Assembly: GCF_001458215.1 (NCBI RefSeq) | Contig: NZ_CYTW01000001.1 | Span: 248,001-312,000 of the forward strand | DNA length: 64,000 nucleotides | Direction: 5' to 3' | DNA from: Shimia thalassica | GTDB lineage: Bacteria > Pseudomonadota > Alphaproteobacteria > Rhodobacterales > Rhodobacteraceae | Shown here: piece by piece, positions 1 through 64,000 of the stretch | Layout: each line of letters starts with the position of its first letter | How positions within the stretch are numbered: the first letter of the stretch is position 1 | Notes under the pieces: model-generated | The model's input: only the letters and a program-made list of their open reading frames with translations | What the model was told of the DNA's origin: nothing | Database searches by the model: none | Program-made: the position numbers and the translations under genes

Positions 1-1277
1 ATATAGAAGTCGCGCAGCGCGTCGCCTTCGAGATCTCGGGTCTTTTTGACCTCTTTCTCTTTCATGAAAACGTGATTGTCGACGAGCATCCGACCGACCG
101 CGTCTGCCAAAACTGTATCTTTTTTGAGGTCAGAAACCGCGCCTTTCAGATCCGCGGCGCAGCTTTCTTTTGCGTCGCTTCTTTCAAACCCGTCTCCGGT
201 TTCAATCGGCTGCAAAGGATAGTTGTTTTCAACACCCAGCAAGGAAGCCTGTAAAACGGCGGCAACGGCGGTGTAGGGGTTCGCGGTGGCGTCCGCCATC
301 CGGTGCTCAAGCCGAGATTTCGGTCCCCCTTCCGAGCTGATCCGCGTGGTGACATTGCGATGATCGCCACCCCAGTTCTTCCAGAAACCGCTCAGCGATC
401 CCGGTTGCAGGCGTTGATAGCTGTTGGCCGTTGGCGCGATAAGGCCGGCCAATCCTTTGTGGTGGTGCAACACACCCGCAAGACACTGTTTGGACAGATC
501 ATTAAGCGTGTCCGGCAAGTTGCGCTCACCAGAAGACAGGGCATTTCCACCTGATACATCCGAGAACGAGAAGTTGATATGCATGCCGGATCCGCCTGCT
601 TCGGCGATGGGTTTGGGCATGAACGTCAGGATAATCCCGTGTTCCAGCGCAATCTCGCGGGCCATAAGACGGAAGAGAACGATGTCATCGACGGCCTGTA
701 CTGCATTGTCGAATGTCAGCGTGTATTCGAATTGCGGGGCGTCGAATTCAGCCGTGATCATATCAAGGCGAAAACCCAATTCGTCCGCTTTTTCCCAGAT
801 GGCATCGTTGAAACGCATTGGATCAGACAGCGGTCCGGTGCCATACACAACGGCACCCGGCGTATCATAAGGGCGCAGGTTTCCGTCACTGTCGGCTTGC
901 ATTGCAAAGGCTTCGAGTTCGATACCGACCTTCGGAGTCAGCCCTTTTGCCTCCCACGCCGCGACGGCGCGTTTGAGGGCACCGCGCGGGCACAAGGGCA
1001 GGTTGGCGCCTTCGTGATCATACAGGTCGCCCAGTACAATCTTGGTGTGAGGGTCCCAGCTGTCACGGATGTCGTCATGTTTCCAGCGCAACTCCATATC
1101 CGGCAGCCCCTCCATCATCATGGCGCCGGGGGCGGGCAGCAGGTCCTTGTCGTAATGGACGCCAAAGGTAGACCGGCAGAACCGTGTCTCGGAATCGGCC
1201 AGCTTGGACGCGGGCAGGTATTTGCCCCGCATGATGGAAAGGTGGTCGCAGAATACGGCGCGCAGACGGTCTCTCAT
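1..1277 (-). CDS. Glutamine-synthetase-like gamma-glutamyl ligase (3' end outside window)
   Basis: The reading frame starts at an ATG complementary to 1275-1277 and is open to the window edge, about 425 codons, so only the extreme C-terminus is missing. It shows glutamine synthetase family hallmarks: VGIELEAF (first glutamate-rich metal site), GGSGMHINFSFSD (ATP/substrate loop) and EHRMADATANPYTAVAA near the C-terminus. It resembles the GlnT/PuuA/aniline gamma-glutamyl ligase branch, which joins glutamate to amines, more than biosynthetic GlnA; this sub-family call is inference. The start lies 11 bp after the stop of the P450 gene, so the two are almost certainly co-transcribed. A divergent amidotransferase and a homoprotocatechuate operon next door suggest an aromatic amine as the substrate. 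Confidence 0.8.
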   Translation of the reverse strand, partial: MRDRLRAVFCDHLSIMRGKYLPASKLADSETRFCRSTFGVHYDKDLLPAPGAMMMEGLPDMELRWKHDDIRDSWDPHTKIVLGDLYDHEGANLPLCPRGALKRAVAAWEAKGLTPKVGIELEAFAMQADSDGNLRPYDTPGAVVYGTGPLSDPMRFNDAIWEKADELGFRLDMITAEFDAPQFEYTLTFDNAVQAVDDIVLFRLMAREIALEHGIILTFMPKPIAEAGGSGMHINFSFSDVSGGNALSSGERNLPDTLNDLSKQCLAGVLHHHKGLAGLIAPTANSYQRLQPGSLSGFWKNWGGDHRNVTTRISSEGGPKSRLEHRMADATANPYTAVAAVLQASLLGVENNYPLQPIETGDGFERSDAKESCAADLKGAVSDLKKDTVLADAVGRMLVDNHVFMKEKEVKKTRDLEGDALRDFY

Positions 1278-1288
1278 CTTGGCCTCCC

Positions 1289-2551
1289 TCAATTAAGTTT
1301 CACACGGACAGGCAATTCTTTGATGCCGCCGACAAAGTTGGATCGCAGGAATTTTTGCTCGCCATTAGCTTCTATGCTTTTCAGCCGCTTGGAAAGCTCT
1401 TGGAACAGAACGCGCACTTCCAGGCGCGCGAGCCACATGCCCAGACACACATGCGGACCGGATTGGCCAAACGACATGTGCTTGTTCGGGCTGCGCATAA
1501 GGTCTACGCGGAAAGGATTGTCGAAGACCTCGTCATCCCGATTGGCCGAAGACCACCAGAACAGAACCTTGTCGCCTTCGCGCATGGTTTTTCCGTGCGC
1601 CTCGAAATCGCGGGTCAACGTCCGGCGGAAGTACAAGGCGGGGGTGGCCCAACGGATGATTTCATCTGGTGCCAATTCCCAAAGAGCATCGCCACCGGTC
1701 TGCATCTGGGTCAGCAATTCTGGCTGATGGCACATGGCCTGAATGCCTGCGGCAATCGAATATCGCGTGGTGTCGTTGCCAGCCGCGACTAGCAAACAAA
1801 AGAAATTGCGAAACTCTTCTTCCGAAATGGTGTTGCCGTCTTTGTCAGGTTGCAAGATCAGGTGCAGAACGCCGTTCGTGTCGCCGGTCGCGTTTTTGTG
1901 CGCCATCAGCTCTTTTGCGTATTGAAACAGTTCCGCACCGGCGGGCGAGTTGAAGGGCATCATGCGAAATTCGTCGGTCGTCATCTTGTCCAGCACATGA
2001 TCGGTGAAATCCGGATCTGTATTGGCAATCAGGGCGTCCCCTTTTTCCACCAGCCAGGGCAGGTCTTCCTCTGGGGTGCCCAATATGCGCCCCAGCATCA
2101 ACATGGGTAGCTGTCGAGCAATGGCTTTGGTGGCATCAAAGTCCGTCTCTGACAGCGCCTCATCAAGAATTTGGTTCGACAGATCCCGAAGGTCCTGTTC
2201 AAAACCTGCAACAACGGGTTTCGAGAACGCCTTGGCGACCTTGATCCGTGTCTTCATGTGCTCAGGTGGATCGGTTTCCTGAAAGGTCCGGCGGGCAAGG
2301 TATTCTTCGTAGGTCTGGTCTTCCATCCGAATGCCCTGCGCCGATGAAAAGACATCGAAGGTGCGGTTCATTTCGGTGATGTCCTGATGGCGTGTAATGG
2401 ACCAGAACCCTTTACCCTGATCCCAGTCTGTCCAGCAGACGGGATCTTCGCGGCGCATACGAGAGAACGTGTTGTGCGGCACCCCTTCTGAAAAGGTGTC
2501 GTGGCTGGTCAGGTCGGCAAAGCCGTCATCTTTTGGTGTCCAGACAGTCAT
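1289..2551 (-). CDS. Cytochrome P450
   Basis: A 420-residue soluble bacterial P450. Visible motifs are the I-helix oxygen-binding segment AGNDTTR, the ExxR motif in DEIIRW, and the heme loop FGQSGPHVCLG with the thiolate cysteine at about residue 369. The loop has one residue more than the plain FGxGxHxCxG pattern, as in several CYP families acting on hydrophobic acids and sterols. No membrane anchor is seen. No ferredoxin or ferredoxin reductase gene lies nearby, so the electron donors must be encoded elsewhere. It is the first gene of a minus-strand operon with the glutamine-synthetase-like gene. The substrate is unknown; hydroxylation of an aromatic amine or its gamma-glutamyl conjugate is a hypothesis from context. 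Confidence 0.93.
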   Translation of the reverse strand: MTVWTPKDDGFADLTSHDTFSEGVPHNTFSRMRREDPVCWTDWDQGKGFWSITRHQDITEMNRTFDVFSSAQGIRMEDQTYEEYLARRTFQETDPPEHMKTRIKVAKAFSKPVVAGFEQDLRDLSNQILDEALSETDFDATKAIARQLPMLMLGRILGTPEEDLPWLVEKGDALIANTDPDFTDHVLDKMTTDEFRMMPFNSPAGAELFQYAKELMAHKNATGDTNGVLHLILQPDKDGNTISEEEFRNFFCLLVAAGNDTTRYSIAAGIQAMCHQPELLTQMQTGGDALWELAPDEIIRWATPALYFRRTLTRDFEAHGKTMREGDKVLFWWSSANRDDEVFDNPFRVDLMRSPNKHMSFGQSGPHVCLGMWLARLEVRVLFQELSKRLKSIEANGEQKFLRSNFVGGIKELPVRVKLN

Positions 2552-2565
2552 AGGGCGCCTCCATT

Positions 2566-2589
2566 GTTGCTTGTTTAGTTGCTTTGTTA
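2566..2589. repeat. Tandem 12-mer in the divergent P450/amidotransferase promoter
   Basis: Two adjacent 12-bp units, GTTGCTTGTTTA (2566-2577) and GTTGCTTTGTTA (2578-2589), differ at two positions. They sit in the 92-bp space between the divergent starts of the P450 operon and the amidotransferase gene. Tandem direct repeats in such a position often bind a regulator; no regulator can be named from the sequence. Confidence 0.35.
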
Positions 2590-2643
2590 TGTATATATAT
2601 GGAGATCATAAATATGCAAAATGAAAAATGCCCGGAGATCAAA

Positions 2644-3354
2644 ATGCGACTGGCAATCCTGATGACCAACACGGATGAAAGCGACTTTGCGCAGGCTCAC
2701 CCAAAGGATGGTGAGAAATTCACCACCCTGATTCAAGAGCAGCGACCGGATTGGGATTGCGCTGTATTTTCGGTCAAAGACGGTGAGTTTCCGGTTGATA
2801 TTCAAGAGTTTGACGGCGCTCTGATTACTGGAAGCCCTGCATCGGTCCATGACTCCGATGCGTGGGTTGCACAGCTTTTCGAGTTGATCCGCGACATGGA
2901 TCGACATGCCGTGCCCGTTTTTGGAGCATGCTTTGGTCATCAGGCCATCGCCCTAGCATTGGGTGGGACAGTGTCGCCAAATCCACAAGGCTGGGTGCAT
3001 GGGTATGCGCGAACCGATTCGGTTGGTGACCTGCCGTGGTGCGCGCGCCCTGCGCAGGTTGGTCTTTATGCCAGCCATATCGAGCAGGTGGTTGAATTGC
3101 CCGAAGGCGCGCATGTTGTTTCTTCTGGTCCCGATTGCATGGTCGGGGGGTATGTCAAAGGGCGCCATATCTTTACGACACAGTATCATCCCGAAATGAC
3201 AGACAGCTTCATTGCAGACCTTGTCGAGGAAACAGAAGACTACGTTGGCGCAGAAGTGACAGAAGCAGCGCGGGCGTCTTTGAAAAACACGGCGGACCGC
3301 GACGTCTTTGGCAAGCAAATTATCGGATTTTTCGAGTGGGCGACCAAGCACTAA
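2644..3354 (+). CDS. Class I glutamine amidotransferase (GATase1 domain), TdnT/GuaA-N like
   Basis: A 236-residue protein if started at the ATG at 2644, which has GGAG seven bases upstream; an in-frame start at 2584 would add 20 residues without a good ribosome site. It is a single GATase1 domain with the nucleophile elbow GACFGHQ (Cys96) and QYHPE (His182, Glu184), so the catalytic triad is intact. Free-standing GATase1 proteins next to glutamine-synthetase-like ligases occur in aniline degradation, where the amidotransferase-like partner hydrolyses gamma-glutamyl amides. Here the gene is divergent from the P450/ligase pair and convergent with the GntR gene, 20 bp apart. Hydrolysis of a gamma-glutamyl arylamide or alkylamide is inferred. 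Confidence 0.85.
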   Translation: MRLAILMTNTDESDFAQAHPKDGEKFTTLIQEQRPDWDCAVFSVKDGEFPVDIQEFDGALITGSPASVHDSDAWVAQLFELIRDMDRHAVPVFGACFGHQAIALALGGTVSPNPQGWVHGYARTDSVGDLPWCARPAQVGLYASHIEQVVELPEGAHVVSSGPDCMVGGYVKGRHIFTTQYHPEMTDSFIADLVEETEDYVGAEVTEAARASLKNTADRDVFGKQIIGFFEWATKH

Positions 3355-3374
3355 AGAGCGGCACGCACCTTTGA

Positions 3375-4025
3375 CTAGCCCAGAACCGCCAGCAGATCCA
3401 TTGCGGTGACTTGGTCAAACTGGACGTGGCGTGCCATGCGCTTTTCGGCGGCGTCTGCGTCTCGCTTTGTAATCAGAGTTGCAATCTCGCGGTGTTCTTT
3501 TGCAGAGGCGGCGATTGCACCGACGTATTGATACCTCGCGCGATAATAGGCCATCAGTTTGCGGGCGTTGGTTTTTATCATCTCAAGCAGGAACGGGTTG
3601 CCCGCTGCAATCGCAATGATTTCGTGAAACCGCATATTCAGCTGGTAATAGGCGTCCGGATCATCGTCACCCTTCTCGGCAGCGTGGGCTTCGCAGGCAC
3701 GGACAACACTTTCGAGGTTTTCGGCATGTTCTTTGGACAAGCGCCGTGCAGCAAGGCCCGCGGCCTGACCTTCCAGCTTTGCATGCACTTCAAGGATCGC
3801 CAGAAATTCTTCTAGTGTGGGACGAAACACAACGGCGCCCTTGCGGGGCAATCGGGTGATTAGGCCAGCAGTTTCAAGCTGGATCATCGCCTCGCGCAGC
3901 GGCGTGCGTGACACGCCAAGACGCAAGGCCAAAGCCTGTTCGTCAATCCCGTCGCCGGGATTAAGCGTGCCTGCTTCGATATCCCCGAGGATTGCAGCGA
4001 TGATGGTTTCTGTCTGTCCAGCCAT
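3375..4025 (-). CDS. GntR-family regulator, FCD (FadR) subfamily
   Basis: A 216-residue regulator. The N-terminal winged helix-turn-helix (about residues 5-70) contains LRLGVSRTPLREAMIQLETAGLI, the classic GntR recognition segment. The C-terminal half is an all-helical FCD ligand-binding domain with the metal-binding pattern around NMRFHEIIAIAAGN and the late SAKEHREI histidine. It is the last gene of the homoprotocatechuate operon, 39 bp after hpaI, so it probably controls that operon and its ligand is probably a pathway intermediate. This differs from enterobacterial hpa clusters, where HpaR is a MarR-type protein. Confidence 0.9.
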   Translation of the reverse strand: MAGQTETIIAAILGDIEAGTLNPGDGIDEQALALRLGVSRTPLREAMIQLETAGLITRLPRKGAVVFRPTLEEFLAILEVHAKLEGQAAGLAARRLSKEHAENLESVVRACEAHAAEKGDDDPDAYYQLNMRFHEIIAIAAGNPFLLEMIKTNARKLMAYYRARYQYVGAIAASAKEHREIATLITKRDADAAEKRMARHVQFDQVTAMDLLAVLG

Positions 4026-4064
4026 ACCGCCTTTATCGGCGCTATGGCCAAGGGTTGTCCAGCG

Positions 4065-4838
4065 TCAGAGCAACGCTTTGGCGTCTTTGCAAAGCTGACG
4101 TGTGACTTTGGCGTACATCACCATGTCGATGCCGACCGCAACAAATGTTGCGCCCAGTTCCAGATAGGTTTTCGCGTCATCTAGAGATTGCGTCAAAATC
4201 CCCGCTGCCTTGCCCGACGAAGTAATCCGTTTGATGGCGTCGGTGATGACTTCTTGGACCTCTGGCGCTGAGGCGGCACCGGGGAACCCCATGTCGGCAG
4301 ACAGGTCCGCAGGGCCGATGAAAACACCGTCAACGCCTTCAACGGTCAAGATGTCGTCCAGATTTGCAATGGCGGCGCGGCTCTCGGCCTGAACCAACAG
4401 GCACACTTCGTCATTCGCAGTCGCGACATAATCAGTGATCTCGCCAAACCGCGAAGCGCGCGCACCCGTCGCCCCCATGCCGCGCACGCCAAGAGGCGGA
4501 TACCGCATCGCCAGGGCCATATCGCGCGCTTGTTCGGCTGTGTCGACCATCGGGACCAGAACGGTTTGCGCACCGGCATCAAGAACCTGTTTGACCATCC
4601 ACGTTTCGCCAATGGGAATACGCACGACCGGATGGCTGTCTGATCCATTCAGAGCCATCAAAGAATCCCGCAAGCTGCGAATGTCGTTCGGGGCATGTTC
4701 ACCATCCAGAACCAGCCAGTCGAAACCTGCAGTGCCGATCATTTCGGTAACGGATGCCTCCGAGGCAACAACCCACAAACCGATTTGGGCATCCCCTTTG
4801 GCTAGGGCAGTTTTGAACGAGTTATGAGGCGCAGGCAT
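4065..4838 (-). CDS. hpaI: 4-hydroxy-2-oxoheptanedioate aldolase (HpaI family)
   Basis: A 257-residue class II pyruvate aldolase that splits 4-hydroxy-2-oxoheptane-1,7-dioate into pyruvate and succinate semialdehyde, the last step of homoprotocatechuate catabolism. The chosen ATG at 4838 is preceded by AAGGGAACACCC; the open frame continues upstream to 5006 but overlaps hpaH, so the longer start is unlikely. Family features are LDGEHAPND near the N-terminus, the metal-binding glutamate in LVQAESRAA, and GVFIGPADLSADMG near the C-terminus. It lies 11 bp after hpaH. Other HpaI/HpcH-family aldolases act on related 2-oxo acids, but the neighbours make this assignment strong. Confidence 0.92.
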   Translation of the reverse strand: MPAPHNSFKTALAKGDAQIGLWVVASEASVTEMIGTAGFDWLVLDGEHAPNDIRSLRDSLMALNGSDSHPVVRIPIGETWMVKQVLDAGAQTVLVPMVDTAEQARDMALAMRYPPLGVRGMGATGARASRFGEITDYVATANDEVCLLVQAESRAAIANLDDILTVEGVDGVFIGPADLSADMGFPGAASAPEVQEVITDAIKRITSSGKAAGILTQSLDDAKTYLELGATFVAVGIDMVMYAKVTRQLCKDAKALL

Positions 4839-4849
4839 GGGTGTTCCCT

Positions 4850-5650
4850 TTAGGCAAAATTGCACGCGACAGAGCCGAAAGCTCCGAAGTCGGCATGGAT
4901 ATGTGTGCCGCTGGGACACTCTACAGGACGAATGAAAGACCCAGACAGGATCACTTGTCCAGCTTCGATCTGTTGGCCGTATGTCTGCATTCTGCGCGCA
5001 AGCCAAACGACACTTTCGACGGGGTCATTCAAGACACCCGCGCCCAGACCTGTTTCCTCGACTTCGCCATTGCGTGACACAATCGCGCCGACCCAGCGCA
5101 GATCGCAAGCATCAATAGCGTGTTTCTGTGGGCCAAGAACAAGACCGGCATTTGCGGCGTTGTCACTGATGGTGTCGAACACATTGCGGGCTTGTCCGCT
5201 TGCTGGGTCAGCACGTAAAATGCGCGTGTCCAGGATTTCGAGACTTGGGGCGACATAATCCGTTGCGGCGATGACGTCCTCACGGGTGATCGCAGACCCA
5301 GACAAAGGTGCTTTCATCACAAAGGCGATCTCGGCCTCGATGCGCGGTTGGATAAACCGTCCGGCAGGGACGGTTCCGCCGTGTGGAAAAACCATATCGT
5401 CAAACAAAACACCGCTATCCGGAATATCGATGTTCAGGGCATATTGCATTGCCTTCGAGGTGAGCCCGATCTTCCATCCGACCACCTTGCGCCCTTCTGC
5501 AAGCTTTTGCGCAGCCAGCGCCGATTGAATGGCATAGGCATCGTTCATGTCGATGTCGGGATACTGCAAAGACAAAAGACCAATCTGGCGACCTGCCTTT
5601 TCGGCATCAATCAACGAAGCCGCGGCGGCGTTGTGCTGTTCAGGTGTCAT
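4850..5650 (-). CDS. hpaH: 2-oxo-hept-3-ene-1,7-dioate hydratase (HpaH)
   Basis: A 266-residue hydratase of the fumarylacetoacetate-hydrolase-like/MhpD superfamily. It adds water to 2-oxohept-3-enedioate to give 4-hydroxy-2-oxoheptanedioate. Recognisable segments are GRKVVGWKIGLTSKAMQ, the metal-ligand region PRIEAEIAFVM and a glycine-rich C-terminal part. Length matches the family. Its start overlaps the hpaG-like stop by four bases (ATGA), which implies translational coupling. Confidence 0.93.
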   Translation of the reverse strand: MTPEQHNAAAASLIDAEKAGRQIGLLSLQYPDIDMNDAYAIQSALAAQKLAEGRKVVGWKIGLTSKAMQYALNIDIPDSGVLFDDMVFPHGGTVPAGRFIQPRIEAEIAFVMKAPLSGSAITREDVIAATDYVAPSLEILDTRILRADPASGQARNVFDTISDNAANAGLVLGPQKHAIDACDLRWVGAIVSRNGEVEETGLGAGVLNDPVESVVWLARRMQTYGQQIEAGQVILSGSFIRPVECPSGTHIHADFGAFGSVACNFA

Positions 5651-6501
5651 GCTTCGTCCTCGACACCATTTGTTAACGTCCCGATCCCGTTCACCTCGAT
5701 CTCAACAACGTCACCGGGTTTGAGGTATCTTGGCGGGTCGAACCGGGCGCCAGCGCCCGTGGGCGTTCCGGTAACAATAATGTCTCCGGGCTGAAGCGTC
5801 ATGAACGTTGAAATATACGCGATTTCCTCACGGATCGGGAACATCATTCGGCTCAGCACATCGTCTTGGCGCACTTCGCCGTTCACCCGCGTGATGATCC
5901 GAGCATCGTCCAATTGAGATGGATCCGTGAATGGGACAAGCCAAGGGCCGATCGCACCGGAGCGGTCCCAATTCTTACCCTGCGTGACGTTGAACTTGGC
6001 ATGACGCACCCAATCGCGAATGGTGCCTTCGTTACAAAGTGTCAGTGCAGCGATGTGGTCATATGCGTTCTCGGCCGCGATGCGTCGGCCGGATTTGCCG
6101 ATCACGATGGCGACCTCGCCCTCATAGTCCAGAGTGTGGTTTTCAGGGGGGCGGACCAGATTTTGTCCATGCCCAGTAAAGCCGCTGGCAAAACGGGGAA
6201 AGAGCGACATGTATTTTGGCTGGGCGCTGCCGTCTTTGTATTCCGCGTTGCGATCAGGGAAGTTGACCCCAACGCACAGAATACGCGGCGCGTTTGGCAA
6301 GACCATCTCATAGGTGAAGTCGGTATGGGTGGCAGTTCGCCCCTCAGCCATCGACAAAAGCTGGTCGAATCCACCTGCCGAGATTGCATCATAAAGGGTT
6401 GGCCATTGCGGAAAATCGGGCGTGAGGTTCACAAACCCGTCTTCGAGGATTGCCCCGTAAAGCTGTGCGTTGTCGGCGCGTATCGTTGCTAGTTTCATCA
6501 T
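5647..6501 (-). CDS. hpaG: Fumarylacetoacetate hydrolase-family protein, HpaG-like isomerase/decarboxylase
   Basis: A 284-residue single-copy FAH-family enzyme. The metal site DYEGEVAIVIGK, the downstream TQGKNWDRSGAIGPW and the late GDIIVTGTPTGAG are all visible. By position in the operon it should decarboxylate 5-oxopent-3-ene-1,2,5-tricarboxylate and isomerise the product to the HpaH substrate. Enterobacterial HpaG is a tandem duplication of this fold, whereas this version is one copy, so one polypeptide (perhaps as a dimer) must do both steps or the isomerisation occurs otherwise. The start has AGGAAAC before ATGATG; the second ATG (6498) is an alternative. It lies 37 bp after the VOC dioxygenase gene. 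Confidence 0.85.
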   Translation of the reverse strand: MMKLATIRADNAQLYGAILEDGFVNLTPDFPQWPTLYDAISAGGFDQLLSMAEGRTATHTDFTYEMVLPNAPRILCVGVNFPDRNAEYKDGSAQPKYMSLFPRFASGFTGHGQNLVRPPENHTLDYEGEVAIVIGKSGRRIAAENAYDHIAALTLCNEGTIRDWVRHAKFNVTQGKNWDRSGAIGPWLVPFTDPSQLDDARIITRVNGEVRQDDVLSRMMFPIREEIAYISTFMTLQPGDIIVTGTPTGAGARFDPPRYLKPGDVVEIEVNGIGTLTNGVEDEA

Positions 6502-6538
6502 GTTTCCTGCTTCAACTTTTCAAAACCAACGTCTGCGC

Positions 6539-7519
6539 TCAGGGCGCGATGATGGGTTGTGCCTTGAGGGCGGATTCTTTCAAATCGGCACCTTCAAAGA
6601 CCGATCCGTGTTCAAACCACGACCGTGGCGCAGCGGCCCCCCAAAGTGTTTGGCGCTGGGGGTCTTTCAGGTCCCATTTGATGGCTTCAAGATCAGGGTC
6701 AACTGTTTGATAGTCGGAACAGTAAATCTCGATCCGGTGACCGTCAGGGTCAAGGATATAGAGGAAAAAGGCATTTGAAATCCCGTGCCGACCGGGACCA
6801 CGTTCAATATTATCAACCCAGCCGGTGGTGGCCATCAGATCAAGCAAGTCGATGATGTTCAGCGGCGTTGGCACCCAGAATGCGGTGTGGTGTAAGCGCG
6901 GACCTTTGCCATTGGTAAAGGCCACGTCATGCACACCGCCCTTGCGATGCATCCATGCGGCCCAGACTTTGCCCGTTTCGGCATCCTCGGTGTATTCGGT
7001 CGTGCGAAAGCCCATCTCGTTATAAAAAGCGACGCTTGCATCCACGTCTGCCGAGAACATGTTGAAGTGATCAATCCGCAATGGCTTTACGCCATTGTAG
7101 AGTTTGTATTTCTGATGGATGGGCGCGAGGCGGTCCATCTTTACATAGAATTCCAGCGGCACGCCCCACGGGTCGCGGGTGCGTAAAGTGCGGCCCATAT
7201 GGGGGCGTTCGATCCAGTCAACGGGCAACCCTTTGGATGCAAACCACGCGGCGGCCTTATCAAGGTCGGGGTCGTCAAACAGTTTGAAACCCAGAACGCC
7301 CACATCCGAATTGTCGGCCTGAACAAGAACGATACAGTGATGGCCGCGTTCTTCCATTGCGCGCAGATAAATGCGGTCCTGATCTTCGTAAGTGACCTGC
7401 AACCCCAGAGTGTCGACATAGAAAGCACGGGATTTTGCAAGGTCCTGAACGCGATATTCGACGTGGCTCAGGCGCACAATGTTAAAGTCTGGATACAGGT
7501 TCGGTGCGGGTACAGGCAT
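6539..7519 (-). CDS. Homoprotocatechuate 2,3-dioxygenase, VOC-fold type (Brevibacterium/Arthrobacter HPCD-like)
   Basis: A 326-residue type I extradiol dioxygenase with two vicinal-oxygen-chelate modules. Metal ligands align with the well-studied actinobacterial HPCD: His151 (RIDHFNMF), His211 (RLHHTAFW) and Glu264 (GHRIEIY). The acid-base His197 (VHDVAF) and the GPGRHGISNAF segment are also present. It would cleave 3,4-dihydroxyphenylacetate with Fe(II) or Mn(II). It is the second, evolutionarily unrelated enzyme for the same reaction in this operon, because hpaD lies immediately upstream. Family length is slightly longer (about 360) owing to a C-terminal lid; here the tail after residue 300 is short and different. 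A ribosome site AAGAGGTCAAC precedes the ATG. Confidence 0.9.
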   Translation of the reverse strand: MPVPAPNLYPDFNIVRLSHVEYRVQDLAKSRAFYVDTLGLQVTYEDQDRIYLRAMEERGHHCIVLVQADNSDVGVLGFKLFDDPDLDKAAAWFASKGLPVDWIERPHMGRTLRTRDPWGVPLEFYVKMDRLAPIHQKYKLYNGVKPLRIDHFNMFSADVDASVAFYNEMGFRTTEYTEDAETGKVWAAWMHRKGGVHDVAFTNGKGPRLHHTAFWVPTPLNIIDLLDLMATTGWVDNIERGPGRHGISNAFFLYILDPDGHRIEIYCSDYQTVDPDLEAIKWDLKDPQRQTLWGAAAPRSWFEHGSVFEGADLKESALKAQPIIAP

Positions 7520-7632
7520 GTTGACCTCTTGGATTTTGACCAGATCGCCGTGTCTTTAAGACGTGGTGTCTGCGTCATATGGAGAAACGTGACGGCCCCG
7601 AACCATCGAGTTAATAGAGGGCCGTATGGGTT

Positions 7633-8487
7633 TTATTGGACCGGGAAGATCACGTTGGTTTGTCCCGTGCCCGAAGATGGGAAATACTCGGTCACGACTT
7701 CGCATTTTGCGTCGTAGCTATCCCATCCCAAAGCGCCATAGAGCATCGCAGTGTCGTGCATGGAGCCTTCGCCACAGCAGTGTTCGGCATATTCTGGCAG
7801 CATCTTGAGGAAGGTGGCATGGTCGCCGTTCTTCCACATCTCGAGGACATGCAGATCCATCTGGCGGTTGAACTCGCTTGAAATGGTGAAGGTACCGTTG
7901 TTGGGGGCATAGTCCTTGTTCGACCAGATCTTGTGCGACAGTGAACCCGAAGCGACCAGCAATACTTTGCTGTTGCTTGCCTCAACGGCTTCACGGATGG
8001 CTTCACCGATGGCGCGGCTTTCATCGTGATCGTGTACGGTGCACCATGCTGCGATAGAGACCACTTTCATATCGTGTTGGCGGCTCATAAAGCGCATTGG
8101 GACAAGGGACCCATATTCTAGCTCAAGGCTATCGAGGTGATGCGCCAGCGTATAGACACCCTTGTCCGTGGCCGCTTTGGCGATGGCGTCCCCAAGATCG
8201 GGGTTTCCCTCGTATGCGTAGGGCATATCGCTAATAAACTGGGGAAACTCGTTTGAGGTGAAAACACCTTCGAAACGCGCGTTGGCGTTGATGTGAAAGC
8301 CGGCATTGATCACCCAGTGCGTGTCACAGATCACAATTGTGTCTGCGCCAAGGGCCTTGGCGCGGCGGGCAATGTCATAGTGACCGTCGATGGCAGGCTG
8401 TCGTGCGCCTTTGATCGGTCCTTCCTGCTCGGACATGAGCATGGTTGGGACGTGGGTGCACTTAGCAGCGAGAACGATTTCTCCCAT
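7633..8487 (-). CDS. hpaD: 3,4-dihydroxyphenylacetate 2,3-dioxygenase, LigB (type III) family
   Basis: A 284-residue LigB-type extradiol ring-cleavage enzyme converting homoprotocatechuate to 5-carboxymethyl-2-hydroxymuconate semialdehyde. It can be followed against enterobacterial HpaD almost end to end: CTHVPTM near residue 10 and DTHWVINAGFH near residue 55 (metal histidines), SGSLSHKIW, and GEGSMHDTAMLYGALGW towards the C-terminus. Length is as in the family. It lies 79 bp after hpaE (a hairpin occupies the gap) and 113 bp before the second, VOC-type dioxygenase. I see no promoter or terminator in that 113-bp gap. Confidence 0.94.
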   Translation of the reverse strand: MGEIVLAAKCTHVPTMLMSEQEGPIKGARQPAIDGHYDIARRAKALGADTIVICDTHWVINAGFHINANARFEGVFTSNEFPQFISDMPYAYEGNPDLGDAIAKAATDKGVYTLAHHLDSLELEYGSLVPMRFMSRQHDMKVVSIAAWCTVHDHDESRAIGEAIREAVEASNSKVLLVASGSLSHKIWSNKDYAPNNGTFTISSEFNRQMDLHVLEMWKNGDHATFLKMLPEYAEHCCGEGSMHDTAMLYGALGWDSYDAKCEVVTEYFPSSGTGQTNVIFPVQ

Positions 8488-8513
8488 AGGTTCCTCCCTT
8501 GGAGATGTGGGGC

Positions 8514-8533
8514 GTGAGGGGCCAGCCCCTCAC
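8514..8533. repeat. Perfect hairpin between hpaE and hpaD
   Basis: A 9-bp perfect inverted repeat, GTGAGGGGC and GCCCCTCAC, with two bases between, is followed by a GC-rich run and GGGATATTTTTGGCC. It lies between two co-oriented operon genes. On the minus strand no uridine tract follows, so it is not a convincing terminator. It may act as an mRNA stability or processing hairpin. The CCCCGGGATATTTTTGGCCAGAAG type of sequence resembles intergenic repeats I associate with Rhodobacteraceae genomes; that association is from memory. Confidence 0.5.
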
Positions 8534-8566
8534 ACTCCCCGGGATATTTTTGGCCAGAAGAAGCCT

Positions 8567-10075
8567 TCAGGCACCGAGGCGCATGATCTTGTGTTGGCCC
8601 GTCGCGAATCCGACGTGCTTCTGTTCCATGTAGAATTCGAAGGACCAATCTCCGCCATCGCGGCCGATGCCACTTGATTTGACGCCGCCAAACGGTGTGG
8701 GCAGGTGCCGGACGTTTTCGGAGTTCACCCAAATCATTCCGGCCTCGAGACTATCGGTAAAGCGCAAGGCCCGCGTGAGATCGTTGGTCCAGAGGTATCC
8801 GGTGAGGCCGTAATCCGTATCATTGGCCAGTTGCAGGGCCTCTTCTTCGGTCGAAAACGGGATTGAGGTCAGAACAGGACCAAAGATTTCTTCTTGGGCA
8901 ATGCGCATGTCATTTGTCGCATTGGTAAACAGGGTTGGGCGGACAAAGTAACCTTCTTCGCCAACTGTGACGCCGCCAGCCGCAATAGTTGCGCCGTCAT
9001 CGCGGGCGATATCGAAATAGCTGGTGACTTTGTAGAAGTGTTCCTGCGTAACCAGTGGGCCCACTTCGGTTGCGGGATCAAGGGGGTGCCCTACTTTGAT
9101 ATTGTTGACGCGCTCGACAAGTTTGGCTTCGAATTCGGTGCGAATGCTGTCCTGGACCAGCAAGCGTGACGAAGACGTGCAGCGTTCGCCATTGATGGAA
9201 TAGATCATGAAGATGACCGCATCGAGAGCACGCTCGAGATCTGCATCGGCAAAGACAATCACAGGGTTCTTGCCGCCGAGTTCGAGATGCATGCGTTTCA
9301 GGGTGTCGGCCCCTTGTTTCGTGATGATAGAGCCGGTGCGGCTTTCTCCGACAAAGGCGATGGCTTTGATCGCCTTGTGTTCGGTCAGAGCCTTGCCTGC
9401 CTCTTCGCCAAACCCGTTCACAGTGTTTAGGACGCCTGGTGGCAGGCCCGCGTCTTCTGCGATTTCGACAAGCAGGCGGGCGGTCAATGGAGAGGCCTCG
9501 GCAGGTTTATGAACAACCGTACAGCCCGCAGCCAGTGCCGGTGCGATCTTCCATGTCGACAGCATAAAGGGCGTGTTCCAAGGCGTAATCACACCTACCG
9601 GTCCGATTGGTTTTCGGGTGGTGATGTTCATAAGGGTCGGTGACTGAAGGTGCTGTCCGTCACGGGCCTGAACAACCTGATCCGCAAAATACCGGAAGTT
9701 TTCCGCGCCGCGCAGGGCAGCTTTGGACATGAACCGCAACGTCTGGCCGGTGTCCCAGCATTCGCACAGGGCGATTTCTTCTGCCCTTTCTTCGATTGCA
9801 GCGGCCACATTCAGCAGGATTTTACGCCGTTCTGTTGCTGGCATGTCGCGCCAGGCAGGGAAAGCGGCAGCGGCAGATTTGGCCGCGGCATCTATGTCGT
9901 CTGCTGTGCCTTGCGCGACATGACAGATAACGGATTTGTCGACCGGCGAAGTTGTTTCAAAGGTGCCTGAACCTCCGGCGTAGTCTTCCCCTGCGATCCG
10001 GTTCAGGATTCCGGTTTCTTTGAAGCGCTTGAGGTAGCCGCTCAGTTTTTCGATGTTCTGTTCCAGCGCACTCAT
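8567..10075 (-). CDS. hpaE: 5-carboxymethyl-2-hydroxymuconate semialdehyde dehydrogenase
   Basis: A 502-residue NAD-dependent aldehyde dehydrogenase. Motifs are GVITPWNTPFMLSTWKIAPALAAG (cofactor region), ELGGKNPVIVFADAD with the general-base glutamate, and NGERCTSSSRLLVQ with the catalytic cysteine. The start at 10075 is one base after the hpaF stop; an upstream in-frame extension to 10414 runs through hpaF and is rejected. It oxidises the HpaD product to 5-carboxymethyl-2-hydroxymuconate. Substrate specificity is taken from operon position and overall HpaE-like sequence. Confidence 0.93.
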   Translation of the reverse strand: MSALEQNIEKLSGYLKRFKETGILNRIAGEDYAGGSGTFETTSPVDKSVICHVAQGTADDIDAAAKSAAAAFPAWRDMPATERRKILLNVAAAIEERAEEIALCECWDTGQTLRFMSKAALRGAENFRYFADQVVQARDGQHLQSPTLMNITTRKPIGPVGVITPWNTPFMLSTWKIAPALAAGCTVVHKPAEASPLTARLLVEIAEDAGLPPGVLNTVNGFGEEAGKALTEHKAIKAIAFVGESRTGSIITKQGADTLKRMHLELGGKNPVIVFADADLERALDAVIFMIYSINGERCTSSSRLLVQDSIRTEFEAKLVERVNNIKVGHPLDPATEVGPLVTQEHFYKVTSYFDIARDDGATIAAGGVTVGEEGYFVRPTLFTNATNDMRIAQEEIFGPVLTSIPFSTEEEALQLANDTDYGLTGYLWTNDLTRALRFTDSLEAGMIWVNSENVRHLPTPFGGVKSSGIGRDGGDWSFEFYMEQKHVGFATGQHKIMRLGA

Positions 10076-10076
10076 G

Positions 10077-10460
10077 TCAGCTCTCCAGGTGGTCTCGGAT
10101 TGTGCCCGTTTTGGGCGAAAGGGCGGGGTCGATGTCGCGCATCTCAAGTGAGAGTGCGACGGGATGCGAGGCCATGACCGGTGCAAGAAACGCTTTGGCG
10201 GCTTCGAAAATTCGTGTCGTGGCGTCTTTTTTGACATCGTCGGCGCGGCCTGCACGCAGGCGGATCGAGATATCGATAAAGCCATGTTTCGGGTTGCCGT
10301 CAGCGATGGCGTAATGGTCAACACGCACGGCGCGGACCCGAATACCCGCCATCGGAAATGTCTCGATTTGCGAGGCCGTTGCACGAATGTGTTCGCACAG
10401 CCCAGCCATATCAACGACCTCTTCGAGGTTGCCGGAATAGTCGATTTGAAAATGCGGCAT
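10077..10460 (-). CDS. hpaF: 5-carboxymethyl-2-hydroxymuconate delta-isomerase
   Basis: A 127-residue protein of the tautomerase superfamily. The start MPHFQIDYSGN places the catalytic N-terminal proline directly after the initiator methionine, which supports the ATG at 10460 (GGGAG six bases upstream) over a GTG six bases earlier. PMAGIRVRAVRVDHYAIADG matches the HpaF core. It isomerises 5-carboxymethyl-2-hydroxymuconate to 5-oxopent-3-ene-1,2,5-tricarboxylate. It is the first gene of the eight-gene operon, with a candidate operator just upstream. Confidence 0.92.
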   Translation of the reverse strand: MPHFQIDYSGNLEEVVDMAGLCEHIRATASQIETFPMAGIRVRAVRVDHYAIADGNPKHGFIDISIRLRAGRADDVKKDATTRIFEAAKAFLAPVMASHPVALSLEMRDIDPALSPKTGTIRDHLES

Positions 10461-10478
10461 GTTCACTCCCTGGCTTTA

Positions 10479-10496
10479 TACTTTACATGTTAAGTA
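10479..10496. promoter_or_regulatory. Candidate operator upstream of the homoprotocatechuate operon
   Basis: The 18-bp sequence TACTTTACATGTTAAGTA is an almost perfect palindrome (TACTT/AAGTA arms around ACATGT, one mismatched pair). It begins 19 bp before the hpaF start codon, in an AT-rich stretch. The GntR regulator at the end of the operon is the obvious candidate ligand. Evidence is symmetry and position only. Confidence 0.45.
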
Positions 10497-10541
10497 AATT
10501 TGATGAGTCGTGTCAACACCCTTTTGCGTCGGGATAAAACC

Positions 10542-10569
10542 AAAAAAGGCGACCCGAAGGCCGCCTTTT
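10542..10569 (-). terminator. Intrinsic terminator of the RTX/Hint gene
   Basis: AAAAGGCG (10544-10551) pairs with CGCCTTTT (10562-10569), with two further CC/GG pairs closing a CGAA tetraloop. On the minus strand the stem is followed by six uridines. It lies 20 bp beyond the RTX gene stop and also separates that gene from the hpa promoter. Confidence 0.8.
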
Positions 10570-10589
10570 AAATCAATATGTTAGGTTCT

Positions 10590-13500
10590 TTACCCTAGAA
10601 GCTCTGCTTCGTGACGCTTCAGTGTGAGGCGTGCCGCGGAGTAGTCGTTGAGGCCGCCTTGCGACCGCAACTCTGGGAAGATTTCGAAAATCTCCCGTTG
10701 CTGCTCGAGGCCCATTCCACCCATCGAGAATTCGCCAGGCTGGAAGCTTTCGCTCCATGCGCCGTTCGCGAGGACGACTTCGTGATTGTCACACAGGAAG
10801 TGGACATACTCGACGCCGCCGGTTTCGACCTGATGCACGCCGTTGAAGTGAAGCATGTGCTTGGCCGCAACCAGAACTTCGCGTTCATCGAACATCAGCT
10901 GGGGTTGTGAGCCCACAAGCAGCATCCGGTGGTTTGGTGAAACCATCATGTCGCGCTCGGGCAAGTTCGGGCCCAAAGATCCGGCGCGGATCATGACTGG
11001 GCGCAAGTTCGGACGTCCAATCAGGCTGTGACCCGAGAGACGTTTCTTGCCGACCCAACGGATGGTCTGAAGCCCGTTATCACGGGTGACGACCTTGTCA
11101 CCAACTCTGAGGTTCTGCACGGGCACTTCGCCAACCGGTGTCAGGATTGCAGTATCCGGAGTGAAGCAAATCACGTTTTCGATCTCGGAGAACGTCAGTG
11201 TGCCAATAGAGGCGCCGCCAGCGTCGAAATACTCAACCGTGCCGCTTTCACCTGTTCCGGCAACCGGATCAAAGGTCGGATCAGTTGGATCGTAGGTGAT
11301 TGTATAGCTGCCATCCGGATCACCCGAACCCGTCAGGTCAAGCGTGTCAAAGTCAACGCCGCCTTCTCCGCCGACAACGGTTGCATTGGTGCTGACATTG
11401 ATGAACGTATCTTCGTCATCACCACCGGATGCAACGTCAACTTCGCCTGTGGTGTCGCCACCGAGGTCGATTGTATCGTTGCCTTCTCCGCCGATCAGCG
11501 TATCGCTGCCTTCGCCGCCTTCCAGAAGATCGTCGCCGCCTTCGCCCTCAAGGCTATCGTCGCCGGTGCCACCGATCAGGGTGTCATCACCGTCGCCACC
11601 CAAGATGGTGTCATGCGATGGTTCAAGAGCCAGCGCTGCGTCGCTTGGATCCATCACGGTGCCGGTCAGGATATCATATTCCTGATCGCCGCTGAGAAGA
11701 TCGGCACCGTCGCCACCGTACATCTCGTCAGCGCCGGTACCGCCGTAGAGTTCGTCATTGTCGTCGCCACCAAACATGGTGTCGTCGCCGGAAGACCCGT
11801 CCAGAGTGTCGTCGCCGTCACCGCCGGCAATCAGGTCAGGGGTTGTGCCGACCGCGTCCTCACCGAAGACGCCGGGCGTACCACCGGTAATGACATCGCT
11901 GCCTGCGCCACCGCTCAGGTCATCCTGACCAGCACCGCCGACGATTGTATCGTCCCCGAGGCCACCCATCAGCGTATCGTCACCAGCGCCGCCAGCAATG
12001 GTATCTTCGCCAGCGCCACCGTCGATCGTATCCGATCCGGCGTCGCCGATCAGTGTATCATTGCCTTCGCCTGCGATGATGTTGTTGTCACCCAGACCGG
12101 CATCAACATAGTTGTTGCCTGCACCTGTGGTGATTTCGTCATCACCCAAGCCACCTGTGATGCTGTCGTCGCCATCACCACCATCAATGGTGTCGCCGCC
12201 GAGGCCGCCGTCGATCGTATCGTTGCCGCCTTCGCCTTCGATAATATCGTTACCTTCGTTGCCCGCGAAGATGTCATCATCGTCGCCGCCATACATCAGG
12301 TCGGACTGGCCACCACCAATAAAGGTGTCATTTCCGGTGCCGCCAAACATCCGCGATACACCGGCAGTGTTGATCATCAGATCGTCGCCGCCTTCGCCGA
12401 TAAGGTCGTCACGACCCAGACCACCGTCCAGAACGTCGTTGCCCTCACCGCCATAGATGACGTCGTCGCCATAGTTGCCGTATACAGTATCGTCGCCGTC
12501 ACCTGCCAGAACCGCATCGCGGTTGTCATTGGTGTAAGGACCGCCGGGTAGTTCAACAAATGTGTTGGGTGTGCCAGCAAAAAGGTCTGTTTCGGTGACG
12601 TTGTCGAAGCCATCGAAGTTGTCCATGAGGTCGCCCTCAGGATCACCAACATAGGCCGCGTCGATCAGATCGTCGCCCGATGTCCCTTCAACGACACCGT
12701 CGCCGGGCAGATCGCGGATGACCACAGTCTCGATTTCCGAGAATTCCAGCGTTTCGCCAGTGCGATCACCAAGATCATCCAGGAAGAACACTGTGCCGGC
12801 TTCGCTGTCCGGGTCACCACCGAGATATTCAATCTCGGCCGGTCCGTTCACAACCAGCGTATCTTCGTCAATGCCGCCTTCGCCACCAATGATCACGTTG
12901 CCAGGAGTGCCGATAAAGAAGTCTTGATCATCGCCACCAGACAGCGTGTCTTCGCCGCCACCGGAAATCATCGTGTCAGCGCCAGTACCGCCCTCGGCGC
13001 TATCAACGCCATCGTCGGTAAAGATCAGGTCGTCGCCTTCGCCGCCATCAATGATGTCGTCGCCTTCGCCGCCTTCAATGACGTCGTCGCCTTCGCCACC
13101 GTCAAGTGTATCGTCGCCGTCGTTACCGACCAGAGCGTCGTTGCCAGCGCCACCGGACACCATGTCGTTGCCAGTAAAGGCATCGATAAAGTCGTCGCCG
13201 TCATGACCAAGTGCGGTATCGTCGCCGCTACCTGTTGCGATAAAGTCGTCGCCTTCGCCGCCCAGAGCCACGTCGTTGCCGTCGCCCCCGAACAGGGTGT
13301 CTGCGCCTTCGCCGCCGATCAGAACGTCATCGTCGTCGCGACCATCGAGATAGTCGTCGCCGTCATTGCCGTACAGCGTGTCTTCGCCAAAGCTACTGTC
13401 GACGATATCGTCGCCGTCACCCGAGAACACCAGATCGTCGCCTAAGCCAGCGATGACAGTGTCGTCGCCGGTTTTTGCGATAATGATGTCATCGTCGCCA

Positions 13501-15164
13501 ACTTGACCGGGCAGAAGCGCATCGTCGTTGTCGACGAAGTCACCGTTCGGGTCACCATCATATTCGACGTCAATGACATCGGAATCGAACGTGCCTTCGA
13601 CAACGCCATCGGGATCAAGCAGTTCGTCATAAAGGACGTTTTCGATTTCTTCGAACGTGAACACTTCACCAGTGTTGCCGATTACAGCCACGCCGTCTTC
13701 GTTGTCGGGTGTGGTGTAGATGATCGCAACGGGCCCCATGCCGCGCAGATCCAACGTATCGACATCATCGCCGCCTTCGCCGCCAACGATGCTGTCCAAG
13801 CCGTCGCCGCCGATAAAGTCATCGCGGTCGTCGCCACCACTCAGGGTGTCTTGGCCTTGACCACCAATGATGGTGTCGTTGCCGACGCCGCCTGTTACGA
13901 CGTCATCGTCGATACCAGCGTCGATCAGGTCATCGCCTTCACCACCGTCAATCGTGTCGTCATCGTCCTGACCGAAGATGGTATCGTTTCCGGCACCACC
14001 AGAGATCAGGTCCTGACCGTTGTCGGTGACAGGGTCGGGGTCGCCAACCGAGCCATCGTCACGAATGTTGAACACATCAGGTGCGTCACCACCAAGACCG
14101 CCATAAATCAGGTCATCACCATCGTCGCCGGTGATTGTGTCAGAGCCTTCGCCACCGATGATGGTGTCATCGCCGTCACCGCCGGTGATTGAGTCTGCAT
14201 CAAGGCCTGCATTGATAAAGTCGTTACCGGTGCCACCCAAAACGGTGTCGCTATCATCGCCGGTAAAGATAACATCGTTGCCTGCACCACCGTCGACAAA
14301 GTCGAGGTCATTCTCCGGGTCTGCATCTTCAGCTACTTCGGGAAGGCCCATGTACGAGGGGAAGCCAAGATCCGGAAGGCCGGCAAGCTCGCCAGAAGAC
14401 GAGTCGATCGTGTCGTCACCATCGTTGCCATAGATAACGTCGTCCCCGTCGCCACCAATGATAACATCGTCGCCACCAACATTGGTCACGCCGGGATCAG
14501 AGCTTGAGTAGGTCAGGTTGTCGATTGCGCCAGAGCTGGGCAGGGCAACAATCATCTTGGAAACGCGCGCAACGTCAAACTCTTGAACAATCTGGCCATT
14601 GTCGTCGGTTGCATCGACGGTTGTTTCCTGGATCAGGTCGCCATTCACATCGTAGAACCGCACTGTGGCGCCTTCTTCGATGTCAAGGAAAGTCAGGCTC
14701 TCAATCGCGACGGGCTCGTCAAAGCGGAAGCCCATCAGGCCGCCGTCTGCGTTGTCGTCCGGATCGGAAGTGTCTCCGTCTTCAGACAGGATCAAAACGC
14801 CGCCGAGGTTGTCCGTGGCGAGATCGGTATCCCCACCCGTTGGATTGGAGGTGTCAAAAATCATTGTCGGCGTGTTGCCGTCGAATGACAGGATCTGCAC
14901 ACCGGGATATTGGTCATCAACCAGCGTGCCTGCAGCGAGGTCATTGAAATCTATAACGGTCGAAGCGCTTGTCGTCATCGGGCTGCTGTCGCCGATAATC
15001 GTATCGTCGCCACCGAGGCCTTCGATTGTGTCCGATCCTGCGACGCCGACGATAATATCGTCTCCTTCCGTCACTGAATCTCCATCTGCATCCACGTAAG
15101 TCGCGTCAATCAGATCGTCATTAATAGTACCGTCTACAACGCCAGGTCCTTTAGGATCAGCCAT
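10590..15164 (-). CDS. Very large acidic RTX calcium-binding protein with C-terminal Hint domain
   Basis: A 1524-residue, extremely Asp/Gly-rich protein. Most of it is tandem RTX nonapeptides (GGxGxDxh, for example GGEGDDVIEGGEGDD), the calcium-binding beta-roll of type I secreted proteins. There is no N-terminal signal peptide, as expected for ABC-type secretion. Longer modules beginning with variants of DGVVEGTSGDDLIDA recur near residues 8, 515 and 845. From about residue 1335 the protein becomes a Hint (hedgehog/intein) domain: CFTPDTAILTPVGEVPVQNLRVGDKVVTRD, then SPNHRMLLVG and VHFLCDNHEVVLANGAWSESF. Hint domains on RTX proteins are common in Rhodobacteraceae; self-cleavage there is assumed, not shown. 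No secretion ATPase lies nearby. The gene stands alone with its own terminator. The function may be adhesion, biofilm or a surface layer. Confidence 0.93.
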   Translation of the reverse strand: MADPKGPGVVDGTINDDLIDATYVDADGDSVTEGDDIIVGVAGSDTIEGLGGDDTIIGDSSPMTTSASTVIDFNDLAAGTLVDDQYPGVQILSFDGNTPTMIFDTSNPTGGDTDLATDNLGGVLILSEDGDTSDPDDNADGGLMGFRFDEPVAIESLTFLDIEEGATVRFYDVNGDLIQETTVDATDDNGQIVQEFDVARVSKMIVALPSSGAIDNLTYSSSDPGVTNVGGDDVIIGGDGDDVIYGNDGDDTIDSSSGELAGLPDLGFPSYMGLPEVAEDADPENDLDFVDGGAGNDVIFTGDDSDTVLGGTGNDFINAGLDADSITGGDGDDTIIGGEGSDTITGDDGDDLIYGGLGGDAPDVFNIRDDGSVGDPDPVTDNGQDLISGGAGNDTIFGQDDDDTIDGGEGDDLIDAGIDDDVVTGGVGNDTIIGGQGQDTLSGGDDRDDFIGGDGLDSIVGGEGGDDVDTLDLRGMGPVAIIYTTPDNEDGVAVIGNTGEVFTFEEIENVLYDELLDPDGVVEGTFDSDVIDVEYDGDPNGDFVDNDDALLPGQVGDDDIIIAKTGDDTVIAGLGDDLVFSGDGDDIVDSSFGEDTLYGNDGDDYLDGRDDDDVLIGGEGADTLFGGDGNDVALGGEGDDFIATGSGDDTALGHDGDDFIDAFTGNDMVSGGAGNDALVGNDGDDTLDGGEGDDVIEGGEGDDIIDGGEGDDLIFTDDGVDSAEGGTGADTMISGGGEDTLSGGDDQDFFIGTPGNVIIGGEGGIDEDTLVVNGPAEIEYLGGDPDSEAGTVFFLDDLGDRTGETLEFSEIETVVIRDLPGDGVVEGTSGDDLIDAAYVGDPEGDLMDNFDGFDNVTETDLFAGTPNTFVELPGGPYTNDNRDAVLAGDGDDTVYGNYGDDVIYGGEGNDVLDGGLGRDDLIGEGGDDLMINTAGVSRMFGGTGNDTFIGGGQSDLMYGGDDDDIFAGNEGNDIIEGEGGNDTIDGGLGGDTIDGGDGDDSITGGLGDDEITTGAGNNYVDAGLGDNNIIAGEGNDTLIGDAGSDTIDGGAGEDTIAGGAGDDTLMGGLGDDTIVGGAGQDDLSGGAGSDVITGGTPGVFGEDAVGTTPDLIAGGDGDDTLDGSSGDDTMFGGDDNDELYGGTGADEMYGGDGADLLSGDQEYDILTGTVMDPSDAALALEPSHDTILGGDGDDTLIGGTGDDSLEGEGGDDLLEGGEGSDTLIGGEGNDTIDLGGDTTGEVDVASGGDDEDTFINVSTNATVVGGEGGVDFDTLDLTGSGDPDGSYTITYDPTDPTFDPVAGTGESGTVEYFDAGGASIGTLTFSEIENVICFTPDTAILTPVGEVPVQNLRVGDKVVTRDNGLQTIRWVGKKRLSGHSLIGRPNLRPVMIRAGSLGPNLPERDMMVSPNHRMLLVGSQPQLMFDEREVLVAAKHMLHFNGVHQVETGGVEYVHFLCDNHEVVLANGAWSESFQPGEFSMGGMGLEQQREIFEIFPELRSQGGLNDYSAARLTLKRHEAELLG

Positions 15165-15818
15165 AGCAACCTCTTCCCATTTTTCACTCTACGCTCGATA
15201 GCAACCTCGCCATACGCAGGAGCCAGACGGTGAACACACCTTCTCGGTTCCGATACACGCAATGCGCCGGTCACATCTGCCAGATGCTCTCAAATTTTTC
15301 GGTTGGCCGCCCCTAGCCACATAACGCCCCCCAGTTGGGCGTGGCATAAATATGGGCCAAGCAGGTCGTTAACGAAACCAAAACCTTCGATTTTTGTGAA
15401 AAAACTACAGACTTTTTACCGCGATCCCCCTTGTTTTAAGCGGGATTCAAGAGGCAATTTTTTGGGGATTGTTTCGTGAATATGGCCAAAATGTGGCAAA
15501 GATTGGGCCTGTTTGGACACGAAATCACAGCCAATACCCTCGAATCGATCAAATTTTACGCCAATCAGAAACCAGTTTGTGGGGGTGTGTTTCCTAAATG
15601 GAACCAATGCTTCGGTTTTTAGGGGGGCGTTTACCGTGGCCAATGGGATACGGCGTGGGGCAGTGATTGTATCCATAGCATCAACAGTGCGTCGAAAAAT
15701 GGAAAATTGGTTCCAATGTGGGTGCGAGGGGCGATTCGCAGTAAGTAATCAATAGCTGCTCCAGCTACGTCATTCATGGTGATTCTTGGTCTGCTTTTCC
15801 CCCCAATGAGGGGGAATG
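15165..15818. other. Intergenic region upstream of the RTX/Hint gene, no convincing gene
   Basis: This 654-bp stretch separates two minus-strand genes. Short frames exist (86 and 80 codons) but have no family features. A 6-bp hairpin ACGCCC/GGGCGT occurs at 15324-15342, about 160 bp before the RTX start. A 7-bp hairpin TTCCCCC/GGGGGAA at 15797-15816 sits just past the cytochrome gene stop but lacks a uridine tract. The region presumably holds the RTX promoter and leader. Confidence 0.6.
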
Positions 15819-17750
15819 CTAAGGAAGCTGTCTTTGCAAGTTTAGCAGGTTCTGGTCGCCGGGATTAAGCGCCAGAGCGGCCTTAAGGGTTTCTCGTGCG
15901 GCATCCGTTCGGTTGGTCGCAGCCTGAATGCGCACGATCATAACCCAAGACTGGACAAGCTGTGGATCCATGGCAACGGCCTCCCGAAACGAGGCCAGGG
16001 CGCTGTCAAAATTGCGGGTTCGCAATCCGATGCCGGCCATGACCATCTGGGTTTCAGGGAAGTCGAATTTGCTGGCAAGGCTTTGCTGCCATTCCTGAGA
16101 TGCAATCCGCATGCTCTTTTCCTGACGCTCTGGCAGTCGGGCGATTGGCGCACCGAGCAACTCGCGTGCCGCCGCGATACGAACCGCACGGGATGTGTCC
16201 TCTGTCAGGGGCAGAACGCGCGACACCAGATTGACCGATCCTGCACCCCGCTGAAGGGCGAGGGCAGAGACGCGCACCAAGGGATCGGGATCATCGAGCA
16301 ATCCTGCGGTCCGGTCGGCGATCTCTTTTGACGAGAACGGGATCAGCAGATCGAGGGCCGTGGCACGCACAATGCCCGGCAATGCTTCGTAAAGCGCGAG
16401 ATCAATCAGATCGGATGCGCGTGTTGCATCACCTTGGCGGGCGGCGTGAAAGACCTGAGAGAAATGCGGGCCCCGTTTGTCCGAAGCCGGATACCACCGT
16501 GCCACTTGTCGTGCGGCCCAATTGGGGCTGCGGTCTGCATGACAGTCGCTGCAGGCATTAGGAGAGCCTGTCTCAACACTCAGATCGGGGCGCGGAATGC
16601 GGAAGGAATGATCACGTCTGCCGTCGACACCCATGTAGGTGCGTTCGATCATATGGCAGCTTTTGCATTGGGCGCCTTCGCTGCCCGCTTTGTGAAAGTG
16701 GTGTTCCGGCGTGTCAAACTCTGCAAGAGGCAGGGTTGGGAAGCGGTCGTTTCCGACCTCGTTATGGCATTGCGTGCAGACTGCATTGCCCTCGGCCACC
16801 CTGTTACCCGAATGAACATCATGGCAATCCGAGCAGACGACACCCTTTTGATACATCTTGGATTGTAGGAATGATCCATAGACATAGACCTCGTCCTGAA
16901 TCTGTCCGTCGGGATGATAAAGCCCTTGGCGCAGGGTCGACAGGCGATAGGCGTCATGAAACGGCGTGCCGGGCATTGGGCTGCCGCTCAGCAGTGGTTC
17001 GCGTCGTGAATGGCATGTTGCGCATTGCTGGATCTGAGTCTCATTGTTGCCTTGGGCGTAATCAACCACAAGCCCGAGGGGCGACAGATCGGGAGAGGGA
17101 TCACGCAAGGGGGCATCACTTGCCCAGTTCACATGCTCTGATGCGGGGCCGTGGCAGGATTCACAGCCAACGCCGATTTCCGAGGCCGTGCTGTCATAGG
17201 TTTTGGTCGCGGGATCAAAGTTGCGTTGATAATCCGTGGCATGACATTCGGCGCAACGGCTGTTCCAGGTTTTGTAAGGGCCCGTCCAATGCAAACCGTC
17301 GGACGCTTTCAGGTTCTGATCAGGGTAGAGATGGAACCATTCTTCGCCAAAAGCGTCCCATGTTACGTCAAAGCTTTGAAGGTGGCCGGGCGCCGTTTCA
17401 ATCGCATATTGCTGCAAAGGCGTTATGCCAATCACGCCGGCAACGGGGTATTTTGTCAACGTCCCGTCGGGCCCATCGGTTTCGATAAAGGGTTGCCCGT
17501 CTTCTTGGGTGAACTTGGAAATGACCCCATTCAAAGAGAACTCAGTGCCGGAAAAGTCGGCGATGATGTGCCCGTCAGCAGGGTCCGTCCACGCCAGATC
17601 GTGGTGCGATCCTTGCCATGCTTCGGTTTCTTCCGTGTGGCAATCGGCGCAGACCTCGCTACCAACATATTGCGGAGAAGCTGTTGCGACCTGTGAAAAT
17701 GAACAGGCAGCCACAATAAGGCAGGCGAATGGGAAGAGTTTGGCAAGCAT
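15819..17750 (-). CDS. Octaheme c-type cytochrome with HEAT and TPR repeats
   Basis: A 643-residue exported protein with eight CxxCH heme sites at about residues 34, 166, 196, 243, 306, 325, 362 and 400. After the heme region come HEAT-like helical repeats (LLDDPDPLVRVSALAL, RAVRIAAARELLGA), then TPR units to the C-terminus. The chosen start (17750) gives a signal peptide MLAKLFPFACLIVAACSFSQ; VAAC could be a lipobox at Cys16, or signal peptidase I may cut after VATA. An upstream in-frame start at 17807 would bury this signal and is not preferred. The family includes periplasmic multiheme proteins near nitrite- or sulfur-redox modules, but no specific activity can be claimed. It stands alone, 115 bp beyond the AraC gene. 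Confidence 0.88.
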   Translation of the reverse strand: MLAKLFPFACLIVAACSFSQVATASPQYVGSEVCADCHTEETEAWQGSHHDLAWTDPADGHIIADFSGTEFSLNGVISKFTQEDGQPFIETDGPDGTLTKYPVAGVIGITPLQQYAIETAPGHLQSFDVTWDAFGEEWFHLYPDQNLKASDGLHWTGPYKTWNSRCAECHATDYQRNFDPATKTYDSTASEIGVGCESCHGPASEHVNWASDAPLRDPSPDLSPLGLVVDYAQGNNETQIQQCATCHSRREPLLSGSPMPGTPFHDAYRLSTLRQGLYHPDGQIQDEVYVYGSFLQSKMYQKGVVCSDCHDVHSGNRVAEGNAVCTQCHNEVGNDRFPTLPLAEFDTPEHHFHKAGSEGAQCKSCHMIERTYMGVDGRRDHSFRIPRPDLSVETGSPNACSDCHADRSPNWAARQVARWYPASDKRGPHFSQVFHAARQGDATRASDLIDLALYEALPGIVRATALDLLIPFSSKEIADRTAGLLDDPDPLVRVSALALQRGAGSVNLVSRVLPLTEDTSRAVRIAAARELLGAPIARLPERQEKSMRIASQEWQQSLASKFDFPETQMVMAGIGLRTRNFDSALASFREAVAMDPQLVQSWVMIVRIQAATNRTDAARETLKAALALNPGDQNLLNLQRQLP

Positions 17751-17865
17751 TTTTTGTCCGCTTATGAGGCTGGTATGTAAGCTTAGAGCTTTGTCAGCCA
17801 TTGCCAAGCCAAAGTCGCCAGTCTGTCATGTTTTGGTAGAACTTGATGTGGACCTTTTGGCGGGC

Positions 17866-18849
17866 CTAGCGCCGGTACGCCTGAGGAGAGCGCCCTGTCC
17901 AGCGTTTGAAGGCGCGGCTGAAATGCGCGGGATCGCTGTAGCCGATTTGAAACGCCACCTCGGTAATTGATAAATCGGTTTCCCTGAGCAGGCTCGACGA
18001 CTTTTTATACCGGACGCGGTCCAGCAGTTTTCGGTAGGTCAGCCCCATACCTTCGAGTTCCCGTTGCAGGCTTCGGGTGCTGCAGCCAACGATCTCGGCC
18101 ATACCGGAAATGTCGGTCTGCCCATCCAGAAGCCGCATGCTTGCCACGCCTTCAAGAGACTCGATGCCGGCGTTTTTATCACGGGCACTGGCCTCGGCAA
18201 AAACATCGGTTTTCGTCAGCGGGCGACCAAGCGCTATTTTGCGGGGCTTCCACAGAAGGTCGCGGGGGATGGCCACCGCAACCCCGTGTCCACCATACCG
18301 GCATTCACAGTTCAGCGTTTCGGACAGACCTCGCGTATTCTTGTCTTGGGGATAGAAAAACTGGACCCAGTCCGGTTGCCAGTCACTTCCGAGATAAAGC
18401 CGGACAATACTCAGCATGACGGGAAGGATGTGGTCGGCATGAACACGACCGTCTGCCTCTCTCATCATTGGATGTTCGTATGTCCAGATCGCATGCTGGT
18501 TTTGGGTATGAACCCGCATGGCGCCCATATTCTGATGCACGCCACGTGTTTTGTGCAGGCGATAGATAGCCTCGTAAAGAGTGGGCGCTTCTGTGGCGTA
18601 GTTGGTCCAAAGCCCATAAGAACCGGGTGTCATCGACTGCCCCACGCGCAACCCGAACAGCCTGTCCCCCAATTCAACGCTCGCATGTGTAAACAGCGAA
18701 ATCATCTGCTGCATGGGGATTTGTGAATCCTGATTGTCGATCAGGGCAAGAGGCAATCCGGCGCGCGCAAACACCCGGTGGAGCAGAAAGCTGCCGCCCA
18801 TTTCTTCAACCAAAGCGGGAAGAGGGCCCATGCCACGGGCGTTCGTCAT
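17866..18849 (-). CDS. AraC-family transcriptional regulator
   Basis: A 327-residue regulator with an N-terminal arabinose-binding-like effector domain (about residues 10-200) and a C-terminal double helix-turn-helix. The latter is marked by LLRETDLSITEVAFQIGYSDPAHFSRAFKRWTGRSPQAYRR, a textbook AraC signature. The ATG at 18849 was chosen; a TTG at 18870 would add seven residues, and neither has a strong ribosome site. It is divergent from the sulfatase gene (180 bp between starts), which is its most likely target. Confidence 0.9.
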   Translation of the reverse strand: MTNARGMGPLPALVEEMGGSFLLHRVFARAGLPLALIDNQDSQIPMQQMISLFTHASVELGDRLFGLRVGQSMTPGSYGLWTNYATEAPTLYEAIYRLHKTRGVHQNMGAMRVHTQNQHAIWTYEHPMMREADGRVHADHILPVMLSIVRLYLGSDWQPDWVQFFYPQDKNTRGLSETLNCECRYGGHGVAVAIPRDLLWKPRKIALGRPLTKTDVFAEASARDKNAGIESLEGVASMRLLDGQTDISGMAEIVGCSTRSLQRELEGMGLTYRKLLDRVRYKKSSSLLRETDLSITEVAFQIGYSDPAHFSRAFKRWTGRSPQAYRR

Positions 18850-19029
18850 GGGTATAAAGGTATTGGTCAAAAAGCAAAAATCCGGAAAATGGCATAAAAT
18901 GGCATGCGGCGATCAGTCGCCCGATGCATACACATCGGAACCGCTGCGCTCAACCGAAACTTGCCAGAATGCAAAGTGGTGTTACTCTCGTTTTGTACGA
19001 GATTGTTTTTTCTACAGGGAAGGTTTCCG

Positions 19030-20616
19030 ATGAATCCACGATTTACATCTTTAGTTTCCAGCTTGAGAGGCGTGTCAGGCGGCATCATTGCCGGTGTGAT
19101 GCTGGCGCTGCCCGTCTCGGCGGAAACTGAACAGCCAAACATACTTGTGATCTGGGGCGATGATATCGGCCAGTCAAACATTTCGGCCTACACGATGGGT
19201 ATGATGGGGTATCAAACTCCGAATATCGACCGTGTTGCCAAAGAAGGCATGATCTTCACTGACTACTATGGTGAACAGTCCTGTACCGCGGGTCGCTCGT
19301 CCTTCATCATGGGCCAGTCGGTGTTCCGTACAGGTCTTTCCAAAGTCGGGATGCCGGGTGCCAAAGAAGGTATGCAGATCGAAGACCCAACCATTGCGGG
19401 TTTGCTCAAGGCGCAAGGGTATGCCACAGGTCAGTTCGGCAAGAACCACCTGGGTGACCGCGATGAAATGCTGCCCACCAACCACGGCTTTGACGAGTTT
19501 TTTGGCAACCTCTATCACCTTAATGCTGAAGAAGAGCCCGAGAACGAAGACTATCCGCAGAACCCTGAGTTCCGCGAGCGTTTTGGCCCGCGTGGCGTGA
19601 TCAAGTCATCTGCTGATGGCACGATCGAAGACACTGGTCCTCTGACCAAGAAACGCATGGAAACTGTTGATGACGAAACCGCTGCGGCGGCGATCGACTT
19701 CATCAAACGCCAAGAAGAAGCTGGCGTTCCATGGTTTGTTTGGTGGTCGGGTACACGGATGCACTTCCGTACGCACGTCAAAGACGAGATGCGCCTGAAA
19801 GCCGATGAACTGGCCGGAAGACATCTGGACGAGTATCAGGCGGGCATGGTCGAGCATGACCTGCACATCGGTCAGTTCCTTGATCTGCTGGACGAGTTGG
19901 GCATCGCTGACAACACCATCGTTCACTATTCGACCGACAACGGTCCTCACATGAACAGCTGGCCTGATGCCGCAATGACACCGTTCCGTGGTGAAAAGAA
20001 CACCAACTGGGAAGGTGGCTGGCGCGTGCCGTCGATGGTGCGTTGGCCTGGTAAAATCGAAGCTGGTTCGATCAGCAACGAAATCATGCACCACATGGAC
20101 TGGTTGCCAACTTATGTTGCAGCCGCCGGTAACCCGGACATCAAGGAACAGCTTCTTGAGGGTGGCGTACAAGCGATCGGTCGCGAGTACAAAGTACACC
20201 TGGATGGCTACAATTTCCTGCCATATCTGACTGGCGAAGCAGACTCTGGTCCGCGTCACGAGATTTTCTACTTCTCTGATGACGGTGACCTGACCGCGCT
20301 GCGCTATGACGACTGGAAGGCCGTTTTCCTGGAGCACCGCTATCCACAGACACTGCGTGCCTGGGCCGAGCCTTGGACAGAGCTGCGTATTCCGCTGTTG
20401 TTCAACCTGCGTCGTGATCCCTATGAGCGTTCGAACATTACATCGAACACATATTGGGACTGGTATCTGGACCGCGTTTACCTGCTGCTTCCAGCTGCAG
20501 AGTACACATCGAAATTCCTGGCTACGTTTGAGGAATTCCCACCACGTCAGAAGCCCGGAAGCTTCACAATCGGGGATGCCAAAGACAAGATCTATAGCCA
20601 GATCGGGTCCAAGTAA
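19030..20616 (+). CDS. Periplasmic type I sulfatase (formylglycine-dependent)
   Basis: A 528-residue secreted sulfatase. The start at 19030 has GGGAAGG seven bases upstream and yields a signal peptide ending near VSAETEQ. The N-terminal metal site is NILVIWGDDIGQSN. The formylglycine motif is SCTAGRSS (Cys85 in the C-x-A-x-R pattern), so the protein is cysteine-type and needs a formylglycine-generating enzyme, which is not encoded in this window. A second metal/substrate region, STDNGPHMNSW, is present. It acts on sulfate esters (substrate unknown) in the periplasm. A strong hairpin follows the gene. Confidence 0.93.
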   Translation: MNPRFTSLVSSLRGVSGGIIAGVMLALPVSAETEQPNILVIWGDDIGQSNISAYTMGMMGYQTPNIDRVAKEGMIFTDYYGEQSCTAGRSSFIMGQSVFRTGLSKVGMPGAKEGMQIEDPTIAGLLKAQGYATGQFGKNHLGDRDEMLPTNHGFDEFFGNLYHLNAEEEPENEDYPQNPEFRERFGPRGVIKSSADGTIEDTGPLTKKRMETVDDETAAAAIDFIKRQEEAGVPWFVWWSGTRMHFRTHVKDEMRLKADELAGRHLDEYQAGMVEHDLHIGQFLDLLDELGIADNTIVHYSTDNGPHMNSWPDAAMTPFRGEKNTNWEGGWRVPSMVRWPGKIEAGSISNEIMHHMDWLPTYVAAAGNPDIKEQLLEGGVQAIGREYKVHLDGYNFLPYLTGEADSGPRHEIFYFSDDGDLTALRYDDWKAVFLEHRYPQTLRAWAEPWTELRIPLLFNLRRDPYERSNITSNTYWDWYLDRVYLLLPAAEYTSKFLATFEEFPPRQKPGSFTIGDAKDKIYSQIGSK

Positions 20617-20634
20617 TCCCACCACATAATTATG

Positions 20635-20664
20635 TGCCGCCCCTCAACTTTTTGCGGGGCGGCA
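20635..20664 (+). terminator. Hairpin terminator after the sulfatase gene
   Basis: TGCCGCCCC (20635-20643) and GGGGCGGCA (20656-20664) form a perfect 9-bp GC-rich stem with a 12-base loop. Only a short T-stretch (TTTACGTT) follows, so it may be a partial terminator that sets a lower expression level for the downstream genes. Confidence 0.6.
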
Positions 20665-20711
20665 TTTACGTTAAACTGACAGCAAGTTTTTCTGTGATAC
20701 TGGAGCACATA

Positions 20712-21707
20712 ATGTTTCCCCATAAATCCGCTTTAATGTCGATGTTGACCGGTGCTTTGATATTCACGGTTTCCGGCGCATTCGCCGACCCGCTTCCATC
20801 TTGGAATGACACCGATGCTAAATCCCGGATCATTTCCTTTGTCGAAACCGTGACGGACCCGGCCTCTCCTGACTATGTTACGCCTGCGGACCGGATCGCG
20901 ACATTTGACAACGATGGTACGCTTTGGGCCGAACAGCCCCTGTATTTTCAACTGATCTTTGCAGTCGAAGATGTCGCCCGACGCGCCAAAGATGATCCGT
21001 CTTTTGCATCGACGGATGCACTCAAGGCCGCGGCGGCACGCGACTATGAAGCGGCATTGGCGCTGGGGAAGACGGGGCTTCTGGAAATCCTCGCGGCGTC
21101 ACATGCCAATATGTCTTTGGATCAATTCAACGAGGCCGTCGCGATTTGGCTGGATACCGCACGCCACCCGAAAACGGGGCGTTCCTATGACGAGATGGTC
21201 TATCAGCCCATGCTGGAATTGCTGCGCTATCTGCGTGACGAAGACTTCAGCACATATATTGTCTCGGGTGGTGGTATTCAGTTCATGCGTGTTTTCGCAG
21301 AAGACGTCTATGGTATCCCGCCTCAACAAATCGTCGGAAGCTCGACAACCTCGACATACGAAGTGATCGATGGGGTGCCTACGATTATGAAGGGCGCGGA
21401 TCTGTTCTTTAATGATGACAAAGAGGGCAAACCCGTTGGCATCATGCACCACATCGGCAAGCGCCCGATTTTTGCGGGTGGAAACTCTGACGGTGATTTT
21501 CAAATGCTTGAATTCACCACATCCGGAGAAGGCCCGAGTTTCGCCCTTTATGTGCATCACACCGATGCCGAGCGGGAATGGGCGTATGACCGTGAGGGGC
21601 ATATTGGCGTGCTCAATCGTGGTCTGGACGAATCCGAAGAGCGCGGATGGCTGGTCATTGACATGGCAACTGACTGGGGCACGATATTCCCCGCAACTTC
21701 ACAGTAA
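20712..21707 (+). CDS. Exported HAD-superfamily phosphatase-like hydrolase
   Basis: A 331-residue protein with a signal peptide (start at 20712, GGAG six bases upstream, cleavage after GAFA). It carries HAD motif I as ATFDNDGTLW (nucleophile Asp66, Asp68), motif II in IVSGGGIQFM, and a late GNSDGDFQML acidic motif III/IV. The family resembles phosphoserine-phosphatase-like HADs found beside sulfatase and MoxR/VWA genes. The substrate is unknown; removal of phosphate in the periplasm is the general inference. It lies 12 bp before the MoxR gene and so probably belongs to the same transcript. Confidence 0.82.
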   Translation: MFPHKSALMSMLTGALIFTVSGAFADPLPSWNDTDAKSRIISFVETVTDPASPDYVTPADRIATFDNDGTLWAEQPLYFQLIFAVEDVARRAKDDPSFASTDALKAAAARDYEAALALGKTGLLEILAASHANMSLDQFNEAVAIWLDTARHPKTGRSYDEMVYQPMLELLRYLRDEDFSTYIVSGGGIQFMRVFAEDVYGIPPQQIVGSSTTSTYEVIDGVPTIMKGADLFFNDDKEGKPVGIMHHIGKRPIFAGGNSDGDFQMLEFTTSGEGPSFALYVHHTDAEREWAYDREGHIGVLNRGLDESEERGWLVIDMATDWGTIFPATSQ

Positions 21708-21719
21708 CGGGGCCGTTTC

Positions 21720-22703
21720 ATGACTGCACATGAACAGATCATTTCGTTGACCGAGCGTATGGGCGACTCGATCATCGGACAAAAGCACGTGATCGAAAGA
21801 TTGGTAATTGGGCTTCTGGCAAACGGTAACCTGTTGCTCGAAGGCTTGCCGGGTCTGGCCAAAACCCGTGCGGTCAAAGCGATGTCGACAAATCTGGAAG
21901 CAGACTTCAGCCGCATCCAGTTCACTCCGGACCTGTTGCCCTCCGATGTGACGGGAACAGAGGTCTATCACCAAGCCGGCGGGACAGCGGAATTCCGGTT
22001 CGAACCCGGACCGATTTTTGCCAACATCGTCTTGGCAGATGAAATCAACCGCGCCCCCGCCAAAGTTCAGGCAGCCCTCTTGGAAGCGATGGAAGAACGG
22101 CAGGTCACGGTTGCGGGGACAACGCACAAAATGCCGCCGCTGTTTATTGTGATGGCAACACAGAACCCGATTGAACAAGAGGGCACCTATCCCCTTCCCG
22201 AGGCCCAGATGGACCGGTTCCTGATGAAAGTTGTCATCGAGTATCCGCCTGTCGAAGACGAGGTCGAAGTGATCCGTCTGGTCCGTGGAGAAGAGCAACG
22301 CAAGAATGCGCCAAAGAAAGACGGAAGCGACAAGCCTGTCATGATCCCGCAAGAGGCCGTGTTCGAAGCGCGCGCCGAAATCGGCCAGATACACGTGGCC
22401 GAAGCCATCGACCGCTACATTGCCGATATTGTGCAGGCCACGCGGACACCCGGGGTGCTGGATGCCGATCTGGCGCGCTGGATCGAAATCGGGGCGTCCC
22501 CGCGTGCGTCTCTTGGTCTGGACAAAAGCAGCAGGGCACATGCCTGGTTGAAGCAGCGCGATTACGTTGATCCGGAAGATGTTCGGGCGATTGCGACGGA
22601 CGTTCTGCGACACCGGATCGCCCTAAGCTATGAGGCGCAGGGGGACGGGATGACCAGCGAACAGGTGATCGACCGAATTCTGACGCTCGTCGCACTGCCC
22701 TGA
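21720..22703 (+). CDS. MoxR-family AAA+ ATPase
   Basis: A 327-residue AAA+ protein with Walker A GLPGLAKT, Walker B IVLADEINRAPAKVQAALLEAMEERQ and sensor 1 VMATQNPIEQEG, all typical of MoxR. MoxR ATPases work with VWA-domain proteins as chaperones in metalloenzyme or envelope-protein maturation. It heads a tight operon with DUF58, DUF4381, two VWA proteins and a BatD-like protein. Confidence 0.93.
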   Translation: MTAHEQIISLTERMGDSIIGQKHVIERLVIGLLANGNLLLEGLPGLAKTRAVKAMSTNLEADFSRIQFTPDLLPSDVTGTEVYHQAGGTAEFRFEPGPIFANIVLADEINRAPAKVQAALLEAMEERQVTVAGTTHKMPPLFIVMATQNPIEQEGTYPLPEAQMDRFLMKVVIEYPPVEDEVEVIRLVRGEEQRKNAPKKDGSDKPVMIPQEAVFEARAEIGQIHVAEAIDRYIADIVQATRTPGVLDADLARWIEIGASPRASLGLDKSSRAHAWLKQRDYVDPEDVRAIATDVLRHRIALSYEAQGDGMTSEQVIDRILTLVALP

Positions 22704-22711
22704 GGCGGGTC

Positions 22712-23659
22712 ATGACCGTCGGGGATCATACCAAATCAGACGATCCGCGCATTCGTGTGGATCTCGCGCATTTGCGTGGGTTTGAACGTCACGCGCGCTC
22801 GATCTCGTTTCTGCCGAAACAGCCGGCCCGCTCGGCGTTGAACGGACGTCATGCATCGCGTTTGCGCGGGCGTGGCCTGAATTTTGAAGAATTGCGCAAT
22901 TACCAGCACGGCGATGACATCCGGACCATTGACTGGAAGGTGACCGCCCGCACGGGCGAGCCCTATGTGCGGGTCTATACCGAAGAACGGGATCGGCCAG
23001 CGTTGCTTTTGGTGGACCAGCGCATGAGCATGTTCTTTGGAACATCGCGCAATATGAAATCCGTGACGGCGGCAGAGGCAGCGGCGCTTGCGGCTTGGCG
23101 CCTGCGGTTGCAAGGCGACCGTGTCGGGGGGCTTATCTTCGGGGACGCGCGCGTAGCCGAGTTGCCCCCACGCGCAAGCGGTGTGGCCCTTAACAGGTTC
23201 CTCTCGGTTCTGGCGGATGCGAATGGTCTTTTGGATTCGGGGTTGGAAGTGCCGGAACCCATGTCCTTGAACCAACAGCTTGAGGCTGCAGTACGTATCG
23301 CAAAGACAGGAATGATGATCCTGATATTTAGCGATTTTCATGGTGTGGATGCGCGCAGCGATAAATTGATCCGGCGTCTGACACAGCATAATGATGTGCT
23401 GGCGTTTCCTATCACAGATCCGGCCGGACGTGATCTACCGGATGAATTTCGCCTGATTGCCTCGGACGGTCGCCTTCAGGTCGATCTGGATACCGCCAAA
23501 GAAGACACGCGGGTTCAAATCGCAGACCTGTTCGACAAACGGATCGGTCGGGTTCTTGACTGGAGCCGCAAATACGGCGTTCCGGTTCTGCCCCTTACAT
23601 CAGCGGAAGAAACGCTGCCTCAGATGCTAAGCCTGTTCGGCGCAAGGGGGCGCGGATGA
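22712..23659 (+). CDS. DUF58 domain protein
   Basis: A 315-residue protein with the DUF58 signature around GRGLNFEELRNYQHGDDIRTIDWKVTARTGEPYVRVYTEERDR, followed by a degenerate VWA-like fold (LLLVDQRMSM). It always accompanies MoxR in this kind of operon and probably links the ATPase to the VWA proteins. Its start is 8 bp after the MoxR stop. Confidence 0.9.
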   Translation: MTVGDHTKSDDPRIRVDLAHLRGFERHARSISFLPKQPARSALNGRHASRLRGRGLNFEELRNYQHGDDIRTIDWKVTARTGEPYVRVYTEERDRPALLLVDQRMSMFFGTSRNMKSVTAAEAAALAAWRLRLQGDRVGGLIFGDARVAELPPRASGVALNRFLSVLADANGLLDSGLEVPEPMSLNQQLEAAVRIAKTGMMILIFSDFHGVDARSDKLIRRLTQHNDVLAFPITDPAGRDLPDEFRLIASDGRLQVDLDTAKEDTRVQIADLFDKRIGRVLDWSRKYGVPVLPLTSAEETLPQMLSLFGARGRG

Positions 23660-24138
23660 CGCCAGAGGACTTTGAGGGCAAGAACCTTGTTGAATTGCTC
23701 GACATGCTCGAACCCGTTCCTGAACCCGCAGCGATCTCGATGTGGCCACAAACGCAAGGCTGGCTTTTCCTTCTGTTGGTTGTGGGGCTGCTGGCGCTTT
23801 GGGGGTGGTTAAAGTGGCGGGATCACCATCGTGCCAATGCCTATCGCCGTGCAGCGCTTGTCGCGTTGAACGATGCCGGTGATGATCCGGTGAGGATCGC
23901 CGAGATCCTGCGCCGCACTGCCGTAATCGGATTTTCAAGAGAAGCCGTTGCCGGATTGGCAGGGCAGGATTGGCTGCGTTTTCTGGATCGCAACTGTGCC
24001 CAAGGTGGGTTTGACAGTGACCTCGGCCGCAAGATGATCGCGGCCCCCTATCAAAGTGGTGCGACAGAAGAGGTTCCCGGTTTGCAGGCATTGGCCAAGG
24101 TCTGGGTGAAGTCCCATCAAGCAGAAGGGGCTGCATGA
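23656..24138 (+). CDS. DUF4381 membrane protein
   Basis: A 160-residue protein. One membrane segment (GWLFLLLVVGLLALWGWLKW, about residues 35-54) is preceded by a Pro-rich stretch and followed by a cytoplasmic helical domain with FSREAVAGLAGQDWLRFLD. This layout is typical of DUF4381 proteins in MoxR/VWA operons. The start overlaps the DUF58 stop by four bases and the stop overlaps the next gene likewise. Confidence 0.85.
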   Translation: MTPEDFEGKNLVELLDMLEPVPEPAAISMWPQTQGWLFLLLVVGLLALWGWLKWRDHHRANAYRRAALVALNDAGDDPVRIAEILRRTAVIGFSREAVAGLAGQDWLRFLDRNCAQGGFDSDLGRKMIAAPYQSGATEEVPGLQALAKVWVKSHQAEGAA

Positions 24139-25118
24139 TGTTGTCTCTGGCTTTTCCATACGCGTTGTTGTTGCTGCCACTGCCATATCTGGTGTGGCGT
24201 TTTATGCCGCCCTATCACACCAAAAGCGCCGCCATTCGCATACCTTTTTTCCGCGAAATCACCGAGGCAACGGGGCTATCGCCCCGCGATGGGGCGTCGG
24301 TTCTGATGCGTCAGCGTTTGCAGACCATCGCGGCAATCCTGTGTTGGGGACTGGTGGTGGTGGGCCTCGCGCGCCCAGAGTTGCTGGGCCAGAAAATCAA
24401 CATGGAAAAAGCGGCTCGTGACATGATGCTCGCCGTGGATATCTCGGGATCAATGGATGCGCGCGATATGCGGGACGCAGACGGCAAGCCCCTTCAAAGA
24501 CTGCAAATGGTCAAGGATGTTGTCGGCGATTTTATCTCGGAAAGAGACGGGGACCGGATTGGTCTGATTGTGCTTGGCACCAAGGCTTATGTTCAAACCC
24601 CCTTTACCGAAGACCTGCAAAGTACAGCCGAGCTTTTGAATGAAACCCAGGTCGGCATGGCGGGACCCGACACCGCGATAGGGGATGCCATTGGTCTTTC
24701 CATTCGCACCTTCGAAAGTAGTGAGGTCGATCAGCGTCTTTTGGTGCTGTTGTCGGATGGGGCCGATACGTCCAGCATGATGAGCCCCGTCAATGCCGCC
24801 GAAATTGCAGCGCAGGAAGGCGTGTCGATCTACACCATAGGTGTCGGCAATCCCTCTGGGTCGGGCGATGACCGAGTTGATCTTGGTGCGCTAGAAGACG
24901 TCGCAAAACGAGGGGGCGGGGCCTTTTACTACGCCGAAGACAAAGAAGGGCTGGCCAATATCTATGCCGAGATTGAGGCGCTTAACCCGCGTATCACCGA
25001 AACCGTGACTTTCCAGCCGCGCCAGCCCCTTGGCTGGATCGCATTCGGGCTTTCGATGCTGATCGCCTTTTTGACTTCAGCATGGCTGCATTTCAAAACC
25101 CGTCGGAGGGGCGCGTGA
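24135..25118 (+). CDS. VWA-domain membrane protein, BatA-like
   Basis: A 327-residue protein with two N-terminal and one C-terminal membrane segments around a von Willebrand A domain. The MIDAS motif DISGSMDARD and later LLSDGADTSS are intact, so divalent-metal-dependent binding is expected. It resembles BatA of aerotolerance-type operons. Translation is coupled to both neighbours (ATGA at the start, TGATG at the end). Confidence 0.9.
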   Translation: MMLSLAFPYALLLLPLPYLVWRFMPPYHTKSAAIRIPFFREITEATGLSPRDGASVLMRQRLQTIAAILCWGLVVVGLARPELLGQKINMEKAARDMMLAVDISGSMDARDMRDADGKPLQRLQMVKDVVGDFISERDGDRIGLIVLGTKAYVQTPFTEDLQSTAELLNETQVGMAGPDTAIGDAIGLSIRTFESSEVDQRLLVLLSDGADTSSMMSPVNAAEIAAQEGVSIYTIGVGNPSGSGDDRVDLGALEDVAKRGGGAFYYAEDKEGLANIYAEIEALNPRITETVTFQPRQPLGWIAFGLSMLIAFLTSAWLHFKTRRRGA

Positions 25119-26644
25119 TGCAGACGCTTCTGGATATCCTTGCGGTGTTTCATTTTTTGAGACCGCTTTGGTTGCTGGCTTTGCCCTTGATTGTGTGGGT
25201 TTGGTATCGGGTGCGCAAACCGCGCAATGCCGGCGCCGCGACAAGTGAAAAAATCGCACCGCATTTGGCCGAGGCATTGACCGTTGGCAGCACTGGCACA
25301 AAACGCCTTCAACCGATTGACGGTGTCGTTCTTTCAATGATCCTGATGACACTGGCCGCTGCCGGCCCAACATGGAGCAGGGTTGAGAACCCGTTTTTAT
25401 CCCAGACGGCATCAATGGCTGTCGCACTTGAAGTTAGCCGCTCGATGGAAGCGCCCGATTTGCCGCCAAACCGTCTGGATCGTGCAAAATTCAAAGTGCT
25501 CGATCTGATCGAGCGGCGCGCAGGTGCCCGGACCGCATTGTTTGCCTATGCGGGATCGGCCCACCGCGTGGCCCCATTGACCGAAGATCCGAACATTTTG
25601 CGAGCGATGCTTGATGGGTTGTCTCCCAAGGTTATGCCGTCCGATGGAAACAACGTCACGGCGGCTCTTGAACTTGCACGTGCGGAGCTTTCCAAAACCG
25701 AAACGCCGGGTACAATTCTGTTGGTTCTGGACAGTATCGACCGCGCGGATCTTGCAGCGCTGCAACCAACCGAAGGGGGCGCCCCTGTTGTTGTGTTGTT
25801 TGCAGCGCCAGAAACAGAACCCTTGGGGGCTTTGGAAGAGATGGCCAGCAGCTCTGTCATCCGGCTGACGGCGGATGAAAGTGATCTGAACAAGATCGAA
25901 CGTGCTGCCGAATCTGCCTATCGCGCGGCGCTTCTGGGCGATGACCGGCTGGATTGGGAAGATCGGGGATGGGTTTTTGCATGGCCTGCGGCGTTGATCT
26001 TGTTGCTGTGGTTCCGGCAGGGGTGGACGATGCGCTGGGCTTTGGCGCTGTTATTGCTGGGCAACTTGTTTGCACCGAATACAGCCCGCGCAGATGTGGT
26101 CGATTGGTTCCTGACACCCGACCAGCAAGCCATGGTGGCCTACAACAATAAGGAATATGCTGACGCGGCGGAACTGTTTCTCGATCCCATGTGGCGGGCA
26201 TTGGCGCTGTTCAAATCGGGCCAATATCCCGAGGCCGCAGATGTCTATAGCCGGATGGACACGGCCGAAGCCGCCTTTGGCGAGGGCATGGCGCGCACGC
26301 GAAACAGAGAATACCGGCCTGCGATTGCGGCCTATACCAAAGCGCTGGAGTTACAGCCGGACTTTCCCGAGGCGCAACATAACCTCGAAGTGACCACATA
26401 TGTTCTCGAGTATGTAGAAAGCGCGCGCGAAGCCAGTGATACCGGTGAAGACAGCGGGATTGGTGCCGACGATGTGGTTTATGACAACGAGGCGGATCGC
26501 GGCGCCGACACACAGACGGATTTCTCGCAAGAAGAAAAGCCCGTTTTCAAAAGCACAGAACAATGGATGCGTTCGGTGGATACCGAAATGGGGGATTTTC
26601 TGCGATCCCGCTTTTTGCTCGAAGCGTCAGGAGGCAACCAATGA
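25118..26644 (+). CDS. VWA and TPR membrane protein, BatB/BatC-like fusion
   Basis: A 508-residue protein. N-terminal membrane segments lead into a VWA domain whose MIDAS position reads ALEVSRSMEAPD, with glutamate instead of the usual first aspartate, so metal binding may be weakened. After a second membrane segment (about residues 285-315) come TPR units (AVALFKSGQYPEAADVYSR-like and RPAIAAYTKALELQPDFPEAQHNLE) and an acidic tail. This combines what are separate BatB and BatC proteins elsewhere. The start at 25118 shares one base with the BatA stop; the longer frame from 25082 is an out-of-context extension. Confidence 0.87.
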   Translation: MQTLLDILAVFHFLRPLWLLALPLIVWVWYRVRKPRNAGAATSEKIAPHLAEALTVGSTGTKRLQPIDGVVLSMILMTLAAAGPTWSRVENPFLSQTASMAVALEVSRSMEAPDLPPNRLDRAKFKVLDLIERRAGARTALFAYAGSAHRVAPLTEDPNILRAMLDGLSPKVMPSDGNNVTAALELARAELSKTETPGTILLVLDSIDRADLAALQPTEGGAPVVVLFAAPETEPLGALEEMASSSVIRLTADESDLNKIERAAESAYRAALLGDDRLDWEDRGWVFAWPAALILLLWFRQGWTMRWALALLLLGNLFAPNTARADVVDWFLTPDQQAMVAYNNKEYADAAELFLDPMWRALALFKSGQYPEAADVYSRMDTAEAAFGEGMARTRNREYRPAIAAYTKALELQPDFPEAQHNLEVTTYVLEYVESAREASDTGEDSGIGADDVVYDNEADRGADTQTDFSQEEKPVFKSTEQWMRSVDTEMGDFLRSRFLLEASGGNQ

Positions 26645-27903
26645 GAGTTTTGGGTGTTCTTCTTTTGCTGATCTGGCCGTTTGCTTTGTTCGCGCAAAGT
26701 CAGGATGTACCTCTCGTCACCGTCGAGGTGGATCCCGAAGTTGTCGCAGTGGGACAACCCGTTGTTGTGCGGGTCACTGTTTTGGTGCCGACGTGGCTTC
26801 CTTCTCCGCCGGTTTTTCCGTCGTTTGAAATCCCGAATGTGATCGTGCGTCTGCCGTCGCGTGCCTCGGGACCGACCAGCCAGAAAATTGAGTCCGAAAC
26901 CTGGTCTGGCGTGTCGCGGGCATATCGCATGTACCCGATGACGGCGGGAAGTTTTGGTCTTCCGTCGCAGTCCATAGAAGTGACCTATGCGGATCCCGAA
27001 AACCAGTCACCAATCAAGGTTTCGGTTGCACTTCCGCCAGTTTCCTTCACGGCAGAAATTCCGGAAGGTGCCGAGGATTTGGACCCCTTGATTGTGGCCG
27101 AAAATGTGACGCTGGATCAGAGCTTTGAAGGGCCTGAGGATATTTTGAATGAAGGCGACGCCATTATCCGGACCGTTGAGGCGAAAATAACCGGGAGTTC
27201 GGCGCTGTTCATTCCTCCGTTGATCGAAACACTCGAAAACCCGTCTGTACAGGCCTATCCCAAAGACGGCACGGTGCGTGAAACCGAGAACCGCGGTGTC
27301 TTGTCTGGATCAAGACAGGACAGCACAACATATGTGGCGCAATATGGCGGAACGCTTGCCCTTCCTGATGTGAGCCTGCGGTGGTTCAATACCAAAACGG
27401 GCACGGTTGAAACACTTGTTGCAGAGGGGCGGAGTTTTCAGATTGAGGCGCCCGATGCGCCGCGCACGCCTCTGCTCAGTCGCCAGCAATGGATTGTATT
27501 GATTGGCCTCGTTCTGATCATTGCGCTGATACTCGTGGTCTTCCGTAGGTATGTCTGGGGGACACTTGTTGCGTGGCGTGCCGAGCGCAAGGCCCGCTAT
27601 CTAGAAAGCGAAAAATATGCTGCACGGCTGGTAGGTCAGGCAATGGGAAGCCGGGATTTGTCGTCAACGCGCAATGCGCTGGCTGTCTGGTCGATGCGGC
27701 TTGCGCCGGTTGGCGGTATCGCAGACCAAGAGCTTGAACAGAGCCTTTTGGCCTTGGGTGCGGCACAGTTCTCTGAAAACGAGGCTGGAAAACCCGATTG
27801 GACCCGTGTTGGCACCGCCTTTGCTGCGGCCCGCAAGGTGCGCCGCGCGGCGCAAGAACTTCGGCAGGACAGCAACAGCTTGCCGCCGCTGAACCCTTTT
27901 TGA
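26641..27903 (+). CDS. BatD-like exported protein
   Basis: A 420-residue protein. A signal peptide (LLLLIWPFALFAQS) is followed by beta-rich repeats beginning VTVEVDPEVVAVGQPVVVRVTVLV, then one membrane segment (IVLIGLVLIIALILVVF, about residues 290-306) and a cytoplasmic helical tail. This is the BatD layout. It overlaps the previous stop by four bases and ends the MoxR/VWA operon. Confidence 0.82.
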   Translation: MRVLGVLLLLIWPFALFAQSQDVPLVTVEVDPEVVAVGQPVVVRVTVLVPTWLPSPPVFPSFEIPNVIVRLPSRASGPTSQKIESETWSGVSRAYRMYPMTAGSFGLPSQSIEVTYADPENQSPIKVSVALPPVSFTAEIPEGAEDLDPLIVAENVTLDQSFEGPEDILNEGDAIIRTVEAKITGSSALFIPPLIETLENPSVQAYPKDGTVRETENRGVLSGSRQDSTTYVAQYGGTLALPDVSLRWFNTKTGTVETLVAEGRSFQIEAPDAPRTPLLSRQQWIVLIGLVLIIALILVVFRRYVWGTLVAWRAERKARYLESEKYAARLVGQAMGSRDLSSTRNALAVWSMRLAPVGGIADQELEQSLLALGAAQFSENEAGKPDWTRVGTAFAAARKVRRAAQELRQDSNSLPPLNPF

Positions 27904-27921
27904 CACAAGCGAGGACGCGAC

Positions 27922-28404
27922 GTGACACATCTAGAAGCCCGACCCGGCGAAGTGGAACTGGATTTTGACCCCGCCACCGAAACCGACGCGAGTGTTATGT
28001 TCATCGGGCACATCCGTTCCCCATGGAAACGTGGCGACTGTCCCGCGAACATACGCAAAGCCAGAGAACGCACTTGCGAGGCGTGGATCGAGTTGGATCC
28101 GCGGCTTGTTCAAGGGCTGAACGGGCTAAAGGTCGGGCAACAAATCGTGTTGATCTATTGGATGCATGAAACGCGTCGCGACATCATTGTTCAAAGCCCG
28201 AGGCATTCAGAGGGAACAAGAGGTGTGTTTTCGCTGCGCTCTCCGTTGCGTCCCAATCCTCTTGCCATGTCCTCTGTGCGCATCACATCGCTTGATCCGG
28301 ATCGCGGCAACGTCGGTATTGATGCAATCGACTGTTTCGATGGCACCCCCCTTGTGGATATCAAGCCGTGGGTGCCAACCATTGATCTGCTTCCGGACGA
28401 ATAG
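27922..28404 (+). CDS. tsaA: TrmO/TsaA-like (UPF0066) protein
   Basis: A 160-residue protein of the TrmO N-terminal (UPF0066) family. Diagnostic segments are FIGHIRSPW near residue 30, SPRHSEGTRGVFSLRSPLRPNPLAMSSVRI near residue 95 and DCFDGTPLVDIKPWVP near the C-terminus. E. coli TrmO methylates threonylcarbamoyladenosine at tRNA position 37 using SAM and is longer, with a C-terminal dimer domain. This shorter form may act on another substrate. It lies 18 bp after the BatD gene but is functionally unrelated. It is convergent with the next gene, 6 bp apart. Confidence 0.85.
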   Translation: MTHLEARPGEVELDFDPATETDASVMFIGHIRSPWKRGDCPANIRKARERTCEAWIELDPRLVQGLNGLKVGQQIVLIYWMHETRRDIIVQSPRHSEGTRGVFSLRSPLRPNPLAMSSVRITSLDPDRGNVGIDAIDCFDGTPLVDIKPWVPTIDLLPDE

Positions 28405-28410
28405 GGGACC

Positions 28411-29376
28411 CTATTTACCGGCGATGTTTGTCGCGATGTTGCACAGCATTTCAAACATGATCGACACACCAAGATAGGCCGTGCCACCCGCCGCATCGAA
28501 CGGTGGGGAGACTTCGACCAGATCTGCCCCGACAATGTTCACCCCCTTAAGCAAGCGCGCGACGAGCATCGCCTGATACGAATTGGGGCCACCCACTTCG
28601 GGCGTGCCTGTACCGGGGGCAAAGGCGGGATCAACAAAGTCGATATCATACGACACATAAGTCGGTGTTTCGCCCACCAATTCGCGGGCTTGCACCATGA
28701 CATCTTCGGGCCCGCGTGCGTGGAATTCTTCAATTGGAATGATCGTAACGCCAACAGCCGCGGCAAAATCCCTGTCTTCGCTGTCATAAGCGGTGCCGCG
28801 AATGCCGATCTGGATCACCTTCTGCGGGTCAAGAAGCCCTTCTTCGATGGCACGTCGAAAGGGGGTGCCGTGGGTGAACTTCGTGCCCCCGAAATAGCTG
28901 TCGAACAGGTCGGTGTGGCTGTCGAAGTGGATCATGCCCAAGGGTGTGTTCCGACCTAGCGCGCGCAAAATGGGAAGCGAGCACAAATGGTCGCCGCCGC
29001 CCGTCAACGGAACGATGCCCGCGGCGAGAATTTCATCATAAAAGGCGGTAATGCGATCCATACTGGCCATGAGATCGGCAGGGTTGGGGGCAACATCCCC
29101 GAGATCGGCACAGTTCACCATCTCGAACGGGCGCACAAGAGTCGCGCCATTCTGGGCCCGTATCATTGTCGACATATCGCGCAGCTGCCGCGGCCCATGG
29201 CGCGGGCCGGGACGGTTGGTGGTGCCGCTGTCCCAAGGTGTGCCGATCAGACCAACCTGCACCTCGGCAAGGCGCGGATCGTCCAAAGGGACATGAGGCA
29301 GACGCATGAACGTCGGAACCCCGGCAAATCGCGGCAAATCGAAACCGGACACCGGTTCAAAAAAGGAATCACTCAT
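28411..29376 (-). CDS. speB: Agmatinase/arginase-family ureohydrolase
   Basis: A 321-residue ureohydrolase. The binuclear manganese site is complete: GGDHLCSLPILRALG, MIHFDSHTDLFDSY and SYDIDFVDPAFAPGTGTPEVGG. The start at 29376 has GGAG six bases upstream; the open frame to 29487 runs towards the tRNA gene and is not used. Rhodobacteraceae have several paralogues acting on agmatine, guanidinobutyrate or related guanidines, so the substrate is uncertain. It is transcribed alone. Confidence 0.88.
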   Translation of the reverse strand: MSDSFFEPVSGFDLPRFAGVPTFMRLPHVPLDDPRLAEVQVGLIGTPWDSGTTNRPGPRHGPRQLRDMSTMIRAQNGATLVRPFEMVNCADLGDVAPNPADLMASMDRITAFYDEILAAGIVPLTGGGDHLCSLPILRALGRNTPLGMIHFDSHTDLFDSYFGGTKFTHGTPFRRAIEEGLLDPQKVIQIGIRGTAYDSEDRDFAAAVGVTIIPIEEFHARGPEDVMVQARELVGETPTYVSYDIDFVDPAFAPGTGTPEVGGPNSYQAMLVARLLKGVNIVGADLVEVSPPFDAAGGTAYLGVSIMFEMLCNIATNIAGK

Positions 29377-29536
29377 TTGTTTCTCCGCCTCTGTCGTATG
29401 AACATTCTCTGGCGGGATCATTGGTCTGTTTGCAGGGCAAAGCAAGAGATGCTCGTGGCGAAACATAACTGCATGAATGACAGGCAAAGCGTATGCGGCT
29501 TTTTACACCATCATCTATGCGGTTATTGGGGGAAAC

Positions 29537-29611
29537 TGGTGCTGTGAGGGAGGATTGAACTCCCGACCTCACCCTTACCAAGGGTGCGCTCTACCACTGA
29601 GCTACCACAGC
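29537..29611 (-). tRNA. tRNA-Thr (GGT)
   Basis: The minus strand folds as a full cloverleaf. The acceptor stem GCTGTGG pairs with TCACAGC (one G-T pair), the D-arm contains TAGCTCAGTGGTAGAGC, the anticodon stem CACCC/GGGTG carries loop TTGGTAA with anticodon GGT, and the T-arm reads GAGTTCAATCC inside its stem. CCA is encoded. Confidence 0.95.
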
Positions 29612-29697
29612 ATTACCGTGGCGCGGGATTTAGACGTAAAGTTCAGTAGGTGCAACCCCATCTAGACGGTTTTTTTCTGCTCATGTAATGAAGATGC

Positions 29698-29862
29698 ATG
29701 GAACGTAATGCACCCCCGAACAAACCGAAGCCTCAGGCCCAAACTCGCGAAGATCGTTTGAAGGCCGCGCTCAAGTCTAATATGGGCCGTAGAAAGGCCC
29801 AGGCACGCGCACGTGCGACTTCTGACGGCGTCGGGGACAGCGACAAAAACAAAAAAGGCTAG
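29698..29862 (+). CDS. Small basic protein upstream of murA
   Basis: A 54-codon frame starts [20 protein letters not shown] and ends in DKNKKG. It is rich in Lys/Arg/Ala, with a central helix [21 protein letters not shown]. It ends 5 bp before the murA start. From memory, similar short basic frames precede murA in other Rhodobacteraceae, which supports a real gene; no function is known. No strong ribosome site is visible (AATGAAG upstream). Confidence 0.65.
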
Positions 29863-29867
29863 AGCAA

Positions 29868-31133
29868 ATGGATTCGATTATTGTACGCGGGAATGGCGAG
29901 TTGAACGGCCAGATCCCCATTGCCGGCGCGAAGAACGCTTGCCTGACACTCATGCCTGCGACTTTGCTAAGCGAAGAACCGCTTACATTGACCAACGCGC
30001 CGCGCCTGTCGGATATCCGCACGATGACCGAATTGCTGTCGTCTTTGGGGGCTGAAGTCAGCACCTTGCAAGATGGCAAGGTGCTCGCGATGTCGAGCCA
30101 CAACCTTGATAACCATGTCGCCGACTATGACATCGTGCGGAAAATGCGTGCTTCGAACCTTGTGTTGGGGCCAATGCTGGCCCGTTTGGGACAGGCCGTT
30201 GTGTCTCTTCCGGGGGGATGCGCCATTGGAACCCGCCCGATGGACCTGCATGAAAAAGGCCTGATGGCACTGGGCGCGGAGATCGAACTGAAAGAAGGAT
30301 ATCTTCACGCCAAGGTGCCGGGTGGGCTTAAAGGCGCGGTGATCGACCTTGATTTCCCATCCGTGGGCGCCACTGAAAACATCATGATGGCGGCGACTCT
30401 GGCCAAAGGCACAACGGTTCTCAACAACGCCGCGCGCGAGCCCGAGATTGTGGATTTGGCCACATGCCTGCGCAGCATGGGTGCCCAGATTGACGGGGAT
30501 GGCACAAGCCGCATTGAAATCCAGGGCGTCGATCGCCTGCACGGTGCGACCCACCCTGTTGTCACCGACCGAATCGAACTCGGCACCTATATGCTGGCCC
30601 CCGCGATTTGTGGTGGTGAGGTCGAGTGTCTTGGCGGCAGCATCTCTCTTGTCGGCTCTTTCTGTGAAAAGCTGGATGCCGCTGGTATTCACGTCGAGGA
30701 AACAGCGAACGGTCTCAAGGTGGCCCGTCGGGGTGGGCGCGTCAAAGCGGTGGATGTCGTGACCGAACCGTTCCCCGGCTTCCCGACCGATTTGCAGGCC
30801 CAGATGATGGCCTTGATGTGCACTGCTGAAGGCACGTCTGTTTTGGAAGAAAAGATTTTCGAAAACCGCTTTATGCACGCACCCGAGTTGATGCGTATGG
30901 GGGCGAATATCGAAGTGCATGGCGGCACCGCGACGGTGCACGGTGTTGAACGTCTCAAAGGTGCGCCGGTTATGGCGACCGATTTGCGCGCTTCTGTGTC
31001 TTTGATTCTGGCTGCGATGGCGGCCGAGGGTGAAACCATTGTGAACCGTGTCTATCACCTTGATCGTGGTTACGAGCGGGTCGAAGAAAAACTGGGCAAC
31101 CTCGGGGCCCATATTGAGCGGGTACAATCGTAA
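29868..31133 (+). CDS. murA: UDP-N-acetylglucosamine 1-carboxyvinyltransferase
   Basis: A 421-residue EPT-fold enzyme that transfers enolpyruvate from PEP to UDP-GlcNAc, the first committed step of peptidoglycan synthesis. The N-terminal GAKNACL holds the conserved Lys22-Asn23. The catalytic, fosfomycin-reactive cysteine is present in [11 protein letters not shown] (about Cys118). Late motifs [19 protein letters not shown] and [13 protein letters not shown] are as expected. Its stop overlaps the next gene by one base. Confidence 0.97.
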
Positions 31134-31612
31134 TGAGCATGGACGCTAAATTCGAAGACGGTGGTGAAGTTCCTCTGAATCTCGGCGCATTGGACGTCGA
31201 GGATTTGCAGGTTTTGTCCTCATTGGCGCAGGATGCCGTGTTTCCTGTGACTGAGATGAAATGGATGCCGGCGGACCGCCGGTTTGCGCTTCTTGTGAAT
31301 CGGTTTCGGTGGGAAGATGTCGACGCAGCCAATCAACGCGGCCGCGCGGTCGAACGCGTGCAATCCCTGTTGGTGATCGACAACGTCATGAATGTGGCAT
31401 CGCAAGGGGTGGATCGCTCGGACAAGGAAGTGATCCTGTCACTGCTTTCGGTGTCCTTCAATGAAGGCGAGGATGCATCGGGCGAAGTTCTGTTGACCTT
31501 GGCCGGTGACGGCGCATTGCGCCTGTCTGTCGAGGCACTGGATGTTACGCTCAAGGATGTGACCAAACCCTATGTCGCGCCCTCAAAACAGGTTCCTGAT
31601 CACGGGGCCTGA
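31133..31612 (+). CDS. DUF2948 family protein
   Basis: A 159-residue soluble protein with LEVEDLQVLSSLAQDAVFPVTEMKW-like sequence in its first third (here LDVEDLQVLSSLAQDA), typical of the DUF2948 family that follows murA in alphaproteobacteria. No catalytic residues can be named. It is translationally coupled to murA (stop and start share one base). Confidence 0.85.
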   Translation: MSMDAKFEDGGEVPLNLGALDVEDLQVLSSLAQDAVFPVTEMKWMPADRRFALLVNRFRWEDVDAANQRGRAVERVQSLLVIDNVMNVASQGVDRSDKEVILSLLSVSFNEGEDASGEVLLTLAGDGALRLSVEALDVTLKDVTKPYVAPSKQVPDHGA

Positions 31613-31687
31613 CGCAGTTTCCTCGATTTTCGACTGATTAGAACAGGATGCGGGCAGGTTTTTTCCATTTTCTGTGACGGAAACGTC

Positions 31688-32245
31688 ATGTCTCTCCGTA
31701 AAAGGAGAACACGGATAAGTTATGGATTTTTAAATATGCGCTTTTTGTTTCCCTTCTCGGCCTTTTTGTCTTTGCTCCTGTCCGGGGGCATTTTTGGTTT
31801 CTTTTACGCTTGGGTATGTTCGACCATGTGGGGGTTGGATGCGCTGCCCCCAAACACCGCGATTGCGGCGATGCAGGCCATGAATGCTTCGGTGCGGAAT
31901 GCGGTTTTTGCACCCGCGTTCTTTGGTACGCCGTTTGTAATGCTGTTGACCGGCCTATTGGCATTTCGCCTTCGCGAAACGCGTTCTGCGGTCTGCTTCT
32001 CTCTGGGGGGCCTTTTGTATCTGTTCGGGGGGATGATGCTGACCATGATGGTCAATGTGCCGATGAACGAGGCCCTCGCCCAAATTTCACTTCCTCTTCC
32101 CGAGGCTGATGCGATCGCCGTCTGGACCAACTATTCCGGCCCTTGGCAGTTTTGGAATATTGCCCGCACCCTTGTCTCTGGTGTTGCATTGCTTTGCGCG
32201 GGTTTGGGGCTTTGGTCTATGCGTCGAAATCCCGCGACCTCGTAA
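31688..32245 (+). CDS. Four-helix membrane protein, DUF1772-like
   Basis: Up to 185 residues with four predicted membrane segments: FPFSAFLSLLLSGGIFGFFYAWV, AVFAPAFFGTPFVMLLTGLLAF, VCFSLGGLLYLFGGMMLTMMV and NIARTLVSGVALLCAGLGLW. The conserved VNVPMNEALA before the last segment is characteristic of DUF1772-type proteins. The start is uncertain: 31688 has a weak GGA site, while 31736 (MRFLFPF) begins right at the first membrane helix. No function is known. Confidence 0.75.
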   Translation: MSLRKRRTRISYGFLNMRFLFPFSAFLSLLLSGGIFGFFYAWVCSTMWGLDALPPNTAIAAMQAMNASVRNAVFAPAFFGTPFVMLLTGLLAFRLRETRSAVCFSLGGLLYLFGGMMLTMMVNVPMNEALAQISLPLPEADAIAVWTNYSGPWQFWNIARTLVSGVALLCAGLGLWSMRRNPATS

Positions 32246-32298
32246 ACGCTTGAGAATGAGGCGGGTGGGCGTTATGGAGCGCACTGAAGGAGATCTCC

Positions 32299-33600
32299 AT
32301 GCCCCAGTTTCTTGATGCTTCTGCAGTCGATTTCGAAGAGCGTTTTGTAGCCCTGTTGGGGGCAAAACGGGAAGACAGCCCGGATGTGGATGCGGTTGTT
32401 GCCGAAATCATTGCGGATGTTCGGGCGCGTGGCGATGCCGCAGTGATTGATCTGACATCGAAATTTGATCGCCTTGATCTGACGCCGGAAACACTGGTCT
32501 TTTCAGCCGAAGAAATCGATGCGTTTTGCGAACAGGTGTCCCAAGAAGACCGTACGGCGCTGGAGTTGGCCGCAACACGCATTCGTGCCTATCACGAACG
32601 TCAGATGCCCGAGGATGCCAGCTGGACCGACGAGAGCGGTGCAACCTTGGGCTGGCGCTGGACTCCGGTATCGGCGGCGGGCCTTTATGTTCCGGGTGGC
32701 CTTGCCTCTTATCCGTCCTCGGTCTTGATGAACGCCATCCCGGCCAAGGTTGCCGGTGTTGGGCGGTTGGCAATTGTTGTGCCCACTCCGGATGGTCAGG
32801 CCAATCCGCTTGTCTTGCTGGCGGCGCGGTTGGCTGGCGTGGATGAAGTTTATCGCATTGGCGGGGCGCAGGCCGTAGCCGCACTGGCCTATGGAACCGA
32901 GACCATCGCGCCTGTGGACAAGATTACCGGACCGGGTAATGCCTTTGTCGCTGCTGCAAAGCGGCGCGTCTTTGGCAAAGTTGGCATCGATATGATTGCC
33001 GGCCCGTCGGAAATTCTTGTGATCGCCGACAAAGACAACAATCCGGACTGGATCGCATTGGATCTGCTGTCACAGGCAGAGCACGACGAAAGTGCACAAT
33101 CCATTTTGATCACGGACGACAAAGCCTTTGGCAAAGCGGTTGCCGCCGCAGTAGACAAACGCCTCGAAACTCTTGAGCGACGCGCGATTGCGGGTGCAAG
33201 CTGGCGTGACTATGGCGCCGTGATCACGGTGTCGGATCTTTCGGCAGCCGCGCAGCTGTCGAATCGTGTCGCGCCCGAGCACCTTGAACTTTGTGTCCAG
33301 GATCCCGACGGTCTGGCAGAAGAAATCACCCATGCAGGTGCCATTTTTCTGGGGCAGTATACGCCCGAAGCGATTGGCGATTATGTCGGCGGGCCGAACC
33401 ACGTGCTGCCAACCGCGCGGTCGGCACGGTTCTCTTCTGGCCTGAGTGTGATGGATTTCGTCAAGCGGACCACGCTGTCCAAGATGACTCTTGCATCGCT
33501 GCGTGCGATCGGACCATCGGCGGAAAGGTTGGCCACTAGTGAAAGTCTTGAGGCCCACGGTCTGTCTGTCCGGGCCCGTCTGGATGCGCTCAACGAATAA
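32299..33600 (+). CDS. hisD: Histidinol dehydrogenase
   Basis: A 433-residue zinc and NAD-dependent enzyme oxidising L-histidinol to L-histidine. Clear motifs are YVPGGLASYPSSVLMNAIPAKVAG, KITGPGNAFVAAAKRRVFG, DMIAGPSEILVIAD, the catalytic QAEHDESAQ and RVAPEHLELC. Length and order are as in the family. AAGGAGA precedes the ATG. It heads a run of small co-oriented genes (UPF0262, phosphatase-like). Confidence 0.97.
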   Translation: MPQFLDASAVDFEERFVALLGAKREDSPDVDAVVAEIIADVRARGDAAVIDLTSKFDRLDLTPETLVFSAEEIDAFCEQVSQEDRTALELAATRIRAYHERQMPEDASWTDESGATLGWRWTPVSAAGLYVPGGLASYPSSVLMNAIPAKVAGVGRLAIVVPTPDGQANPLVLLAARLAGVDEVYRIGGAQAVAALAYGTETIAPVDKITGPGNAFVAAAKRRVFGKVGIDMIAGPSEILVIADKDNNPDWIALDLLSQAEHDESAQSILITDDKAFGKAVAAAVDKRLETLERRAIAGASWRDYGAVITVSDLSAAAQLSNRVAPEHLELCVQDPDGLAEEITHAGAIFLGQYTPEAIGDYVGGPNHVLPTARSARFSSGLSVMDFVKRTTLSKMTLASLRAIGPSAERLATSESLEAHGLSVRARLDALNE

Positions 33601-33674
33601 ATGCTGCAGCGCGGCATTGCTCCGCAAGGCCGTTTCGGGTATTCATGCAGGCGAGTTCAAAGCGAGTAAAACCT

Positions 33675-34154
33675 ATGTCCCACATCAGCAGAATTGAGAT
33701 TGATGATCGCAACTTGCCACCTCCGACGCCGGAGATTGAGCAAGAGCGCAAGGTGGCAATGTTCGACCTTCTTGAGTCGAATCGCTTTGATTTGCCGAAA
33801 CGCGATGATCGTATGGTGCCTCCGGGCCCGTATTCCGTTGATTTATCGATCCGTGAAAAGCGGCTTGTTTTTGATATTTCGACCGAGAACGGCGACAAAG
33901 CGGTTGAGTTCCATCTGTCCTTGTCGCCCTTCCGTCAGGTGGTCAAAGATTACTGGGCCATCTGCGAAAGCTATTTTGATGCTGTAAAAAACATGCCGCC
34001 CAGCCAGATCGAAACCATCGACATGGCGCGTCGCGGTATCCACGATGAGGGCGCCAGAATTCTGGCAGAGCGGCTTGAAGGCAAGGCCGACGTCGACCAC
34101 GACACGGCGCGTCGCCTTTTCACGCTGATTTGCGTGCTGCATTTCGGGGGCTGA
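33675..34154 (+). CDS. UPF0262 family protein
   Basis: A 159-residue protein starting MSHISRIEIDD at the ATG at 33675. It contains the family-typical FHLSLSPFRQVVKDYWAICESYFDAV and DMARRGIHDEGARIL segments. UPF0262 genes commonly sit between hisD and a low-molecular-weight phosphatase gene in Rhodobacteraceae, as here. The function is unknown. Confidence 0.88.
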   Translation: MSHISRIEIDDRNLPPPTPEIEQERKVAMFDLLESNRFDLPKRDDRMVPPGPYSVDLSIREKRLVFDISTENGDKAVEFHLSLSPFRQVVKDYWAICESYFDAVKNMPPSQIETIDMARRGIHDEGARILAERLEGKADVDHDTARRLFTLICVLHFGG

Positions 34155-34161
34155 TCACGTC

Positions 34162-34614
34162 TTGGGAGAGGAGTTGCCACAGTCGGTTTTGTTTTGCTGC
34201 GATCACAACGCGGTGCGCTCTCCCATGGCTGAAGGCATCATGAAAAAATTCTATGGCGCAGACACCTATGTACAGTCTGCCGGCATCAAGAATGATCTCG
34301 AGATTGATGGCTTTGCCATTTCCGTCTGTCAGGAAATCGATGTGGAACTGTCGCGTCATCGGTCGCGAAGCTTTGAAGAGATGGAAAAATGGGGCGACCC
34401 GATTTCCTCGTTTGATCTGGTCGTCGCCCTGACCCCGGCCAGCCGCCGCGAAGTTCAGGACCTCACACGTTATAGCCATTGTGAGCTTGAATATTGGCCG
34501 ATCTCGGATCCTTGCGGGCTTGGCGAAACCCGCGACGCCCGTCTCGAGGCTTATCGCGTTTCCCGGGAAGAAATCATCGCGCGCCTCGTAGGGCGCTGGG
34601 GGCCTGCGCGTTAA
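34162..34614 (+). CDS. Low-molecular-weight phosphotyrosine phosphatase-like protein
   Basis: About 150 residues with the start of an LMW-PTP/arsenate reductase fold: VLFCCDHNAVRSPMAEGIMKK. The P-loop consensus Cx5RS is satisfied by the cysteine in FCCDHNAVRS, and the late ISDPCG corresponds to the general-acid DP loop. The start is uncertain: the frame opens with TTG at 34162, and a TTG at 34174 lies just after GGAGAGGAG. The substrate is unknown. Confidence 0.8.
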   Translation: MGEELPQSVLFCCDHNAVRSPMAEGIMKKFYGADTYVQSAGIKNDLEIDGFAISVCQEIDVELSRHRSRSFEEMEKWGDPISSFDLVVALTPASRREVQDLTRYSHCELEYWPISDPCGLGETRDARLEAYRVSREEIIARLVGRWGPAR

Positions 34615-34711
34615 GCGTGATGCGTTTGTGGAGGGTGATCTGTCGCAAAGCGTCGATAGAATCACAAATTCCCGGTCTAGTTTTTTGAAAACAAACTTTG
34701 ACGAGACCCTT

Positions 34712-35107
34712 ATGAGCATCCAGATCATTCAACAGTATTACGACGCGTTCAACGCCGGAGATATTGCAGGCATGGTGGCCTGTTTGTCCGATGACTTTGT
34801 GCATGATGTGAACGAAGGTGCACGCCGTGATGGCAAAAAGGCGTTTTCCGAATTCTGTGCGCATATGTCGGAGTGTTACAAAGAAGAGCTGACCGATGTG
34901 GTTGTCTTTTGCAACACGGATGGAACGCGCGGTGCGGCCGAATTTGTCGTGAACGGCACGTATCTCAAGACTGACGGAAACCTTCCTGAGGCGCGCGGGC
35001 AAAGCTATCGCTTGCCAGGGGGCGGGTTCGTGTCGTTGAAAGATGGCAAAATTACCCGCGTGACGACCTATTACAATCTGAATGACTGGATTGCGCAGGT
35101 CTCATGA
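34712..35107 (+). CDS. SnoaL/NTF2-like (ketosteroid isomerase-related) protein
   Basis: A 131-residue protein with the cone-shaped NTF2-like fold pattern: QQYYDAFNAGDIAGMVACLSDDFVHDVNEG at the N-terminus, and GAAEFVVNGTYLKTD plus KITRVTTYYNLNDWIAQV at the C-terminus. The ATG at 34712 was chosen; the upstream in-frame extension is not needed. It overlaps the following acetyltransferase gene by four bases, so the two are co-translated. The ligand is unknown. Confidence 0.8.
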   Translation: MSIQIIQQYYDAFNAGDIAGMVACLSDDFVHDVNEGARRDGKKAFSEFCAHMSECYKEELTDVVVFCNTDGTRGAAEFVVNGTYLKTDGNLPEARGQSYRLPGGGFVSLKDGKITRVTTYYNLNDWIAQVS

Positions 35108-35688
35108 TCGAGACACGCGTTCTGAAAGGGAGTGCGCTGGATACGGCGCTGGATGACGTGGCGCTTCTTCGTATCAACGTGTTCCGGGCCTTTCCGTACC
35201 TGTATGACGGAGATCTGGAGTACGAGCGAACGTATCTGAACGCTTATCGTGAAAGCGATCGTGCCGTTCTTGTTGGTGCCTTTGACGGAAACCGGCTGGT
35301 CGGAGCAGCAACAGGGACGCCGTTGTCGGACCACTCGGATGATTTCTCAGCGGCTTTTGGTGACAGCGACATCAGGTTATCTGATGTGTTTTATTGAGCC
35401 GAGTCTGTCTTGTTGCCAGAGTATCGCGGACAAGGCATAGGGCACGCGTTCTTTGATTTGCGAGAAGCACATGCGCGGGACCTCGGATTCAAAAAGTCTG
35501 CTTTTTGCGGCGTCTTGCGGCCAGAGGAGCACCCCTTGTGCCCGCCAGACTATGTGCCCCTAAACGGTTTCTGGAAACGAAGAGGCTATGCGCCAATGGA
35601 TGGCGTGATCGCTCACTTCGCATGGAAAGATCTGGGTGCGGACAGCGAAACCCTCAAGCCTTTGCAATTCTGGATCAGGGATTTGTGA
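35104..35688 (+). pseudogene. GNAT acetyltransferase interrupted by an in-frame TGA
   Basis: Two open stretches, 35104-35394 and 35398-35688, lie in the same reading frame and are separated only by a TGA at 35395-35397. Together they give a plausible GNAT fold of about 194 residues: an N-terminal part ending SDIRLSDVFY, then AESVLLPEYRGQGIGHAFFDLREAHARDLGF, which holds the acetyl-CoA loop (RGQGIG). The break falls just before this motif, so the N-terminal product would be inactive. It could be a recent nonsense mutation, a base-call error, or much less likely a recoded codon; no SECIS-like element was identified. Confidence 0.8.
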
Positions 35689-35802
35689 CGGCCGCCCGGA
35701 ATGCCGTCCGCGCTTGCGGACGCTGTGCCGCAATGACGGCTTGGGCGTGACAGGCGAATATCGAAAGACGTAAGCTCTGAATATGGAAAACAGGAGGCCT
35801 CT

Positions 35803-36681
35803 ATGAAAGTCGCAACGGCAGCATACCCACTGGATTTTTTCGAAAGCTGGGCGGGGTATGAAGACAAGATATTTCGCTGGGTTGACGAAGCTGCAAGTCA
35901 CGGCGCGGACCTTCTTGTTTTTCCGGAATATGCTGCGATGGAGCTTTCATCCCTTGCTGGGGCCGATGTTGCCAAAGAGGTGGAAACATCGTTTCACGCG
36001 GTTTCGGACCGGATGGCCGAGTCCAATGCCCTTCACGCCCATCTGGCCAGCCAATTTGATGTGCATATCCTGAGCGGATCAGGCCCCGTTTTTGACAAAG
36101 GGGATCGCCCTGTCAATCGCGCTCACTTTTTTGCGCCAAACGGAAAGGTTGAACATCAGGACAAGCAAATTCTGACAAGGTGTGAACGTACACCTTGGGA
36201 TATGGTGCCCGGCGGGCCGCTTAAGGTTTTTGAAACCAGCTTGGGCAAAATCGGCGTTTTGATCTGTTATGACAGCGAGTTTCCGTTGCTTGGGCGGGCC
36301 CTGTCCGAGTGTGATGTGATTCTTGTTCCATCCTGCACAGAAGCGTTGAGCGGGTACTGGCGGGTGCGAATCGGTGCAATGTCGCGTGCGATGGAGGCCC
36401 AGTGCGTGACGGTCATGGCCTCTCTTGTCGGGCCGGCTGAATGGTCCGAAGCCGTTGACATAAACACAGGCATGGGAGGGGTCTTTGGCCCGCCAGATAT
36501 CGGGTTCCCCGAGACCGGTGTTCTGGCCGAAGGGTCGCTGAACCAGCCCGGATGGACATATGCGGATGTCGATCTTGATGCGGTCGCGCACGTGCGTGCG
36601 GATGGGGGTGTTTTGCACCGATCCCATTGGCCCGAACAATCCCCACGTGACAGCGAGGTCACATATCTGTCGATGAAGTGA
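35803..36681 (+). CDS. Carbon-nitrogen hydrolase (nitrilase superfamily)
   Basis: A 292-residue nitrilase-superfamily amidohydrolase. The catalytic triad is visible as Glu in LLVFPEYAAME, Lys in EHQDKQILTRCER and Cys in VLICYDSEFPLLGR. An AGGAG-type site (ACAGGAGGCCTCT) precedes the ATG. The branch resembles stand-alone bacterial amidases of unknown substrate (omega-amidase or N-carbamoyl types are possible). Confidence 0.88.
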   Translation: MKVATAAYPLDFFESWAGYEDKIFRWVDEAASHGADLLVFPEYAAMELSSLAGADVAKEVETSFHAVSDRMAESNALHAHLASQFDVHILSGSGPVFDKGDRPVNRAHFFAPNGKVEHQDKQILTRCERTPWDMVPGGPLKVFETSLGKIGVLICYDSEFPLLGRALSECDVILVPSCTEALSGYWRVRIGAMSRAMEAQCVTVMASLVGPAEWSEAVDINTGMGGVFGPPDIGFPETGVLAEGSLNQPGWTYADVDLDAVAHVRADGGVLHRSHWPEQSPRDSEVTYLSMK

Positions 36682-36762
36682 GAAACGCCCTTGAAAATCA
36701 GGCGGATTGCGACCATTTAGGGGCAGCCCGCGTTCGGGCGGGTGTAATGTGAAGGAGAAAAC

Positions 36763-36981
36763 ATGGCCAAGGAAGAACTGCTCGAATTTCCCGGTGTCGT
36801 TAAGGAACTCTTGCCAAATGCGACATTTCTGGTCGAGCTTGAAAATGGCCATACGATCATCGCACATACGGCAGGCAAGATGCGCAAAAACCGCATCCGT
36901 GTTCTTGCAGGGGACCGCGTTCAAGTCGAAATGACCCCCTATGATCTGTCCAAAGGACGGATTAACTATCGCTTCAAATAA
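36763..36981 (+). CDS. infA: Translation initiation factor IF-1
   Basis: 72 residues, the exact family length, an S1-like OB fold: [20 protein letters not shown] at the start, [44 protein letters not shown] to the end. AAGGAG lies upstream. It blocks the ribosomal A site during initiation. The order infA-maf-RNase E/G-yacG is typical for this bacterial family. Confidence 0.98.
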
Positions 36982-37024
36982 GCGTTCCATCGTCGTTGAC
37001 GTGGCGTAGAACAGGACCGATGGC

Positions 37025-37603
37025 ATGAAACTTATCCTCGGGTCAGGTAGTCCGCGCCGTAAGGAATTGCTTGCTCAGATTGGTGTAGTGGCGGATGATA
37101 TTCGTCCGCCCGACATCGACGAAGACCCTCTCAAAGGCGAACTGCCCCGCCCTTATTGCGAGCGTATTGCCCGCGAAAAGGCCATGGCTGTGGTGTCGGA
37201 TGCACAAGATATCGTTCTGTGCGCTGATACAACAGTTGCCCTGGGCCGCCGCATCATGGGGAAACCCGAGGATGCAGGCGAAGCTGCCGAATTTCTCATT
37301 GCTCTTGGTGGTCGGCGCCATCAGGTGATCACCTCGGTCGCATTGCGACGCGGAGATCAGCTTTGGGAAAAGACGGTTGTCAGCGCTGTCAAAATGAAGC
37401 GCTTGTCAGACGATGAATTGAATGCATACCTTGCCTCGAATGATTGGCAAGGCAAGGCTGGCGGCTATGCAATCCAAGGCCCTGCTGGCGCATTCGTGCC
37501 ATGGATCAGCGGCTCTTTTACAGGAATTGTTGGCCTTCCCGTTGCCGAAACAGCATCTCTTTTGCTGGCTGCGGGGTATCCTCTTTACAAGGAAACACCA
37601 TGA
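37025..37603 (+). CDS. maf: Maf-family nucleotide pyrophosphatase
   Basis: 192 residues. The signature [18 protein letters not shown] is at the N-terminus, [22 protein letters not shown] in the middle and [31 protein letters not shown] near the end. Maf proteins hydrolyse dTTP/UTP or modified nucleotides. Its stop overlaps the next start by four bases. Confidence 0.95.
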
Positions 37604-38625
37604 AGGGTTCACAGATCATCCTTGACCATCTGAACGGGCGCGAAGCTGCGGCCCTGATGGTGGACGGACGTCTCGAAGATGTGCTGATTGAAAATGATGC
37701 GCCAAATCCTGGGACAATCTACCGTGCGATTGCGGATCGACCCGTCAAAGGGCAGGGGGGCATGTTCCTCAAGTCGCCTGATGGCATGGTATTCTTGCGT
37801 CAGGTCAAAGGACTGGCGCCGGGCCAGCCCCTTTTGGTGCAGGTGACGGGATACGCCGAAGATGGCAAAGCCATCCCTGTCACGCAAAAGGTCTTGTTTA
37901 AAAGCCGTTATGCCATTGTCACTCCCGGTGCACCGGGCCGCAATATCAGCCGCTCGATCAAAGACGACGATCTGCGTGACATGCTTTTGGGCATCGTGAA
38001 CGAGGTCATGGACGACGACGAAGATATGGGCCTGATCCTGCGATCTTCCTGTGCCACAGGCGAAGTCGGCGAGATCGCGGAAGATATTGATGCGATGTTG
38101 TCGCTTGCACGTCAGGTGATGGCGGATGCCGAAGGGCCTGCTGAGTTGCTCGTCGAAGGCGACACTCCCCATACCGAGGCATGGCGCGAATGGACGGATA
38201 CCGCAGAAATTGTCACGCGTGAGGACAGTTTTGACACTCACGGTGTGCTGGATGCGCTGGAAGATCTAAAATCGATCCGTGTGCCCCTTGGAAGTGGCGC
38301 ATCGATGTTTATCGAACCCACGCGTGCGCTTGTCGCCGTGGATGTGAACACCGGTGGCGACACATCGCCTGCGGCCGGCCTAAAGGCGAATATGGCCACG
38401 GCCCGGTCCTTGCCCCGCCAACTGCGCCTGCGCGGACTGGGCGGGCAGATTACGCTTGATCTGGCACCCATGCCCAAAAAAGATCGGCGTGCCTTTGAAA
38501 GCACGCTTAGAACGTCTTTGCGCGCTGATCAGATTGATACGACGATGGTCGGCTGGACACCGCTTGGTCATTATGAACTGCAACGCAAGCGGTCGCGTCT
38601 TCCCATTCTGGATGCCCTGTCATGA
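37600..38625 (+). CDS. Short ribonuclease E/G family protein
   Basis: A 341-residue RNase E/G-type protein starting at the ATG at 37600; the longer open frame from 37444 overlaps maf and is not used. The core catalytic region is present: [35 protein letters not shown] (first metal aspartate) and [20 protein letters not shown] where the second metal aspartate is expected. RNase G is near 490 residues and RNase E longer, so this version lacks most of the S1 insertion and the C-terminal zinc-link. A full RNase E is presumably encoded elsewhere. Confidence 0.85.
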
Positions 38626-38804
38626 CCTGCCCGGTTTGCAAGAAAGAAACCGACAAAGCCTATCGCCCTTTTTGCTCTAAACGCTGTGCGGATGTGGATT
38701 TGGGCAAGTGGTTGGACGGGGTATATTCCGTCCCGTCGCAGGATCCGGAAGAGCAAATTGAAGCATTTGAAGAGATCGCAAAACAAAACAGCACCCTACA
38801 CTGA
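38622..38804 (+). CDS. yacG: DNA gyrase inhibitor YacG
   Basis: A 60-residue zinc protein. Four cysteines CPVC...CSKRC (about residues 3, 6, 18, 22) bind zinc, followed by DLGKWLDGVYSVPS, the YacG signature. It overlaps the RNase gene stop by four bases. YacG binds GyrB and inhibits gyrase. Confidence 0.92.
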   Translation: MTCPVCKKETDKAYRPFCSKRCADVDLGKWLDGVYSVPSQDPEEQIEAFEEIAKQNSTLH

Positions 38805-38882
38805 TTTTTTTGCAGAATACCTCTGGACACCCTACTTCGGCTGACATAGAACGCCGCAACCCGAACGTAAACGTTCACCCGT

Positions 38883-38957
38883 GCCCGGGTAGCTCAGGGG
38901 TAGAGCAGTGGATTGAAAATCCTCGTGTCGGTGGTTCGATTCCGCCCCTGGGCACCA
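38883..38957 (+). tRNA. tRNA-Phe (GAA)
   Basis: A complete cloverleaf: the acceptor stem GCCCGGG/CCTGGGC, D-arm TAGCTCAGGGGTAGAGC, anticodon loop TTGAAAA (GAA) and T-arm GGTTCGATTCC, with CCA encoded. Immediately downstream the sequence becomes AT-rich accessory DNA, so the 3' half of this gene is the likely attachment site of the island. Confidence 0.95.
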
Positions 38958-39249
38958 CTAAGCCACTGAAAATAAACAATTTTATATGATATGACTTAGC
39001 CGAGGTATAGTGAAAATCAATGCTGTACCACCACCGTACCACTTTGATCTCATGTTAATCCGTCTTTTTGTGAGGTTAACAAATCTCTTTCATACGCACT
39101 CGAAGGCAATCCAGGCGTTTGGTTGAGCGGTCTCTGTTTTTGCAGATAGCCCCGACTGCCCACTTCTGAGAGTTGGCAAATTGAGCTGACTTTTTGGTTG
39201 GCATTGAAGATCAAGAAGGTGCCGCCGTCAGGTTTGGCCGCGTTTATAA

Positions 39250-39594
39250 TCAAAGAAGTGTAAGGTGAAAGTAGTTTTGCTTTTCGTCACCACGACATAT
39301 CCAAGCGGCTGCGGCAACGATCTCATCCGAGATCCTTAGATGGCCGAACAAATGTGGATCGGTTGCTCGCAGTCTATGCCTTAGTGTTTCTAGTTTTCCG
39401 CGGTTGTAACCAGTGCCGTTCTTGTCGCTTCGAAAGAACTCCAGAAAGAGGCCGTATTCCTTTTTTGAATAAAGCTCGAATTGCCCAAGAACGAGAAAGC
39501 GATGTTCGCCCATATCTTTAATAGCGGACCAAATCGGCTGATCTGGTCCGCTGAGGACTCTGTCCTTGTAAAGTCTAAGGCCGCATGCGCGCAT
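39250..39594 (-). CDS. Hypothetical island protein
   Basis: A 114-residue protein starting at the ATG at 39594, which is preceded by GGGAG seven bases upstream. It begins MRACGLRLYKDRVLSGPDQP and includes a charged middle part and HLFGHLRISDEIVAAAAWICRG. No family is recognised. It lies 135 bp downstream of the large primase/helicase-like gene on the same strand and may share its transcript. Confidence 0.5.
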   Translation of the reverse strand: MRACGLRLYKDRVLSGPDQPIWSAIKDMGEHRFLVLGQFELYSKKEYGLFLEFFRSDKNGTGYNRGKLETLRHRLRATDPHLFGHLRISDEIVAAAAWICRGDEKQNYFHLTLL

Positions 39595-39729
39595 TCTGGT
39601 CTCCCTTTCAACGGAAATTATGGAAACCGTGGCAAGGGACAAGATTGGTTTGAGGCGTAATGGCAACGACTTGTTTAGCGACCTCGTTCGGCGCAATTGG
39701 GTTGATCGGCCGAAGTTGCTAAGTGAAAG

Positions 39730-42700
39730 CTATGGCTTCTCGGAGATGAAGGGTTTTGTTCCCGTCAGAACTTCAATCTCGTTGATCGCGTTTAATGCAT
39801 CGACGAATGCAAGCGCTTTTATCGCACGAGAATTCTTGTGTAGTGTTGCATCCAAACTGAAGCTCAAAGCGAGTGGGTGCTCCCCGTCAATTTCCCCATG
39901 TAGAATATATCTAAATGGCTCTTTTGACATTGCCTTCGCGTGCTTGAGGTCGAGGCTGGCTAGTTGTTTGGATTTCCAAATGTGGGGCATGTACCTTGCA
40001 CAATCTGATGGTGATAGGAACACCAGCCCGTGCTCGCGGATTGCTCTTTCGATGCGTGTGCCACCCTTTTTGAAATCACCCCATTTGCTGATTGCATCAA
40101 CCGTTATATCAATCACTACAGGACTCAGAAGAAAAACTGATTTCTTATTCTGGTTATGTATCAACCTGATGCGATCAATCGCCTGTTCGATTTCCTTTTC
40201 ACGTATTTGCCGCAGAATTCGATCTCCCCATTTGTCAGGGTGAGCAAAAACTTCGATTGATTTCACTCCATCCCTTAACCGGATACCCCTTGAAACTTGT
40301 TTGAAGTCACCAGAAACGAACGCATCTCCAGCAGCCGCAGCATAGGCTCTCGCTCGAGCCTCAACGTCCCGAGGGCTAGGCTGTTCCCGACCAATGACAA
40401 TGACAGAGTCCCTGTCTTCCCACCTGTTCTGGCCCCGGAGAGCCCCAAAGTGCCCCATTCTGGCGGCATCAGTTACTGTCAATGATTGAACGATACTCTT
40501 GTTGCTGAAGACCGCCGCACCTGGATATCTATCCAAAACGTCTACAACGTACTTTTTCAAGTTTCGGTTTTCGGCTTTTTGTTTGTCGGAAAGACGTGAC
40601 CAATTCCCGCTGTCTTCAATCAGTCTGCGCTTCGCAAAATTGCAGCCAACGATCTGTGTGACATGTGCATGCCTTTCTACCGGATAGTGATGGCATTCCA
40701 GGTCGTTCCCAAATGCAATCTTAGCGAGGTCCATATCCGCAGTGCCATCAAGGTGCAAAAAGGGGGTGCTGCTTCCATGCGCCAGTTCCTTCACCCTCAC
40801 AGCTATTAAGCCTGGCTCATTTTGAGAGGATTTGGGGTACTTCCCGCACTTGAAAACTGAAGTCACGAATTCATGAGATGCGTCCATTTCGGCTCGCAAA
40901 CATTCAAACAGAATCTGAAGTCTACGAGCTGAATTCGCCGGCAAGACTTCCAATTTGGATGCCAAAGAAGCGAGATCACTGGCGCAGGTATCCCGCTCTT
41001 CCCGGCCAAGGGTTTTCCAAACAACGCGTTTGACATTACTAGACCTGAACCCTTTTAGGTCTTCAATTGCTACGTCAAGTAATTCCGAAGTCACACCAGC
41101 TGCCTTTAGAGCTGCCAGCGAAACACGATGTGGATTGAGCCCTGCCACTTTGAGCAGCGCTTGCTTAATCGGTTGGATGGCGTCGTCTTGAGCCAGAAAA
41201 GAGTCGCCGACTTGTACGTCCCGAAGGTCATCGCCACTTTGAGGCCTGTTTGACGGCGGAATAAGGTAATCCACCAATTCACTCAGCGACACGTGCGTGT
41301 CTTCAACCGCAAAATCTCTTGGTCGTTCATCAAACACGACCAAGTCCGGCTTTGCTTCAGCTGGAAGAGGTAGATATCCGAACTCGTGCGGCGCGAAAAT
41401 GACCAGACCTTGCTTGGCCTTCAAGTGCTGTGCAATTTGTGCTTCTTGCCTCATATAGCCACAACTATCAGAATGAGGGCAAAGTTTGCACAAGTTGGCC
41501 CGAACTGAGATTCCATGCTGCGCAAGTTGCTTTGCCGCCGGAAAGGCTAGACACATTTTCGTCGACCGATCTCCTATCTCTGGATCGAGACGATCCCGAC
41601 CAAGAAGCGTGATGGCTGGGGGCGCTTCCTGAGGCGTATTTGTCAGATAATCGCCATAAGCTTCCTGAGCTTTGTTGTGATCAGGCAGAAGCATCAGGCA
41701 AACCAACCCGTGGGCTTCATGTAGGAACCCTGGCTGACCACGTCTTCCGACGAGAGCCGCTGTTTTGCCGACGCCTTGGGCGCCGGAAAGCAGAATTCTT
41801 GAAGGTGAAGCCAAGTCATTCTCCTCCAAGCCTTTCCTTGTTTTTGAAAGCCAAGCCTTGGATAGTCTTCCCCAGTCTTTGATTGTCTTGAAATGCAAAG
41901 AAATGGCTTCTTTCCTGTCGATGTCGGAAGCCGGGTAAAAGGGCGTGGTTGCGGTGAAATCTGTGCTGGTTGAAAGAGGGCGACTTAAACCGGTGTTCAG
42001 GCCATTTCTGACGGCTTCTTCGTAGCGTTCATGACCAGTTTTCGAAGCGGCCAATAGTAGGTGGTCGAGGGCGTCGTTGAACGCAATTTCACCAGAAGCA
42101 ACATATCCACCGATCACTTGGGATTCGTTGTAGATGTCTGTGTTTCCTGCGTCCTTGCCCTGGTGAAGTCTTGAGCAAGTTGCCGACAGGATGTTCCGGC
42201 CATCTTCAGTTGTTTTTCCCAAAGCAATGCTTTGCTTTGAAAGCGTAGCCTTTGCTTGCCTTGACTTTGGAATCCTTGGCTTTCCTTGTGTTTTCTTGTT
42301 TTCCTTTGGAAAGCTAATGGAAGAGGTCTCAAGGAAATCCTTTTCTTTCTTGAACACCCCTGATCGCTGCAAGCCTTGAAGAGGATCGGGTACGCCATCA
42401 AAAGTGGGAGAAGCAGTGTAATTTGGTTGTGCAATCAGAGCCAATTGCGTGTCGCTGCCAACGGTTTCAAACAGAAATCTGCGCTCATGTGTTTTAAGGG
42501 GGCGATCAGCAAGCATCCAGAAATGAAATTTTGCCAGATGATCTTTGCCTGGAACCCCGGCACTTGACGACGCTTGCCAAAAGGCTGACACGGATTTGAG
42601 AATCGGTAGCCGATTGCAGGTTCGAGACAAGGTCCACTGAGCCAGCCTTTCTGGATCATTCCATCCTAAATTCGCAGGTCTTTCCAGCTCGTCAATATCA

Positions 42701-43038
42701 AAATGAATTGCACGCGATCCAAGGTCTTCCAGCGTTGCCGGATGCCCGTTTTTCTCATTTGAACGACGAAGAATACTCTCTTGATTCTGGAATTCGGATT
42801 TGACCGATCCCATTATTATCATTTTGTTCGTCCGCCGCTCCAAATCTTGGAGAAGGCTCGCGAGATCTGACAAGCTGGATACTGAAACACAGTCATGCTT
42901 GAAGTACTTGGCTCGCGCATACTGGTCACAACCACCCTCGTGAAATCTTTTGGTAAGTAGTTTGTGTCCTGTCGCTTCTAAAACCGTAACTCTGTTGGAT
43001 CCATTTTCTTGAAAACTTGTTTTGTGGGTTTCGCCCAT
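39730..43038 (-). CDS. Primase/helicase-like replication protein of the mobile element
   Basis: 1102 residues from the ATG at 43038, which has AAGGAG eight bases upstream. The N-terminal third resembles an archaeo-eukaryotic-type primase: AIHFDIDEL gives a DxD metal motif at about 113-116, and KFHFWML a following histidine near 172. A Lys/Ser-rich linker (about 235-275) leads to a helicase-like ATPase with Walker A SGAQGVGKT (419-426), a four-cysteine cluster (about 496, 517, 520, 526) reminiscent of Fe-S or zinc helicases, and a Walker B-like LVVFDERP. Such primase-helicase fusions replicate plasmids, phages and integrative elements. A divergent ParA gene 440 bp away supports a plasmid-like origin. 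The primase part is less certain than the ATPase part. Confidence 0.6.
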   Translation of the reverse strand: MGETHKTSFQENGSNRVTVLEATGHKLLTKRFHEGGCDQYARAKYFKHDCVSVSSLSDLASLLQDLERRTNKMIIMGSVKSEFQNQESILRRSNEKNGHPATLEDLGSRAIHFDIDELERPANLGWNDPERLAQWTLSRTCNRLPILKSVSAFWQASSSAGVPGKDHLAKFHFWMLADRPLKTHERRFLFETVGSDTQLALIAQPNYTASPTFDGVPDPLQGLQRSGVFKKEKDFLETSSISFPKENKKTQGKPRIPKSRQAKATLSKQSIALGKTTEDGRNILSATCSRLHQGKDAGNTDIYNESQVIGGYVASGEIAFNDALDHLLLAASKTGHERYEEAVRNGLNTGLSRPLSTSTDFTATTPFYPASDIDRKEAISLHFKTIKDWGRLSKAWLSKTRKGLEENDLASPSRILLSGAQGVGKTAALVGRRGQPGFLHEAHGLVCLMLLPDHNKAQEAYGDYLTNTPQEAPPAITLLGRDRLDPEIGDRSTKMCLAFPAAKQLAQHGISVRANLCKLCPHSDSCGYMRQEAQIAQHLKAKQGLVIFAPHEFGYLPLPAEAKPDLVVFDERPRDFAVEDTHVSLSELVDYLIPPSNRPQSGDDLRDVQVGDSFLAQDDAIQPIKQALLKVAGLNPHRVSLAALKAAGVTSELLDVAIEDLKGFRSSNVKRVVWKTLGREERDTCASDLASLASKLEVLPANSARRLQILFECLRAEMDASHEFVTSVFKCGKYPKSSQNEPGLIAVRVKELAHGSSTPFLHLDGTADMDLAKIAFGNDLECHHYPVERHAHVTQIVGCNFAKRRLIEDSGNWSRLSDKQKAENRNLKKYVVDVLDRYPGAAVFSNKSIVQSLTVTDAARMGHFGALRGQNRWEDRDSVIVIGREQPSPRDVEARARAYAAAAGDAFVSGDFKQVSRGIRLRDGVKSIEVFAHPDKWGDRILRQIREKEIEQAIDRIRLIHNQNKKSVFLLSPVVIDITVDAISKWGDFKKGGTRIERAIREHGLVFLSPSDCARYMPHIWKSKQLASLDLKHAKAMSKEPFRYILHGEIDGEHPLALSFSLDATLHKNSRAIKALAFVDALNAINEIEVLTGTKPFISEKP

Positions 43039-43476
43039 TTTGACTGCTCCTTGAGCCGTCAAACGGGGGATGCGTTAAGGACATGTTTTGCAATGTATTC
43101 ATAGTCTTTACCCGGCCTTTGCGGCTCTTGTTTTTTTGGCCGGCGGAATTGCCGACGGGAGCGTTTTTGCAGCAAAAGGTTTCGCAGAAATTTATTCGAG
43201 AACGCAAAGGGTTGAATGTCGTCAACCTTCAGGATTCCTTAACCTTTCCATGAATTTGAAATGCAAGTCATGCAAAGGCAAGGCTTGGAAAGACTTGTTT
43301 TGAAAAGCATTGGAAAGTCCCGAAATGGAAACTCGTGCCTTTGCTTGGCATTTCAAGAAATGTCTTCGATTTTCTTTGTTTGGCATCCAAAATCTATCAA
43401 ATCCAATTTTCTTAAATCTTTCCGAAATCATGTTGCTGGTAAGTTGATTTTAGGTTTTTGAAGAAAGGAAATTACA
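43039..43476. other. Divergent intergenic region, candidate origin/partition site
   Basis: This stretch of about 440 bp lies between the divergent replication and ParA genes and has no convincing gene. It is rich in short recurring words such as TTGGAAAG, CAAAGGCAAGG and GCCTTTGCTTG. The 11-mer GCCTTTGCTTG at 43337-43347 recurs inside the replication gene at 42248-42258. It is a reasonable place for an origin or centromere-like site, but this is inference from position and repetition only. Confidence 0.4.
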
Positions 43477-43922
43477 ATGCCTACCATTTCATTTTGCTCG
43501 ACCAAAGGAGGCAGCGGAAAAACAACCTCCTGTGCAGTACTTGCGCTCGAACTCGCCCGAAGTGGCTGGAACATCAAAGTCATGGACACGGACCCGAAGA
43601 ACTGGTTGACAAGTTGGGCTCTACTGAAACCTTTGCCGAAGAATTTGCAAGTTTACGCTGTGCCGCAAGATCAACTGACGGATGCCGCTGAAAGCCTCGC
43701 ACTTCAGTCAGATTTCTTGCTCATTGATGTCGAAGGATCAGACGATGCGTCTCTCATTGACGCTGTCCTCGTAAGTGATTTTGTTGTTTCACCTTGCAGC
43801 AGCTCTCGAATGGATGCGCTTGCGTCTGTGCAAGTTTTGAAGCAAGTGCGCCAGAAATCTCGCATGCTGAAGCGGCCAATTCTTTCAAATGTTCTTATGA
43901 CAAAGACCGCACCAGGTGCCAT
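43477..43922 (+). pseudogene. ParA-family partition ATPase, 3' part lost at the IS element
   Basis: About 148 native codons remain. The deviant Walker A CSTKGGSGKTTSCAVLALELA (Lys15) and the Walker B region FLLIDVEGSDD are intact, followed by VVSPCSSSRMDALASVQVL and SNVLMTKTAPGA. The frame then runs into the IS3 end and stops at 43995 within IS sequence. A full ParA/MinD-like partition protein has around 200 or more residues, so the C-terminal third is missing. A ribosome site AAGGAAATTACA precedes the ATG. No ParA continuation is found on the other side of the IS. Confidence 0.8.
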
Positions 43923-43983
43923 AGAGGTGGTCCTAGGTTTTAGACCAGTTTGCAGCCTTGTTAAGATGGATCAGGGTTTCAGT

Positions 43984-44814
43984 TCAGGCTGCTAGTCTCA
44001 TTGGTTCGGCTTTGCTTGCATAGGCCTCGTCAGGGGTCAAGATGCCGTGGGTCGAGTGCGGGCGCTCAGCGTTGTAATAGGTCAGCCATTTGCCGATACC
44101 TGCCCGCATTTCTGATCCTGTCTCAAAGGCATTCAGATAGGCGCATTCATACTTCAGCGACCTCCAAAGCCGCTCAATCATCCGGTTGTCGCGCCACGCG
44201 CCTTTACCATCCATACTGATCTTGATGCCTGCGTCGATTAGCCTATCGATCCATGCCCCACTGGTAAATTGGCTGCCTTGGTCGGTGTTGAAGATTTCCG
44301 GCTTGCCATGCTTGGCTAACGCATCCTTCAATGCCTCGACGCAAAAGTCAGCATCCATGCTATTGGACAATCGCCATGCCAGCACCTTGCGACTGTACCA
44401 ATCCATGATTGCGACCAGATACAGGAAGCCGCGACGCATTGGGATGTAACTGATGTCCGCACACCAAACTTGATTTGGTCGGTCGACCACGACGTTCCTG
44501 AGAAGATAAGGCCAAATCTTGTGTTGCGGATGCTTCTTGCTGGTGTTGGGCTCCTGATAGATGGGCACCAGGCGCATGAGCCGCATCAAACGGCGAACCC
44601 GGTGACGGCCGCATTTATGGTTATTGCGTTTCATATGCCGGGCCATCTGGCGCGATCCGTACCAAGGCGTTTCCAAGAACTGCTTGTCTATCATTTCCAT
44701 AAACCGCAGGTTCTCGGCGCTTTCACCGACAGGCTGGTAGTAAAGCCGTGACCGCGACAGCTGCAACAGTTCGCACTGTTTACGCATACTTAACTTATGA
44801 TCCCGGCTCACCAT
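43984..44814 (-). CDS. IS3-family transposase OrfB (DDE integrase domain)
   Basis: A 276-residue transposase. An N-terminal HTH_21 region (HKLSMRKQCELLQLSRSRLYY) is followed by an rve/DDE core: the first Asp in WCADISYIPM, the second in FNTDQGSQFTS and the Glu in MIERLWRSLKYE. It overlaps OrfA by seven bases in the -1 frame, at a run of six A residues (GGCAAAAAATGG on the coding strand). Production of an OrfAB fusion by -1 frameshifting is therefore likely. It appears intact. Confidence 0.93.
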   Translation of the reverse strand: MVSRDHKLSMRKQCELLQLSRSRLYYQPVGESAENLRFMEMIDKQFLETPWYGSRQMARHMKRNNHKCGRHRVRRLMRLMRLVPIYQEPNTSKKHPQHKIWPYLLRNVVVDRPNQVWCADISYIPMRRGFLYLVAIMDWYSRKVLAWRLSNSMDADFCVEALKDALAKHGKPEIFNTDQGSQFTSGAWIDRLIDAGIKISMDGKGAWRDNRMIERLWRSLKYECAYLNAFETGSEMRAGIGKWLTYYNAERPHSTHGILTPDEAYASKAEPMRLAA

Positions 44815-45116
44815 TTTTTGCCTCGCGTCCCGAGCAACTGATGCGAGGCTTCGGTCAAAAAATCCCGTTCCACCACCAACTGACCAATCTTGGAATGCAG
44901 CTTATCTACATCGGCGGCACTCATCTGCTCGGGGGCAGCACCCCGGCGTGTAAATGCTGTCGCCATGTTCTCTATAGCTGCCCGTTTCCAAGTCCCGATC
45001 TGCGTCGGATGCACACCGTATTTCTTGGACAGTTCAGCCAGCGTCATCTCTTCGCGGATCGCTTCAAGAGCAACCTTAGCTTTGAACTCAGGCGAGTGGT
45101 TCTTGCGTTTCTTCAT
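44808..45116 (-). CDS. IS3-family transposase OrfA
   Basis: A 102-residue helix-turn-helix protein: HSPEFKAKVALEAIREEMTLAELSKKYGVHPTQIGTWKRAAIE is the typical HTH_Tnp_1 segment, followed by a leucine-zipper-like helix DKLHSKIGQLVVERDFL. It provides end recognition. It ends in the A-rich slippery site shared with OrfB. Confidence 0.93.
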   Translation of the reverse strand: MKKRKNHSPEFKAKVALEAIREEMTLAELSKKYGVHPTQIGTWKRAAIENMATAFTRRGAAPEQMSAADVDKLHSKIGQLVVERDFLTEASHQLLGTRGKKW

Positions 45117-45181
45117 TTGGGATCGTCACTTTCATCATGCGATCCACCTTAACAACTGGTCCGATTTCCGCGACCACCTCT

Positions 45182-45361
45182 GTTTTGCCTACTGACCCAA
45201 TTCCAGGTGAACGCTTGTACATTCCAAATCTAATTGAAGATTGCCTCGTCACAGAATTTTGGAGTTCGATTTACTTGGCCGGCAGCGGCTTCGCTTTTTG
45301 GGATGGCATCGATTTGGAATTGGACAAGTCCGAGTTCGAGAAAGTGTACTTGATAGGGTAG
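45182..45361 (+). pseudogene. Gene fragment adjoining the right end of the IS element
   Basis: An open stretch that enters from the IS end and stops at 45361 encodes about 60 codons, including PIPGERLYIPNLIEDC and IYLAGSGFAFWDGIDLELDKSEF. It lacks its own start. It is not a continuation of ParA. The end has a weak resemblance to DUF2442-type proteins (a W/F-D-G-I-D pattern after a glycine stretch), which I would not rely on. Confidence 0.35.
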
Positions 45362-45418
45362 CGACCAATCCGTCTCCATCAAGAGCTTCCCGCGACGGGA
45401 CGCCCAGTGGGCCTCTGG

Positions 45419-46039
45419 CTACCTCTGCTTTTTGAGAAATGCCCTGAGGTTGCTCTCGGTCCACGGCTTTCCAGTAGAGGAGGCAATTTTCTCGGTGTTG
45501 AGCTGCTTTGCTACCGCGCTAACACCCAAACCCTTTGCCTTCAGTTCCAAAGCCCTATGGCTCGCCGCGGCTTCACGTTCTAGCTTTGACCCCATCCATT
45601 CAGTGTGCCGCTTCCGCCATTTTCCGAAATGTACTCCTGGATCAAATGACCAATCTGCGGTCAGAAGTGGATCAGGTGGAATCCGGATGAACGGAATATC
45701 TGTTTTTTCAAACCAACTGTCCAAGTAACCATGCCCGCGCCAGTTCTGAACCATCGAAAAGTCGACGATCAAAATCGTTGCATCGGCCGCATTGCAAGTA
45801 TCTTCCAGCGCTTCAAGGCTATCCTGAATGTGAACACTGCCTCGATCTGGTGAAATCTCCAGAAACACTTCTTCCCGGATCAGGCCAAAGCCATGGTCTT
45901 TCGCATAGCGACGTATCATCTGCATTTGATAGCGAATTGTATTGCTCTCAGCTGCCGCAGCCTCAACATCCGATGGCAGGTCAGTGAACTGGGCCCACGT
46001 CACGGGTAATGTCCAATAGAACCCAACAGCTTTTGTCAT
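45419..46039 (-). CDS. Serine-recombinase-like protein without a clear catalytic serine
   Basis: 206 residues with GAGG eight bases before the ATG. The arrangement follows a serine recombinase: an N-terminal beta strand (AVGFYWTLPVTW), then TIRYQMQMIRRYAKDHGFGLIREEVFLE, equivalent to the SLEAQ...YA...G..I.EEY segment, and DATILIVDFSMVQNWRG in place of the DVVVVWKLDRLGR region. The C-terminal LNTEKIASSTGKPWTESNLRAFLKK resembles the Recombinase (PF07508) motif. The usual YxRxS active-site serine is not present at the expected place and the downstream arginine pattern is altered, so catalysis is doubtful. It is divergent from the fusion gene at 46152. A degenerate copy of its 3' end lies at 48299. 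Confidence 0.6.
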   Translation of the reverse strand: MTKAVGFYWTLPVTWAQFTDLPSDVEAAAAESNTIRYQMQMIRRYAKDHGFGLIREEVFLEISPDRGSVHIQDSLEALEDTCNAADATILIVDFSMVQNWRGHGYLDSWFEKTDIPFIRIPPDPLLTADWSFDPGVHFGKWRKRHTEWMGSKLEREAAASHRALELKAKGLGVSAVAKQLNTEKIASSTGKPWTESNLRAFLKKQR

Positions 46040-46151
46040 TTGGCTTTCCTCTTTCTTCGGTCAGTCATCCGCAAAATCCCGAGGTATCCCCCAGACGGTC
46101 TCAACACAATTTAGGTTGGTGCCAATCGAAACAAATCAAGGGGTATCCAAA

Positions 46152-47930
46152 ATGACAGAGAGCACCAACCAAGACCTTTCCGGCCTACTACTCACAACCG
46201 CCGAGGTTGTGAAAACTGCCGGAGCTATGATCCGGGCCGAGTTTCATCGTCCCGCTGGTCCACGGGGCACTTTGCACAAGGCAGTGATAGATAACGAAGT
46301 GGAAGCCTTCTTGAAGGCACAGTTGGTGAGTCTTCATCCTGCAAGCTGGCTGGGTGAAGAAACCGAAAGAACTGAAGTTCACGGGCCTGACACATGGGTT
46401 GTTGACCCGCATGATGGAACAGCCGACTTCATGAAAGGGTTGCGAGGATCCGCAATTTCGGTGGCACTTCTTAGAAACGATGAGCCTGTTCTAGGAGTTG
46501 TATTTGCCCCGACTGCTCCTGATGACAAGGGTGACTTGATCTGCTGGGCAAGAGGTGAAGATCTCACGCGCAACGGTTTGACCATCAAGCCAACGATGGA
46601 TCGGAAACAGCTGATTGTTGGGCTGAACGCAGATGCCGCGGACTATGCTTTTGCGAACCATGTAAACTTAGGGGGAGCTCGCGTAAGGGCTCTTCCCAGT
46701 CCCGCATATCGGCTGGCATTGGCGTCTGTTGGCGAAATTGACGCCGCAATCAGCTTGGTAAATGGCCTTGCCCCCTGGGACATTGCCGGAGGGCATGCTC
46801 TTCTTATCGGTGCTGGCAAAACGCTCACCCAGAGGAATGGCCGGGTAGTCGACTACAAATCGGAAACGTTCAATGGAGTCATTGCGGGGGCGCCTGATAT
46901 CGTAGAAAGGTTGAAATCAGCAAAAATAGAGCCGCATCCCAAATCAAGGCGCACCCCTGCGAGTCCGAAGGTGCGAATACAAATGGCTGATACTCTTGCT
47001 CGAGCGCAGGGTACGTTGCTGGGTCAATTGGCAGGCGATGCCTTGGGATCATTCGTAGAGTTTCAGGATGCGGCCACGATTGCGCACCAGCACCCGGAAG
47101 GCGTCGTTGAGCTTAGCGATGGTGGGACCTGGAACCTGATTGCAGGGCAACCGACCGACGATGGCGAAATGGCCTTGGCACTTGCCCGAAGCCTGTGCGC
47201 ACAGGAGTGTTTCGATACAGAGCACGTAAAGCAGTCATATATTGACTGGCGTCGCTCGAGGCCGTTCGACATCGGGATGACCACTAGTCGGGCTATTTCC
47301 GCGCTAGAGACTGGAAGCGATGTTTCTTTCGATAGCCAAGCCAACGGGGCCTTGATGCGAGCCAGCCCAATCGGTGTTTTTGCACATGGAAATCCGGAAT
47401 TGGCCTCAGAGATTGCTCGAAAGGACGCCCATCTGACGCACCCCAATCGCGTCACCGTGGCGGCAAATTCGGCATTTGCAGCAGCGATCTCGATTGGCAC
47501 CGCCGGAGCTAACGAAGAAGAAATGTGGTCTGCTGCTTACGCCTACTCCGGAGAGAATAGCGGAGGAGATGTGGTTCGGAAGCGCCTCATCGATGCCCGA
47601 ACAAAACGCCCGGCTGAGTATCAGCATCAGATGGGTTGGGTTCTGACCGCCTTTCAAAATGCGTTCTATTGTTTGATGGCTGGGAAATCTCTTCGTGATG
47701 CTGTGGTAAGCACGGTAGCTCAAGGCGGGGACACAGATACGAATGCGGCAATCTGTGGTGCGCTTGTTGGTGCCAGGCAAGGTCGTGATGCTGTTCCATT
47801 GCAATGGCGAAATGCCGTCCTTACGTGCCGGCCAATCGAAGGCAAGGGTATCCGTCACCCCCGGCCAAAAGCCTTTTGGCCCGATGATACGCTGGAGCTT
47901 GCCGAAGCACTTTTGGCTGCCAATCGATGA
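46152..47930 (+). CDS. Inositol-monophosphatase-like / ADP-ribosylglycohydrolase fusion
   Basis: 592 residues from the ATG at 46152 (AAGGGG upstream). Residues 1 to about 260 form an IMPase/CysQ-type lithium-sensitive phosphatase: LGEETER (Glu69-Glu70), VVDPHDGTADF (85-93) and APWDIAGG (Trp209-Asp210) are the three metal/catalytic motifs. Residues from about 278 form an ADP-ribosylglycohydrolase: GQLAGDALGSFVEF (291-304), PTDDGEMALALARSL (334-348), GALMRASPIG and QGGDTDTNAAICGALVGA (524-541) supply the binuclear Mg site. Both halves look active. The substrate may be a phosphorylated ADP-ribose or PAP-like nucleotide; this is inference. It lies between a recombinase-like gene and a small ORF inside the island. 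Confidence 0.88.
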   Translation: MTESTNQDLSGLLLTTAEVVKTAGAMIRAEFHRPAGPRGTLHKAVIDNEVEAFLKAQLVSLHPASWLGEETERTEVHGPDTWVVDPHDGTADFMKGLRGSAISVALLRNDEPVLGVVFAPTAPDDKGDLICWARGEDLTRNGLTIKPTMDRKQLIVGLNADAADYAFANHVNLGGARVRALPSPAYRLALASVGEIDAAISLVNGLAPWDIAGGHALLIGAGKTLTQRNGRVVDYKSETFNGVIAGAPDIVERLKSAKIEPHPKSRRTPASPKVRIQMADTLARAQGTLLGQLAGDALGSFVEFQDAATIAHQHPEGVVELSDGGTWNLIAGQPTDDGEMALALARSLCAQECFDTEHVKQSYIDWRRSRPFDIGMTTSRAISALETGSDVSFDSQANGALMRASPIGVFAHGNPELASEIARKDAHLTHPNRVTVAANSAFAAAISIGTAGANEEEMWSAAYAYSGENSGGDVVRKRLIDARTKRPAEYQHQMGWVLTAFQNAFYCLMAGKSLRDAVVSTVAQGGDTDTNAAICGALVGARQGRDAVPLQWRNAVLTCRPIEGKGIRHPRPKAFWPDDTLELAEALLAANR

Positions 47931-47989
47931 CTGGCAGTCCATCACAACGAAATATGACGGAACACATAGGAAGGCATTGGGGAGGCGAT

Positions 47990-48250
47990 ATGAGTGATTT
48001 CAATCATCTGGACAAGCGAAGGAAAGTAGTGCTGCAAATCAAGCTGGATGGGTTCATCGAGGCCGCGGTGTTTACGGCAAAGGCCAACAGCGTGGGCCTT
48101 ACCGAAGCCACGGCGCTTATTGTCCGGGCTTTGGCTAGGGAAATGGCAGCGCATTCGATTGATAGGGATTCGGCCCAGAACCTGTTTGTAAATGCCGTGC
48201 AACTTTCGTTTCAGGAGGGTCATTTGCGTTCAACCCAGCGTCAACACTGA
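47990..48250 (+). CDS. Small hypothetical protein downstream of the fusion gene
   Basis: 86 residues from the ATG at 47990, which has GGGGAGG four bases upstream; the frame opens at 47927, overlapping the fusion gene by four bases, so a longer 107-residue form is possible. The sequence is mostly helical (VVLQIKLDGFIEAAVFTAKANSVGLTEATALIVRALAREMAAH-type composition). No family is recognised. Close spacing suggests that it is co-expressed with the fusion protein. Confidence 0.55.
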   Translation: MSDFNHLDKRRKVVLQIKLDGFIEAAVFTAKANSVGLTEATALIVRALAREMAAHSIDRDSAQNLFVNAVQLSFQEGHLRSTQRQH

Positions 48251-48298
48251 AGGGGCTCCGCCGCTTTGAGGTTGATGATATGTGTGTGACGTCTGACA

Positions 48299-48351
48299 CC
48301 CCTGCTTTTTTGAGAAACGCTCCGAGGATGCTCTCGGTCCACGGCTTTCCG
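48299..48351 (-). pseudogene. Remnant of a second copy of the recombinase-like gene 3' end
   Basis: About 53 bp match 45421-45472 with few differences and the same orientation; both encode SGKPWTES.L.AFLKK on the minus strand. The copy has one extra base in the poly-A/T run next to the stop, shifting the frame, and it has no upstream recombinase sequence. It marks the former end of another recombinase-type unit. Confidence 0.65.
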
Positions 48352-48773
48352 GAAAACCCCCAGCCGTGGTCTATTGGTTGAGAAGAAACGAAACACAAAC
48401 TAACGAGCAGGAGCAGAGAATAGTTTAAACTACTTTGGAAACTGTCCAAACATTGGGGGTAGCTCAGTTCGTTACGGAGTAGAGTTTCATGCACAGGTTG
48501 ATATCTGGCCTAGAGTTAATACCTCTGGCGGCGGGTACTTTGTAAACCGGCAAGTCGATTTTTTGGGGTTCGCGTCAGGCACTACACATCCGACGAGTCG
48601 CGGTGTTCTGATTTTGCGGCACCAATTTGATTCTGTTCCCATTTTGTTCTGATCGTCAAGAGTTTGGTTTTAGTTGGGTCGTCAGGGTGTGACAGGTTTT
48701 GACACCCTCAAATGTCAAATCAGGTGAGCGCGTAGTAACAGGCCGCGTCACTACGATTAGAAGAGGGTAACGG
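48352..48773. other. Non-coding region in front of the Wadjet operon
   Basis: Of this stretch, 48352-48640 shows no gene. The part from 48641 to 48773 is the Wadjet promoter block, closely related to 56957-57090: both contain ATTTTGTTC, TCGTCAAG, GACAG, the TTTGACA/TGTCAAA inverted repeat, GGTAACG and then ATGGTTG. AT-rich DNA and an AGTTTAAACT palindrome occur near 48425. Confidence 0.6.
48698..48719. promoter_or_regulatory. Candidate WYL-regulator operator, Wadjet operon
   Basis: TTTGACA (48698-48704) and TGTCAAA (48713-48719) form an inverted repeat with 8 bases between, 54 bp before the jetA start. The site has the same total length (22 bp) as the perfect palindrome at 57014-57035. The left arm contains a TTGACA hexamer that could also be a -35 box, so a bound regulator would block transcription. 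Confidence 0.6.
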
Positions 48774-50180
48774 ATGGTTGCTTCGATATTCGGTTCTTTG
48801 GAGCCAAGTCAGTTCAGGATCTTCAGCACCGAAAACGCAACCTTCTATGCGGACTTGGTCGAATACCTTGCAACCGAGGTGTTTCGCTTTGCGGCGGAAA
48901 CCATTCGCAAGAAACAGGTTCAGCGCGCCATTGAAGACTTCATCCTGGCACGTGAATGGCAAGCCAGCCTCTCCAGCGAAGAAGGTCTCCTAGATGGGCC
49001 GGTACATTACGCGGTCTACCGCCACCTTGTGAAATCCAAGTGGCTGGAGGAAGGCCGGGATGGCCTCAGAACCGTTGTTGACCTCAACAGTGAAGCGCGC
49101 CTTCTGCTTCAAGCATTACTGGACATCAAATCCGGAAAGGTTCGCTCCTTTGGCGGGGAAGTCCTTCAGGTGAAAACCCTGATAGACGCAGTTCGTCGCG
49201 ACCCGGAAAGCACATCAGAGAACTTGACCTGGGCAGGTGCGCACGCTGAGCGCTTCATGACCAATCTACGAGCAATTGTTGGCGCTATGCGCAAGGTCGA
49301 GCAGAGTATGAAGGGTCAGTCCAGTGTATCCGGCATGATGGACGCTTTCTTCCACAACTACATCACCGATAATTACATCGCGGACTTCAGAAAGCTCCGC
49401 GGTGAAAACAGCCCCTACCGGTTTCGCCATGACCTCGTTGAAGATGTACGCGCCATGATGGAAGACGCCCTTCTTATCAACGTGCTTTCCTCGGCCTTTG
49501 TTCGCGAAGGCCGAGCCCCCTCTCTGGAGGAGGCTGAAGACAACATCATCAACTCTCTGAGTACGATTTCAGAGGTCTTCAGCAGTATCGACAGCCACAT
49601 CGATATGATCGAGGCAACCAACTCTCGTATCGAGCGGCGCGTACTCAACATCAATCGCTTCCTTAGCCGCATGGGGGATGACCAGACAGGTCAATTTATC
49701 GATGCCGCCAAGCGTCTGGGGCGGTCGAAGCTTACCAGTAAATGTAAGCTTCCAGTCAGATATGACGTAATGGATGTGCTTCCTCATTATGACCGCGGCT
49801 CGCTGCATAAATCACGGCCACCACGAAAGATCCCGGCGCCGGTCATCGCAAGAAAGCGTATGAAGGATCCAGCCTTAGTGGCCTATGAGGCCGCCAAGCG
49901 TCACTATATTGATCGGACACGGGTCAACCCAGATCGGGTTCGGCAATTCCTTGATGTCAAAATGGGCAAGGAGATTTCTATTCGGGCATCTGACATCAAG
50001 ATTGGCTCTTTGGATGAGTTCTTCATTTTTGAACGCCTGTTGATCATCAAGACGATCTTCCCCGATGACCTTAAAGAAGTAGAGATCAAGCGGCTCCCAA
50101 CTCCACTTCAGAACGAGTGGATTAGTTGTTCCGATTTCGAAATTAAAAAACGCGCCGAAACATTGGAGATTTCACAATGA
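48774..50180 (+). CDS. jetA: Wadjet protein JetA (kleisin/MukF-like)
   Basis: A 468-residue, mostly helical protein starting at the ATG at 48774 (GAGGG upstream). The N-terminus SIFGSLEPSQFRIFSTENATFYADLVEYLA resembles JetA proteins of non-type-I Wadjet (DUF5716-like), which bridge JetC heads as a kleisin. Internal helices such as SISEVFSSIDSHIDMIEATNSRIERR suggest coiled-coil contacts. It is the first of four overlapping genes whose order is exactly Wadjet. The family call rests mainly on this order and on JetC/JetD motifs. Confidence 0.82.
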   Translation: MVASIFGSLEPSQFRIFSTENATFYADLVEYLATEVFRFAAETIRKKQVQRAIEDFILAREWQASLSSEEGLLDGPVHYAVYRHLVKSKWLEEGRDGLRTVVDLNSEARLLLQALLDIKSGKVRSFGGEVLQVKTLIDAVRRDPESTSENLTWAGAHAERFMTNLRAIVGAMRKVEQSMKGQSSVSGMMDAFFHNYITDNYIADFRKLRGENSPYRFRHDLVEDVRAMMEDALLINVLSSAFVREGRAPSLEEAEDNIINSLSTISEVFSSIDSHIDMIEATNSRIERRVLNINRFLSRMGDDQTGQFIDAAKRLGRSKLTSKCKLPVRYDVMDVLPHYDRGSLHKSRPPRKIPAPVIARKRMKDPALVAYEAAKRHYIDRTRVNPDRVRQFLDVKMGKEISIRASDIKIGSLDEFFIFERLLIIKTIFPDDLKEVEIKRLPTPLQNEWISCSDFEIKKRAETLEISQ

Positions 50181-51019
50181 TGATGCTGGATGACTTCGAG
50201 CGCGCTCTCGACCGCGAAATCAAGTACCGCCAACAAGGAGGCGACAATATAACGAAGGATGACGATGACCTAATCGTTGAACAGTTCCAGAAAGCAGCCC
50301 GCCAACTCATTGAGCGGCAGGTTCTACATGCTGATGACCGCCATAAAAGCGTCTACCGTCTAATCTGTCGGCACGAACCCTACTTCGACCGCCTCATGCA
50401 TGGGCTGGGCTACGTCCTCCTGATTGACTCGATCTACGAATACATCATCGTGATGCCGGGCAACGTCGATGGCGCCACACGACGCGGAAAACTTAAAAAA
50501 GACGAAAGCCTCCTTCTTTTGACGTTGCGCATCATGTGGGAAGAAAGCTCCCGCGACGGTGAAATGGATGATCTTGGTCGCATCCTGATCGATACCGACT
50601 CCCTGCTTGATCGCCTGACCACACTGGGTGGCGGAAACACCCCGAGTAAATCCCGCCTCAAGGAAATGATGGATCTTTGGCGAACCAAGGGGTTTGTCCG
50701 GATTGGCGAGGAAGATCGTGAAGAGGAGATCATCCCGGTCACGATTATGCCGGCAATCAAACATCTGGTTACACCTGACCTCGTGAAGGAGATCGAGATC
50801 TTCCTGGATGCCGAGGACCCTGAAAGCGATGTCTTCGTAAACATCGAGAAGAACCGCGTCGCGGCTGAAGATGCTGTTCGACAGAAAGCTCTGAACACCT
50901 CAAAAAAAGAAGAGGTCCTAGAGACTAACTTCTTCGACGACCTGCATGCCGACATTCCCCAAGAAGAAGACACCCAGATGAGCAACTCCAAGGTTGCCGA
51001 GGAGATGCCTGATGTTTGA
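50177..51019 (+). CDS. jetB: Wadjet protein JetB (DUF4194, MukE-like)
   Basis: 280 residues, KITE/MukE-like. Winged-helix core segments include YRLICRHEPYFDRLMHGLGYVLLIDSIYEYI and SRLKEMMDLWRTKGFVRIG, as in DUF4194 proteins, followed by an acidic tail. It overlaps jetA by four bases and jetC by eight. JetB binds the kleisin JetA in the Wadjet SMC complex. Confidence 0.85.
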   Translation: MMMLDDFERALDREIKYRQQGGDNITKDDDDLIVEQFQKAARQLIERQVLHADDRHKSVYRLICRHEPYFDRLMHGLGYVLLIDSIYEYIIVMPGNVDGATRRGKLKKDESLLLLTLRIMWEESSRDGEMDDLGRILIDTDSLLDRLTTLGGGNTPSKSRLKEMMDLWRTKGFVRIGEEDREEEIIPVTIMPAIKHLVTPDLVKEIEIFLDAEDPESDVFVNIEKNRVAAEDAVRQKALNTSKKEEVLETNFFDDLHADIPQEEDTQMSNSKVAEEMPDV

Positions 51020-54000
51020 GCTCAAGCGTATCAGCGTGATGAACTGGAACCTCCTCGATCTGGAGGATATCGAAATTGACGGCATCACAGCCATCATCGG
51101 AATGATGGGATCCGGCAAATCGACACTTCTGGATGCCATTCAAACCGTGAAGACGGGTAATCAGGTATCAAAGCTGAGTCTCAACCGGGCCGCCAGTTCG
51201 ATTAAATCGACCCGCTCGGTCAAGGAATACTGCCTGGGTGTTACAGAAGACACCATCCGTCTTGGTGTGACTAGGGATGCCTGTCACAGCATGCTTGTCC
51301 TGAGCTATCGAGATGACAAACTGAATGCGGAATGCGCGGTCGGCATCACGATGTTTGCCGATAAGGATGAACCTCGTGAGCACACCACCTGTCGCTTCAT
51401 CGCAGAGGGCACGATGTTCTCCTTTGAGGAGTTTGCAGACCGGGAAGCAGATGGCACGCTTGTCGTTGATAGCCCGGAGATTATCCTGGAGCGCGTTCGC
51501 GAAAAATCAGGTCGTGGATACTCGGTGCACAACAACTCTGCCAAAGGCTTTATCGAGAACTACTTGCGCGCGATGCGCCCTAAAGGCGCCACTCCCAATG
51601 CGGATGACTACATCCGTCGTTTCCGCAATGCCATCGCGTTTCAGGAAATCAAGGATCCGACAGATTTTGTGCGGACTTTCGTTCTGGATGAGGATCCCAT
51701 CCAAACTGATCGACTGCGTTCCAACCTTCAAACCTGGGATGAGATCTCAGATTCACTGGAGACACTGAAAAAGAAGATCGGTGACGCGCGCTCTTTGCGT
51801 GCTGCCTACGCAAGCGAAGCAGAGTCGATTTTCACAACCCAGGAGAACGCCTATCAGGCAGCCTGGTCCAAAGCGCAGATCTCCGAAATCAAAAGCGAAG
51901 AAGCCAGAGGTAAAGCGCGCCAGGCCGATGTTGACCTGGCTGATCTCTCTCAAGAGCGGTCTCGTGTTGACCAAAAAATTGAACGTGAAGAGGCCGCTCG
52001 AGAGGCAAAAAGAGAGCAGCACATGGCCTCCAGCTACACTCAATCGCAGGCGGTTGCAGAAGCCAGGATCGCCAGTCAGGAAAAGGATGTCAAAATCTCC
52101 GCTGGCAAGCTCAAGGGAATTCTGGAGCAGGGAGCATCGTTGCGTAACATCGATGATTTGAAGCGCTTTCTGCCTGCATCGGCGGGCTGTATGAAGATTG
52201 CAGCTGAGCGTCTGGAGCAAATTCGACGAGAATTTACCGGCTCTGGAACCCTACCTGTAGATACTGCTGAGATCTCCAAGCTCATTACGACCGTAAGTGA
52301 CACTGAGAGAGTTGTTGCCTCGCTGAACGCTCAATACGAAGACATGGTTGTTGAGCAGCGAAAGACTGAAGATCAACGTTCCGAAAAACTGCGCCAACTG
52401 CGGTCTCGTGAGCAGGGTGGAAAGGGCATGGATCAACAGGTTCAAGACTTCATCGAGTATCTTGTTGAGGAAGGTATCGTTGCTGAAGCCCTACCTATGA
52501 TGGTGGAGGTCACTCCAGGCATGGAAGACTGGGTACGAGCACTTGAGACACGGCTTGGAGCCTTCAAGCAGGCAGTCTATGTCGATCCGAAAAACTTTGA
52601 CCAGGCTTATCAAATTCTTCGGAACCGCAAACAGGCTACCGGCCGCGGGTATGAGCGCGAACACCGCAACTGGAAGGTTCGCCTGATCAACACGCAAAAG
52701 CTCGCACGCGGCAAGGGGTTACGCAATGCAGCATCCAATGCCATCGTTTCGATCCTTGAGACAGACAATGACCTGATCAGAAAGTTCTTGGACTCGCAGT
52801 TCGGCGGGACAGTAATGGTCGATACGCTCGCCGAGCTGAAGCAGCAGTCGGACGCAATCATGAAGGACGGATCCCAAAGCCAAGGGTTCTCTGTTCGCGT
52901 GAACCGGATGGGTTCTCCTATTCTGGGCAGGGTTGCCCAAGAAAGCCTCATGTATGAACTCCAGACACAGGTTCAGGATCTGACATCGCAAATCGAACGT
53001 CGCAAGACTGACATCCAAAGACTGAAGAGTGGGGCCTCGATTTTCCATTCAGTTGGTCAACTCGATCCAGGGGCCGCCGGGGCTTTTATTGGTGAAATCG
53101 AAGAGGGCATCAAGACCCTCAAAAACCTCGAAAATGAGCGTGATGCAGAGCTTTCAGATGATGAGCGTGAGCTGATTGCTGACATCAAAACACATGGCGC
53201 GAACATCAATCAGCTCAAGATATACAGAGATGGAGATCTCGAGGATCGCAAGAATAAGCTGATCAGAGAGCAGGCGAGGGCGAGCGAAAAGGTCCGTGAG
53301 GAAGACAGTGCTCGTGCGCGGCATCAGGCTGAGTGCGATAACCTTGCAGAGGTCGACAAGGGCCCGGAAAATATGCGGTGGCGGAATGCCCTCTATCATA
53401 TGGACCACCCTGCAAGGGGTCGCTCCATCGCGGCGCTGACCGCTCGCCTTGGTCAAATCTCCAGGCAGGATGAAGCCTGGCACATCGACAACATTGAGAG
53501 GCTTCGCAAGGAAAAACGTGAAGAGCTTGATGCCAATAGTGAAGCTGCGGGGCGCCGAGCTCGCCGGATGCGCGGCATTGCCACCTATTTGTCTGAATAT
53601 GGCGAGGACATCGAACTTGCAAAGAAGTCTGCGCCCGACATTCTGAACTGGCTGGTGTCCCACGTTCTCCACATGGAAGACAATGAACTTCTAAAGTATC
53701 AGACTCAGATCGAAGAGTTTCGGAAGATTACCCGTCGGGAGGTGCGCGAGGTTTTCATGACCAAGCTCAATGACAACCTCAAGATCGCCCTTTCTGAAAT
53801 GCGCAAGCTGAACAAGCGTATCCGGCGCCACAAGTTCGAAGGCATGACCTATGTCTTTGACTGGAAGATCGATCCGACCATGAAACCCCTCTACCAGATG
53901 GCAAAGCGGGTCTCGGACGAGGCAGACAAGGCGGGAACACTCCTCATGGAGGGTGGAGACGAAGTTCTGAACGAGGCAGTTGAGATCATTCGTGAGATCT

Positions 54001-54614
54001 TCAAATCTGAAGAAGGCGCCGCCAAATTCGAGGACTATCGACAGTACTTCGAATTTGAACTGGTGATGACCCGAGACGAGGTCACTGATGCCGATATCGA
54101 CAATCAAGGTGTTGATGGCCTGAAGACAGACATCGCCGTGACAGGCAACCTGACGGATCGGATCGGCAAAGGCTCAGGTGGGCAGAAGCAAACACCCTAC
54201 TATGTCGCTATCGCTGCATCTATGGCCGCGGCCTATTATCCAAATGCGCGACCGGGCGAAAGCATGGGCATGGGACTCGTCTGCTTTGATGAGGCCTTCA
54301 ATAAGCTTGATATCCGCAGCACGCAGGAGCTCATTCGCCTCTACCGCGACCTGGATCTGCAAATTTTGATTGCCGCTCCAGAAGAGAAGCGGACCAGTTT
54401 CATGGAAGTGGCCGATACCATCGTCACTATCTCCAAAGCCCCAGGCGCCCCGGAACTCTTCATTGATGTGGAGAGGATCGGCGAAAAGACAAAAGACGAG
54501 CTGCGCAAAGCCAACCCAGAACACGTTGGAATCGCTGGCTTCCGTCAGAACGTGCTATCTGGCTACATCGGCCAGATGGCACCCAACAATGCTTCAACGG
54601 AGCCTGCTGAATGA
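51012..54614 (+). CDS. jetC: Wadjet SMC-like ATPase JetC (MukB/SbcC-like)
   Basis: 1200 residues from the ATG at 51012 (GAGGAG seven bases upstream). The N-terminal Walker A is IGMMGSGKSTLLDAI (30-41). A long coiled coil (about 250-1000, for example AREAKREQHMASSYTQSQAVAEARIASQEKDV) is interrupted by a hinge-like region near 480-640. The C-terminal ABC signature GKGSGGQKQTPYYVAIAASMA and Walker B LVCFDEAFNKLD complete the head. All ATPase motifs are intact. In Wadjet, JetABC extrudes DNA loops and senses small circular DNA. Confidence 0.93.
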   Translation: MFELKRISVMNWNLLDLEDIEIDGITAIIGMMGSGKSTLLDAIQTVKTGNQVSKLSLNRAASSIKSTRSVKEYCLGVTEDTIRLGVTRDACHSMLVLSYRDDKLNAECAVGITMFADKDEPREHTTCRFIAEGTMFSFEEFADREADGTLVVDSPEIILERVREKSGRGYSVHNNSAKGFIENYLRAMRPKGATPNADDYIRRFRNAIAFQEIKDPTDFVRTFVLDEDPIQTDRLRSNLQTWDEISDSLETLKKKIGDARSLRAAYASEAESIFTTQENAYQAAWSKAQISEIKSEEARGKARQADVDLADLSQERSRVDQKIEREEAAREAKREQHMASSYTQSQAVAEARIASQEKDVKISAGKLKGILEQGASLRNIDDLKRFLPASAGCMKIAAERLEQIRREFTGSGTLPVDTAEISKLITTVSDTERVVASLNAQYEDMVVEQRKTEDQRSEKLRQLRSREQGGKGMDQQVQDFIEYLVEEGIVAEALPMMVEVTPGMEDWVRALETRLGAFKQAVYVDPKNFDQAYQILRNRKQATGRGYEREHRNWKVRLINTQKLARGKGLRNAASNAIVSILETDNDLIRKFLDSQFGGTVMVDTLAELKQQSDAIMKDGSQSQGFSVRVNRMGSPILGRVAQESLMYELQTQVQDLTSQIERRKTDIQRLKSGASIFHSVGQLDPGAAGAFIGEIEEGIKTLKNLENERDAELSDDERELIADIKTHGANINQLKIYRDGDLEDRKNKLIREQARASEKVREEDSARARHQAECDNLAEVDKGPENMRWRNALYHMDHPARGRSIAALTARLGQISRQDEAWHIDNIERLRKEKREELDANSEAAGRRARRMRGIATYLSEYGEDIELAKKSAPDILNWLVSHVLHMEDNELLKYQTQIEEFRKITRREVREVFMTKLNDNLKIALSEMRKLNKRIRRHKFEGMTYVFDWKIDPTMKPLYQMAKRVSDEADKAGTLLMEGGDEVLNEAVEIIREIFKSEEGAAKFEDYRQYFEFELVMTRDEVTDADIDNQGVDGLKTDIAVTGNLTDRIGKGSGGQKQTPYYVAIAASMAAAYYPNARPGESMGMGLVCFDEAFNKLDIRSTQELIRLYRDLDLQILIAAPEEKRTSFMEVADTIVTISKAPGAPELFIDVERIGEKTKDELRKANPEHVGIAGFRQNVLSGYIGQMAPNNASTEPAE

Positions 54615-55786
54615 GCGCGAGAAAGCGACATCAGGTTGCAGGAGAGTTGTTCGCCAAACTTCTTGACCGTTACGAGGCGGCAGAGCGGGATGGGCGACTA
54701 GGACCAAAGATTAGAGAGTTCGTATTCCAGGCGTTCCGAGATCCCGCCAAGCAAAAGCGGTTTCAGGAAGCTGTTCAGCACGCCCAACGCATCGGGGCTG
54801 TCCATGTCGAAATGGGCAATGGTGACCTCTCTCACTTGATGAAATGTGTAGTCCTGGCTGATGCCGATGTGCTCTACAAAATGACTGGTCGCCAACCAAA
54901 GGCAGGCAAGCTGACAGGCGCCAAGGGGGCTATGGAGAGCTTCTTAGGCACTTTGCCTGATAAACATCGAAGACATGCCACACAGGCCATGGAGAGACTT
55001 CTGGAGCATTGGGAACTTAACAAGCGCCCACACCGTTTGAGCGAAGATAACCTTCCGCCCGTCAAAGAATACCTCAAAGCCTACGGAGCCGCGCTCTCTA
55101 AAGATGTGACAGATGGTCGAGACCTGCGAACATACTCCAGGGTGGAGTGTGGTGACTCCAAGTTGATCGAGCGTCAACTAACACGGATCATGGCTGAACT
55201 CCGGGCAATCGAGTTTTATGGAGCCGATGTTGAAGACGACATGATCCGATCAGACTTAGGGCTGGAGAAGTTTCCCCATCTTGTTCAGTTCACGGCTGAC
55301 ATTCCATTTTCCCTGGCGCATTTTGAAAAAAAATTACACATGGGAATCCATCCCTCCATCATCGAAACGCTTGAAGTCACCCCGCTGCGTGCTCTCGTAA
55401 CCATTGAAAACTACGCAAGCTTCAATCGCTATATCGCAGAGGCTATGGCTCCAAATACGGCCGTCCTGTACACAGGTGGCTGGCCGGGCTCAGGTGAGAA
55501 ACAACTGATCGCCAAACTTTCGGAGCATGTTAGTCAAGGCGTATTTCATTGGGGTGACATCGACATGGCTGGCGCCGCCATTGCGGATGCAGTGGCACGC
55601 AGTTCCAAGGCGCCCGTTTTCCTACATCAAATGTCACCTGATCTGGCGCGTGAGCATGGTCAGCCTCGCATCGCCAAGGCAATCTCTGTTTCGAGGAATT
55701 CTCCAGCAAGTGAACTGATTTTATGGCTTTCTTGCGAAGGTGCCTTCACCTTAGAGCAGGAAGAGCTGGACCCAGTGCCGGTCTGA
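54611..55786 (+). CDS. jetD: Wadjet nuclease JetD (TOPRIM, DUF2220-like)
   Basis: 391 residues. The N-terminal helical domain binds the SMC complex in known systems. The C-terminal TOPRIM domain shows the catalytic glutamate in ALVTIENYASFN (Glu266) and the DxD pair in FHWGDIDMAGA (Asp316, Asp318), so a functional metal-dependent nuclease is expected. It overlaps jetC by four bases. JetD cleaves plasmid DNA once JetABC has extruded it. Confidence 0.92.
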   Translation: MSARKRHQVAGELFAKLLDRYEAAERDGRLGPKIREFVFQAFRDPAKQKRFQEAVQHAQRIGAVHVEMGNGDLSHLMKCVVLADADVLYKMTGRQPKAGKLTGAKGAMESFLGTLPDKHRRHATQAMERLLEHWELNKRPHRLSEDNLPPVKEYLKAYGAALSKDVTDGRDLRTYSRVECGDSKLIERQLTRIMAELRAIEFYGADVEDDMIRSDLGLEKFPHLVQFTADIPFSLAHFEKKLHMGIHPSIIETLEVTPLRALVTIENYASFNRYIAEAMAPNTAVLYTGGWPGSGEKQLIAKLSEHVSQGVFHWGDIDMAGAAIADAVARSSKAPVFLHQMSPDLAREHGQPRIAKAISVSRNSPASELILWLSCEGAFTLEQEELDPVPV

Positions 55787-55849
55787 AACGCAAATTACGC
55801 TGATCTTCGCACGGCATAATTGCGCGCAAAACACTCGATCCAAAATCTG

Positions 55850-55926
55850 GTTGCATTGCCGGCCTTTAAGGCGAAAAACAACTTGCAATTCAATTAGGGG
55901 CTGTCTTTCAGTATAGTTGCATTGCC
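55850..55926. repeat. Direct repeat GTTGCATTGCC in front of the WYL regulator gene
   Basis: The 11-mer GTTGCATTGCC occurs at 55850-55860 and again at 55916-55926, 66 bp apart, in the 164-bp gap between jetD and the regulator gene. Repeats in a regulator's own promoter may serve autoregulation. They do not match the 22-bp inverted repeat found before the two operons. Confidence 0.4.
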
Positions 55927-55950
55927 CAGTTTTTCGCGGGCGTAGTACCA

Positions 55951-56946
55951 ATGGGGGCGAGGCAAATGTCTTTTGAGAAGGCGCGAGACATCCTGCGATT
56001 GGCTGACATGGCTATGTCGCGACATATGGGTGTCAGCCTGAGAGACATTGAAGAAGAATTTGGTGTCGCAAGGCGTACAGCACAGAGAATGACGCAAGCG
56101 CTGCATGAGATTTTCGGCGATAGCGTATCTGTTGAAGATTCCGATTCTGACATGATCCGACGATGGAAGATGAAGTCGACGGTTCTGGCCGGGTTGCATC
56201 TGAATGGAGCGGAGGAATTGGAGGCAATTGAAGTTGCTCTGGCTCGCCTCAATGAACCCGGCGACGTAAGGCAAAGACAGGCTTTGCAGGCGTTGCGGGA
56301 CCGGCTTTTGGCGGCGCTACCGTCCACAAAGGCACGAATAGCGGAGATAGATGCAGAAACAGCTCTAGAAGCCTATGGTATGGCTGCGCGGCCGGGGCCT
56401 GTTGCACGTGCAGATCGCGGTGTTGTTGAGGCGATTGCAGAGGCGATCCGAGGCTTCAACGTGATGCGCATCGTCTACGGTCAGGAAGTACGGCTAGTGG
56501 AGCCTTATGGTGTTCTTCTGGGCGCGCGCCGTTATCTTGTGGCCCGGCAACCAGCCAAAGGACAGAACTTACGCCATTTTCGGCTGGATCGGATCGAAAG
56601 TGCTGAGGTGACGGAAGGCTGGTTCGAGCGGTCTCCGGATTTCGATCTCTCGAGTTATGCGGAGGCTGCGTTTGGCTCTTTTCACAACCCCGATCAAGTT
56701 CGCGACGTGGTCTGGCTTTTTAGTGAAGCAGCAGCTGACCGAGCTGAGAGCTGGCAATTTCACCCGAAACAGGTCGCCAAACGGCTGAGCGATGGTCGAC
56801 TCGAAGTGCGGTTTCGAGCAGGGGGATGGCTCGAAATGACATGGCACCTCTACAAGTGGGGGGATGATGTCGAGGTTGTCGCACCAAAGGAGTTACGAGA
56901 TCTTGTGCATGTAGTGCGCCGTTCTGATTTCGAGGCGCTACCATAA
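55951..56946 (+). CDS. WYL-domain transcriptional regulator (BrxR/CapW-like)
   Basis: 331 residues; a second ATG at 55966 is an alternative start. The N-terminal HTH (FEKARDILRLADMAMSRHMGVSLRDIEEEFGVARRTAQRMTQAL) is followed by a WYL domain (about 140-215: MRIVYGQEVRLVEPYGVLLGARRYLVARQP, then LRHFRLDRIESAEVTEGWF) and a C-terminal WCX part. WYL proteins of the BrxR/CapW type bind palindromes in front of defence operons and repress them until damage or infection. This one is encoded between jetD and the AddBA-like operon, downstream of one candidate operator and upstream of the other. Confidence 0.9.
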   Translation: MGARQMSFEKARDILRLADMAMSRHMGVSLRDIEEEFGVARRTAQRMTQALHEIFGDSVSVEDSDSDMIRRWKMKSTVLAGLHLNGAEELEAIEVALARLNEPGDVRQRQALQALRDRLLAALPSTKARIAEIDAETALEAYGMAARPGPVARADRGVVEAIAEAIRGFNVMRIVYGQEVRLVEPYGVLLGARRYLVARQPAKGQNLRHFRLDRIESAEVTEGWFERSPDFDLSSYAEAAFGSFHNPDQVRDVVWLFSEAAADRAESWQFHPKQVAKRLSDGRLEVRFRAGGWLEMTWHLYKWGDDVEVVAPKELRDLVHVVRRSDFEALP

Positions 56947-57013
56947 GTTTGTTTCTATTTTGTTCCGCTCGTCAAGTTTTGAGTTTGGAATTGGCCGCAG
57001 GGATATGACAGAT

Positions 57014-57035
57014 TTTGACACCCCTGGGTGTCAAA
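57014..57035. promoter_or_regulatory. Perfect 22-bp palindrome, candidate WYL operator before the SbcD/AddBA operon
   Basis: TTTGACACCC and GGGTGTCAAA are exact complements separated by CT. The site lies 55 bp before the start codon at 57091, almost the same distance as in front of jetA. The flanking 133 bp are also related to the jetA promoter block. Confidence 0.7.
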
Positions 57036-57090
57036 TAAGTACGGTGCTTAGGGGCAGGCTTAGTCCATTCGATTCGATGGGGGTAACGTG

Positions 57091-57318
57091 ATGGTTGGTT
57101 TTAAATTTGTTCATACGTCAGATTTGCACTTGGGAAACGGGTTCGGAACGATAACGGAGGAGTTGCGTGGCCGGCTTATTGAGGCTCGTCATGGAGTGGT
57201 GATGCGTTTGGTGGAAGTAGCTCGAGGCCATGGCGCACAACGCATTATGGCTTTTACGGGCGTGCCTGTTACCTCTTTGGCGAGTGCCGGCAGAGATCAA
57301 AAAGGGGCGAGCCAATAG
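57091..57318 (+). pseudogene. Truncated SbcD-like metallophosphoesterase
   Basis: 75 codons start MVGFKFVHTSDLHLGNGFG. This is the first metal motif (DxH) of an SbcD/Mre11-type nuclease, and the next 35 residues are also family-like (EELRGRLIEARHGVVMRLVEVARGHGAQRI). The protein then loses similarity and stops. Motifs GDxxD, GNHD and the later histidines are missing, so it cannot be an active nuclease (the family is about 350-420 residues). In the +1 frame from about 57242 there is a different short peptide ending PAEIKKGRANRVMRIE with a stop at 57336, perhaps the C-terminus of a lost neighbour. A deletion joining the two is the simplest explanation. Confidence 0.7.
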
Positions 57319-57358
57319 GGTAATGCGGATTGAATGAAAACAGAAATTTGGGGTAATC

Positions 57359-59899
57359 ATGACATTTGAGTGGTCGAATTTTCAAACTCAACACCCATTA
57401 ACCGGGGCGTGGCGGACTCTTACACCTGACCTTTTGGCTGAGGCCTATTTAGTGCCCAAAAGGTGTGAGCCGGATTGGGATAGAGCGCTTTCAAAACCAG
57501 ACGCACCGTGGGCCGCAAGCTATGCGAAAATTCCCGAACAAGTTCGGCCGGTTGTAGAGAGCGCGTATCAAACTCTTTTGTCTGCGACACACGACGCCGA
57601 TTTGGAAAATCTAAATCTGGGCAAGCTGCCTCCCTCCCGCGCTCGCAGCCACATCGAAGCCCTGCGGCAAATCGGCACCGACCTAGGAACCCTCCCGTCG
57701 GGTTTCTCGACAGTGCGCCACATTTTAAGTGGTGGCACCTCACTTGAAACTTTCCCCATGTGCCCGCCGCCCCCAGATGGTTTTGCAACTCCGCTGGAGT
57801 GCGCGCTTCACAAAACACTCTCGGAGCGCTTTGGCACAGCACCCTCAAGACCTTTGGTAGAGGCGCTTGCAACGCCTGGCACAGCCCTCCGGCATATTCA
57901 GGACAACCTCACTCTCTCGACTTCCCCTGCCATCCAAGACCTCACAACTCGCTTTTTAACGGTTAGAGACCGCGCCTCAGAGGCTGACTTGGCAGCTGCA
58001 ATGGTGCGAAGGCTCTTGGATGACAATGTATCCCTTCAGGACATCTCTCTATTGGTGCCTGATGCGAGTTATCCAACGATGTTTTTGCAAACCTCGTTTG
58101 AAGCAAACGGCATTCCTATTTCCGGGCAGACCGAGGCGGCATCACGCGACCTTGAAACAGAAGCTTTGTGGTTGCTTGTTCAAGCTGCCCAACCGGCACC
58201 CCCTCCAATGGTCCTTGCATCCCTCTGCATATCTCCTTTGATGCCTTGGTCGGTCTCCGAAGGACGAAAGTTCGCAAGATCCATAATCGAGTATGGCGGC
58301 AAAACCGCACCGGAGAGCCTGAAGACTGTGATTGGTCAACGCCCGGCATCGTATCGCAGCTTGCTTGCCCGCCTTTCAGGTTTCTTTGATGTTGCGCCCG
58401 CTCTCGACGGAGCGAAAAAGAGACTGGGCGCGCTATGCAATTCGAAACGGAACACGAATTTCGACATTGAAGACTTGTTGAGAGATTTGAAACCCCACCC
58501 TTCGCCTCAATCAAATGCGCAAAGGATGGTCGAGGCTGTCAACATCTGGTTCGGAGACAGGGAACCAAGGAAGCCCACGCGACATCTCATTGTTTTGGGT
58601 TTCTCTGGGGCATCCTACCCGGCAAACGTCGGAACTAGTCCATTTTTCTTGGACAGCGAATTGCGGCTGATTGAAGAGACAACTGGTTTGCGCATCCTGA
58701 CTCGCAGCGAGCGTTTGCATCGCAACCTCGCGCGGTTTTTGCGTCACCTTAGAACCACCTCAGACAATGTGTTGTTTGTTATGCCACAGCGTGATCTGGA
58801 TGGGAAAAAAAGGCCTCAAGCACCTGCTTTCTCGCTTCTCAAACGTGCCCTCGTACCTGCATCGAACGGCAGTTTGGAGACACGTTTGGGAACGGTGCCA
58901 CTGGAGGCGTGGCCATGCCGCGCGTCCCTATCAGATCCAAAGCCGGCACAGCCTGTCGCCTTGCCAAAGGACGGCCTTTTACACATGGGTCGGGACGTTC
59001 TTCGGACCCGAAAGGACGACAATGGGGTTATGAAGCGCCAATCGCCGAGTCGGCTTGAAACCATGTTGGTAAGTCCACTTGTTTGGGTGATGAATGAAGC
59101 GGGTGCCTCTCAAGTCGATTGGTCACCGTCCAAAATGGATGTTTTGGTTCAAGGTAGCTTGTTTCATGCTGTTCTTGAGCTCTGCTTCCCCGCTGGAGAA
59201 CCTATCCCTGATGAGAGTGCTATACGAGCCCGTTTCGACGAGTCCTTTGATAAAGCTATGCTGCGAGAGGCGCCTTTCCTTCAAGAGCCCACTTGGAAAG
59301 TTGAAGCAGCCAGTCATCGGGCCGATGCCCTTAAAATCGTTCTGCATTGGCGCGAGCGACTGGAGAGCTTGAAAGCGAATATCTTGGCAAACGAGCAGTT
59401 CCTCGAAGGTTCTGCTCTGGGACTCCGGCTCAATGGTTTCGCTGACAGCCTCATTGAACTATCAGACAAACAGGTCATGGTCGTCGATTTCAAAGCGTCG
59501 AAATCCGACGGTCGAAGGGAGCGGATGGAAAAAGGATGGGACCTGCAAGTCGCTCTCTATCAGCACATGATCGCAGGCGCCGAGAATGAAGCAACCCAAC
59601 AACTGAATGATCGTCAAACCGATCTGGCCATGGCATATCACCTTTTAAGAGACGGTGTGACGCTTTCGCATGGCGTTGCGTCACCCGTGCCAGGGCTGGA
59701 AGCGGTCGATGCTGATATATCGATCAAAGCTCTGGAAAAGCTCACCCATACAATCGCGCAACTTGGCGGTGGCACGATTCAGCTTAGCAGAGTCTCTGAC
59801 GCTGAAACTTTCAAAAAGGAAAGCGGGATCGAGCCATACGCCCTAAAAGACAATTCTGTCGCGCTGGCATTGTCTCTCATCGATGAGGGTGAGGATTGA
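57359..59899 (+). CDS. AddB-like PD-(D/E)XK nuclease protein
   Basis: 846 residues. The middle resembles the inactivated helicase fold of AddB/RecC-type proteins (LIVLGFSGASYPAN, ITRSERLHRNLARFLRHL-type segments). The C-terminal RecB-like nuclease domain is complete: GSLFHAVLELCFP (His603), LNGFADSLIEL (Asp696), VVDFKAS (Asp710, Lys712) and QVALYQH (Gln735). SPSRLETMLVSPLVWVM precedes the domain as in AddB. It starts 22 bp after the +1-frame stop described for the SbcD remnant. With the next gene it should form a helicase-nuclease acting on DNA ends. It is distinct from, and probably additional to, the housekeeping AddAB. Confidence 0.82.
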   Translation: MTFEWSNFQTQHPLTGAWRTLTPDLLAEAYLVPKRCEPDWDRALSKPDAPWAASYAKIPEQVRPVVESAYQTLLSATHDADLENLNLGKLPPSRARSHIEALRQIGTDLGTLPSGFSTVRHILSGGTSLETFPMCPPPPDGFATPLECALHKTLSERFGTAPSRPLVEALATPGTALRHIQDNLTLSTSPAIQDLTTRFLTVRDRASEADLAAAMVRRLLDDNVSLQDISLLVPDASYPTMFLQTSFEANGIPISGQTEAASRDLETEALWLLVQAAQPAPPPMVLASLCISPLMPWSVSEGRKFARSIIEYGGKTAPESLKTVIGQRPASYRSLLARLSGFFDVAPALDGAKKRLGALCNSKRNTNFDIEDLLRDLKPHPSPQSNAQRMVEAVNIWFGDREPRKPTRHLIVLGFSGASYPANVGTSPFFLDSELRLIEETTGLRILTRSERLHRNLARFLRHLRTTSDNVLFVMPQRDLDGKKRPQAPAFSLLKRALVPASNGSLETRLGTVPLEAWPCRASLSDPKPAQPVALPKDGLLHMGRDVLRTRKDDNGVMKRQSPSRLETMLVSPLVWVMNEAGASQVDWSPSKMDVLVQGSLFHAVLELCFPAGEPIPDESAIRARFDESFDKAMLREAPFLQEPTWKVEAASHRADALKIVLHWRERLESLKANILANEQFLEGSALGLRLNGFADSLIELSDKQVMVVDFKASKSDGRRERMEKGWDLQVALYQHMIAGAENEATQQLNDRQTDLAMAYHLLRDGVTLSHGVASPVPGLEAVDADISIKALEKLTHTIAQLGGGTIQLSRVSDAETFKKESGIEPYALKDNSVALALSLIDEGED

Positions 59900-59901
59900 C
59901 G

Positions 59902-62900
59902 ATGGCGAAAGACTTCAAGATCATTCCCGCAAATGCTGGCGCAGGAAAGACCTACTTCCTGACGGAAACGCTGGCGGACTGGCTTTCGTCAAAAGAGGTG
60001 CGTCCGCAGAAAGTCCTGGCGGTCACATATACTGAAGCCGCCGCAGCCGAGCTACGCGAGCGTGTGAGAGCCCGTTTGCTCTCCGAAGGTATGGTCGACG
60101 AGACGCTTCTGCTCGACACAGCTTACATTTCGACCATCCACGGGTTGGGTCAACGACTGCTGAGCGAAAATGCATTTGCGTTTGGCGGATCTCCGTCTCC
60201 ACGCTTGATTGAAGAGGCGGAAGCGGATTTCCTTATTCGACGCGCCTTGGCGTCTTCTGATGCGTTTAGCGAGATTTATGCCGATTTGGCCCGCTACGGT
60301 TTCTCATATAAGCCTCAGGCTGGGTCCGCCGAAGACCAATTTCGCTCACTTGTGCGCAAGACAATCGATCAGCTGCGTGCACTGGGAACCTCCGGTCAAC
60401 GCTTGGGCATAGCTGCCGAGTCCGTTTTAGAACTGAAAGACATCTATGGAGCCGTAGAAATTGATGGTTCGCAGATAGAAGAAACTCTGCACGATGCCGT
60501 ATGTCGGTTGCTTGACGAATTCCCGCAATCATTGGAACAGTCCCACGGCAGCAGTGCCGCTGCTAAGAAGGCCTTTCGAGCCAACTACGACGCCCTTAGC
60601 AGGGCTCGCAAGTGTGATGACCTGAGCCGGAACTGGAAGCTCTGGAAGGAGCTGCGAGCTCTGCGCCTCTCCGTCAGAGGCAACCCCACGCCGCAAGGCT
60701 ATGATACGCTCGCACAAGCTGTGATGGTTGCAGCAGAGGGTATCTTGCGTCACCCTGGCCCTTTGGCTGACGCTTCGCGCCTCCTCGATATTGTCGTGAT
60801 GGGCAGTCAAAGCATCATCGACGATTACTCAGTCGCCAAACAGAAAATTGGTGCGGTGGATTATGCCGACATGGTGTCCGGCGCGGAAAGGCTCTTGCGG
60901 GAGAACCCCGAGGTGCTGTCGGCGGTAGTTGGGGAAGTCGGCTGCGTTGTAATCGACGAATTCCAAGACACGAATCCTGTGCAATTTGCGTTCCTTTGGA
61001 TGCTCGCTCAGCGAGCACCAAAAACCATTCTTGTTGGTGACGCAAAGCAATCAATCATGGGGTTCCAAGGCGCTGACGTGCGCCTCACAGAGGCACTTGT
61101 GACCCAGAACGCTGAAGCCGTCGAACGCCTGCCCAAAAACTGGCGTAGCAGCTCCGAACTCGTGCGGTTCTTCAACGCATTTTCCAAAGGCCTCTTTGGA
61201 GAAGAGTATCATCCTGTTGTTGCCTCTCGTTCCCAAGAGGACATCCAATTTCTTGAAATTCTGTCCTGCCCGAACACGCGTGGATCTCGAAAGGACAAGG
61301 CTCGTCCTTATCACAACGTCGCCATGCGGATTGATGCAATGCTCAGTGATTGTACTCTTATTGTGGATCCGAAAAACGAAAATTTGCGGCCCGCTATCGA
61401 AGAAGACATCGCGGTTCTCTGTACCTCTCACGCACAGATGGCCAACTACGCCAATGCACTACGGGCTCTAGGTATAGCAGTACAGATGGAACAAGCCGGC
61501 TGGCACGATAGCCCGGTGATCCAGCTAGCTCGTCACGCCATCGCGTTCGCAGCTGACCCCTCTGACGGTTACGCTGCACTAGGATGGTTGACCCTCGGGC
61601 CAACTCGGATGGATGTGGAAATCGCACTTCAGCAACTGACCGAAGGCACACTTTGCTCATCTTCGGCTCTGGAACCCTTGAGGACGCTGAGTGCAGAAGC
61701 GTCTTCGCAAACAACAGAAACCTTTGTAGCCAAAGTTCTAAACGCGACGGCTCTAATGGCTTGGTGCAAGGATCAGCCCAACTGCGAGCGGCTTGTCGCA
61801 GATCTTTTGCGCCTCCATCAGGAAGCGAAGATTTTTTCTGACCTGGACTGCGAGTTGCTTTCCGCCGAAGGTTTTTTCGGCAAATCTCCGTCCGTATTTC
61901 TAGGATGGCTTCTGGACCGCAAAGATCAGGCAGGCGCAAACGCGCGCCCCAGTCCTGACTCGGGCACTGGAAAAGGTGTCGAGCTCGTCACCTGGTTCAG
62001 CGCGAAAGGTCGAGAATGGCCCATCGTTTTCGTTTGTCAGTTGGACGAGAAGTTTGCCGCTCGCGCAGGTGAGATGAAATCGGACTTCTCCAACTTTGCA
62101 GACTTATCCAATGTGCTCGCGACAGCGCGACTTTCATACTTTCCAAAACTGGACATCAAAGAAAAAACGGAGGCATTCAAGGATCACCATCGCCCAAAAG
62201 ATGAAATGACAGCAAGACGTCAGCTCTATGTCGCGATGACACGCGCAAGAGATCGATTGGTTCTGGAATGGCCAGAGGCATCGATTGGCAAAACGTCCGC
62301 TGGAGAAGACCGTTCTTTCGTAGATCTCTTTTTGGAGGAAGCTGACATCGAGATTCAGATGAGCGAAATGCGCGTGGGAACTGAACGCTTCTCAATTGGT
62401 CAGACCATTGGCGTCAAAGTGAAACCAGAGATTTTCGATTCTCCCGTCGAGGCCGCGGTGGAAACCCAAAGACGCTTTGACGCTTCAGGTGCAGCACTTC
62501 CTACACCAAACACACCATGGCGCCAGCAACCTTCCGGACTTGAGCAAGAGTTCGAGACCATGAAAGTGGAAGTGGAGGACTTCGAAATCGCAAAGGGAGT
62601 GAGGGGTCTTGAATTTGAAAGCGCAACCGAGCGCGGAACCGCCGCACATTTAGCCCTTCGAGCTTTTCTGCAAGAGCCAGACATTGATCCTCAAAGGGTG
62701 TCAGCCGCATCTAAGATACCGCTAGACAAAGTCGTCGAGTTGCAGGCTTACGCAAGTGAATTGGCTGCCTGGCTGAAGAACCGAGGATATGAGCGTATCC
62801 ATCTTGAACTACCTCTTCAGTTTGTTGCTTCGAGCGGTGCGGAGATCAACGCGATAGTCGACTGCCTCGCAGAAGGCCCCGATGGATATCTGATTTTAGA

Positions 62901-63099
62901 CCATAAAACAGGCGCTGTGGCTGAAACCGGCAAACGGTTCGCACACTATCTTCAGCAACTTGAAGCCTACGCGAAGTTGGTCGGCGCGATTTTCCAGCAG
63001 AAACCAGTCACGAAGTTGGCGATCAATTGGGTTGACGAGGGAAAAGTTAGCCTCGCTGCCGCATCTGCTGAAGCGAAGACTAGAAGTATCTCGTTCTAA
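59902..63099 (+). CDS. AddA-like UvrD-family helicase with PD-(D/E)XK nuclease domain
   Basis: 1065 residues from the ATG at 59902; a TTG at 59896 overlapping the addB-like stop is an alternative. SF1A helicase motifs are all visible: Walker A NAGAGKTYFLTETL (Lys16), VLAVTYTEAAAAELRERV, YISTIHGLGQRLL, VVIDEFQDTNPVQF, LVGDAKQSIMGFQGAD, LPKNWRSSSELVRFF, VTWFSAKGREWPIVFVC and LYVAMTRARDRLVLE. The last 200 residues add a nuclease domain (RGTAAHLALRAFL, AIVDCL, LILDHKTG, QLEAYAKLV). With two nuclease sites and one helicase the pair matches AddAB architecture. Confidence 0.9.
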   Translation: MAKDFKIIPANAGAGKTYFLTETLADWLSSKEVRPQKVLAVTYTEAAAAELRERVRARLLSEGMVDETLLLDTAYISTIHGLGQRLLSENAFAFGGSPSPRLIEEAEADFLIRRALASSDAFSEIYADLARYGFSYKPQAGSAEDQFRSLVRKTIDQLRALGTSGQRLGIAAESVLELKDIYGAVEIDGSQIEETLHDAVCRLLDEFPQSLEQSHGSSAAAKKAFRANYDALSRARKCDDLSRNWKLWKELRALRLSVRGNPTPQGYDTLAQAVMVAAEGILRHPGPLADASRLLDIVVMGSQSIIDDYSVAKQKIGAVDYADMVSGAERLLRENPEVLSAVVGEVGCVVIDEFQDTNPVQFAFLWMLAQRAPKTILVGDAKQSIMGFQGADVRLTEALVTQNAEAVERLPKNWRSSSELVRFFNAFSKGLFGEEYHPVVASRSQEDIQFLEILSCPNTRGSRKDKARPYHNVAMRIDAMLSDCTLIVDPKNENLRPAIEEDIAVLCTSHAQMANYANALRALGIAVQMEQAGWHDSPVIQLARHAIAFAADPSDGYAALGWLTLGPTRMDVEIALQQLTEGTLCSSSALEPLRTLSAEASSQTTETFVAKVLNATALMAWCKDQPNCERLVADLLRLHQEAKIFSDLDCELLSAEGFFGKSPSVFLGWLLDRKDQAGANARPSPDSGTGKGVELVTWFSAKGREWPIVFVCQLDEKFAARAGEMKSDFSNFADLSNVLATARLSYFPKLDIKEKTEAFKDHHRPKDEMTARRQLYVAMTRARDRLVLEWPEASIGKTSAGEDRSFVDLFLEEADIEIQMSEMRVGTERFSIGQTIGVKVKPEIFDSPVEAAVETQRRFDASGAALPTPNTPWRQQPSGLEQEFETMKVEVEDFEIAKGVRGLEFESATERGTAAHLALRAFLQEPDIDPQRVSAASKIPLDKVVELQAYASELAAWLKNRGYERIHLELPLQFVASSGAEINAIVDCLAEGPDGYLILDHKTGAVAETGKRFAHYLQQLEAYAKLVGAIFQQKPVTKLAINWVDEGKVSLAAASAEAKTRSISF

Positions 63100-63180
63100 A
63101 GTTGGAATATTTAAGAGTACTAAAACAACCCTCAGCTCGACGCGGAACCCGTTTTAAAAGCGGCTGTCACTGGGACACAG

Positions 63181-63426
63181 ATGTACTTAGACGCAGGGTA
63201 TTCGTTTTTGCGGCGAAGCTCTGAAACCAAAAAGAAAATTCACGATCAGAGGTTTGCGCTCTTTAGTCGATTATTAAGGCAGGTAGCCTCGCAGGAACGC
63301 CTCTCAGCTGAAAGGGAGCGAGAAATGCATATCGATCAAAACGTTCGTTTGCGCGCAAGAGCGTTTGTGGATCGAGGGTTCCGAACCCGACTTGCGCGTC
63401 TAAAGAGGAATTCCGCTCATGCCTGA
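63181..63426 (+). CDS. Hypothetical protein, unrecognised
   Basis: An 81-codon frame rich in Arg, Ser and Glu (SSETKKKIHDQRFALFSRLLRQV), without recognisable domains or a good ribosome site. It lies 81 bp after the AddA-like gene and overlaps the next frame by eight bases. It may be a gene remnant. Confidence 0.3.
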   Translation: MYLDAGYSFLRRSSETKKKIHDQRFALFSRLLRQVASQERLSAEREREMHIDQNVRLRARAFVDRGFRTRLARLKRNSAHA

Positions 63427-63727
63427 AGACTGCGAACGCGAAATCCGCAAGTTGAGTTCTGCGAACATCACGGCCATTCAATTTTCATCCGCCCCGAATT
63501 TCAATGGAAATCCAAAGAACTTGTACTCGGGGCAGGCTGCGGATCTTCGCCTCACTGGGCGAGCGAGTTGGAGGCGTTTCAGTCCAAACGGTCATGATAT
63601 CCAAAAAGAATGGCCGATCTTCGAAAGCAAAGCTGCGCAAAAAAATTTATTTGTGCGATACGGCGGGAACCACTTGAAGGATCCCGGCTTGTATCTCTCA
63701 GACCTCAACCTTAGGGTCCAGATCTGA
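63419..63727 (+). CDS. Hypothetical protein, unrecognised
   Basis: A 102-codon frame starting MPEDCEREIRKLSSANITAI, with a polar sequence and no recognised family. It overlaps the preceding frame by eight bases and ends 38 bp before the next start, so it may belong to an operon with the following membrane protein. Confidence 0.35.
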   Translation: MPEDCEREIRKLSSANITAIQFSSAPNFNGNPKNLYSGQAADLRLTGRASWRRFSPNGHDIQKEWPIFESKAAQKNLFVRYGGNHLKDPGLYLSDLNLRVQI

Positions 63728-63765
63728 TTCAAATACAACCTTAGAGAACTTGACGGGAGAAGCAC

Positions 63766-64000
63766 GTGCAATTCGAATTTGGCGATGACCTTGGACTTTT
63801 TCTGAAAGACGGCATTATCGCCCTAGCAGAAGCCTTGACTCTGTCCGATAGCCGTCCCGGATATTTGGCCGGTCTTTTTTTGTTACTCACTGTCATTGCG
63901 GGGATCCTTTACCTGCGTCGGACGTCCCGGCAAGTGAAGGCCGTAAAGGAACTGGATGCCCGAGTGCGCAAGCATGATGGCATCGAAGCCTTCGCCGAGG
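63766..64000 (+). CDS. Membrane protein, N-terminal part only (possible ZorA-like)
   Basis: The frame opens at a GTG (63766) preceded by GGGAG and stays open to the window end (78 codons). One membrane segment, YLAGLFLLLTVIAGILYL, is followed by a basic, helical stretch LRRTSRQVKAVKELDARVRKHDGIEAFAE. This layout, a short periplasmic N-terminus, one helix, then a coiled region, recalls ZorA/MotA-type proteins of Zorya defence systems, and the context is a defence island. The visible part is too short to decide. Confidence 0.4.
   Translation, partial: MQFEFGDDLGLFLKDGIIALAEALTLSDSRPGYLAGLFLLLTVIAGILYLRRTSRQVKAVKELDARVRKHDGIEAFAE

Follow-up and report, generated by a model that had tools for sequence, protein, structure and literature searches.

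Wadjet cuts small circular DNA via JetD, AddAB-type enzymes degrade DNA from its ends, and sbcD-sbcC encodes a Mre11/Rad50-like pair that processes DNA ends. For the regulators that could govern such nucleases, the accessible part of the report on DriD describes an ssDNA-triggered WYL activator of Caulobacter crescentus with the targets didA, bapE, recJ and dnaG, whose published probe contains GACAG-N3-CTGTC and whose boxes overlap the -35 element (PMC12340889). BrxR, as covered in the available portion of its report, is a WYL repressor with 11-bp inverted repeats separated by a 5-bp spacer, and members of the BrxR family are found beside many kinds of defence system, Wadjet included (PMC9122601). 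Searches joining Wadjet with WYL, DriD or plasmids gave no account of Wadjet transcription control within a coverage that misses most subscription papers, and searches joining Azaca, Wadjet and WYL, or WYL domain, SbcCD and defense, returned nothing, which is weak evidence given poor coverage of the same kind of paper.

The window analysed here is a 64,000-nt stretch of the Shimia thalassica genome, in which jetABCD, a WYL regulator gene, a truncated sbcD, an addB-like and an addA-like gene follow one another on the plus strand, at the positions that a sequence-only reading had assigned to them (Table 1). The in-frame ATG codons are the more likely starts of jetC (51012) and addA (59902). As our best explanation of the locus, we think it likely that one DriD-type WYL factor governs a three-promoter regulon, and that in this lineage an sbcDC-type regulon captured Wadjet and AddBA. 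The truncated sbcD itself is a relic that marks the origin of its promoter and is unlikely to be a working part. When its first 53 residues were queried, 52 matched the intact sbcD at G000:C4:316590 with 67% identity, identity to a Ruegeria denitrificans SbcD-like protein was 41%, and the whole 75-aa ORF matched no Pfam family at E 0.1.

Table 1. Genes and predicted control elements of the locus, in window coordinates.
Feature	Position	Strand	Basis and remarks
Promoter block 1, upstream of jetA	48629..48773	+	R2 match 53.5 bits, E 1e-13 (whole genome)
DriD-like operator 1 (predicted)	48691..48720	+	GACAG-N5-GAC core and downstream TGTCAAAT half-site; starts 83 nt before jetA ATG
jetA	48774..50180	+	468 aa; PADLOC JetA1 E 3e-175; Pfam JetA
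jetB	50177..51019	+	280 aa; PADLOC JetB1 E 2e-39
jetC, SMC-like ATPase	51012..54614	+	PADLOC JetC1 E 2e-197; ORF opens at TTG 50994
jetD, nuclease subunit	54611..55786	+	391 aa; PADLOC JetD1 E 1e-72; Pfam JetD_C 2e-10
WYL regulator, DriD-like	55951..56946	+	331 aa; WYL and WCX; best PDB matches 8tp8, 9pfq
Promoter block 2, between WYL and sbcD relic	56945..57090	+	R2 match 42.2 bits, E 3e-10
DriD-like operator 2 (predicted)	57007..57036	+	Begins 84 nt upstream of the ATG of the relic
sbcD relic	57091..57318	+	75-codon ORF; ~52 homologous codons, then other frame and stop
addB-like	57359..59899	+	846 aa; C-terminal PD-(D/E)XK nuclease
addA-like	59902..63099	+	UvrD-type helicase and PD-(D/E)XK nuclease; ORF opens at TTG 59896

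The Wadjet module resembles canonical type I Wadjet in that JetA, JetB, JetC and JetD are all present in the canonical order and match the PADLOC type I models; JetC (AAA_29 and SbcC_Walker_B) and JetD (JetD_C) also score above Pfam cut-offs, and JetD had no match among PDB sequences. It differs in standing under a predicted operator of the WYL/DriD-like kind and in having the WYL gene next after jetD. JetA homologues were found in one of 295 family genomes and one of 25 genus genomes, both being this genome, and jetA had no relatives in viral contigs. When 11 other alphaproteobacterial Wadjet loci (stretches of 16-23 kb) were searched by tblastn, no WYL, AddBA or SbcDC matches appeared. A single genome showed Wadjet under this operator, which counts against our best explanation.

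Related promoter blocks open both operons, as had been claimed, with the homology now extending over ~145 nt rather than ~133 bp: 105 of 149 alignment columns are identical, and the local alignment score of 72 compares with a maximum of 25 among 1000 mononucleotide shuffles. A third, more diverged block precedes the intact sbcDC operon on contig C4, where pairwise scores are not clear (31 against the jetA block, with a best shuffle of 28, and 27 against block 2, with a best shuffle of 32) and the profile score, 42.8 bits, is clear. That score comes from model R2, which was trained only on WYL-sbcD intergenic regions from four other genera and is therefore independent of this genome; across its 4.35 Mb, R2 recovered three strong sites, the C4 block and those before jetA and addBA (scores in Table 1), with the next match at 14.3 bits. 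Model R1, whose training used the three own-genome sites, therefore provides no independent test. Within the blocks, both window operators carry GACAG, TTTTGACACCC and TGTCAAAT in identical form, while the five bases that separate TTTTGACACCC from TGTCAAAT have changed, and a TTGACA hexamer inside the operator could be a -35 element. Both operators have the form GAC-N7-GAC, the right half being GAC rather than GTC, which makes them imperfect DriD boxes. In the scan with a position weight matrix, the stretch directly upstream of the window WYL gene has no site above 12 bits, which again counts against the best explanation. A TTTGACA-N8-TGTCAAA palindrome was considered as the operator and dropped: the part conserved across relatives is GACAGnTTTTGACACCC, so that the palindrome is probably peculiar to the two window promoters. 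Genome-wide, its exact matches are confined to these two promoters, and allowing up to two mismatches gives 22 sites against 9 for a reversed control pattern. The promoter block also holds a second conserved element, which we counted against the best explanation.

In the regulator, WYL and WCX domains score above their Pfam cut-offs, and the N-terminal helix-turn-helix gives a weak Pfam match (HTH_IclR, E 0.087) and is assigned through the full-length alignment with DriD. Its best PDB matches are 8tp8, which we take to be DriD, and the DriD entry 9pfq, both at E 1.2e-46 with the alignment covering residues 5-319, and what we take to be the recognition helix reads RRTAQRM against RRTAERM in DriD. 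The likeness to DriD thus comprises full-length homology and a very similar helix-turn-helix segment, together with a GAC-N7-G(T/A)C layout at 20 of 29 operator sites (the seven used to build the matrix plus matches above 15 bits in loci whose WYL protein is at least 44% identical), which divide into 7 GAC-N7-GTC, 13 GAC-N7-GAC and 9 of neither form. The differences are that the predicted targets here are Wadjet, AddBA-like and SbcDC and that the right half-site is mostly GAC. Like the defence islands described for BrxR (PMC9122601), the locus has a WYL regulator and sites, here predicted ones, at more than one of its promoters. Its site, however, is of the DriD kind, and the closest relatives of its regulator precede end-processing genes.

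Specifically, each of the four closest WYL relatives found (65, 58, 56 and 55% identity) is followed by the same block and by sbcD-sbcC. The matrix was built from the three own-genome sites and four sites from relatives, all of whose loci were left out of the scan; over 121 loci (2.39 Mb) at 18 bits, 18 of 19 matches fell within the 26 loci with a WYL protein of at least 44% identity, and 14 sit at most 600 bp from the clade WYL gene. At 17 bits the real matrix gave 20 matches, 14 of them near WYL, whereas 40 column-permuted matrices averaged 1.05 matches with none near WYL. WYL proteins of this clade occur in 44 of 295 family genomes, and among 20 fetched clade loci sbcDC lies within the stretch at 9 and is absent from 11, while AddB was found at none, which counts against the best explanation. 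In its favour, Maliponia and Puniceibacterium have the motif between the clade WYL gene and addB (E 0.026 and 0.0034, respectively), and Ruegeria denitrificans shows the arrangement WYL-sbcD-sbcC-x-addB-addA. Full-length blocks are rare: R1 matched strongly in 5 of the 295 family genomes and weakly in 3 more, a further point against the best explanation; the weak match in G062 precedes an sbcD start and was kept, while those in G161 and the congener G210 were treated as chance, as their fetched stretches hold no sbcDC.

The AddBA-like module resembles AddAB, RecBCD and AdnAB in its AddB-like fold and in the combination of helicase and nuclease in AddA-like. The AlphaFold model of AddB-like has a mean pLDDT of 88, and its top five Foldseek matches in the PDB are AddB chains; Pfam detects PDDEXK_1 in AddB-like (E 9e-18) and UvrD helicase and PDDEXK_1 domains in AddA-like. 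Residues D696, D710, K712 and Q730 of AddB-like, which we read as the nuclease motif, are invariant across 31 sequences. Unlike AddAB, AddB-like has just 846 aa, is patchy and partly plasmid-borne, and scores far under the NCBIfam equivalog cut-offs (24.6 bits against 486.5 for AddB; for AddA-like 136.8 against 860.75), and we class the pair as AddAB-like helicase-nuclease only. Since the genome also holds a housekeeping AddAB above these cut-offs (944.8 and 1264.7 bits), the AddBA-like pair would be unneeded for ordinary end degradation, which counts against the best explanation.

A shared regulon of Wadjet, AddBA and sbcDC under one WYL regulator is a well-supported prediction because R2 picks out three sites, the motif co-occurs with the WYL clade, the regulator is homologous to DriD, and 20 of 29 sites have a layout like that of the DriD box; the earlier proposal of one regulator for both operons is thus plausible, with a further promoter added. 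In the history that we favour, the ancestral cassette would have comprised a regulator gene, operator and sbcD-sbcC, the arrangement of the four closest relatives identified; this lineage would have lost the sbcDC genes next to the regulator except for the ~52-codon sbcD stub, and the regulator-adjacent operator is now followed by an AddBA-like helicase-nuclease. A second copy of the promoter block precedes jetABCD, and a third, diverged one precedes the intact sbcDC on contig C4. If the factor works as DriD does, its WYL domain would bind ssDNA that arises from damage or end resection or that enters by conjugation, and the activator would occupy the GACAG-N5-GAC box over the -35-like hexamer, raising circle cutting by Wadjet, degradation from ends by AddBA and end processing by SbcDC together. 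We infer that the protein binds these sites, acts as an activator and not as a repressor, responds to ssDNA and couples the three activities functionally. More tentatively, with a confidence well short of even, the DriD-type sensor may jointly switch on the three nucleases as an anti-plasmid regulon, in which ssDNA from conjugation or from resected JetD-cut DNA would be sensed and each cut would feed forward into more signal, more cutting and more degradation. At the level of sequence, the locus predicts that Wadjet can come under a DriD-type ssDNA-sensing activator, which would tie plasmid defence to a non-SOS damage response, and it defines an operator for a clade of WYL regulators that is open to testing.

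The sequence-only reading had instead suggested that Wadjet and AddBA may form a new composite system, and a conserved composite is not supported. No recurrent co-occurrence was found: JetA occurs in one of 295 family genomes compared with 7 of 295 for AddB-like, and the modules are independently distributed, an outcome which that reading itself had named as refuting it. A true two-part defence, in which Wadjet linearises plasmids, AddBA destroys the product and selection keeps both together, would account for the operator pair common to both operons, but the AddBA loci fetched from other genomes gave no Jet match by tblastn, the 11 other Wadjet loci lack AddBA matches and JetA is confined to one of 25 genus genomes; we consider this reading very unlikely. 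The independent distributions of JetA and AddB would also fit two unrelated defence modules in one island, whose promoter likeness would be homology inherited from an old sbcD promoter that was duplicated or received an insertion, with no meaningful control by the regulator left. The homology does span the ~145-nt block, beyond the operator alone, and a complete type I Zorya directly downstream has no site above 12 bits in the fetched stretch, which points to a mixed island. Nevertheless, the operator parts were kept while the bases between the last two changed, the regulator reading frame is intact and adjacent, and sites elsewhere co-occur with the same WYL clade, so we regard independent modules as improbable.

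A repressor in the manner of BrxR, holding costly nucleases off until a phage or plasmid signal relieves it, overlaps the DriD-type regulon in everything except the direction of control. Activation by the window WYL protein is not established, because WYL proteins can also repress, as BrxR does in the accessible part of its report, where repressors of its family accompany Wadjet among other defence systems (PMC9122601). An operator that covers the TTGACA hexamer would suit repression as well, but the closest solved full-length relative, DriD, is an activator, the motif layout is DriD-like, and DriD boxes overlap the -35 too in the part of that report available (PMC12340889); we consider repression unlikely, and retain activation by a DriD-type factor as the preferred reading.

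Beyond this locus, the analysis brings out the AddBA-like pair as a patchy accessory module that recurs near Azaca, BREX or WYL genes. AddB-like matched no PADLOC 2023 model at E 0.01, the best 25 of 53 matches of AddA-like were all to general helicase models, and the term 'AddAB-like' was absent among the literature matches listed for AddAB-like and island topics, in a coverage that misses most subscription papers. The scan for relatives across genome contigs kept the best 80 of 116; loci L025, L026, L028, L029 and L106 were dropped as copies (100% identical over 9.6-19.5 kb), as were L001-L008 and L019-L024 (own-genome or short stretches), and some genomes contribute more than one locus. AddA was counted at 81 of 88 AddB loci, a figure affected by greedy ORF calling, which masked some genes. 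Genes X6-Y7-Z5 following AddBA gave weak PADLOC ZacB and ZacC matches, which profile-profile comparison did not support (probability 0.2% for X against ZacA and 3.4% for Y against ZacB), and they appear Azaca-like in layout only. No Azaca or BREX genes were seen among the scanned genes of the window locus, and one AddB relative was found in viral contigs. Elsewhere, Azaca (ZacABC) and BREX share loci with AddBA pairs: ZacABC clusters occur at 12 of 88 AddB loci and BrxC/PglX/PglZ/BrxL clusters at 8 of 88, with cluster identities taken from one representative each.

The plus strand of the window carries, in order, jetA, jetB, jetC, jetD, a WYL regulator gene, an sbcD fragment and the addB-like and addA-like genes, and related promoter blocks precede jetA and the sbcD relic (Table). 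These two blocks are identical in 105 of 149 alignment columns and align with a score of 72, where shuffles reach at most 25. The observation made in the sequence-only reading is confirmed. The Jet proteins gave strong matches to the type I Wadjet models of PADLOC. A PD-(D/E)XK nuclease domain is present in both the AddB-like and the AddA-like protein, in the latter together with a UvrD helicase. Both proteins fall well short of the NCBIfam AddA/AddB cut-offs, which the housekeeping addA-addB genes on contig C4 of the same genome exceed (1264.7 and 944.8 bits). The top five PDB matches to the predicted structure of the AddB-like protein (mean pLDDT 88) were AddB chains of solved AddAB.

Table. 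Coordinates of promoter elements and neighboring gene sets (L, fetched loci; G000:C1, contig C1 of the window's own genome)
Feature	Coordinates	Remark
Block 1	window 48629-48773	before jetA
Block 2	window 56945-57090	before sbcD relic
Second conserved element	window 48635-48661 and 56951-56977	also in relatives
Type I Zorya set	L120:3767-11391 = G000:C1 311766-319390	zorA opens at window 63766
Azaca-like-layout three-gene set	L011:19735-25293	after AddBA; 21 more AddBA loci

A third copy of the block lies upstream of the intact sbcD-sbcC operon on contig C4. Pairwise, this copy is barely distinguishable from shuffles (31 vs the jetA block, shuffles ≤28; 27 vs block 2, shuffles ≤32), though a profile makes it clear. 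In a family scan, sbcD-sbcC comes after each of the four closest WYL relatives (65, 58, 56 and 55% identity), and the same block fills the gap. From the sequences of these four genera alone, with nothing from the window's genome, we built a model, R2, and ran it on that whole genome. It recovered the blocks of jetA (53.5 bits), C4 sbcDC (42.8) and addBA (42.2), with the next best match at 14.3 bits. The sbcD relic aligns over 52 of 53 queried residues to the intact C4 sbcD at 67% identity, and block 2 therefore came with an sbcD gene. Counting against a simple ancestral story, sbcDC falls within the fetched stretch in only 9 of 20 loci of clade WYL genes (relatives of the window regulator at ≥44% identity), and strong matches to the full block are limited to 5 of 295 family genomes, 3 others matching weakly; this WYL itself is found at E 1e-30 in 44 of the 295.

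The operator motif, tGACAGnttTTGaCACCC, tracks the regulator. When a 30-nt operator matrix was scanned over 121 loci, leaving out its source loci, 18 of 19 matches at 18 bits fell in the 26 loci that carry a WYL at ≥44% identity, and 14 matches, spread over 10 loci, lay ≤600 bp from the clade WYL gene. Lowering the threshold to 17 bits yielded 20 matches for the real matrix, 14 of them near WYL, vs a mean of 1.05 (maximum 5, none near WYL) for forty column-permuted matrices. R1, a longer model that includes the three own-genome sites, gave 6 matches at E up to 5 over 87 AddBA loci, all within five loci (L009, L011, L032, L033 and L035; E 0.0006 to 0.038) that each contain a clade WYL, found in 9 of 91 AddBA loci overall. 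In Maliponia aquimaris (L032) and Puniceibacterium confluentis (L033), WYL and addB flank the site, and Ruegeria denitrificans (L035) has WYL, sbcD, sbcC, a further gene, addB and addA all in the same orientation. The proposal of one regulator for both operons is thus strengthened by the R2 scores and the WYL co-occurrence, and extended to a third operon, C4 sbcDC. Other matches occur outside the AddBA and SbcDC promoters, at 85-512 bp from clade WYL genes (L009:12706, between WYL and a TIR-domain gene; L011:758; L167:7432; L166:8874), hinting at additional regulated defence genes.

Among solved structures the window regulator best matches 8tp8, likewise DriD, and 9pfq (E 1.2e-46 for each, over nearly the full length). 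PMC12340889 names 9pfq as a complex of DriD, an ssDNA-triggered activator; its consensus is ATACGAC(X)7GTCGTAT, and the box overlaps the -35 element. Our operator motif often resembles this box in its GAC-N7-G(T/A)C layout; among 29 sites the right half is GTC in 7 and GAC in 13, including both window operators, and fits neither form in 9. The presumed recognition helix reads RRTAQRM in the window protein vs RRTAERM in the solved one. By analogy, the most likely reading is an ssDNA-responsive DriD-type activator that would bind the three operators and raise Wadjet, AddBA and SbcDC together, with a putative cut-then-degrade synergy, if any. The sequences themselves establish the genes present, the three operators with their specificity, and the co-occurrence of operator and regulator. 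Against this mechanism stand the imperfect match of the window boxes to DriD, the lack of any site scoring over 12 bits immediately before the WYL gene (which may be read through from jetD), the redundancy of AddBA with housekeeping AddAB, the rarity of the full block among genomes, and an unexplained second conserved element, GTT-N5-T-N2-GTT-N7-TC-N-A, which begins ~55 nt upstream of the operator and whose columns are invariant in 7 of 7 aligned promoter blocks. The WYL protein could instead be a repressor, as is BrxR, the notable case in PMC9122601 among known WYL regulators of defence islands, with Wadjet one of the systems associated. A repressor would act on the same regulon, and confidence in the one reading therefore overlaps with confidence in the other. 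Under the activator reading, the locus offers a direct test of whether an ssDNA sensor controls Wadjet.

The sequence-only reading had also proposed that Wadjet and AddBA may form a composite system, an idea that their distribution does not support. JetA homologues occur in 1 of 295 family, 6 of 385 class and 1 of 25 genus genomes, the window's own genome being among the positives each time, and the AddB-like protein occurs in 7 of 295 family genomes plus 10 plasmid records. Among 208 fetched loci (tblastn, E 1e-4), 110 have an AddB match, copies and own-genome stretches included, and only five own-genome stretches combine AddB and Jet matches. In 11 further Wadjet loci, stretches of 16-23 kb from 5 genomes and 6 plasmids, tblastn gave no WYL, AddBA or SbcDC matches. 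Within this sampling, the pairing is thus lineage-specific.

AddBA looks, from its gene neighborhoods, like an accessory helicase-nuclease joining many defence neighborhoods. An AddB ORF was called in 88 of 91 loci examined, accompanied by AddA in 81 and a same-cluster WYL in 47, counts in which greedy ORF calling masked some genes. Judged from representatives, all three ZacABC (Azaca) clusters occur in 12 of the 88 and BrxC-PglX-PglZ-BrxL clusters in 8, and in Roseovarius (L031) AddBA sits between gyrB and an MmgE/PrpD gene without adjoining defence genes. A complete second three-gene set of Azaca-like layout, present in 22, is possibly an unnamed system: it comprises a ~400-aa unknown protein, a protein of ~600 aa with apparent HAK and GSGN motifs of PLD-like type and a helicase of at least 850 aa, with no detectable homology to ZacA or ZacB. 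The type I Zorya genes directly downstream of addA in the window's genome form a full set (ZorA1, B1, C1, D1), and the matrix scan found no operator matches above 12 bits near them. Just upstream of jetA (46116-47930) is a 604-aa fusion of inositol-monophosphatase-like and ADP-ribosylglycohydrolase domains; an ADP-ribosylglycohydrolase cluster, typed from one member, is present in 25 of 88 AddBA loci. Mobile-element genes beside the island (43477-46039) comprise a ParA-like gene, an integrase-core transposase gene and a recombinase fragment, and window positions 10590-15164 encode a 1524-aa RTX-repeat protein with a Hint domain.
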